Shown here one piece after another: positions 1-64,000 of a stretch of 64,000 nt of DNA; the stretch's first letter is position 1; every line of letters starts with the position of its first letter. The stretch is from Pogonophryne albipinna (Eukaryota > Chordata > Actinopteri > Perciformes > Artedidraconidae): contig CM053249.1 of the NCBI GenBank assembly GCA_028583405.1, forward strand, positions 38,586,111-38,650,110, in the 5' to 3' direction. The translations under genes were made by a program, and so were the position numbers. The notes under the pieces are model-generated. The model saw only the letters and a program-made list of their open reading frames with translations. It searched no databases and was not told where the DNA came from.

Positions 1-342
1 TGAAGCAGAAGGATATATTTGAACTGATAATGACAAAAGATCTCACTTTTGTCTTCACATCAACCTTTACTGGCATCGGAAAAGTCAAGCAGACAAGCTC
101 TAGATTCTAGAAGGTTCTTGTGGTCTCTACATGGTACTTCCGTAACCCCCTAAACCACAGCATGCTGTTCCATTTTATAACTGTTACAACTCAATGCAAT
201 ATCATGCGTCAACACACTGCATTTGCCCAAAAGAGACATTCATGGGTAATTGTGTCCACACTCGTCCATACACAGGAGAAACATATTGCTCGCCATGGTA
301 AATGTCCAGAGCTAATTCCCTCTCCCTCTCTTCTGCCTCCAG

Positions 343-3300
343 TCTGCTCAGTCAGTTGGTTCAGGCCACGGTGGATTACCAGTTGTGGCGTGACCGTGGC
401 AGCCTCCGGACCTTTGACCTGGGGGACATCCCCCTGCTGGCCTGGCTGCTGGTATCTCTGTCCCCGCTGCTGGTGGTGGTGGTCAACGAGGTGGTGAAGC
501 TGCACGAGATACGGTATGACATCACACACAGGATGAACACATGATCACAATGACTTGAACTCATGGGTGATTCTTAAGCAACACGTCAGAAAGAAGCAGG
601 GATCAGTGGGGATTATTCTGGATCATTTAGTAGTCAAATCCTTCTTTCATTTTCCTCTGTGTTGTGTGGTACAACATCTACTGCAGATGATGTTCCCGTC
701 TTAACAGGTTGTAAAAGTACTCAGATCTTTTACTCAAGTAAAAGTAGAAGTACCACAGTGTAGGAATACTCTGTTATAAGTAAAGATCCTGCATTCAAAA
801 TGTTAATCAAGTAAAAGTACAAAAAGTATTGGATTTCAAATCTACTTAAAGAACTAAAAGTAAAAGTAGTCGTTGTGCAGATTGGTCCATTTCAGAATAA
901 TATATATGATATGTTTTATAATGATTGATCGTTAAAGTGTTCTCAAAGCTGGTAAAGGTGCAGCTAGTCTGAATGGCTTTGTAGACTGCAGGGTAGCTGG
1001 TAAAGGTGCAGCTAGTCTGAATGGCTTTGTAGACTGCAGGGTAGCTGGTGAAGGTGCAGCTAGTTTGAATGGCTTTGTAGACTGCAGGGTAGCTGGTAAA
1101 GGTGCAGCTAGTCTGAATGACTTTGTAGACTGCAGGGTAGCTGGTGAAGGTGCAGCTAGTCTGAATGGCTTTGTAGACTGCAGGGTAGCTGGTGAAGGTG
1201 CAGCTAGTTTGAATGGCTTTGTAGACTGCAGGGTAGCTGGTAAAGGTGCAGCTAGTCTGAATGGCTTTGTAGACTGCAGGGTAGCTGGTGAAGGAGCAGC
1301 TAGTTTGAATGACTTTGTAGACTGCAGGGTAGCTGGTGAAGGAGCAGCTAGTCTGAATGGCTTTGTAGACTGCAGGGTAGCTGGTGAAGGAGCAGCTAGT
1401 CTGAATGACTTTGTAGACTGCAGGGTAGCTGGTGAAGGTGCAGCTAGTCTGAATGGCTTTGTAGACTGCAGGGTAGCTGGTGAAGGAGCAGCTAGTCTGA
1501 ATGACTTTGTAGACTGCAGGGTAGCTGGTGAAGGAGCAGCTAGTCTGAATGGCTTTGTAGACTGCAGGGTAGCTGGTGAAGGAGCAGCTAGTCTGAATGG
1601 CTTTGTAGACTGCAGGGTAGCTGGTGAAGGAGCAGCTAGTCTGAATGACTTTGTAGACTGCAGGGTAGCTGGTGAAGGAGCAGCTAGTCTGAATGACTTT
1701 GTAGACTGCAGGGTAGCTGGTGAAGGTGCAGCTAGTCTGAATGACTTTGTAGACTGCAGGGTAGCTGGTGAAGGTGCAGCTAGTCTGAATGGCTTTGTAG
1801 ACTGCAGGGTAGCTGGTGAAGGAGCAGCTAGTCTGAATGGCTTTGTAGACTGCAGGGTAGCTGGTGAAGGTGCAGCTAGTCTGAATGACTTTGTAGACTG
1901 CAGGGTAGCTGGTGAAGGTGCAGCTAGTCTGAATGACTTTGTAGACTGCAGGGTAGCTGGTGAAGGTGCAGCTAGTCTGAATGGCTTTGTAGACTGCAGG
2001 GTAGCTGGTGAAGGAGCAGCTAGTCTGAATGGCTTTGTAGACTGCAGGGTAGCTGGTGAAGGTGCAGCTAGTCTGAATGACTTTGTAGACTGCAGGGTAG
2101 CTGGTGAAGGTGCAGCTAGTCTGAATGACTTTGTAGACTGCAGGGTAGCTGGTGAAGGTGCAGCTAGTCTGAATGACTTTGTAGACTGCAGGGTAGCTGG
2201 TGAAGGTGCAGCTAGTCTGAATGGCTTTGTAGACTGCAGGGTAGCTGGTGAAGGTGCAGCTAGTCTGAATGACTTTGTAGACTGCAGGGTAGCTGGTGAA
2301 GGTGCAGCTAGTCTGAATGACTTTGTAGACTGCAGGGTAGCTGGTGAAGGTGCAGCTAGTCTGAATGGCTTTGTAGACTGCAGGGTAGCTTGTGGATTTA
2401 CTCCAGGTGGAACTAAAGTCTGATTCAACACTTGATTAGATTTCACATCATTCATCCAGATCTGTGAAGTAACTAAAGGGATTAAATACATGTAGTGGAG
2501 TAGAAGTACACCATGTACCTCTGAACTGTAGAGGAGTAGAAGTACACCATGTACCTCTGACTGTAGAGGAGTAGAAGTACACCATGTACCTCTGAACTGT
2601 AGTGGAGAAAAAGTACACCATGTACCTCTGAATTGTAGAGGAGTAGAAGTACACCATGTACCTCTGAACTGTAGAGGAGTAGAAGTACACCATGTACCTC
2701 TGACTGTAGAGGAGTAGAAGTACACCATGTACCTCTGAACTGTAGAGGAGTAGAAGTACACCATGTACCTCTGAATTGTAGAGGAGTAGAAGTACACCAT
2801 GTACCTCTGAACTGTAGTGGAGAAAAAGTACACCATGTACCTCTGAACTGTAGTGGAGTAGAAGTACACCATGTACCTCTGAACTGTAGAGGAGTAGAAG
2901 TACACCATGTACCTCTGAACTGTAGTGGAGTAGAAGTACACCATGTACCTCTGAACTGTAGTGAGTAGAAGTACACCATGTACCTCTGAACTGTAGTGGA
3001 GAAAAAGTACACCATGTACCTCTGAATTGTAGAGGAGTAGAAGTACACCATGTACCTCTGAACTGTAGAGGAGTAGAAGTACACCATGTACCTCTGAACT
3101 GTAGAGGAGTAGAAGTACACCATGTACCTCTGAACTGTAGAGGAGTAGAAGTACACCATGTACCTCTGAACTGTAGAGGAGTAGAAGTACACCATGTACC
3201 TCTGAACTGTAGTGGAGAAAAAGTACACCATGTACCTCTGAACTGTAGAGGAGTAGAAGTACAAAGTAACCAAATATTGAAATACTCAAGTAAAGTACAA

Positions 3301-3477
3301 GTACCTCAAAATGGTACTCAAGTACAGTACTTGAGTAAATGTATTTATTAAGTTACCACTGTGTCTTATTCATCAGCTCTGATTCGTCCCGTCTATCCCT
3401 TTAGGGTGCGAGTTCGCTACCAGAAGAGACAGAAGCTGCAGTTTGAAACTAAGCTGGGGATGAACTCTCCGTTCTGA
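343..3477 (+). CDS. tmem94: Transmembrane protein 94, last two coding exons (partial)
   Basis: Two exons join in frame: 343-513 (acceptor AG at 341-342, donor GT at 514) and 3405-3477 (acceptor AG at 3403-3404, stop TGA 3475-3477). The joined C-terminus has a hydrophobic segment (about DIPLLAWLLVSLSPLLVVVV), then VVKLHEIRVRVRYQKRQK, and ends KLGMNSPF. I recognise this as the conserved extreme C-terminus of TMEM94 (KIAA0195), a large multipass membrane protein with P-type-ATPase-like architecture linked to Mg2+ handling. Earlier exons lie left of the window. The hydrophobic stretch would be the last membrane span, followed by a basic cytosolic tail. The intron between the exons holds a repeat-expanded MITE. 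Identification rests on remembered family sequence and is strong for the tail. Confidence 0.87.
948..2388. repeat. Minisatellite, 48-bp unit, about 30 copies
   Basis: Direct tandem array of a 48-bp unit starting GCTGGTRAAGGWGCAGCTAG and ending GACTGCAGGGTA. Variation is limited to a few positions (GGC/GAC, GGT/GGA, CTG/TTG, GGTAAA/GGTGAA). Because 48 is a multiple of 3 and the unit lacks stops, long open frames exist on both strands; these are not genes. The same 48 bp is present once in the homologous MITE at about 22622-22667. Confidence 0.95.
2492..3262. repeat. Minisatellite, 36-bp unit, about 21 copies
   Basis: Tandem array of a 36-bp unit, GTAGAGGAGTAGAAGTACAC followed by CATGTACCTCTGAACT, with GTAGTGGAG and GAGAAAAAG variants and a few 1-bp deletions. 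It lies about 100 bp from the 48-bp array inside the same MITE. The ancestral single copy is recognisable in the unexpanded MITE near 22480-22515. Confidence 0.93.
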
Positions 3478-6061
3478 CGCGTTCCCTGAGAGGAAATGGT
3501 TGCTATGGCGATACTGGCAGCCATCTAGTACTGGAAACCAGGGGAAGCAGGGTGCAAACACTGCAGAACACTTCAGCCAACAGCACTGAACCATGAAGTG
3601 AAGCAGGTATCAACCAAATGCCACAGTGGGGGCTTTACACACTGACCCAAATGTTTAACTCCATGAGGGCAGGGGAAATCCAAAGGACTCGTTTTCATTT
3701 CAAACTAAAAAAGAGCCAAAAAAAGGCAAATATTTATTGTCTGGTTTTAGTTTAGGTTTAACGGCATGAGGAATGTTTTCTGAAGAGGTGTATGCTTTCT
3801 CACGATCACATGGGTTCTCCATCTCTGGGAGAAGTGTGCATGGTCGCCCCCCCCCCGTCCCAAACACATCACACTGAGTCTGATCCTCACAGGAAAACAC
3901 TTAACTGTGTAGCCCTAAAGTGTTCATTATTAAATAACTGAATCTGTCATTATATAATAGATCATCACATTTTATTGAAAATATAAATGGAATAATCCAA
4001 TTTTTAATTATTTCAGAAAAAATAAAACGGATACAAAAAACATGTCTATAATGAAACAAATAAGATTCCCAAAGCAACTCTTTCATTATTTGGCACATTT
4101 TTGGCTTATTTATATATTTTACACTATTTATTTGTATGATTATCTATTTGATACTGCTTTTATGATTGAATACTGAACACTCTATATGTAACACGGTGTT
4201 TGTTCACCTGAGTTGGGTGCTCTGAACCATTCGCCTGTTGAGCCACATTGAAATCTGCCCTGATAACCTGCCAGTCAACGGTCCCTTTTGTTTTGATTCA
4301 CTTTTAAACTAATGTTCTTTGTTGGTACCAAATTCCCGAGCTAAACCGAGTCTGTTGTAACACAATAAGGGCTAAAGATTGAATTGGCTTGTTTTCTACA
4401 CACATACCTGCATTAGAATATATACTGTAAAGTCATCTAAGTGAAGAATGTGCCAGCATGCTGCTTTGAACGCACGCATCTGGCTGTGCAGTCATCTGTG
4501 ATCAGTGAGCAACTACTGCATCAATAAGCCTGCTTATTCTGGGATGCTCACATGCATCCTCGTCTTGTGAAAGGTGCTTCACATCAGTCAGTTGCCTTTC
4601 TCCACACCTCCACAGACAGGAGCTCAGGACACTGTTTGTTTGAAATGAGAGGAATTGAAGTAGATTTCATCTATTGCCCCAGATTTAATATTTGAACTGC
4701 TGAACATCATATTTGAAGTGTCCCCATTGATGTCCTGTGTTCAGTAATGTGAAGCAGCAGACGTCTGTATCACTCGGGGTCTTTTTCAATCAGACCAGCC
4801 TTCTCTGTGGTGCTGTCATGATTTTAAATAGACAGGATTTGTAATGTTGCTACTGTATTCAGTTGGATGATGCCATTTCTTAGTATCACATTACTCCAGA
4901 AATCCAATGCTTTGATGCCACTCTTAAACAAGTCATTCTTGTCAGTGCTGGATACAGCGTTAAAGAAGGAATTAGCCAATCAACTTTTCAGAAAATGTAT
5001 AATATCCTGATATTTATATCAATATTGTGATATAAAATGATATACTGTAATTTAGTTTATTTTGACTGATTTCATTAATGTGGGAATCACGTCACATTTC
5101 CATATTATGTTACAATTTTTACTTCACTTTTATAATCTTTTATCGCTCACCCCCAAACCCAAACACATCTGCAGTCAATGAAATAGAACAGAATAATTGA
5201 CAGATGTCCTGAGGGATGTCGGTTGTTCAGCCTTGATTCTTGTTTACTTGTATTCTTAATGTAAAGATGGCATCAAACATGATCTTAAATCTTCTGTTGA
5301 ACCTCTGCTGTTTGAGCTGTTCCACGCATACAAATGCTTTTTTAAGTTCCACATTTAAAGTGGGGGTGTATGTGAAGAGGTACAAGTCATTGAGTGCAAA
5401 AGCACAATCTGGTTTTACGGTTCTACTCGTGATGACTTGACAAAAAGTCAGCATGAAACTACTGAAGACAATATTCCTGGTTTTATTATTTGTTAGCCCC
5501 GTTACATACTTGTGGACTATGCTGCATGAATAAGACCCGGTGAATGCTGTCTTGATCAATGTACGTGTACTGTGTAGTTCTACTGTTCTGTTTGTAACAC
5601 GTACTGTTACCATGCCTCTGGTACAGCTGCATCATCACGCACATGCTACGAGCTGAACCTCTGTCAGATGATTAGGGTGGAGGGGGGGTGATGGACTATG
5701 ATATAGTAGTTCACAAGATACATAAATGTATATTTTGTATTTTTTAAAGTGTCTATGTTCAGGAATTTTCAGAAATGTAATTGTATATTGATTATGTCGT
5801 GTTAATAAATATGCTCTTTTATGAGATTGTTTTGTCGAAATATTGTTGCACACAACATTTTAGTACACTGATTAAAAAGAGGATGGTGAAATGAAAGACA
5901 AATAAATACTACTGGGTGAATATAAAATTCTATAGGCTATGTTATAAGAAGAATAAGTCTCAGTAGCAGAGACCATTATGTTTCAGCCACCTTCTGGAGA
6001 CACACACATAGAAACAAAAGAAACGAGGGCAAAGAGCCCACCGCACCTGATTGATTGATTG
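3478..6061 (+). other. tmem94 3' UTR and intergenic region
   Basis: No convincing coding exon is seen. The long AT-rich stretch after the tmem94 stop probably includes its 3' UTR. A candidate polyadenylation signal AATAAA is at 5803-5808, with another AATAAA-type site near 5901. A 128-codon reverse open frame at 5227-5613 has no recognisable motif. The transcript end is an inference. Confidence 0.45.
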
Positions 6062-6960
6062 GGGTTGTATTTACATGGGCGTAGGAAGCATCCTGAATGT
6101 GGGGGGGACATTTTTAACAGGGTGTGTGGGGGTCCTCCCCCACGAAATAAAATAGATTTCCTGTATTCTGGTGCGTTCTAACAGGTGGTTTGATACTTTT
6201 ATGTGGCTATAGTAGCATGAGGAACATGATGGGTACATTTTGTAATTTCATCCAGTAGTAAAGAAAGGAAACATATTTGATTATTAATTCAGAGCCGTCT
6301 TTGAATTAATAAAAAGCAGTTTAAATGCCCATTTTTTGTACATTTATATACAACAATACATATTTGTGAGTGCATTGAGAGATATTGTTGTGGAGAGTCA
6401 TTTATATATACATCGCAAAATACATTTGTGAATCCTTCTGTGAGCATTTATTAACATTGAGACTGATCTGACTCCATACAGATGTTAAGTTCACCTAGGA
6501 ATGGTATCACTGACTTAAATGTTGCTCTTCTGTCTATATTGGTCACATGATGCCCCTTGACTGAAATGCTTCCTGTTCAATATCCCCACTGATTTCCTGA
6601 ACACTCTGGGATGAGAGTCCACATCACAATTGACTCTAAACTGCCATTTCCCTTTCATCACTCGCCTCAGCAATGGACCTCTCTCCACTGTCCCTGTGTT
6701 CTGCCTCTGACTCACTCTCAAGCGCCTAGAGGTCAAGAGAGGTGGTGAAGTGATCATTATCTATTGAGCAGTATACTCTTTCACATTGAATCATAACAAG
6801 TCATACTGAATGTAAATACAACTGACTCTAAAGTAAGTCCCAGTCTGTGACATTGGACATTTTGAAGACTCAAAGTCCCAAGCAGTAGAATATTAGCTAG
6901 TCTATGTAATGTGCACAGAAAATAAACAGTTAACTGAATACTGGGATGGAAATGGCCTAT
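6062..6960. mobile_element. Outer hAT element, left part
   Basis: The 8-bp GGGTTGTA at 6062-6069 is followed by an end reading TTTACATGGGCGTAGGAAGC and a GGGGGGGACA tract. The matching end lies in inverse orientation at 31366-32024 and is followed by GGGTTGTA again at 32025-32032. G-rich GGGGGGGAC tracts next to GGGCGT ends are familiar from a teleost hAT family. The two termini differ by 5 bp at the outer edge (TTTAC is present only on the left). No intact gene is seen in 6070-6960. Confidence 0.65.
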
Positions 6961-7198
6961 AAGCGGCTTTCACACCAGCGCTTTTCCCTTTCTAGCTCCG
7001 AGCTAGAGCTTTTCTGGTTCAGCTCCGGTTTCCCTTTTCTGCTCCCGCTCTGTTCACACCGCCCAGAGCTGCCGCTACTGCGTCATGACGTCACCGTTTA
7101 CATCGTTGATTTGCTCCCCAACGGCGTTACGGCGCTCACAACAACAACGGGGAACTGCATCGGGTCGATGATCGTGTTGCTTTTAATCACACGAAGCC
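6961..7198. mobile_element. GC-rich MITE, left half
   Basis: The end reads GCGGCTTTCACACCAGCGCT, followed by AGCTCCGAGC-type motifs. The inverted partner at 31054-31365 ends GAGCTGAAAACGCGTTGGTG then TGAAAGGGGC. The halves are separated by 23.8 kb and joined by a 14-bp direct repeat (7185-7198 and 31040-31053), as expected for an element split by a later insertion. No clean target duplication of the MITE itself was resolved. Confidence 0.6.
7185..7198 (+). repeat. 14-bp direct repeat, left copy
   Basis: AATCACACGAAGCC occurs here and again at 31040-31053 in the same orientation. It bounds everything inserted into the GC-rich MITE and is read as a target-site duplication. Confidence 0.7.
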
Positions 7199-7218
7199 AG
7201 ATTAAATTAAATAACTGA

Positions 7219-7560
7219 GGTTACCTACTGTAACCCAGCTTCTATGAGTAAATGGCGCAGCCCTCTAAGGCTATCGCTATTGGGTTATCCCTCTGCGCCC
7301 CCGCGCAGCACTGAAACACTTGTAGTCCACGCCCACCCGCCAGGTGGGCCCCACCCTCGGGCTTCCTTCCGGTATAAATAGGAAGGGAGCCCGGCAATCT
7401 GCTCCCATACAATATAACTTTTCTTCAGCTATTCGTAGAGCCAGTGGGGCCCAGCACTTAGAGGGCTGCGCCATTTACTCATAGAAGCTGGGTTACAGTA
7501 GGTAACCCCAGTTCTATTTCCTATATGGCTTCGCCCTCTAAGGCTATCGCTATTGGGTTA
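7219..7560. repeat. DIRS terminal and internal complementary repeats
   Basis: Sequence at 7219-7265 (GTTACCTACTGTAACCCAGC and onward) recurs in inverted form at about 7462-7506, producing a stem-loop-like terminus. It is followed by a second copy of the CCCTCTAAGGCTATCGC end block. This matches the internal complementary region used by DIRS elements to complete replication, which is known for the family and inferred here. Confidence 0.7.
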
Positions 7561-7994
7561 AGGGCGAAGCATGATGTAGTCTGCGCCCCACTGGGTCCGT
7601 CCGGCACTAGAAGCACAAACACACCTGCTCAATAACACCCCCTGCCTGTTGTGCCATGCGTAATGGCGCATTACCGTCCCTGGAACATAGCAAAACATGC
7701 CTATCTTCTCGACGGGGTGAAGGCTGGGAACAATACATACCGGCCGCTGTGAGAAAGTAGAGACGAAGGTCCCACCTTGTCCTGCGATCATAGAGGGGGA
7801 ACAGCCGCTGTCTCTCCGTGTTAGACAGGTAGGAGAGCGCTCAGCTGGATCCCTGACGTCACTCACTCTGACCAGGCACTCCGTACGAAGTGTGTCAGAG
7901 TAAAGGGAACATCCCTCTCATACGAGGGGAAAAGGGCCGCTCTCTGTGTGCCGATAGGCAGGAGAGAGGCGCACCGCTGGGTCCCTGACGTCAC

Positions 7995-10073
7995 TCACTC
8001 CGAAAGGACACCCAGTACAGGGTGTGTGTGTGTCAGAGAGGAATGGGAGACCTCCCTCAAATAAAATTTAATAAATGAACAGGGGGAAGACCAAGATGCA
8101 GCTGTGCAAATATCTTCCACTGACATTCCTCCATGCAACGCCGTGGAGGAGGAAATTCCTCTGGTGGAGTGCGCTTTGATATTCTCCGGGGGCTCCACCC
8201 CCGCGGAGACATATGCCTGCGACACAGCCTCACACAGCCAGTGTGACAGCCGTTGTGCCGACAGAGGTTGCCCGATCGAGCGCTCTCTATAATGCACAAA
8301 CAGGCGCTGAGAACGGCGCCATGCCGCCGTGCGCGTCACATAGCAGGCCAGCGCGCGCACCGGACAGAGGAGATGAGATGTGGCTTCTTCCTCTGATTTA
8401 TGAGGAGGCGGAAAAAACCCGTCCAGGGTGATCACTCTTGACCTAAAAGAGCTTGTGATGACCTTTGGCATAAAGGCTGGGTTAGGACGTAACACAGCCG
8501 AACTGCCATCCCCTTGGATCCGGAGGCATGACGGGGCCACAGAGAGAGCCGATAAATCACTCACCCTTTTCGCCGATGTTAGAGCCAAAAGCAGAACTAC
8601 TTTGGCTGATAACATGTTGAGGGGAACCTGCTCGAAAGGTTCAAATGGGGCTTTGCTTAGTGCTCGTAACACCAAAGCCAAATCCCACTGAGGCGCCAGT
8701 GCCCGTGACACCGGTCTGAGTCTCCGTACCCCTTGCAGAAACCGTTTCATCAGGGGGTGACTGAACAACGTCCCTGCTCCGAAACCCACGTGACAAGATG
8801 ATATGGCAGCCGCATATACCTTCATTGTGCTGAACGCCAAATTCCTGTCCAACAACAGCTGGAGGAATGACAGCACGTGAGGCAGGGGGCACGTGATGGG
8901 GTCCAGGCTTCTTTCTACACACCAACGCTGGAACGCTGCCCACTTGGCTGTGGAGGACGCTCTGGTAGACACGGCCCTGGCTCCCTGAATGGTGCGTACA
9001 ACATCTTGAGAGAGACCCAACCTCTCTAAGTGTTCCCGCTCAGGGGCCATGCCCATAGGGGCTGGCCTATCACTGGGTGACTGTAGATCGCTCCCTCCAC
9101 CTGTGAGAGAGCGTCCCCCCCCCACGGAATCTCCCATGGCCTGCCTGACAGCGTACGCTGTAGGCATGGAAACCAGGAAGCTCCCGTGCGCTCCGGGGCA
9201 ATTAGGATCACTGACAGCCGCTCCTCCTGCACTCGGTCCAGGAACCGAGGAATCAGCGGGACTGGTGGGAAGGCGTACAGCAGTCCCCTGGGCCATGGCC
9301 GATGTGCGAACGCGTCCACCCCCAGGGGAGGGGTGGTCCCGTGCTGACAGGGAGAACCAGAGGGCGCATTGCGCGTTCCCGCGTGCGGCGAACAGATCCA
9401 GCTCCGCCCTCCCGAACCGGCTCCAAACCTGGGCGATCAGCTCGGGATGGAGGCTCCAGTCCCCCTGGCGAGGTCCTCCTCTGGACATGAGGTCTGCCCC
9501 TTTGTTCAGCTCTCCGGGCACATACAGTGCTCTGATGGAGAGCACGTGTGCGCGTGCCCAGATCAACAGCCGTCTGGCTGTGTTCAGGAGCTGCGCTGAG
9601 CGTACACCGCCCTGGCGATTGATGTAGGCTGCCGCGGCTCTGTTGTCTGTGTGAATCAGCACATGCTGTTTCCGCAGCAACGGGGCAAAATGCTGAATTA
9701 CTCTCCGTACGGAGATCAATTCCAACACATTTATGTGGAAAGACATGTGAGCCGGCCACTGTCCTCCCACTGCCTGCGACATGCACGTTCCTCCCCACCC
9801 TGAGAGAGATGCGTCTGTAAACACCGAGATGTGTGACGTAACTCTGCCCAGGGCCACCCCCTCTGACAGGACGTGGGGACTTTTCCAATAGGTTAAGTCT
9901 GAACCCACGGACATAGGGATGACCACCATGCGCCTCTTCTGTCGTATGGGGTCGATGCGTAGGCTGATAACCCACCTCTGGAGTCTCCTCATGTGCAGGA
10001 GACCCAGGGGAATCACCCCGTGATCTGCTGCCATCATGCCGAGCAGCCGCATCACGGAGAGTGACGTCACCAC
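7995..10073 (-). CDS. DIRS RNase H and tyrosine recombinase region
   Basis: An open frame of about 690 codons, read without an obvious native start because it continues pol. RNase H motifs: FTDASLSGWGG, NVLELISV and IHTDNRAAAAYIN supply the D-E-D set. The C-terminal half is a phage-integrase-like tyrosine recombinase: core-binding part around STAKWAAFQRWCVERSLDP, catalytic Arg in SAKRVSDL, HxxR in HSTRG and the Tyr nucleophile in FIKFYLRE. It would catalyse integration of a circular DNA intermediate. This is the best-preserved DIRS region. Upstream frameshifts mean it is probably not expressed from an intact pol. Confidence 0.9.
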   Translation of the reverse strand: MVTSLSVMRLLGMMAADHGVIPLGLLHMRRLQRWVISLRIDPIRQKRRMVVIPMSVGSDLTYWKSPHVLSEGVALGRVTSHISVFTDASLSGWGGTCMSQAVGGQWPAHMSFHINVLELISVRRVIQHFAPLLRKQHVLIHTDNRAAAAYINRQGGVRSAQLLNTARRLLIWARAHVLSIRALYVPGELNKGADLMSRGGPRQGDWSLHPELIAQVWSRFGRAELDLFAARGNAQCALWFSLSARDHPSPGGGRVRTSAMAQGTAVRLPTSPADSSVPGPSAGGAAVSDPNCPGAHGSFLVSMPTAYAVRQAMGDSVGGGRSLTGGGSDLQSPSDRPAPMGMAPEREHLERLGLSQDVVRTIQGARAVSTRASSTAKWAAFQRWCVERSLDPITCPLPHVLSFLQLLLDRNLAFSTMKVYAAAISSCHVGFGAGTLFSHPLMKRFLQGVRRLRPVSRALAPQWDLALVLRALSKAPFEPFEQVPLNMLSAKVVLLLALTSAKRVSDLSALSVAPSCLRIQGDGSSAVLRPNPAFMPKVITSSFRSRVITLDGFFPPPHKSEEEATSHLLCPVRALACYVTRTAAWRRSQRLFVHYRERSIGQPLSAQRLSHWLCEAVSQAYVSAGVEPPENIKAHSTRGISSSTALHGGMSVEDICTAASWSSPCSFIKFYLREVSHSSLTHTHPVLGVLSE

Positions 10074-10168
10074 GCTGCGGGGTGTGATGCGTCAAAGGAG
10101 AGCTGTCAGCTTCTCCACTCTCTGCCGTGAGAGTCGTGCTCTCATGCGGGTTGAGTTCAATTCCACTC

Positions 10169-11477
10169 CTAGCCTAGGAGTCCTAGGTAAACCATACTCT
10201 GGGAGGGAAGAGGACAGCTCTTTTTCCAATTTATTATGAAACCCAGCTTTGACAGATGCGATATGAGTTGTACCGTCTGGAGCGAGCCAGCAGCAGCAGG
10301 TCGTCCAGGTAAAATAATACTCTCATCCCTCCTCTGTGTAGCGGCTGCAGCGCCGTTTCTACACACTTTGAAAAAGTGCGAGGAGCCAGGGAATAGCCGA
10401 ACGGCAGACGGTTGTACTGGTACGATATTCCCTGGAATGAAAACCGCAGGAATTTCCTGTGTTGCGGAATGATGGGTACATGGAAGTATGCATCCTTTAG
10501 GTCTATAGAGGTGAACCAGTCTCCCTGGTGAACACACTCTAGCACCCTTTTTACCGTCAGCATGTGAAAAGGCCTTTTCATTATTGCCTTGTTGAAAACG
10601 GACAGGTCGAGGATGGGTCTCATTCCCCCCGTCTTTTTCGGGATCAGAAAATAGCGGGAGTAATACCCCTGATTTTCTTCCTCCTGGGGAACCCTGGAAA
10701 TAGCCTCTTTCAACAGGAGTTCCCGTAGCTCTCCCTGGAGCGCAAGACATTGTTCTCGGGATGACAGGCGTGTCACCTGTATCCCGTTGAACTGTGGGGG
10801 GGGGGGAGGCGAACTGCAGGGTGTACCCTCTGCTGATCAGCCTGCTCATCCATCTGTCCATCAGACACACGCGCTGCCACTCCGAGAAACACTCTGAGAG
10901 CGGGCGCACATGCTCGAGATGTGTTGTGGTCGCCATGACGACGAGCCATGCCAGAGCCCTCGCCGCCGCTGCCCGTGAGGCAACCCAAGGTGGGCCTAGA
11001 GCGAAAGGGCTGTGAGGAGGCCTCCACACGCTGCATTTCACTCCGCCTCTCATCATGAGGCGCGTACACGCTCAGAGGATGGGTGGAGGTGTGTGCAGTG
11101 ACATCCACATGAGGCGTGACCATGGCGCTCATGGGCTTATTGTGACCGTGTGTAGGTGGCATATCTCGGACAGAGGAATGCCGCGAGGTCTGTGGTTTAA
11201 TAACCGAAAAGTCATAACCACCAGGCCTCTGCAGCGAACCCAGCTGCCTACTAATCAACAGATTGGAGGCAGCTGGTGTAGTTACCGCGCTCTGCAGCTT
11301 ATTAATCGATAGATTAAATAGCGCAGGCTTTTGTAACGAACCCTGCTGGCTATTAACCGATAGGTCATAGGCAGCTGGTTCACCCAGGGTGGGGGATATG
11401 TGACACATATTTGCAACTGATGACTCAGACCACCTGTTGGGAAATAATGTTTTTATTTCTTTCACACTCCCCCCCAA
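10169..11477 (-). pseudogene. DIRS reverse transcriptase, frameshifted
   Basis: The N-terminal pol segment is in one frame (11477-10773), ending near LMDRWMSRLISRGYTLQFA. A run of C residues (G on the + strand, about 10797-10806) shifts the frame into 10776-10234. There the RT core shows FLIPKKTGGMRPILDLSVFN, then SIDLKDAYFHVPI, LPFGYSLAPRTF and the catalytic YLDD. Just after YLDD the frame shifts again, and the homologous continuation (GFIINWKKSCPLPSQSMVYL) is in a third frame. Reverse transcription of the element's own RNA is the family function; this copy is broken. Confidence 0.88.
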
Positions 11478-11481
11478 ACCG

Positions 11482-13047
11482 TCAGGGTCGGCTTTGCTTC
11501 CTCTGCGGCTCTTGTGGAGCAGACGCCGAACGGGAGTACCTCACTCCCTTCTTACCCCCCTTCTCTGGTGGGGGGGCGGAGGCGCGGGACGGTGCCCCAG
11601 CCGCCGCTGACGGACGAGTCTGACGCCTCGGCTGTTGTTGCTGCGAGTGTCTCTCCGTCTGCCGCTGTGGCCGGGTTGGCTGCTGCTGCTGCCGCTGGTG
11701 CCGCTTCTCTTGATGCTTCACCGCTGGCTGGAGCCAGCCGACGTGCTGGCGGATGTCATCCGCTTGCTCCGATGCCGCCTTCATGGTCTCAACCATGGCC
11801 AGGAACTGGGGTCCGAACAGCCCGTCCGAGCTGATCGGAGCGTCCAGCAAAACCTTCCTGGCTGGCTCTGTCACCGCTGCTTGCTGCAACCACAGGTGGC
11901 GCTGGATCTGAGTCATCCAGGCTGTGATCCTTGCTTGGGAGACCGTCACGGCTGCGCACAGCGTGAGTGCCGTGCTGGCCGCCTTGGCGATCTCTTCCGC
12001 CTCCTCTGGTGCCACGGTGGTGGATCGTTCGACCAGCGTCACCACTGAGTTGGTCAGCAAGGCGATGTTATTCGCTGCTGCCGACGCCTGGAACGCACAC
12101 TGGTGTGCCCGGTCAGCCTGGCGGGCGACATACTGGTCCTTGGGGCCGGCCAACGTAGGGCGCCGTCCGGCGACCAAGTTGGCCTGCCTAACCCCGAAGA
12201 ACGCCGTTAAGCTCGGTTCCAGAGCGGGGGTGGTTGGAAACCCTTCCTCTGTGAACCCCTCCACCTTAGTGAAGGGGACAAAGGTGGCCACCGGTGCCCT
12301 CAAGGTCCTCGGGTTCGCCGCTGCCCCTTCCTGCTATCGCCTAATGGCGGGGAAGCGTGGCCAGATCGGGTCACTCCTGCCCGTCTGAACCCGGGAAAAC
12401 ACTCCGGCCATGTCATCCAGAGCCGCCCTCTCCCGCCCTCGGGGAACGGGGAGACCTCTGCATGCTGCTGCCTTACTGATGATCTCCGGCAGCTCCAGCA
12501 TAATGCCACCCAACGCCGGTAGCGCCGTGGCCACGGAGAAGGGGACCGCGTGCTCGGCCGCCACCTCTGACTCTCGCTCCGACCCCGTCTCCCCCATCCG
12601 GGGAAGAGGGGGAAGGGGAGAGCCGCATGGCGAGCCATGGAGGGAGACGGGGTAGGAGTCGTCCGACTCCCGCCCCTCACTCACCTCCAGAAACAGGCTG
12701 CCACCCCTGTTCTGGATGGGCCAGTCGTCCTCCTCACCCGCAGCAGCTAGGGCGTCCGCCCTTCGCTTCCTGTCGGATGCTGGGAGACGAAAACAATGTG
12801 AACATGCGACCTGCTGGCTGAGAGCCGCGTCCGCGTGCTCTGGCCCCAGGCAGGATTCGCATATTGGATGCAAATCGTAGCTCATGATATATCCCGTTTT
12901 GCACGAGGGACACTCGCGGACACTATCATTGCTCATGATTTGCTTTTCTTGTGCTTCAGTTACTGCCGGTTGCTGAAGAAAAGAGGGAGCAGATTGCCGG
13001 GCTCCCTTCCTATTTATACCGGAAGGAGGCCCGAGGGTGGGGCCCAC
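11482..13047 (-). pseudogene. DIRS ORF1 (gag-like), one in-frame stop
   Basis: A single reading frame runs from 13047 to 11482 (about 522 codons), broken only by a TAG near 12334-12336. The N-terminal part has cysteine pairs in a zinc-finger-like arrangement (CPSCKTGY, CESCLG, CSHC at about residues 45-85). The middle is acidic and serine-rich. The C-terminal part is alanine-rich, then Q/R-rich (RHQRQQQQPTRPQRQ), as expected for a nucleic-acid-binding gag tail. Assignment rests on position upstream of the DIRS pol. Confidence 0.75.
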
Positions 13048-13150
13048 CTGGCGGGTGGGCGTGGACTACAAGTGTTTCAGTGCTGCGCGGGGGCGCAGAG
13101 GGATAACCCAATAGCGATAGCCTTAGAGGGCGAAGCCATATACGAAATAG

Positions 13151-13326
13151 AACGACTTCTCCAACCTTATACTTTTCTCCAGAGTGCCGTGGTTCATTGT
13201 TTATTAATGTGTTTCTGCAGCATTTACCGACCGCTGCAGTGTTGGCTGCTCTTCCACGGGAGTTTATTCTCCCGTTAGCTCCCGGTTAGCTCACACTGCA
13301 GCGGCCGCTCTAAAGTATTCACTGTC
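13151..13326. mobile_element. Left remnant of the segment flanked by 14-bp repeats
   Basis: Unique-looking DNA between the DIRS right end and E1. Together with 30662-31039 and the 15-bp ATTAAATTAAATAA-containing stub at 7199-7213, it would form a segment of about 570 bp bounded by the 14-bp direct repeat. The AT-rich stub at one end could be a retroposon tail for a - strand element. No family was recognised. Confidence 0.4.
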
Positions 13327-15865
13327 CAACCCTGTCTCCTAAAAATTACGTTCCCACAGAACTAAACTGCATTCTCAATTACGTTTAGCTAGAAACGTAT
13401 TTTCTCCCACGTTACGTTCGTTATGAACGTATCTCAAATACGTTTATTTTCTACTTATCTTCTAGAAGCATATTTTCTCCCACGTTACATTTCTTATGAA
13501 CGTTTCTTAAATACGTTTATTTTCTACATATCTTTGCCATTTATTGTCTTGCTTATAATAATGATAATAGTCATTTATAAATATCATTTTAGAGCACGCA
13601 TTTGAAATCAGTAGGCGAGGCTGTAATTTCTCCAGCTGTTACTCTCATGAGCGAGGCTGAAAATAATAGTTTTAACAGCCAAAAAGCTGCTGTGTCGTTT
13701 ATTGCACCTCAAACATTAAAACAAATCCAGAGTTACGTGTTTCTGTACTTCCTGTAAGAAGAAAGGACAGTAACAGAAGATCTCTGTGGCTTCAGGCTTG
13801 ATCGCCATTCAAATGACAGCGTTGGTTTCCCCAAAAGTGGGCGGGGCTGTAAAGTGACGTAGATTTTACTCTCATCTATTATTCAAAACCATTCTATTTA
13901 TTCTAACGTAAATTACATGCCAGTGTTTTATGTTTTTATTTTAAATCGTATTTAAATCTTTTTTTCCTTATTTACTCAACAATAACACACAATTATCCTT
14001 GTTTTTATTTATTCGTTTAATTCTATAATCTTGGGCTTTTTAGCCGTAAATAAAGTCACCGGAAACAGACGTAGGCCTATAAGGGACATTTTGAGGATAC
14101 ACACAAACCCACTGAACAGATTACCCAAGATCCTCAGCTTGAAGCTTGTTGATTGGATGTTTAGCCGCAATGCATGTTGGGATATGATGTTAATGCGATA
14201 TGATATCCGAAATAAATAATAATAATACTTTATTCCGAGTGTTCTTGCTTTTCTCTTTGGAGGTCATCACATAACGGCATTGTAATACACGGTTCGGCTG
14301 CATTACATATTACACATCTGCTGTAGTTCTTTATTTATAGAGCCCTGATGAGAAGACTTCTGGACAAACAGGAGAACTGCCGCCAAAACTGAATCTGTGA
14401 CGTGGATCATAAATATATCAACAATTAAACAACACCTTGCATTTCTTTTCACACAATACGTCTCCTTGCCGTATCAATAGTAATTCGGCTGACTTTTATA
14501 TTTGATCCAATTGGTAGATAGGTTATATTTACACCATAACGGTGCACAGCTGATAGAAAAGGACTTGTAGTTTTTAAAGATATTACTGATTTTCTTTGAA
14601 TATAAGAATGTAAAAACTGAGTTGAGAGAATAGTCAGGGGATTTGGGTGATGGGAGACACATCTATGGAATCACAATTTCAATAGCTTACCATTAAATGA
14701 CGGATATGCCTTTCTGTCTGTGATGTTTTACAAATCAGATATTAATGTGTAGTAAAACATGAGAAATAGTATAGCAATATCCTGTAAAAACATGAATAAA
14801 ACTACACAACTTCAGATGTTATACACAAGTGTCCTACACTAATAATACAAAGTTATTATTAGTATGCTGTGTGTACCTTGTGTGCACCGCCTAGTGGTTA
14901 AAGCACGTCATTGAATTATTTTTGTTGAATAATGTTATTTTTGTTGAATAATGTTATTTTTGTTGAATAATGTTATTTGATGAAAGAAATATTAAGAGTA
15001 CATACTTTCATAGGAGGAAAGTAGAAGGTCAATGATAGAAGTATAGAATATAAAAAATCAAGAAGATACTGTAAGTGATCTCTACAATAAAACAGTTTAG
15101 TGCTGGATGTACAAAGATATTAATAGGAGGATGTGCAAAACAGACAATCTAATTAACCTTTATTAACACGTTAAAGAATACTTTAGGTTAAGGTCTTCTT
15201 TCAAATAAGAAAAAAGCTTTGATGTATTGCTTTCCTGCAATGTTAACTATGTTGAAGCACTTATTTTAACTGATATTATATGCATTAATTATACTCTTAT
15301 GTATGTAGATAGTATAAGAAATGTGCAGAATATGACAGTTTAATGGTGGAGGTACACACATATTGATAGATGACTTATAATTAACTATTAGTAGAGAATA
15401 ACGAGTAATTAATATACTTTATAGAGATCTGCAGATAAATGTTTAGTCTTCTCAAGCACCAACTATCAAATATCTCTCCTGATTGTTGGCACTTGACAAT
15501 CACCTTCCCTGAATTTTACTCAGGTGTAACTAAAGTCTGATTTAAGGGTTGTTTATATTTCACATCATTAATCAGAATCTGCAAAGTAACTAAAATAAAT
15601 GTAGTGGAGTAAAAATACCAGGTTAACCTCTGAATTGTAGTGGAGTAGAATATATATTAATGCTGCCCATTATGGATACAAGCGATTTTCACCCATGTAG
15701 TAATTACATGTTTTAAATGTGTACACACCAATGTGTTTCCTATTGCCTAAACCTCCAGGGCTGTACACAGTTTAATACTGTCAACTTCTCATTTTGGGAA
15801 AAACGAAAACGTCTTTTAAAACTACAATTCCCAGTAGATACGTGCCATAGAGAGCATGTTGCGAA

Positions 15866-18800
15866 CATAGACTGTATATATAAATGGACGTAGGGTCCGT
15901 GACGTCACCCATAGGATTCTGCAGAGTTGCCGTGAAGCCCTTAGTAGGCGGAGTCGGCCACTAACGGCTCGACAGTGACGTCAGAGTTCAACTCCCGCCT
16001 GTTCCCGCCTGCTCCAAATAAGGGCAAAGAAATAATAATAATCTAAGTTATTGAGTTTTTAGCATAATACTTCAGAATCTTAAAACCCCTTAACGTTTGT
16101 ATGCAATTGTGCTAAATTCAACACTGGAATCAAGTAAATATTAATATGTTTGCATGACATTAGTTATTTATATTTTGATATCACTTAACTATACGTTTAA
16201 TACATTTAAGTCAAGCTAAGGTACATGTGATGGTAGCTAGTTAGTGCTCTTACCTGTGAGGCCTCCTCCAAACAGCATAATAACCAGACTGTATCATTAC
16301 AACTAAGTACCAGTTCTAGATCCTTGACTTTAGACAAACAATTCAAAAGACAACATGTATTTAAAGACCAATCTTTATTTGAAGGTGCCTCTTAACCTGA
16401 GATATTAGTTATACAGTAATAGTATTGACAATCTAAAAAAACTGAGCAACTCAACAGTCAACTTTATATTTCTTATTGTCTAAAGCATTTATTATTTTCA
16501 TTTTCCCCCTCTCATATTCAGTGTGGACGGATTGAGACAGCGTGGTGTCCAGAGAGCTGCAGAGACTTCAGGGAGAAACCTCCGTGTGATGGACGGATTG
16601 AGACAGCGTGGTGTCCAGAGAGCTGCAGAGACTTCAGGGAGAAACCTCCGTGTGATGGACGGATTGAGACAGCCTGGTGTCCAGAGAGCTGCTGAGACTT
16701 CAGGGAGAAACCTCCGTGTGATGGACGGATTGAGACAGCCTGGTGTCCAGAGAGCTGCAGAGACTTCAGGGAGAAACCTCCGTGTGATGGACAGATTGAG
16801 ACAGCCTGGTGTCCAGAGAGCTGCAGAGACTTCAGGGAGAAACCTCCGTGTGATGGACGGATTGAGACAGCCTGGTGTCCAGAGAGCTGCTGAGACTTCA
16901 GGGAGAAACCTCCGTGTGATGGACGTCCTGTCTGTTGGTGTGGAGAGGACTGAGGGTCTTTCCTCAGCGAGGAGGACCAGGCCTGATGGAGGAGCCCATG
17001 CTGGGCACAGCTGATACCAACTGCACAGGCCTAGTCTGTCACTTTATCTGACTAAATGTGTTTACTTATACATTTAATAGGTTTACACCTTCTGTCCATA
17101 TGTGCTTTTTATTTAAAACATTTGATGAAGTTTTGGTTCACATTTCAATAAATTGTATTTGTATTTGCTCCTTTTGTCCATTATTCTTACTGAAAATGTT
17201 AGATTACACATTCACATCTGACTGAAGATTGGCCCCATTTATTTGTGACGTTGCAAACTCTGCGGTACAAGGCACAAGTGATGTGAAGCTCATAAAGTGA
17301 GGCAAATAGAAATAATCAGCTGATGGAGTGTAGATGTGGAAATAGCTGCATTCGATCAGCTGACTGTGTTTTCACAATAAAAGTAGTTTCTTAGTGAATG
17401 TCCTGTACTGGTCTTAAAATCTCATAACATCAGCTTTTGATGTTCCTCTTGGATGTTCTTCTTGACCCTCAGAGAAGGAGAACATGTCGTGTCTTTCAGG
17501 CATGTCCTTTCTTAACAAAAATCACAGGAAACATAAAACATATTATTGCAGAACAAGTGTGTTATTTATGAAAGCGGTGTGTTTGTGTGTTTCGGGGCTG
17601 TAGATATAATTATTTTGTAATTGTAATGATTTTTTTTTATTTCAACAGTGAGCTACAAAGACGATCAGATTAGGAATGAACAGTATGAAGTTCATCAACA
17701 TTGAAATATATGTTATTATCAAAATAATATTTAACTGTTATCAAAACGTAGTGCAACTGTAGAAGCTTGCTCTGTTGTCTCACTGAAAGAATCACTTTTA
17801 CCACGTTTTTTACAGATAATATTGAGAGATAAATAGTAGCAGTTCTCACTATGTGTTAAATATCTTTGCCTTCAATACATTAAATTAGAAAGCTGACAAA
17901 GTCATAGTGCTTGTTAACATCTAAATGTGACTTTTTGCATGGAAAAAACCCTCAACTTCACTGATGTGTAGGTGATCTAGTATTTAGTATTGTTTAATGG
18001 AATGTATATCAGTGTATTCAAGTCAATACTTCATTCATTTAAACCAATATCTTTCTTGATTCTTTGTACAGTATGAAAAATAGAGTCTTTGTACCTGAGC
18101 TGAAGTTCACTGCTGTGAGGAGTCCAGTTCTGTCTCTCTCTCTCTGGTCCAGCCTGTCTGCATCACCTGGTCACCTTAAACAAACAGATATATATGTAAA
18201 GTACCATGTGTACAAACAATATAACTGATTCTCTTCTGTTGAACATGTTGGATTGTGTATTGTCCGAGTCAGGGTCCTTTTTATTTTACTGTAACTTTGG
18301 AAGTTGTGTTACCAATGCTTACTGTTTATTTGATACCCATTTGGTAATACAATTAATAAAAACAACAAGGTTTGGGTTCGTTCTTCAGGTGACTGTGACG
18401 TTAACGTGTAAGCTCAATAATGCCAACCATATTGTAATATCTAAGTAATCATCTTGAAATATGACATTAATAATTGTAATATACACATCTTATTGTGAGG
18501 TTGATTTCACATACACTACTTCGACGTTAGCTTGTCTACATACTTGAGCATAGCCAATTTAAATGTAACCTTAGCGATGCATACAGTTCCTACCTAGATA
18601 ATAAAATATCTCTCTACGTTACAAGGATGACCTTATTTTATCAACCTCAAACAGAAGCCGTTTGTTCTACAGTATTATCCCACTTAATGTCTATTTCGTT
18701 TTAACCTTTATATATACAGTCTATTATTTTAACTTGGAGGCTACGATTAGCATCGTTAGCACCGATGTAGCTACCACTCGCTACACGCTAACCCAAGCCT

Positions 18801-19377
18801 TAACATTCATTACGTAGCTGATTAAAATCATTAACACATCAATAAAGCACTCGAATTTCACTTACCGCAAAACCGCATTCATGCACCGTCTGTTTTAACC
18901 GCAGAGCGAGTCACAATAGTCCGATATATCAGCATGAACAACAAACAACCACGGCCGGCTTCAAGTTGTGTTCCCTGGATGAGCTGAGCAGGCAGAGTCC
19001 CTGTAGCTTCACGGAGCAGCTAGCAGAGAGACAAGAAGCTAGCAGCAACAGTCACTTGACAGAGCCGTCACTCAATGTGACCACGCCCTAATGTATGCAA
19101 AAACGTTAAGACCTAATATAAATAAAAGGGTCGTGTTAGAAAACAATTCACTCACAGATCCATAATCATGAAGGTGGAATCTAACTATATCGATAATAAA
19201 AATGTATGGAGCCAGGGGTAGAAACATGTTTGTTTCTGCTGTAAAGTTGGGCATTTTAACATGGGGGTCTATGGAAATTGCTCCTTTCTGCAGCCATCGC
19301 CTATCGGCCAATATATGAACTGCAGTGTGTGGCACTTCCGTATTGGCGTCCGGCTGTTCCCCAGAGTTTGCCCCTTG
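15866..19377. mobile_element. 3.5-kb insertion inside E1 (element F)
   Basis: The 8-mer GTTGCGAA flanks the insertion (15858-15865 and 19378-19385). The empty site with a single GTTGCGAA is preserved in E2 at 29984-29991. The left end reads CATAGACTGTATATATAAAT, a common teleost repeat start; the right end reads CAGAGTTTGCCCCTTG. No terminal inverted repeat is apparent and no protein was recognised in the interior, which is AT-rich and contains a 66-bp minisatellite. Confidence 0.8.
16520..16925. repeat. Minisatellite, 66-bp unit, about 6 copies
   Basis: Six copies of a unit containing ATGGACGGATTGAGACAGCC and CAGAGACTTCAGGGAGAAAC. The length is a multiple of 3, which produces a spurious 163-codon open frame. 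Confidence 0.92.
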
Positions 19378-20277
19378 GTTGCGAAACACAATAGCCAGCA
19401 TGTGTAGTTCTCGGGGGGCGTTCGAGTCCAGTTTTGAATAGTCTGCCGTGGTTTCGTTCCATTTCAAAGAGCTTGACGCTCGGCGTAACCTTGGCGCAAT
19501 GCCACTCCAACATCCAATCACAGAGCTTGAAGATTAATCACGGGGTTTGTCAACGGGACTGTAGTCCCAAACGATAGCTGGGGATTATGGGTAGTGTAGT
19601 GTCTTCGGCCATCCTAAACTGAAATGTTTATCGTTTATCATATCACATTAACAACACCACATCTGGCGTCAGAGAGATCTTCTGTTACTGTCCTTTCTTC
19701 TTAGAGGAAGTACAGAAACACGTAACTGGATTTGTTTTAATGTTTGAGGTGCAATAAACGACACAGCAGCTTTTTGGCTGTTAAAACTATTATTTTCTGT
19801 CTCGCTCATGAGAGTAACAGCTGGAGAAATTACAGCCTCGCCTACTGATTTCAAATGCGTGCTCTAAAATGATATTTATAAATGACTATTATCATTATTA
19901 TAAGCAAGACAATAAATGGCAAAGATATGTAGAAAATAAACGTATTTAAGAAACGTTCATAAGAAACGTAACGTGGGAGAAAATATGTTTCTAGAAGATA
20001 TGTAGAAAATAAACGTATTTGAGATACGTTCATAATAAACGTAACGTGGGAGAAAATATGTTTCTAGAAGATATGTAGAAAATAAACGTATTTGAGATAC
20101 GTTCATAATAAACGTAACGTGGGAGAAAATATGTTTCTAGAAGATATGTAGAAAATAAACGTATTTGAGTTACGTTCAAAACGAACGTAACGTGGGAGAA
20201 AATACGTTTCTTGCTAAACTGAGAATGCAGTTTAGTTCTGTGGGAACGTAATTTTTAGGAGACAGGGTTGATCAGTT

Positions 20278-21177
20278 ATACTATTCCAATAATGCAACTT
20301 ATTACTTGAGACGTGTTGTGCACTTTGATATTTGACATGAGTAAAATGTTTCTGATCATTTCTGAAAGCGATATAATTAAGATTTTAAACACATGTTGGA
20401 ATGGAAGACTTGCAGAGGAGTATTTTCTCATCTTGGTATTGCTACTTTTACTTAAGTAAATAATATTGCATCTGCATAGAACAGTTTCACATAATTAGAA
20501 ACAACTGATGTTCCTTCAATACTCCTTTTGTTAATTGTGTCGAAAGCAAATTCTAAAATCCACTTTCATTCAAATCTAAATCTCATTTTGAATCAGTGGT
20601 GCTATCTTTTGTCTAGGTTATCCTTTTTCTTGTTTTGCTTTTATTCCCTGCTTCTTCTTTTTTTAATTGTATCCATACTTGTTGAGCCTTGTTGGACTGA
20701 CCTAACCAGTTTCCTGACCTAAGCCAGAGACTGGACCAGTTTTCCAGCCATGAGGAACATTGAATCATTGCGCGTTATCTTTTCCTGTTGACCCCCTGTC
20801 AACATTTGTGAATACGTCGATTCTTATCATTTTCGCTGGTTATTATTACTAAAACTGCTAATATAAACTTCTCTACATCTTTATGAAACGATTGCGGGTT
20901 TCCCTTCCCGTTTCCAAGCTGCAACAGTATGCCTCTGTCAATGCTGAAGAAGCGAAACTAACAAAAGATAGTTTTGTGAGTTGACGTCTTTATTATTCTC
21001 CTATTCTTCTCGGAAGTTTGCATGCGGTGGCGATGTGACGCTCTTCCTTCAGATTGGTTTCACATGATTAGGAAAAATGTTCAACTCAGCAGATGCGCGG
21101 GTGGGTACAGTTTGTCCAGAGCAGGGTTCATTACGAGAATACTGAGTGCTTGCTGTGCAGCGCTGCAGGGGATCACG
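20278..21177 (+). other. Upstream region of il1r2 on the mobilised segment
   Basis: About 0.9 kb between the right end of E1 and the il1r2 start codon. It must hold any promoter that travelled with the gene. No confident TATA box or transcription start was identified. Confidence 0.4.
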
Positions 21178-26078
<4,901 letters not shown>

Positions 26079-26460
26079 AATTGCAATTGTTTTTGCCTAT
26101 CCATATGTTCTAAAGAAATGGGGGGCAGCATTTCACCTCTACTACTGCTGGGTCCATGCGATCTAGATATACAGTCAAGTTATATATCTAAAAAAATAAG
26201 GGTCAGACCCCCGCTACAGTTGTTGGCATGCTAATTTCAGTATCTAGAAATTCAATACATTCAATCTTTAACATAACTAATCACTGTAACCTCTTCACAT
26301 TCCGTTGATAATGTAAATATCTGTTCTAATGTTTTAAAGGGGAGGGGAGGGGGGCATTTGTGTTTGTTCTTTGCTGGTGAACGCAGCACCAGGCATGAAG
26401 TTTTGTGTTCCTGTAAAAGAATATGGAAGGCTAAGAAATAAAACTTCTGTTTATTTTTTA
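26079..26460 (+). other. il1r2 3' UTR with polyadenylation signal
   Basis: The stop codon is followed by about 360 bp to AATAAA at 26437-26442, a plausible 3' end. From there to 27486 I see only AT-rich, non-coding DNA. Confidence 0.5.
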
Positions 26461-27493
26461 AAGAAAACCCTCTCTTCCCGTATTGTTTTTTCACCTGCAC
26501 CTCACATTGTAACAGTGACGCGTACAGTATATATTTAAGCTAAGTCATACTGCAAGTAAGCTTGCCAACCATATTTAACAGATCATTTATACTTAACGTG
26601 AATTGTTATAATATTTTACAGATTTTCAGGATTCAAACAACTTTTATTTAATCACTTTAACTAATGTTACACACTGATTTTCTCCTCAACATCACTTATT
26701 TTCCTGTAATCCTGGGTAAAATGCAGTGACTTAGTGAAGTAGTGTACGCCCCATTTATCATCTCTCCCAACTACCCACAGGTGATGGGCCCCTGTTTGTT
26801 TGAACACATGGGGAACAGACTTTTTCACAGCAGTCATATTGGCTTGTCATTGTGATAAAAAGAAATGTGTTGTTGATCTTAACCATTTCATTCATCAATA
26901 ATTATAGTATGTATTCATGTGTATTTCCTTCAGTGAAATGTCAGAGTGTTGTGTGGAAAAGGCCTGTTGGGCTATACAGGAAAGATGTAAAATATTATAA
27001 GAGCATCAAATTCAGTGCCTTGTTTTTTTCATTTATTGTTGTATGGGTAGCCCATGCTCTGTGAACTGCTGAAGCACAATAAGTATATTTCAGGTGAATG
27101 GAAACCTTTTGTCTTGTGCCACCTAGTGGGTGCCTTTCAGATGACCTATTTTGCGCTAACAAATGTGCAGACCACATTGCATTTCCTGTGACTTCTTCAC
27201 AACAAAAAACACCCTTGTGTTTTCTCAGTTGCACACTTGAAAATCAAAATAAAGTTTATTTTCATGTTGGATTTCACTTAAAAGGGAGTCGCCTTGGTGT
27301 TTGATGCATACAATAAACATGTTATGGGTCATGTTACAATACAGTTACAAAATATAAAGTGTGCTGTTTCTGCATTCGTACCTGTTGATCATCTCAAAGT
27401 GCTTTTGATATTTTCTTTTGACACCCAACTGTATAAGTTGTAAAATTAGCTCCACCATGACAACATTTAAGTTTACATGCAGATGAATCAGTT

Positions 27494-30400
27494 CAACCCT
27501 GTCTCCTAAAAAGTACGTTCCCACAGAACTAAACTGCATTCTCAATTACGTTTAGCTAGAAACGTATTTTCTCCCACGTTACGTTCGTTATGAACGTATC
27601 TCAAATACGTTTATTTTCTACATATCTTTGCCATTTATTGTCTTGCTTATAATAATGATAATAGTCATTTATAAATATCATTTTAGAGCACGCATTTGAA
27701 ATCAGTAGGCGAGGCTGTAATTTCTCCAGCTGTTACTCTCATGAGCGAGGCAGAAAATAATAGTTTTAACAGCCAAAAAGCTGCTGTGTCGTTTATTGCA
27801 CCTCAAACATTAAAACAAATCCAGAGTTACGTGTTTCTGTACTTCCTGTAAGAAGAAAGGACAGTAACAGAAGATCTCTGTGGCTTCAGGCTTGATCGCC
27901 ATTCAAATGACAGCGTTGGTTTCCCCAAAAGTGGGCGGGGCTGTAAAGTGACGTAGATTTTACTCTCATCTATTATTCAAAACCATTCTATTTATTCTAA
28001 CGTAAATTACATGCCAGTGTTTTATGTTTTTATTTTAAATCGTATTTAAATCTTTTTTTCCTTATTTACTCAACAATAACACACAATTATCCTTGTTTTT
28101 ATTTATTCGTTTAATTCTATAATCTTGGGCTTTTTAGCCGTAAATAAAGTCACCGGAAACAGACGTAGGCCTATAAGGGACATTTTGAGGATACACACAA
28201 ACCCACTGAACAGATTACCCAAGATCCTCAGCTTGAAGCTTGTTGATTGGATGTTTAGCCGCAATGCATGTTGGGATATGATGTTAATGCGATATGATAT
28301 CCGAAAAAATAAATAATAATAATACTTTATTCCGAGTGTTCTTGCTTTTCTCTTTGGAGGTCATCACATAACGGCATTGTAATACACGGTTCGGCTGCAT
28401 TACATATTACAGATCTGCTGTAGTTCTTTATTTATAGAGCCCTGATGAGAAGACTTCTGGACAAACAGGAGAACTGCCGCCAAAACTGAATCTGTGACGT
28501 GGATCATAAATATATCAACAATTAAACAACACCTTGCATTTCTTTTCACACAATACGTCTCCTTGCCGTATCAATACTAATTCGGCTGACTTTTATATTT
28601 GATCTAATTGGTAGATAGGTTACATTTACACCATAAGGGTGCACAGCTGATAGAAAAGGACTTGTAGTTTTTAAAGATATTACTGATTTTCTTTGAATAT
28701 AAGAATGTAAAAACTGAGTTGAGAGAATAGTCAGGGGATTTGGGTGATGGGAGACACATCTATGGAATCACAATTTCAATAGCTTACCATTAAATGACGG
28801 ATATGCCTTTCTGTCTGTGATGTTTTACAAATCAGATATTAATGTGTAGTAAAACATGAGAAATAGTATAGCAATATCCTGTAAAAACATGAATAAAACT
28901 ACACAACTTCAGATGTTATACATAAGTGTCCTACACTAATAATACAAAGTTATTATTAGTATGCTGTGTGTACCTTGTGTGCACCGCCTAGTGGTTAAAG
29001 CACGTCATTGAATTATTTTTGTTGAATAATGTTATTTTTGTTGAATAATGTTATTTTTGTTGAATAATGTTATTTGATGAAAGAAATATTAAGAGTACAT
29101 ACTTTCATAGGAGGAAAGTAGAAGGTCAATGATAGAAGTATAGAATATAAAAAATCAAGAAGATACTGTAAGTGATCTCTACAATAAAACAGTTTAGTGC
29201 TGGATGTACAAAGATATTAATAGGAGGATGTGCAAAACAGACAATCTAATTAACCTTTATTAACACGTTAAAGAATACTTTAGGTTAAGGTCTTCTTTCA
29301 AATAAGAAAAAAGCTTTGATGTATTGCTTTCCTGCAATGTTAACTATGTTGAAGCACTTATTTTAACTGATATTATATGCATTAATTATACTCTTATGTA
29401 TGTAGATAGTATAAGAAATGTGCAGAATATGACAGTTTAATGGTGGAGGTACACACATATTGATAGATGACTTGTAATTAACTATTAGTAGAGAATAACG
29501 AGTAATGAATATACTTTATAGAGATCTGCAGATAAATGTTTAGTCTTCTCGAGCACCAACTATCAAATATCTCTCCTGATTGTTGGCACTTGACAATCAC
29601 CTTCCCTGAATTTTACTCAGGTGTAACTAAAGTCTGATTTAAGGGTTGTTTATATTTCACATCATTAATCAGAATCTGCAAAGTAACTCAAATAAATGTA
29701 GTGGAGTAAAAATACCAGGTTAACCTCTGAATTGTAGTGGAGTAGAATTACAAAGTAACAATGAGCTGTCTGTGGGTATATATTAATGCTGCCCATTATG
29801 GATACAAGCGATTTTCACCCATGTAGTAATGACATGTTTTAAATGTGTACACACCAATGTGTTTCCTATCGCCTAAACCTCCAGGCCTGTACACAGTTTA
29901 ATACTGTCAACTTCTCATTTTGGGATAAACGAAAACGTCTTTTAAAACTACAATTCCCAGTAGATACGTGCCATAGAGAACATGTTGCGAAACACAATAG
30001 CCAGCATGTGTAGTTCTGGGGGGGCGTTCGAGTCCAGTTTTGAATAGTCTGCCGTGGTTTCGTTCCATTTCAAAGAGCTTGACGCTCGGCGTAACCTTGG
30101 CGCAATGCCACTCCAACATCCAATCACAGAGCTTGAAGATTAATCACGGGGTTTGTCAACGGGACTGTAGTCCCAAACGATAGCTGGGGATTATGGGTAG
30201 TGTAGTGTCTTCGGCCATCCTAAACTGAAATGTTTTTCGGATATCATATCGCATTAACAACACCACATCTGGCGTCAGAGAGATCTTCTGTTACTGTCCT
30301 TTCTTCTTAGAGGAAGTACAGAAACACGTAACTGGATTTGTTTTAATGTTTGAGGTGCAATAAACGGCTTTTTGGCTGTTAAAACTATTATTTCCTGCCT

Positions 30401-30654
30401 CGCTCATGAGAGTAACAGCTGGCGAAATTACAGCCTCGCCTACTGATTTCAAATGCGTGCTCTAAAATGATATTTATAAATGACTATTATCATTATTATA
30501 AGCAAGACAATAAATGGCAAAGATATGTAGAAAATAAACGTATTTAAGATACGTTCATAACGAACGTAACGTGGGAGAAAAGACGTTTCTTGCTAAACGT
30601 AATTGAGAATGCAGTTTAGTTCTGTGGGAACGTAATTTTTAGGAGACAGGGTTG
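27494..30654. mobile_element. Long-TIR DNA element E, copy 2
   Basis: It starts CAACCCTGTCTCC and ends GGAGACAGGGTTG, in the same orientation as E1 and nearly identical through the shared interior. It lacks the 3.5-kb F insertion (empty site at 29984-29991) and the extra terminal subrepeats. TIR arms are about 27494-27877 and 30280-30654. Its left flank ATCAGTT matches the right flank of E1, and its right flank CACTGTC matches the left flank of E1. The interior includes a fragment of the AGTAAAAGTA MITE family (about 29620-29750). Confidence 0.85.
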
Positions 30655-30661
30655 CACTGTC

Positions 30662-31039
30662 CGACTCACACAAGCAGCTGATACATATCCCCAGTTCCCC
30701 TTAAGTGAATGTGTGTCAGTCTGAATTGACGCTGTTTGGCATCACAACGCTGTTATGAAAGTTTCTCTGGTATAAAATGGGTGATGTTAGCATAGCAACC
30801 GAAGCTAAACTGACTACTTGCTATTGCTATCCTATTGTGGCATAAACCGTTTTCTACAGGCACATTTTACCGGCGTATTTTTATTATGATTCTACTTGTG
30901 ATAGTCGGACACGACAACCTGTGCAGCCCATGTATTGATTCCATCCGATAGCTGCTATAATACAAAACAAAACGTCTGCCTCTCTCCACAATGATCAATA
31001 ACAGTGAACGGATGGTCAAAGTAAGGTACAAATAAACAG
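30662..31039. mobile_element. Right remnant of the segment flanked by 14-bp repeats
   Basis: Continues the sequence interrupted at 13326 by the composite; the single target site would read TATTCACTGTCCGACTCAC. No coding potential or recognised family. Confidence 0.4.
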
Positions 31040-31053
31040 AATCACACGAAGCC

Positions 31054-31365
31054 TGGCTAGTGTTGCCTGACTTTATAAAGTGTGTTTATAAGCACTACTG
31101 CTTGTAGGCAGGCATGACAGTCGACCCATGTTCAGGGGAGGTGGGTTTAGTTTCCTGCACGCCTCGACGTAAGAGAGACGTAAGCGACGCCACCTCTTAG
31201 CTCCGAAGCTCTTGCCTCGAGACCGACAATTTTTTGGAGCTGGAAGTGAACCGCATTCCGGAGCTAAGAGGCGGCGCCGCTGCGGTGTGAACAGGAAAAA
31301 CCGGCACTTTTCAGGCTCCAGCTCCGAGCCGGAGCTGAAAACGCGTTGGTGTGAAAGGGGCAAGA
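31054..31365. mobile_element. GC-rich MITE, right half
   Basis: Complement of the 6961 end (GTGTGAAAGGGGC terminus, AGCTCCGAGCCGGAGCTG palindromic core). It is preceded by the right copy of the 14-bp direct repeat at 31040-31053. Confidence 0.6.
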
Positions 31366-32032
31366 GAGATGGGGTTATTCATGTTCCCTGTTTACATGAT
31401 AAATACTAGTAACCTGGCATTTCGATGCCTTTTCTCATCTAAACTATTCAGTATTTGTATCTCTCTATCATGACATAAAGACGAAACTCCTCTCCAGAAG
31501 TGAGACGCTTTTGCCGCCGCCACCATCACTGTTAACTGATGAACTGCTACCAGCTGATGACTTACTTTCCTCTTCTTTGAAAAAAATGTTCTTATGTCCA
31601 TGGTGTCTGGGGGAGAAAACATATCAAACCAAGAGATCGTCAGCTTTGATTTTCGCTGTATTAACAATGTCCTGAACATTTGGTGTGTGTGCCTTACCTC
31701 CGCTACCGGCATCGCTTCATACAACAGATCTGAGCTGTCCACCTATGACAACACTCCTTGAACATGCGCGCGCTATGGGAGAATCTGCCCTGGTACAAAG
31801 TAGCAGTGAAAACATGGAACGGAGTTTCATTGATTTGGGCATTCTCTCAATAAGCAAGTGGAATGGAGTTGATAGTGAAGCTCTGACACAGCGCTCTACA
31901 AAGTGCGGCGAGTGGAGAGAACGATTTACGGACTTTCCATGGTAGAAGTGGGGGGGTCTAAACTAATCATTTCAAAAAGTGGGGGGGACTTGTCCCACCC
32001 TCATATAATGGCTGCGACGCCCATGGGTTGTA
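31366..32032 (-). mobile_element. Outer hAT element, right part, with transposase first-exon remnant
   Basis: Ends GGCTGCGACGCCCAT, followed by the 8-bp GGGTTGTA at 32025-32032. On the - strand, 31601-31566 encodes MDIRTFFSKKRK and is followed immediately by a GTAAGT donor. This resembles the first exon of ZMYM1/KIAA1586-like hAT transposases. The rest of a transposase was not found, so the element is a deletion remnant. Confidence 0.6.
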
Positions 32033-34886
32033 ACCCAATTATGTGAAATGGTATTCTCTTGAAATTGTTATGAATGTATGACTCAGCATCAAACAGCACA
32101 TGAGAAAGGGGCGCAGTGCATCATATCAGAGACGGTATAGAAAAGTGACTTAAGAGCATGGTTCATCATACGACACAAGTGTCAAGTGACTAGAATAAAG
32201 AAGAAGACTTCCGGTCGACCTTGCAAAGTAAAAGTCGCCATTTAAGTTCTAGTCAAGTTTAATCAATAAATACACGTACATTTTTCAATATGAACGTTGC
32301 CACGGAATATTGTTGTCTCGCTTTTTTGCGCTTCTTCTACAAATAGTTGTAACCCTAAATGTAAATGTAGTTTCCGCTGTACTTCCGCTTCCTCCTCCAG
32401 CTTGACAGACGTTGCTGACAGGTCGATTTGAAAGTGAGAGGCTCGGTGTGTACTGTGTACGTAAGTGTCATTCATTATTTACACGTTCTTACTGTTCATT
32501 TTCAATAAGGTTAGACATTGAAAATATAAAATGATGTGTTGTCAGGCTATGTAAGCGTGCTAAGGGCGTTTGGTTAGCATGTGCTTGCCTGCATGTGTAA
32601 CCAGTGTAAGGTGGAAGCTAGCTAGTGTTAGCTTGCTACATCAGAGGGGAGAGTGTTTGCGGTCATGTTGGCAGCTCGTGAATAAAGAGAAAATACATTC
32701 TGCCCATGTGAAGATTAAGGTTTTATTGGCTTGCGGCAGTGTGATGACAAAAGCAGTGTTCCACGATAATATGGCTTAAAGCGTTGAAGAACCAAGGTTA
32801 TCCAGACTGTTGTGCACAGTATGATGCTTCCTTCATGTCGAGCCGTGATGCCAAAGTCGAGATGCTTGGCTCGTGCTCATGTATCTGTTTGAGAACTGTA
32901 CGGAAGAGCTTGGAAACACAGCACAACCGTTAGCACATGTGGCCTTTGTTATTCACTTGTGGAAAGTTACAAATACATTGACTCTACCAAATACTTTACT
33001 GAAGTATTTCCATTTAATGCTACTTTATAATGTTTTACTACGACACTACTGTTGTGCAACATGTAAATTGGAAATGTATTACGATTGTTTCTTGTAAATT
33101 GAAAATAGTATGTGCATGCCCCGGCCGTTCTAATAGTGTTTTATTTGATGTTGTCTCCATCTTCACCTTTGCTGTAACAATGTAAATGTCCCCTCTGTGG
33201 GACGAATACAGGTATTCTGATTTCTCATCTGATAACATGCTACTTGATGCAACCATATTAACCATCTAATAATGTCATAATGCATCACAAATGGAGGCTA
33301 TTTATCTGCAGAATTATTACTTTAACTTTTTATTCTTTAAGGAGATTTTCTCTTAATAACACTTCTGCACTTTTACTTAAGAATGTAGGACCTTTACTTT
33401 TAATTAAGTATTTTGACATGAATGTATTTCTACTTTTAGTCAAAACAAGTACTTTTGCTTTTGGTACTTTAAGTATATTTTGATGCTGATACTTTTGCAC
33501 TTTTACTAGAGAGATATTGAATGCAGGACTTGTACTTGTATACAGAGTACTTTTACAATTTAGTGTTGCTCCTTTTACTTCAGCACTTCTTCCACCACTG
33601 ATTTGATTGACACCAAAGTGTGTATGATGGATCTTTTGAATGCCCAAATCATCTGAAATCCAGAGAAATCTAACATTATGTTCCCTGCTTTCTTCAGGCA
33701 AAATTGCTATTTTTAATCAAGGATCTTAGAAAAATAACGTCCTGTATTGTATTATTTTTGACCACACCAGAGAACTGGAAAAAGGGATGAAATCTATGAT
33801 GATGACGTTCTGCTCTCCTCAAAAGGACAGCACAGAGCAATATGGCTGGCCCTTTGCTGTGTTCTAGTGACTTCATTGATATGCTGACACGTTCTTCTCC
33901 CTCTACCTGTCTGCCAGTAGTCTTGAACTTGGATGTAAACAAAAAAAGAGCCAGGATTGGAGAAGATTGTGTCCGTTAGTCACCGAGATGGACGTTGGAG
34001 TGTCCAAATCCCATGTGTTTCTCAACTACAGCCCCAGAGCCCTCCTCTCTCAGTGAGACACACATCTGCATGGTGATGCTGTGTGCTTCCCCCCCCCCCA
34101 TGCCCGCTTACCTCAAGTGCATTCTGTTTCTGTGTGAGAGTTGTAGTTTGTAGCAGTCTGACACTACAGGCCTCCAAAGTGTCCGACTGAGTGGAATGGA
34201 ATGACTGGAGGTAACGGTGCAGTGTGCAGCAGCAGCTTCAGTGCATTACTGCTGCAGTGTGGCTTTGTGCATTTATCAGAAGTTTGCATTTATCTGTGTG
34301 GATGTGCATACACTAAATGTTCAGTCATTTAGGGTCTACTTTGTGTGTATGTGACTGCTTGTGCACGTTTTGCAGGCTAATTGTTTTTGGCAATTGAGAG
34401 AGTAAAAGCTGTAACGTAAGAATCTCTTGCAGTGGTTCTCACATTCATGTCTCAGGACCTCCAGGGTACTTTGAGTAAGAACACTAAATGATACACTCAG
34501 TTACACAAATGAACAACACGCATCCTCTCATGTCAATAGGACAGCATCTATTCAATTGGGAAAAGTAGATGAAATATAATGGAAGTCTGTATGTAATGCG
34601 GATGTTTGAGAACACTGGTCTACTGTTGGGATCAGGCTGGCTACTGCTTTCAGCTTTGTGCTGCATGACTGTACAGGTGCCAACAAAACACTGAGGCTTG
34701 TTGACACCTGCTGATTGTAATTCACATTTTGCAATAACAGAATCTGGATTTGTTGTAAAGCATGGTGGGAGGGAGGGGATGAACAGGAATGGATAGAAAT
34801 AAGCAGTAACTTACGGGAGGATTGTAAAGGAGACTTGTATCATGTGTGTGTTAAGGTGGAGCATCCCACTGGCTGCACGTGGGGTT
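32033..34886 (+). promoter_or_regulatory. tdrkh upstream region with possible non-coding exon
   Basis: Host DNA resumes at 32033. A possible 5' non-coding exon with donor GTAAGT lies near 32380-32459 (CCGCTTCCTCCTCCAGCTTG region, donor at 32460). The link to tdrkh is inferred from position only. A diverged AGTAAAAGTA-type MITE with a CTTCTTCCACCACTG end occupies about 32954-33600 and includes an L2-tail-like block (about 33171-33215). Nothing else was recognised. Confidence 0.35.
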
Positions 34887-50703
<15,817 letters not shown>

Positions 50704-51407
50704 GACCAAAGACACATTGAATATCAAGGTATTGTTTCCTGGCTTGATGAGTGCTTACATCCTCCAAAGCATGTCTTCATGTCTGTAATGAATAACCTGT
50801 CCTCCTCTTCTTCCAGCACTGACCGTCCAATCCTCAGCTTCAGTTCCAATCATGAGACGTTTCCTTGTCAGACCCCAACCCAACCACGTTAATCCTCATT
50901 ATCAAGCCTTACCAACAGTTCTTTCAGCTATGTTCACTTTATTCTTGTTACTTCAATGTGTGTGTTTTGCTTTGATGTTGTTCTGTTGTAGACAACGCTG
51001 CTTTGCTATGTGTTGTTGCTATATTTCTTTGTTCAAGAAATGAAGAGAGGAACACAAACAGAATGCCAGTATTATTTTCAATGTGATATGTCCATGTACA
51101 AGCTGGTTAGCTTATAATGTGCAGTTTTGTTTCTCTACTTGGTTGAATATGAAGAGGTAATGGCCTAGATATATATATATATTCTATTTTGAAAATGATA
51201 CCACATTGAAGGATTGAATGTGAGCCGCAGATTGTGTTCATTATCGCGCTATGGCATTTATTGTATCCTTAATATAGGACAGTGTTGGTTTTTCTTCAGA
51301 GGTGTGATAAACTGAAATATATAGAATAAAGGATTTATTTTATGGCACAAGTGTCGAGTCTTAATTTTAAATCATGTTCTTTCTTTATTGAAACATTTCC
51401 AAATAAA
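50704..51407 (+). other. tdrkh 3' UTR with possible short intron
   Basis: After TGA 50701-50703 there is a potential intron 50729-50816 (AAG/GTATTG, TTCTTCCAG). Polyadenylation signals AATAAA occur at 51325-51330 and 51402-51407. The intron starts only about 25 nt after the stop, too close to trigger exon-junction-dependent decay if it is used. Confidence 0.5.
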
Positions 51408-51459
51408 ACGTGATAAAGGAGACCCATATGTTTAAAATAAGAGCATTTTCATCACTGCC

Positions 51460-53085
51460 TTTGCCATGATCTTAGAGTATGGTACATGCTCAGGCCTACC
51501 TACCTTTGCCATGATCTTAGAGTATGGTACATGCTCAGGCCTACCTACCTTTGCCATGATCTTAGAGTATGGTACATGCTCAGGCCTACCTACCTTTGCC
51601 ATGATCTTAGAGTATGGTACATGCTCAGGCCTACCTGCCTTTGCCATGATCTTAGAGTATGGTACATGCTCAGGCCTACCTACCTTTGCCATGATCTTAG
51701 AGTATGGTACATGCTCAGGCCTACCTGCCTTTGCCATGATCTTAGAGTATGGTACATGCTCAGGCCTACCTACCTTTGCCATGATCTTAGAGTATGGTAC
51801 ATGCTCAGGCCTACCTGCCTTTGCCATGATCTTAGAGTATGGTACATGCTCAGGCCTACCTACCTTTGCCATGATCTTAGAGTATGGTACATGCTCAGGC
51901 CTACCTACCTTTGCCATGATCTTAGAGTATGGTACATGCTCAGGCCTACCTGCCTTTGCCATGATCTTAGAGTATGGTACATGCTCAGGCCTACCTACCT
52001 TTGCCATGATCTTAGAGTATGGTACATGCTCAGGCCTACCTGCCTTTGCCATGATCTTAGAGTATGGTACATGCTCAGGCCTACCTACCTTTGCCATGAT
52101 CTTAGAGTATGGTACATGCTCAGGCCTACCTACCTTTGCCATGATCTTAGAGTATGGTACATGCTCAGGCCTACCTGCCTTTGCCATGATCTTAGAGTAT
52201 GGTACATGCTCAGGCCTACCTGCCTTTGCCATGATCTTAGAGTATGGTACATGCTCAGGCCTACCTACCTTTGCCATGATCTTAGAGTATGGTACATGCT
52301 CAGGCCTACCTACCTTTGCCATGATCTTAGAGTATGGTACATGCTCAGGCCTACCTACCTTTGCCATGATCTTAGAGTATGGTACATGCTCAGGCCTACC
52401 TGCCTTTGCCATGATCTTAGAGTATGGTACATGCTCAGGCCTACCTGCCTTTGCCATGATCTTAGAGTATGGTACATGCTCAGGCCTACCTACCTTTGCC
52501 ATGATCTTAGAGTATGGTACATGCTCAGGCCTACCTACCTTTGCCATGATCTTAGAGTATGGTACATGCTCAGGCCTACCTACCTTTGCCATGATCTTAG
52601 AGTATGGTACATGCTCAGGCCTACCTGCCTTTGCCATGATCTTAGAGTATGGTACATGCTCAGGCCTACCTACCTTTGCCATGATCTTAGAGTATGGTAC
52701 ATGCTCAGGCCTACCTACCTTTGCCATGATCTTAGAGTATGGTACATGCTCAGGCCTACCTACCTTTGCCATGATCTTAGAGTATGGTACATGCTCAGGC
52801 CTACCTGCCTTTGCCATGATCTTAGAGTATGGTACATGCTCAGGCCTACCTACCTTTGCCATGATCTTAGAGTATGGTACATGCTCAGGCCTACCTACCT
52901 TTGCCATGATCTTAGAGTATGGTACATGCTCAGGCCTACCTGCCTTTGCCATGATCTTAGAGTATGGTACATGCTCAGGCCTACCTGCCTTTGCCATGAT
53001 CTTAGAGTATGGTACATGCTCAGGCCTACCTACCTTTGCCATGATCTTAGAGTATGGTACATGCTCAGGCCTACCTACCTTTGCC
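51460..53085. repeat. Minisatellite, 45-bp unit, 36 copies
   Basis: Almost invariant tandem repeat (TTTGCCATGATCTTAGAGTA then TGGTACATGCTCAGGCCTACCTRCC). The only variable position I see is the R (A or G). It begins about 50 bp after the second tdrkh polyadenylation signal. Long open frames on both strands (537-551 codons) result from the length being divisible by 3. Confidence 0.97.
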
Positions 53086-53097
53086 AAACATCTTTAT

Positions 53098-53130
53098 AAG
53101 GTCATAGTTTAAAATTTAAACTATGACCTT
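53098..53130. repeat. Perfect 33-bp palindrome
   Basis: AAGGTCATAGTTTAAA, one A, then the exact complement. It lies 12 bp beyond the 45-bp array. Confidence 0.9.
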
Positions 53131-53739
53131 CTAGAAATGTTAGTAAGCGGAGTGAAACTGATTAGTGGTATTATAGGAAACCTGTGGTGTCTCACAGAGA
53201 GATACCGCAGGTCCTTCCTTCCTGCAGTATTGTGGTCAGACTATATAACCACCACAGCCCCTGGTAGACCCCCCTACACACACAACACAGACTACTACAC
53301 CCCTTGTTGTGAAATACAAATGATGTGCAATATATATGTATGCTGTTAATAACTGCAATATATACCTGGCTGCTATATCTTCAAAACTGTTACAGGATGT
53401 GTATTTTGTAAATTGTGTAATTTCTTTTATTTGTTATCTTTAAAAACAAATGATGCATGCTTCTTAGTTAACATTAAGCTTTATTTGGCTCTTTTCTGCT
53501 GTAACAAATGTAAATGTCCTCTCTGTGGGACGAACAAGGCATTCTGAATCTGAAAAACTTGTTTTATAATGAATATTCCCTCTGTTTATGTTGGTGTTGG
53601 TTTGATACAAGTGTAGTATAGATACGTATTATTATTTTATTTTCTGTTCGTGTCTACTAAATTGAACAGGCCATTCATTCATTCCATTGTGAGTCCACTG
53701 TTTTGTTTTTGTGTGGGTTGATGAACTCCATTCCGTATT
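53131..53739. other. Intergenic tdrkh-mbtd1 region
   Basis: No gene recognised. A short block at about 53500-53560 (GTAACAAATGTAAATGTCCT, TGTGGGACGAA) resembles the tail of L2-type retroposons and a similar block near 33171-33215. Confidence 0.4.
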
Positions 53740-53925
53740 GACCAATCACATGAAAGTAGGTTACATTCGCACATGCGCAGAGGCAGCAGAGTAATTTGTT
53801 GATATCCTGCTTGGTAGTATTAATATAGACTTTGGTATTTCAAAGCAACATTTACCCCCACCCGAGGGTTTTTAATTTGCATTTGGCAGCACAGTTAATA
53901 AGAACGTTATCTATATGAAGGGCTA
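53740..53925 (+). promoter_or_regulatory. Putative mbtd1 promoter
   Basis: A CCAAT box (GACCAATCA, about 53740-53748) and an NRF1-like GCACATGCGCAG (about 53769-53780) lie 150-190 bp upstream of the first mbtd1 ATG. Both are common in TATA-less housekeeping promoters. Function is inferred from position. Confidence 0.45.
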
Positions 53926-56013
53926 ATGGAAGACACAAGGGATTTGGTGAGTGAATATGAAACATTTTAGGGCCGTGAGCCTCTGATTACAGAGGATTTG
54001 CTTCGGCTAGCGCTGCTCCTTTGTTGTTATCGGTTTATGGTAGCTAGCTAATGGGTCAGCCAGCGTTAAATATGAGCAAACTCCAAAAAAACAAGTATAG
54101 ACACAAAATAACACCACGCTTATTTGAAATTCATATGTTCATATGCAAGTATCCTACGCAAATGAAAAGTGCGTTATGCTCTGTTGAATAAAAGCAGGAA
54201 AACCAGGTTTCCGCTAGCTAGGTATGCTAAGGCTAGCTAGCATTAGGAGCTATTGCCAATAAGGCCGCCCCTTATTTTAGATGATGTGTTAGCTTGTTTT
54301 CTATTTTGCACATCTCACATTCAGCTCAGTGTGCGTTTACTGGCTGGTGCATTGTCATGATTCTTGCTGTTTAAATGATTTATGTTAGGATGCCACCTGT
54401 GATACCAAGAGGAGGAAGTAGACAGGCTGTCAACAGTAAACATTAAACCCCGCTCCGGATCATACACACAGTGAGCAAGACGTATGAAATGAAATGAATA
54501 TTTACATTTTTTCTGAACATTTGTTTTGTTACATTTTTTAAAACATCTTCTCTGTGGCAGCCTGATTCCTAGGTGACATTCCAACGCAAATTGTATTTTA
54601 AAGAGTCCGCAAAATATAGCCTATGGAAAACTGTAACTGTACACACACCCAACGCTAACATTTAAAACACGACATTTTGAAGAGGATTCTTGAGCTAACA
54701 CAATTACTTACAGTTTGAAGCTAACATTTTGAAAATCAATGATCTGATCTCTGCTTACCAAATGCAAACTTGCTGGTTTCCTTAAAGTTGTGTGATAGTC
54801 AAATGAATACAATAAGTCTAAAGATGTCCTTTTCACTATTTTCTGACATTTTATCATCCCAACAACAAATGATATCAGAACGTATTATCAAGACTGATGG
54901 AGTTAAATGTATAATTGTAAATACTGATGTTTATTGTAATGTCCTTGATTGTGAAGGCTCAACGCACCCCACGTTCAGAGCGCAAGCGGAGAGACTCGTT
55001 CGGGATGTTTGATGGCTATGACAGCTGCAGTGAGGAGTCTACCAGCAGCTCCAGCTCAGAGGACAGCGAGGACGAGGTGATGCCCTCCATCCCGGCCAGC
55101 CTGCCCATCATCAAGAACAATGGACAAGTTTACACTTACCCTGACGGAAAGGCTGGAATGGGTCAGTACATGGAAATATGTTTAGTTGTGCTTTTTGTTT
55201 TGCTTTCTATTTGATACAATCCTGTTTGTTAGGAAATATCATTTGCCATCATGTTGTATACTGTTTATTTGACCAGATGATATGTGAATGTTGGTCTCTG
55301 TTTCACAGCCACTTGTGAGATGTGTGGGATGGTTGGAGTACGAGATGCTTTTTACTCAAAAACCAAGCGCTTCTGCAGTGTGTCATGTTCTAGGAGTTAT
55401 TCCTCAAATTCCAAAAAAGCTAGCATCTTGGCACGACTCCAGGTACGCTTTTTCATAACAAATGAAATATTAAATGTAAGATTAAACATGTATTATTACA
55501 ACTATTTAACTCTGCTTTTATTTTGCCAGGGCAAACCACCAACAAAAAAGGCCAAAGTCTTACAGAAACAGCCCCTCATGGCAAAGTTGGCTGCTTACGC
55601 CCAGTACCAAGCGAGTCAGCAGAACCAGGCCAAATCAAAAGCAGGTAGGTTATAAAAAAGGACAGATACTTAATAGACAAACAGTGTTTCTCTGTGTGGT
55701 TACTCAAACATTGTTTCCTATGTCTTCAGTGGTCCCTGCAGAGAGCTTTGACTGGGGTCGGTATATCTGTAGCAATGACACAGTTGGAGCTCCAGTCAGC
55801 TGTTTCAAGCATGTAAGTCAAAACTGTGGAGAATGGTTGAGTTGATTTGTTGTTATTCTTGACTGATTAACCTCACTGCTCCCTCTGTGCTTCAGGCCCC
55901 CATGGGGACATGCTGGGGGGGCATAGAGGAAGGAGTGAGGCTTGAAGTGCCCAACTCTGATACCAACCTCTCCACTAAGGTGTACTGGATAGCAGAAATC
56001 ATTAAGCTAGCAG
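53926..56013 (+). CDS. mbtd1: MBT domain-containing protein 1, N-terminal exons (partial)
   Basis: Six exons splice in frame: 53926-53946, 54957-55161, 55309-55442, 55530-55644, 55730-55812 and 55896-56013; the rest lies beyond the window. Exon 1 gives MEDTRDL and joins AQRTPRSERKRRDSFG before the second Met of MFDGYDSCSEE, where the commonly annotated protein starts. A Ser/Glu-rich stretch follows, then LPIIKNNGQVYTYPDGKAGM and an FCS zinc finger (CEMCGMVG, RFCSVSC) with KASILARLQGKPPTKKAKV. The first MBT repeat begins FDWGRYI, APVSCFKHAPMG, VRLEVPNSD. MBTD1 reads mono/dimethylated H4K20 and belongs to TIP60/NuA4. L3MBTL2 shares this architecture, but the N-terminal sequence is MBTD1. Exon 1 is inferred from frame and splice sites. 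Confidence 0.92.
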
Positions 56014-56776
56014 GTAAGAACATTTCTTCAGCTAGCTGAAGGACTTTTGGTTAATGGAAAAATCTATCCAAAAGTGTACCAGAAAATTCAGTTTCTCTTT
56101 TCTTTCTGTGAGAAATGGCTGTAATGATTTGAATTGGTTGTATCACAGTCTAATATAGATCAGAATATGGTAAATGCATTAAAGTCTAAATATTCCCATG
56201 GAGGTTAATACTGTGCGCTGTGTGTGAAATACACACATGTACTTCTTGTTCCAGTGCTGATTGATTATGGCAAAAATAAATCACAATTATTTTGGTCAAT
56301 ATTGTGATTACAATTCTTTAGAAAGAACATTGTGTGCATTTCAAAGTTAAATGCATCAATCTGGTGCACATTTAAATCCAGAATTAAAAGGATAGAATAT
56401 TTCAAAACGTTTGCTCTTGAAAACTATTTAAACAAACACATTGGGAAAAAGTGACATCTATAAAACATGGTAACCAGCCCATGTTGAAAACATCTCAGCA
56501 GAGTGCACAAAAGTAGTCCCCTGCCCTGGAAAGTGTCAAGGTCTTGGCTATGGGTGTTGCAGAACTCACAGCCGGAGCCAGGGGCCACCTTGGCCACTGA
56601 ACCCTCCAGACCCACCTAGAGCCAGTCCCACCCACACTGAGGGGCCGAGCAGGGCTGAAGTGACAGCTGTTAAGAAATGTGTGCACTGGATTTGTAACAC
56701 TAGACACGGAGCGTAAGAGTTCAATTGTTATATACCCTGTCACTGTATTCTATGGCATTGACAACACCACTTCACT

Positions 56777-57031
56777 AAAGCTGCCTTCACATCATACGCG
56801 CTTTGCTCACGGCGAGGTGGTGGAAACAGCTAGTTAGTTTTGTTTCTAAAGTTACCCTGCTAGCTTGCACCTCCTCATACAGCTGTTACCTGATTGGTTA
56901 CGTGTCGAAAGGTCAGCGGCAGTCGAGGTGAAAGCTAAAATAATTAGAACTTTGAGTGCAGCGCTAGGCGCTTTGGCCCCAGAAGAAAAAGGCACAGAGC
57001 TGTTTACCGCTGGTCATGTGAAGGCAGCTTT
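56777..57031. mobile_element. Small MITE in mbtd1 intron 6
   Basis: Terminal inverted repeat AAAGCTGCCTTCACAT and its exact complement ATGTGAAGGCAGCTTT, 255 bp apart. No coding capacity; target duplication not resolved. Confidence 0.75.
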
Positions 57032-57048
57032 AAAGTCCATTCGTTACT

Positions 57049-57170
57049 AGGGTTGGGTATCGTTTGAATTTCCACCATTCTGATTCCGATTCCGATTCTA
57101 CTTTTCGATTCCGGTTCTTAACGGTTCTCAATTCCGATTCTTTGAGGGGCAGGGTAAAAAAAATGATTAA
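57049..57170. mobile_element. hAT-like terminus fragment
   Basis: CTAGGGTTGGGTATCGTTTG followed by repeated ATTCCGATTC motifs is a common teleost hAT end. The opposite end was not found, so it is a fragment. Confidence 0.45.
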
Positions 57171-57794
57171 GTTCTTGTTGAGAAAAACAAGCATATCTGC
57201 CTTCTCAGGCATACCAGGAAGAAATGTTTGAACATTTTAAAGTAAAATGCTTCAATCTGGTGCACTTTAAGCAGAATTACTAGAGACCTGATCTAGGGGG
57301 TACAACTCTAAACACCCATATGAAAAAGATCGGTTTACATTTGAATAATTAAATAAGTATGTGAGCATAACCAATAACCCATAGCCAATAACAAATACAT
57401 GTAACGTATTTTATTTTTGTTGTTCATTCATATCTTATTTTACTATTTTATTTATGCATATTTTTGTATCTCTCCAGTTTAAAACGATATGTCTGGTTTA
57501 CTGTCCTATAGTTTACATTGGAATGATTTCAAACCTGTTTTATCCCAATAATTATAAAGGAGAGCCTTGGGAATATGTTACATAAATTGTGATCAAACCG
57601 TTTGAGACCCACTGAGATAACTTAGACTAAAGTGAACTATCTAAACCAGGGGTCCGCAAACTTTTTCCTGTGAGGGCCACATAACTGTTCCCTTCTCTGA
57701 TGGGGGCCGGGGTCAGTTTGTAACAGAAAAAGTGTGACGATCGCAGGGGTGTCTAAATGTAAACATTTATTGTTTTCTAGAAAGCCACACATAA

Positions 57795-58100
57795 CCAAAT
57801 ATTAATAACCCTCTCTGGGATCTTCACAGAAAAAAAAGTCAGGAAATAAATAATAACACTATTAATGAAATAAATAACACTATTTATGAAATAAATAATA
57901 ACCAAATAACCCTCTCTGGGATCTTCACAGAAAAAGTCAGGAAATAAATAACACTATTTGTGAAATAAATAATAACCAAATAACCCTCTCTGGGTTCTTC
58001 ACAGAAAAAAATAAAGTCTGAAAATATATAATAACACTATTTATGAAATAAATAATAACCAAATAACCCTCTCTGGGTTCTTCACAGAAAAAAAGTCCAT
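57795..58100. repeat. Short tandem duplication inside the hAT
   Basis: Three to four copies of a block with AACCCTCTCTGGGATCTTCA, an A-run, and AATAACACTATTTATGAAAT, in the non-coding end of the hAT. Confidence 0.75.
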
Positions 58101-58490
58101 TGAACATTAACTTTCTGTTGTGCCGTGCACAATCTTAACAGGTAAAAGTTTAGCTTAGTTGTCAGAGCGGAATCTCTTACTCAAATGACTGATATGAGCA
58201 GTCTCTCAAAGTTCTTGTGTTCCTTCCTTAGAATCCTTTTGTAGGTTCCAGTAGGCTTGTAGACACCGCTGTTTGCAGCTCTCTCTCATCAACTTCCCTG
58301 TGCTTCCCACAAAGCAAGCAGGCTGAGAAACCGAACTAAGTGATACAGCACCTACACAGCACAATACATTTCACTACCAGTATGGTTGTGGAGATGGATT
58401 TTATCGCAGTAGATTTTATTATGATTACATTTGTTTGTACTCAGAATGACTCATTCAAGTCAGAAAAGTGAGCTTACCTATGTATGTTCA

Positions 58491-60278
58491 TCAGTGTGAG
58501 CCGTGGGCCTGCATCTGGCTGGTGAGAAGTTGAATGTCACGTTCCATTCTAGTCACAGCCAGTCTCAAACACTGATGCAGATGTTCATCTGTCAATCTTG
58601 ATCTCATCGGTGTTTTCAGGTGTTTCATGTGTGAAAAGGTTTGCTCACAGATATACGTGCTGCCAAAAAGTGTAAACATCTTCATTGCGTGTTTTTTTAT
58701 GTTAGGGTACGTGTCGTTTGGGAGGGCGGCAGAGAAGTCAATGAGACTGTTGGGATTGAATGCGTCTTTCAGAACATCACAGTTCTGTAACTCGGCCAAC
58801 GCAAACTGATAAGAAGGCTGGGCTTCATCGATGTCGGCAAGAAAGGGGTTCTGGAAAAGACGGATTTCTTTTGCATTAACATGTAGTATCCGGAATCGCA
58901 CACCGAACTCCGCCTTCAGCATTTCCAGTGCTTCCACACACTTTTCAGCTGGGAACGGGACAGCTGGGTTCTCTGCAGAGAGGTTTTGGGTAGCAGGGAG
59001 ATGGATGAAGTTGTGCTTTTTCACTTGTTCCAAAAGCAGCGCAAGTTTCACCTCAAATGCTTTTATGTGAGAATACATGTCGCAAATGAGTTTCCCTGGC
59101 CTTGGAGCTGCAAGTTAAGGCTGTTCAGCATTTCTGTCACGTCTGTTAAAAATGCGAGGTGCCATTTCCATTCTGGGTCGATCAGCTCTGGGACCGTTTT
59201 GTCTTTTGAATGAAGAAATGCGTTAATTTTGGGTAGCAGCTCTTAAAACGCCTCAAAACTCTGCCCCGGCTCAACCATCGGACCTCTGTGTAGCACATCG
59301 CCGTGCGCAGACTCCAGTTCAGACAGGAATTGTTGGAACTGCCTGTGTTTAAGTCCCTTTGCTCTGATGAAGTTTATGCATGACACCACAACCTTCATGA
59401 CAGAATCCCACTTCAACACTTTGCAGCACAGTGCTTGCTGGTGAGGCAGTGGACTTGTAGAGGGGCGGTGAGACCCCGTTCTTCCATCTCCCGGTTCATT
59501 AGACCCCGAGACGCGCCCACCATACTAGGAGCCCCGTCAGTCATGATGCTGGCAAGCTTTGACCAGTCTAGGTCCAACTCTTCCATGGATTGGCATACTT
59601 TGCCGAAAATATCCTCCCCCGTTGTAGTCCCTTTGAGACTTTGGAGGGCTGCCAGCTCATCGCACATCTCAAAGTTTGCGCTAACTCCACGAATAAAAAT
59701 GAGCAGCTGCGCTGTGTCTTGCACGTCCGTGCTCTCATCCAGTGCTAATGAAAAAAAGTCAAATTCTTTCGTCTTCTGCTGCAGCTGGGCATATACATTA
59801 CCCCCGATTTCTTCAATGCGTCTGGTGATTGTACTTTCCGACAGACTCACGGTATTAAAGACATCTTTCTTCTCGGGACACACCACACCACAGCATTCAA
59901 ACATTTCTTGACAAACTCTCCATCAGTGAAAGGTTTACCGCTGCTTGCCATCAGTTGAGCAACCCGAAAGCTGGCCCGAATGGATAACTGGTTCAGCTGA
60001 GCTTGGCGTACAAATGTATTCTGCTGATCTAACAGTCCACTTTTTAGCTTTGAGAGTTTGTCTGCTCGCATTTGGCCTTGCAAGTTATCATACTTGTCTT
60101 TGTGACGGGATTCCTAGTGTCGGCGCAGATTGTATTCTTTGAATACCGCCACCGCCTCTTGACAGATGCGACAAACAGCCTTTTCTTTGCATTGAACAAA
60201 AAAAAAATCGTTTGACCACTGCAGGTTAAATACCCTGCATTCTGAATAAATTTTTCTCTTACCTAACCTTTTCGCCAT
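58491..60278 (-). pseudogene. hAT transposase (Charlie/GTF2IRD2-like), broken
   Basis: Starts at 60278 with MAKRLGKRKIYSE and a zinc-finger-like CKEKAVCRICQE and LRRH block. An in-frame TAG follows near 60115. Further segments lie in shifted frames: FVRQAQLNQLSIRASFRVAQ (60083 frame), LALDESTDVQDTAQLLIFIR and IMTDGAPSMVGASRGLM (59904 frame, catalytic core region), and the C-terminal dimerisation part FGSTYICEQTFSHMKHLKTP (59078 frame, to 58491). At least one stop and two or more frameshifts make it non-functional. Such copies are often listed as GTF2IRD2- or SCAND3-like proteins. Confidence 0.87.
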
Positions 60279-60293
60279 TATTCCGTTCTATTT

Positions 60294-61165
60294 GTGACCC
60301 GCTCTATCGAAATCAGTCGGAAGTCGCAACGGCTCATTTCAAAATAAACGTGGATTTACGTAAAAAACTAATTTTTCGGGGTTCGGGTGTTTTGTTTGAT
60401 TTTAAACAAACAAAGTCTTGGCTTTCAGAATATGAAACTTTTATTTCCAAAATCACACGATAAATACATTTTTGAAGCTTGTAAAGGGACGAAGAGGCAC
60501 CTCTCCCTCGCAATCTGCTCTTCCGCAGCGCCGTCCCCCCTCCCTCTGCTGACATTATGAATGTAAGAGTATAGTAATCATAGATAACACGGCAGGGTCC
60601 GTTACAGTTTGTTTTCATCTGATTTCAATTAAACAAAGTCTTGGCTTTCAGAATATTAAACTTGTTTCGCAAATTCAGATGATAAATACAACTTTGAAGC
60701 TTCGGCATAATTACAAGCGGAGAACGGAGTAACTTGACGTCACAGCAGGCGTAACAACAGCCGGTGTTTCTCGTGAGGGTTTTCCCCGGGAAACAAATAC
60801 AATACACAGAAACGCAAAATTACACAAACACATACACTCACACACACACACGCACGTATACACACACACTCGCGAGCTTCCCCTCCAAACGAAAATATCT
60901 TCCCTCCGTAGTATTTTGATCATTTGCTCCGCTAATAACCAATCAGATCGATGGATTCCAGAGAAGAGAAAACTTTGAAGGCCTTTTTCTCAAAATGTTG
61001 ACTCGGTGACAGTCATTATATAATGTGACATATTTCGCTTAATATTTGGAGTACAAAAACAATCCTGATATCATTAGAAAGCTAGGAATCTCCTCTTTCC
61101 AACAGTGTATACAACTCAAAATGTGTCTTCGGGTCAATGCGACTGATTTCGATAGAGCAGGTCAC
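60294..61165. mobile_element. TIR element M, copy nested in the hAT
   Basis: Ends GTGACCCGCTCTATCGAAAT and (inverted) ATTTCGATAGAGCAGGTCAC, with ATTT on both sides (60290-60293 and 61166-61169), a possible 4-bp target duplication. It contains an internal partial duplication (the AAACAAAGTCTTGGCTTTCA block occurs twice, about 60405 and 60633). Related to 42830-43452. Confidence 0.75.
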
Positions 61166-61418
61166 ATTTGACAGGGGCTAGTCTAGGATTCGCGTGGCCA
61201 GACTGAAAAAAAATCATAATGCGTCTCTGGTATTGTTCAGGGGGCCGGGCCAAATGTGGAGGCGGGCCGTACCCGGCCCGCAGGCCTTAGTTTGGGGACC
61301 ACTGATCTAAACACTCAGAGTCCTTTACCTCACTGAGCTGTAGTTATCAGCCTCTCAGTCTGACTGGACTGGAGAGGACTCTCTCTCCACATCATTGTAG
61401 AAACATCTTCTTCTTCCG

Positions 61419-62035
61419 TTACGGCCTGTCCACACACAGGCATGAAAAAAATCTTGAAAAATCTTGATGCTGGGCGTGTCTGAAGCTTGGCGATTTTTTG
61501 CGAGCAACGCGACCAACAACCAATCACATGAATCTCCCGCCCCCGACATACAAAGCAATAACAATGTTAAAACAAAGTAAACTGGATATAAACTCCCCAA
61601 ACAGGCGAAAGCCTACCAGTTTCACCCACTGTCTCTGCCTCCTCCCTCCATGCTGGTTCCTCCAGTTTGTATCCCGGTAAATAGTTCTGGTCGTAAAGAA
61701 CCGGGTGATTTGTTACCGTAATTTCTCGTTTGGAATATGAGGAAATGAACTACGGTCTGGCTCTCCCAGCTTGCACGCGGTTTGATTGGCTAGCGCTTGT
61801 ACTGGCGGGATTTGCATAAACGGGATTTGATTGGCTGATGCCCGCTTCGAAAGCATCGGGAGCATCAAAAGTTGAACATTGCTCAACTTTTGATGCTCAC
61901 GATGCTTGCAAAGCCATGCTCCGCTCCCCACAATGCAGTTCAGCGAAGATTCAAAATCTTCTACGTCACCCCATTCAAGTGAATGGGCGAAGCTTTGAAA
62001 GATTTTTTTCATGCCTGTGTGTGGACGGGCCGTAA
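61419..62035. mobile_element. MITE with TTACGGCCTGTCC ends
   Basis: Inverted ends TTACGGCCTGTCCACACACA and its near-perfect complement (GTGTGTGGACGGGCCGTAA), each followed inward by AGGCATGAAAAAAATCTT. A second internal inverted stretch around 61853-61910 (CGAAAGCATC, GATGCTCACGATGC) could form an extra stem. No coding capacity. Confidence 0.8.
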
Positions 62036-62047
62036 CGCCAGTGCAAC

Positions 62048-63962
62048 GGGCCGGTGTTGTGCCGTAGATTGAAGCCTTGCCGTAGATTGAAGCCCTGTTC
62101 GCGGGGATGCGCAAACGTGACGTCATCGCCTGTATTGAGCGTTCGTCTAGTTTAATAAGCTTTTCTCTCTTTTGAATGATATATCAGATTAAACAGCAAA
62201 CGGCTGAATAAATAATGTGCATACAATTGCGAGGAGGCTCGTTTTAAGGACACTTTTCAGATAGTCACAATCTTCGTATTGGAACAAACTTCCGTTTTTG
62301 AGTGCAGTCCCACTCTGTTATATTCCTCCTTCCTACAGAACAGACAATGACAGGATAATATGTCATTTGTCAGTATAGTCCTATTTCTTAAAACCTTCTC
62401 TGTTGTTTAAGTGTCTGATAACCACGAATAGTAAGCAATGATATGACAGTAATGATATAACATGTCAGACACTGTTATTTTCAAGCAAGCCTAAAAGATA
62501 ATGTGTTCAAACTGGCTTCACTCACTTTAATTGCTCCTTTGAATGTAATGTTCCTCTGTGGTTTCCTACTCAACACATGTTTGTATTGTAATGCCACTCA
62601 TATTTTATTTGTTATTGTATTTTAAGGTGACATTGAATGCTTTGAAAGGTGCCCTAAAATAAAGTGTATTATTGATCTTATATCTGTGCCTATATCACAC
62701 TATTAATGTTCCTTATTTTAGATCTGCACTGTTCTCTATAACATGTTCAGCAGACCAGGTATTTCTCCTGCCAGATATGGCACCCCCCCCCCTACAACTT
62801 TGTCCAGGACAGTCACAACTTCACCACAATCACACTGGTGTTGCATGTTCCCCTCTAGTTTATGCTCACCAAAGCATTTTACTCTGGGCCCAGCAGTTGA
62901 AAAACTAAAGAGGAGGTTCCATATCCGGCAGTGCAGTTGTTAGAGCTGCCGGATTTTGAAGCGCCCCCTGTAATTTTGGCCAGGATAGTCACAATGTCAC
63001 CAAAATCACACTGGTGCTTGCTGTTCCCCTCTAGTTTGTGCTCACAAAAGCATTTTACTCTGGGCCCAGCAGGTGAAAAACTACAGAGGGGCTTCAAAAT
63101 CCGGCAGATCAGGTGTTGGTGCTGCCGGATTTGGAAGCCCCCCTTTAGTTTTTCTTTAGTTTTTCCAAATCCGGCAGGAGAAATACCTGCTCTGAACATG
63201 TTATGTAGAGAACAGTGCAGATCTTCCCTATTGACACCAGGATTAACCTAGTCTAAAATAAGGAACATTAATAGTGTGATAGAAAATTAAATGTAATGTA
63301 ATAGAGGCACAGATATAAGATCAATAATACACTTTATTTTAGGGCACCTTTCAAAGCATTCAATGTCACTTTAAAATACAATTTAAAATAAATAAATATA
63401 TGAGTGGCATTACAATACAAACATGTGTTGAGTAGGAATATATAAAAATGATATTCAAAGGAGCAATTCAAGTGAGTGAAGCCAGTTTGAATACATTATC
63501 TTTTAGGCTTGATTGAAAATAACAGTGTCTGACATGATCATATGTTATATCATTACTGCCATATCATTGCTTACTATTCGTGGTTATCAGACACTTAAAC
63601 AACAGAGAAGGTTTTAAGAAATAGGACTATACTGACGAATCACATATTATCCTGTCATTGTCTGTTCTGTAGGAAGGAGGAATATAAGAGAGTGGGACTA
63701 TACTCTCAAAAACTGAAGTTTGTTCCAATACGAAGATTGTGACAGATCTGAAAAACGTGTCCTTAAAACGAGCCTCCTCGCAATTGTATGCACATTATTT
63801 ATTCAGCCGTTTGCTGTTTAATCTGATATATCATTCAAAAGAGAGAAAAACGCTTAGAAAAGGGCGAACGCTCAATACAGGCGATGACGTCACCATTGCG
63901 CGTCCCCGCGAACAGGTCTTCAATCCACGGCAAGGCTTCAACCTACGGCATAACACCGGCCC
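62048..63962. mobile_element. 1.9-kb foldback element (long inverted repeat)
   Basis: Arms of roughly 730-800 bp (62048-62780 and 63165-63962) are near-complementary from GGGCCGGTGTT at the outer edge through GTGACGTCATCGCCTGTATT to GATCTGCACTGTTCTC. The centre (about 62781-63164) holds two copies of a block with ATCACACTGGTG, CCCCTCTAGTTT and TTTTACTCTGGGCCCAGCAG, plus GCCGGAT motifs in both orientations. No transposase was recognised. Confidence 0.85.
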
Positions 63963-64000
63963 TGGTCTCAGGTTACACTGTAGGAAGTGTAGGTACAACG

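Follow-up and report, generated by a model that had tools for sequence, protein, structure and literature searches.

A hybrid receptor gene and a transposon have moved to another chromosome in Pogonophryne albipinna, most likely as a DNA circle. As the best-fitting explanation, which we regard as probable, a circle carrying the gene and one copy of the transposon (E) recombined into a resident E on contig C8. The resulting cassette lies in the window (the whole stretch of DNA analysed, 64,000 nucleotides) and comprises the following features, all on the plus strand:

13320-13326: CACTGTC, left outer flank (A); in the best model, target duplication of the resident element
13327-20270: E1, copy of the long-TIR transposon considered non-autonomous; left part of the type of element X, right end closest to the donor E
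15866-19377: 3.5-kb insertion nested in E1, between 8-bp repeats GTTGCGAA
20271-20277: ATCAGTT, inner flank (B) at the start of the D arm; the 7-mer found on both sides of the donor E
20278-25600: D arm, from donor copy 3; comprises the upstream region, exons 1-6 and the beginning of exon 7
21178-26078: IL-1R/IL-18R-like hybrid gene lacking a TIR domain, 366 aa
21178-21229, 23926-24181, 24485-24668, 24808-24952: exons 1-4 of the hybrid gene
25032-25094, 25204-25327, 25589-25734, 25948-26078: exons 5-8 of the hybrid gene
25390-25548: (CA)n microsatellite, about 50 bp ahead of the switch point
25600-25604: switch point within exon 7, where copy-3 sequence gives way to copy-2 sequence
25604-27486: U arm (remaining exon 7, decoy exon 8 and 3' region), from donor copy 2
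27487-27493: ATCAGTT, inner flank (B) at the end of the U arm
27494-30654: E2, second transposon copy; left part of the type of X, right end not donor-type
30655-30661: CACTGTC, right outer flank (A)

E1 and E2 belong to one transposon family and have identical orientation, and neither carries a target duplication of its own. Their flanks are exchanged: the 7-mer on the left of E1 recurs on the right of E2 and that on the right of E1 recurs on the left of E2, both matches being direct and of exactly 7 bp. An earlier note on this DNA had described this arrangement, and its coordinates, letters and orientation were all reproduced. Chance was discarded as the source of the match, since both matches would arise jointly with a probability of about 5e-9 given the base composition of the window, and the left 7-mer of one E copy equalled the right 7-mer of another in 0/380 ordered pairs from 20 other copies of the same genome, donor included. 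Target-site preference was rejected because the 20 left flanks showed no strong consensus and CACTGTC and ATCAGTT differ, and a simple inversion because all four flanks are direct.

E is a high-copy family with long TIRs and 7-bp target duplications. In the 20 other copies, the duplication was exact over 7 bp in 16 and over 8 bp in two, had one mismatch in 7 bp in one, and was absent from one. The TIRs are internally repetitive, with 73-bp units, and together with the 7-bp duplications they correspond to what is expected of a P superfamily or Galileo-like element. No transposase domain was found in the six frames of E2 and of the E1 insertion. We consider E a non-autonomous transposon and have not filed it in the P superfamily, as a non-autonomous copy would lack a P-type transposase anyway. 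The 3.5-kb insertion of E1 had no counterpart in the E copies at 20 other loci, the sole match being 165 bp in the flank of one locus.

The earlier note had predicted a locus in which positions 27380-27493 and 20278-20400 of the window surround one E, and such a locus is present on contig C9 of the same genome. There, the donor E (Ed) has ATCAGTT on both sides and is flanked on one side by the sequence of 27229-27493 and on the other by that of 20271 onwards, so that the inner flanks of the C8 cassette derive from a donor insertion at ATCAGTT. IL-1R/IL-18R-like genes form a tandem array there, in which Ed separates copy 2 from copy 3; the junction between copies 1 and 2 represents an empty site with a single ATCAGTT. 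Ed was the sole E within the 70 kb read on C9, a region whose single N run (73 bases) is outside the three array copies. The donor array has been retained on C9, so that the outcome was a duplication. Pfam scans of one strand, covering 30 of the 70 kb around the array, revealed no kinase or CNH domain, but one C-type lectin. The published adjacency of IL1R2 and MAP4K4 in human, chicken and zebrafish (PMC4090809, PMC9643328) had suggested the U arm as a map4k4 3' UTR; this candidate was dropped, since the U arm proved to be the 3' end of copy 2 in the array and the Pfam scans showed neither domain.

Comparison with the array identified the bracketed gene as a hybrid that follows copy 3 up to 25600 and copy 2 from 25604. 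Diagnostic sites between the two copies were of copy-3 type in 44/52 cases up to 25600 and of copy-2 type in 55/55 cases from 25604 (Fisher P 3e-22). The earlier note had placed the junction of a circle probably within 26450-27486; this did not hold, as that stretch follows donor copy 2 with 98.5-100% identity per 200-bp bin and the join is instead the homologous switch in exon 7. The switch involves the two copies that flank Ed and fits the order predicted by a loop-out across Ed. By its sequence, the hybrid links a TIR-bearing receptor's ectodomain with a decoy tail, which is identical to that of copy 2; this finding replaced our initial idea that the event had severed the TIR exons of the gene itself.

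The gene model comprises 366 codons in eight exons, with canonical splice sites and no internal stops, and has a decoy-type layout with an Ig ectodomain, a membrane segment (judged by eye) and no TIR domain; no credible domain was found in the stretch downstream of the gene. The new copy is thus predicted to encode an intact TIR-less hybrid receptor, a putative decoy. The nearest proteins are notothenioid IL-18R1-like (IL-18 receptor 1-like) and IL-1R2-like, and matches to solved structures were IL-1RAcP (4e-15) and IL1R2 (3.5e-10). The name il1r2, given in the earlier note, is therefore only loosely right: it suits a TIR-less decoy-type receptor, but the gene belongs to a tandem cluster and is nearest to IL-18 receptor 1-like proteins. 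That a complete, intron-containing gene had been mobilised was borne out by the donor and the intact model, with the correction that it is a hybrid of two cluster members. The C8 copy differed from the predicted hybrid at 54/6029 noncoding (0.90%) and 8/1101 coding positions; seven of the codon differences are nonsynonymous and one synonymous, which gives no sign of constraint, although the counts are too small to conclude.

Alignment of E1, E2, Ed and 17 other copies revealed a mosaic. Fifteen left-part states are common to E1 and E2 and absent from Ed and the 17 others, and the two also share a 3-bp deletion, a 10-bp deletion and a 19-bp insertion; states exclusive to a pair numbered two for E1 and Ed and none for E2 and Ed. 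Divergence in this part was 16/2217 (0.72%) between E1 and E2 versus 48/2177 between E1 and Ed (P 4e-5). Judged by these states, both left parts come from an element other than Ed, here called X. The two left-part sites exclusive to E1 and Ed run against the circle model. In the right part, Ed was the nearest to E1 among 19 copies (6/426), one state was exclusive to E1 and Ed, and a three-site block was common to both and only 3/17 others, two of which are the nearest to Ed in the left part. E2 was at family distance there (10/417 from E1, 13/418 from Ed), the difference between E1-Ed and E1-E2 having a P of 0.32. A site test of the mosaic gave P 0.17 with unique states only and P 0.035 with the linked block counted as one, and in alignment columns 2589-2621 E2 is like Ed and E1 is unlike it. 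The right end of E1 may thus derive from Ed; chimerism of the bracketing repeats would consist of an E1 that is X on the left and, weakly, nearest to Ed on the right, and an E2 that is X rather than Ed on the left. When only the four TIRs of E1 and E2 were tested for chimerism in the Galileo style, no crosswise columns appeared, and the test was uninformative without the donor.

In the mechanism that we propose, copies 2 and 3 would have recombined homologously across Ed, giving a unit made up of a single E and a single hybrid gene, with copy 3 on its 5' side and copy 2 on its 3' side. This unit would be an extrachromosomal circle of about 10.6 kb, whose E then recombined with X, an E already resident on C8 between two CACTGTC copies, yielding the observed A-E-B-gene-B-E-A structure. 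A plain single crossover predicts an Ed-type left part of E2, but an X-type one is seen, which counts against the circle model and makes an extra conversion necessary; X sequence may have overwritten this part by gene conversion, during integration or later. The divergences of the interior (0.90%, noncoding) and of the left parts of E1 and E2 (0.72%) agree with one event. In a tandem array, the units would follow one another in the D-to-U order anyway, so that this order alone is no proof of a circle.

The earlier note had offered, besides a circle, a tandem duplication followed by movement of the transposon, gene and transposon as one macrotransposon. Both models required a donor E at ATCAGTT, which was found; the circle is favoured, not proven. 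In the second model, unequal crossing-over in the C9 array would have produced a tandem E-hybrid-E, and the outermost ends of its E copies would then have carried the entire unit (about 14 kb, not counting the nested insertion of E1) into CACTGTC on C8. It accounts equally well for both flank pairs and for the copy 3/copy 2 hybrid, since unequal crossover would leave the identical join connecting both sides of Ed; the tandem array exists, E has the long TIRs and 7-bp duplications, and no conversion specific to the left part of E2 is required. We nevertheless consider it rather unlikely. Only one E is present in the 70 kb of C9, and both E1 and E2 should be Ed-type throughout, which they are not against the present-day donor E, so that later conversion of both the left part of Ed and the right part of E2 is needed. 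No close source for either was found among the candidates scored, and the remaining candidates may include a closer one. For the right part of E2 the nearest others reached 97% (39 scored of 2129), and for the left part of Ed (39 scored of 4546) at most 95% across all 2 kb with gaps counted, 96% across about 1.2 kb, and up to 99% only in pieces of 192 bp or less, the gap-free divergence from the nearest aligned copy being 1.42%.

A composite insertion, formed by alternative (sister-chromatid or reversed-ends) transposition and re-replication as for maize Ac/fAc, with the arms fused by recombination between array copies, seems very unlikely to us. Maize cases do have new target duplications on the outside and the flanks of the donor on the inside, with homologous recombination between repeats closing one class, but the insertions described are 13 kb to 1.7 Mb away from their donor, on the same chromosome (PMC4270019), whereas different large contigs are involved here, and E1 and E2 should both be copies of Ed and look otherwise. 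Still less credence is given to an assembly artefact in which reads of the C9 array were joined to the C8 locus through collapsed E copies. In its favour, E is high-copy and the analysis covered the assembled sequence only; against it, differences between the C8 copy and the C9 copies are spread over its full length, the 3.5-kb insertion is private to E1, E1 and E2 can be told apart, and the window and the used part of the array are gap-free. A gene native to the interval between tmem94 and tdrkh, with two E copies inserted around it, has a negligible probability, and no point in support of it was found: two independent insertions cannot give swapped flanks, and IL1R2 adjoins MAP4K4 in the three vertebrates mentioned above. 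Mapping in related fish, proposed in the earlier note, placed IL-1R/IL-18R-like genes and tdrkh on separate contigs, differing in size, in 32/32 species (those in both best-120 lists with both contigs above 10 Mb, matched by eye), and native origin was discarded on these flanks and contigs.

Under the circle explanation, the class of mechanism appears to be already known from circle-mediated duplications, above all lcr16a/SVA, and this variant would be what is new. Germline circle cases in the literature, as described in the sources cited below, mostly rest on permuted order and end-joining scars. In the present case, a single assembly contains the donor, the join, a paralogous site that is empty and both target duplications, so that each step is datable and testable. 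More tentatively, we envisage a homology-driven dispersal cycle in which recombination in tandem immune-gene arrays sheds transposon-bearing circles, dispersed transposon copies serve as landing pads, and hybrid genes arise on new chromosomes in one step, in this case converting a TIR-bearing receptor ectodomain into a decoy. Should this cycle prove general, gene dispersal between chromosomes and gene fusion would have a permanent route wherever a high-copy transposon lies close to a tandem gene array.

The earlier note had called a transposon-bracketed cytokine receptor of this kind new. Duplication by a circle that recombines into a resident transposable element has a close precedent in lcr16a/SVA (PMC9132208); a DNA-transposon case was not found among the matches listed in a non-exhaustive search of the literature on circle-mediated duplication or notothenioid receptor expansion, and sequence words searched as text matched two papers, both duck primer studies. 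Germline gene-carrying circles that reintegrate elsewhere are likewise described for cattle colour-sidedness (Durkin 2012) and human segmental duplications (Chicote 2020, PMC7450558); the latter have end-joining or microhomology scars with homologous recombination ruled out, whereas all joins proposed here are homologous. The Nile tilapia vasa duplication also concerns a fish and an intron-containing gene dispersed by a presumed DNA circle, but in the available text of that source homologous landing in a transposon is not described and a LINE fragment is only suspected, at another vasa copy (PMC3245284). Circle integration through recombination between a BASD repeat and a resident copy has been proposed for the spiny rat Y-to-X transfer; unlike E, this repeat is not described as a transposable element in the passages available (PMC12104558). 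Drosophila Galileo inversions are similar in their long TIRs, 7-bp duplications and exchanged flanks and chimeric copies revealing ectopic recombination, but their copies have opposite orientation and the outcome is an inversion (PMC2775673), in contrast to the insertion observed here with an E without detectable transposase. Maize composite insertions share transposon termini and the arrangement of flanks, and differ in being made during replication by a transposase that uses the ends of two elements, with targets on the same chromosome (PMC4270019). The closest system is the founding event of lcr16a/NPIPB in African apes, where, as proposed here, a circle landed by recombining with a transposable element resident at the site, leaving a cassette between two bracketing elements, with the target duplications of one inside and those of the other outside (Damert 2022, PMC9132208). 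There, the element is an SVA retrotransposon, both bracketing copies are chimeric and the circle closed the NPIP 3' end to PLA2G10 sequence; here, it is a DNA transposon with 7-bp duplications, signs of chimerism are in E1 only, and the closing join would be homologous, within a tandem gene array, and yield a hybrid gene.

The four 7-bp flanks that the earlier note had claimed for E1 (13327-20270) and E2 (27494-30654), the two copies of the long-TIR transposon E that bracket the receptor gene, proved exact and direct, with CACTGTC outside (left of E1, right of E2) and ATCAGTT inside (right of E1, left of E2), and both copies have the same orientation. E1 spans 6944 bp and E2 3161 bp, a difference due chiefly to a 3.5-kb stretch in E1 bounded by 8-bp repeats, in which no clear TIRs were found. 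Because this stretch was absent from the E copies at the 20 other loci compared, we take it to be a later nested insertion; one 165-bp match to it was found in the flank of one of these loci.

Features of the window, with one receptor-related copy elsewhere in the assembly
947-3263 and 45246-53086: several long minisatellite arrays (units of 48, 36, 12, 13 and 45 bp)
about 7192-13153, minus strand: retroelement with a reverse transcriptase match and a weak RNase H match
15866-19377: 3.5-kb insertion in E1, 8-bp repeat GTTGCGAA, internal 66-bp tandem repeat
37520-40318, minus strand: LINE-type open frame of 933 aa with endonuclease and reverse transcriptase domains, between tdrkh exons
58494-59114, minus strand: hAT-type dimerisation-domain match
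C2:28885996-28886786 (G000), a third contig: copy of the receptor 3' region, 82%

The retroelement, which appears DIRS-like, has inverted end repeats (7248-7406 and 12985-13143) and stops about 170 bp before E1. E itself has the termini CAACCCTGTCTCC...GGAGACAGGGTTG, TIRs of several hundred bp partly made of 73-bp units, and no recognisable transposase. The number of 73-bp units differs among E1, E2 and the donor copy L017, and also from one end to the other within a copy. The family is abundant, with 4146 first-look candidates, 40 of which were scored, in the 1.07-Gb assembly, where the window occupies C8:38586111-38650110. In 20 further copies, which include the donor itself, target duplications were exact over 7 bp in 16 and over 8 bp in two, carried a single mismatch in one and were lacking in one, and a left flank equalled the right flank of another copy in none of the 380 ordered pairs. 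Given these counts, the missing duplications and swapped flanks of E1 and E2 are exceptional for the family.

The locus that the earlier note had sought, with the end of the U arm (25604-27486) and the start of the D arm (20278-25600) around one E, is present on contig C9. This donor E (minus strand, about 9.512-9.516 Mb, 3370 bp) is flanked by ATCAGTT at either end; on the left its flank equals window 27229-27493, to the limit of the stretch compared, and on the right the window from 20271 onwards. It is the only E in the surrounding 70 kb, and it interrupts an array of three tandem receptor genes between copy 2 and copy 3. The same junction recurs between copies 1 and 2, where it lacks E and has ATCAGTT once, as the empty site in a paralogue. 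Of the three genes, copy 3 carries exons for a TIR domain; the other two close with a short tail and a stop, and the tail of copy 2 is identical to the last 42 residues of the window gene. Genome-wide, the U arm matched the window, the two junctions in the C9 array (at 99% and 97%) and the C2 copy, perhaps an older dispersal, while the remaining 36 of the 40 scored matches covered its first 70 bases only.

Through 25.5 kb the bracketed 7.2 kb is copy-3-like (96.5-100% per 200-bp bin), also over a part of intron 1 that matches neither copy 1 nor copy 2, and from 25.67 kb it is copy-2-like (98.5-100%), identity to copy 3 falling there to 80-90% and then to no match. Sites diagnostic between the two copies had the copy-3 state in 44 of 52 cases up to 25600 and the copy-2 state in 55/55 from 25604. 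Judged by these comparisons, the window gene (exons 21178-26078) is a hybrid in which the TIR-type copy accounts for most of the ectodomain and the decoy-type copy for the end and tail. The donor E lies between the same two copies, and the assignment of the hybrid's 5' and 3' parts is that predicted by recombination across it. The reading frame is intact, with seven nonsynonymous and one synonymous codon differences from the predicted hybrid and 0.90% noncoding divergence.

The proteins nearest to the window gene are from Antarctic notothenioids (Gymnodraco 92%, Champsocephalus 89%, Dissostichus 87%), and tdrkh likewise indicates a notothenioid. In a tree, the gene fell inside a notothenioid clade mixing TIR and TIR-less predictions (8 rows, support 100/99). 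In the portions available of PMC4090809 and PMC9643328, IL1R2 and MAP4K4 are neighbours in human, chicken and zebrafish. Receptor-like genes and tdrkh lay on different contigs in 32/32 species (those within the best 120 matches for both proteins, contigs >10 Mb, matched by eye), the receptor matches being mostly paralogues rather than strict orthologues and the two proteins perhaps coming from different assemblies in some species. The short TIR-less tail recurs in the notothenioid predictions P0006, P0007, P0009 and P0014, with Eleginops and Cottoperca among the genera concerned; the membrane segment of P0003 resembles theirs, but this prediction reads on. Ectodomain and tail types are differently combined between species.

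As to the route, a circle probably recombined into a resident E, flanked by CACTGTC, on the window's contig. E1 would then join the resident's left part to the donor's right part, and E2 the donor's left to the resident's right. The left parts of E1 and E2 have 15 common states absent from the donor and from 17 other aligned copies, as well as two deletions (3 and 10 bp) and a 19-bp insertion that, among those copies, only these two have; in the right part, the copy nearest to E1 is the donor, and E2 stands at family distance. A circle landing would therefore be correct for three of the four E halves, and would require one conversion of the left part of E2 to resident sequence, for which E1, 14 kb away, would be an obvious source. 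In the right part, E1 and the donor have one state unique to the pair and a three-site block present in three of the 17 other copies, of which two are the donor's nearest in the left part. The divergence test of this link gave P 0.32 and the site test P 0.17 without the block and 0.035 with it counted; the right-part evidence is thin. Against a circle, too, it is E2 rather than E1 that resembles the donor at alignment columns 2589-2621, and two left-part sites are common to E1 and the donor only.

Tandem duplication followed by transposition of E-gene-E as one macrotransposon, which we regard as unlikely, would leave all four halves of donor type. It requires two later conversions from other E copies, and no near-identical source for either was found among the scored copies (39 others each, of thousands of candidates).

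Duplication through DNA circles, the route we favour, is established. The closest case, as far as the accessible part of the source describes it, is lcr16a (PMC9132208), where an SVA-bearing circle was inferred to have inserted into a second SVA, giving the same inside/outside duplication pattern as in the window. Tilapia vasa offers a fish precedent in the part available of PMC3245284, and the human cases described in the accessible text of PMC7450558 carry end-joining or microhomology scars. Compared with the known circle cases, the landing site here would be a DNA transposon, and the product is a seamless hybrid gene out of a tandem array.
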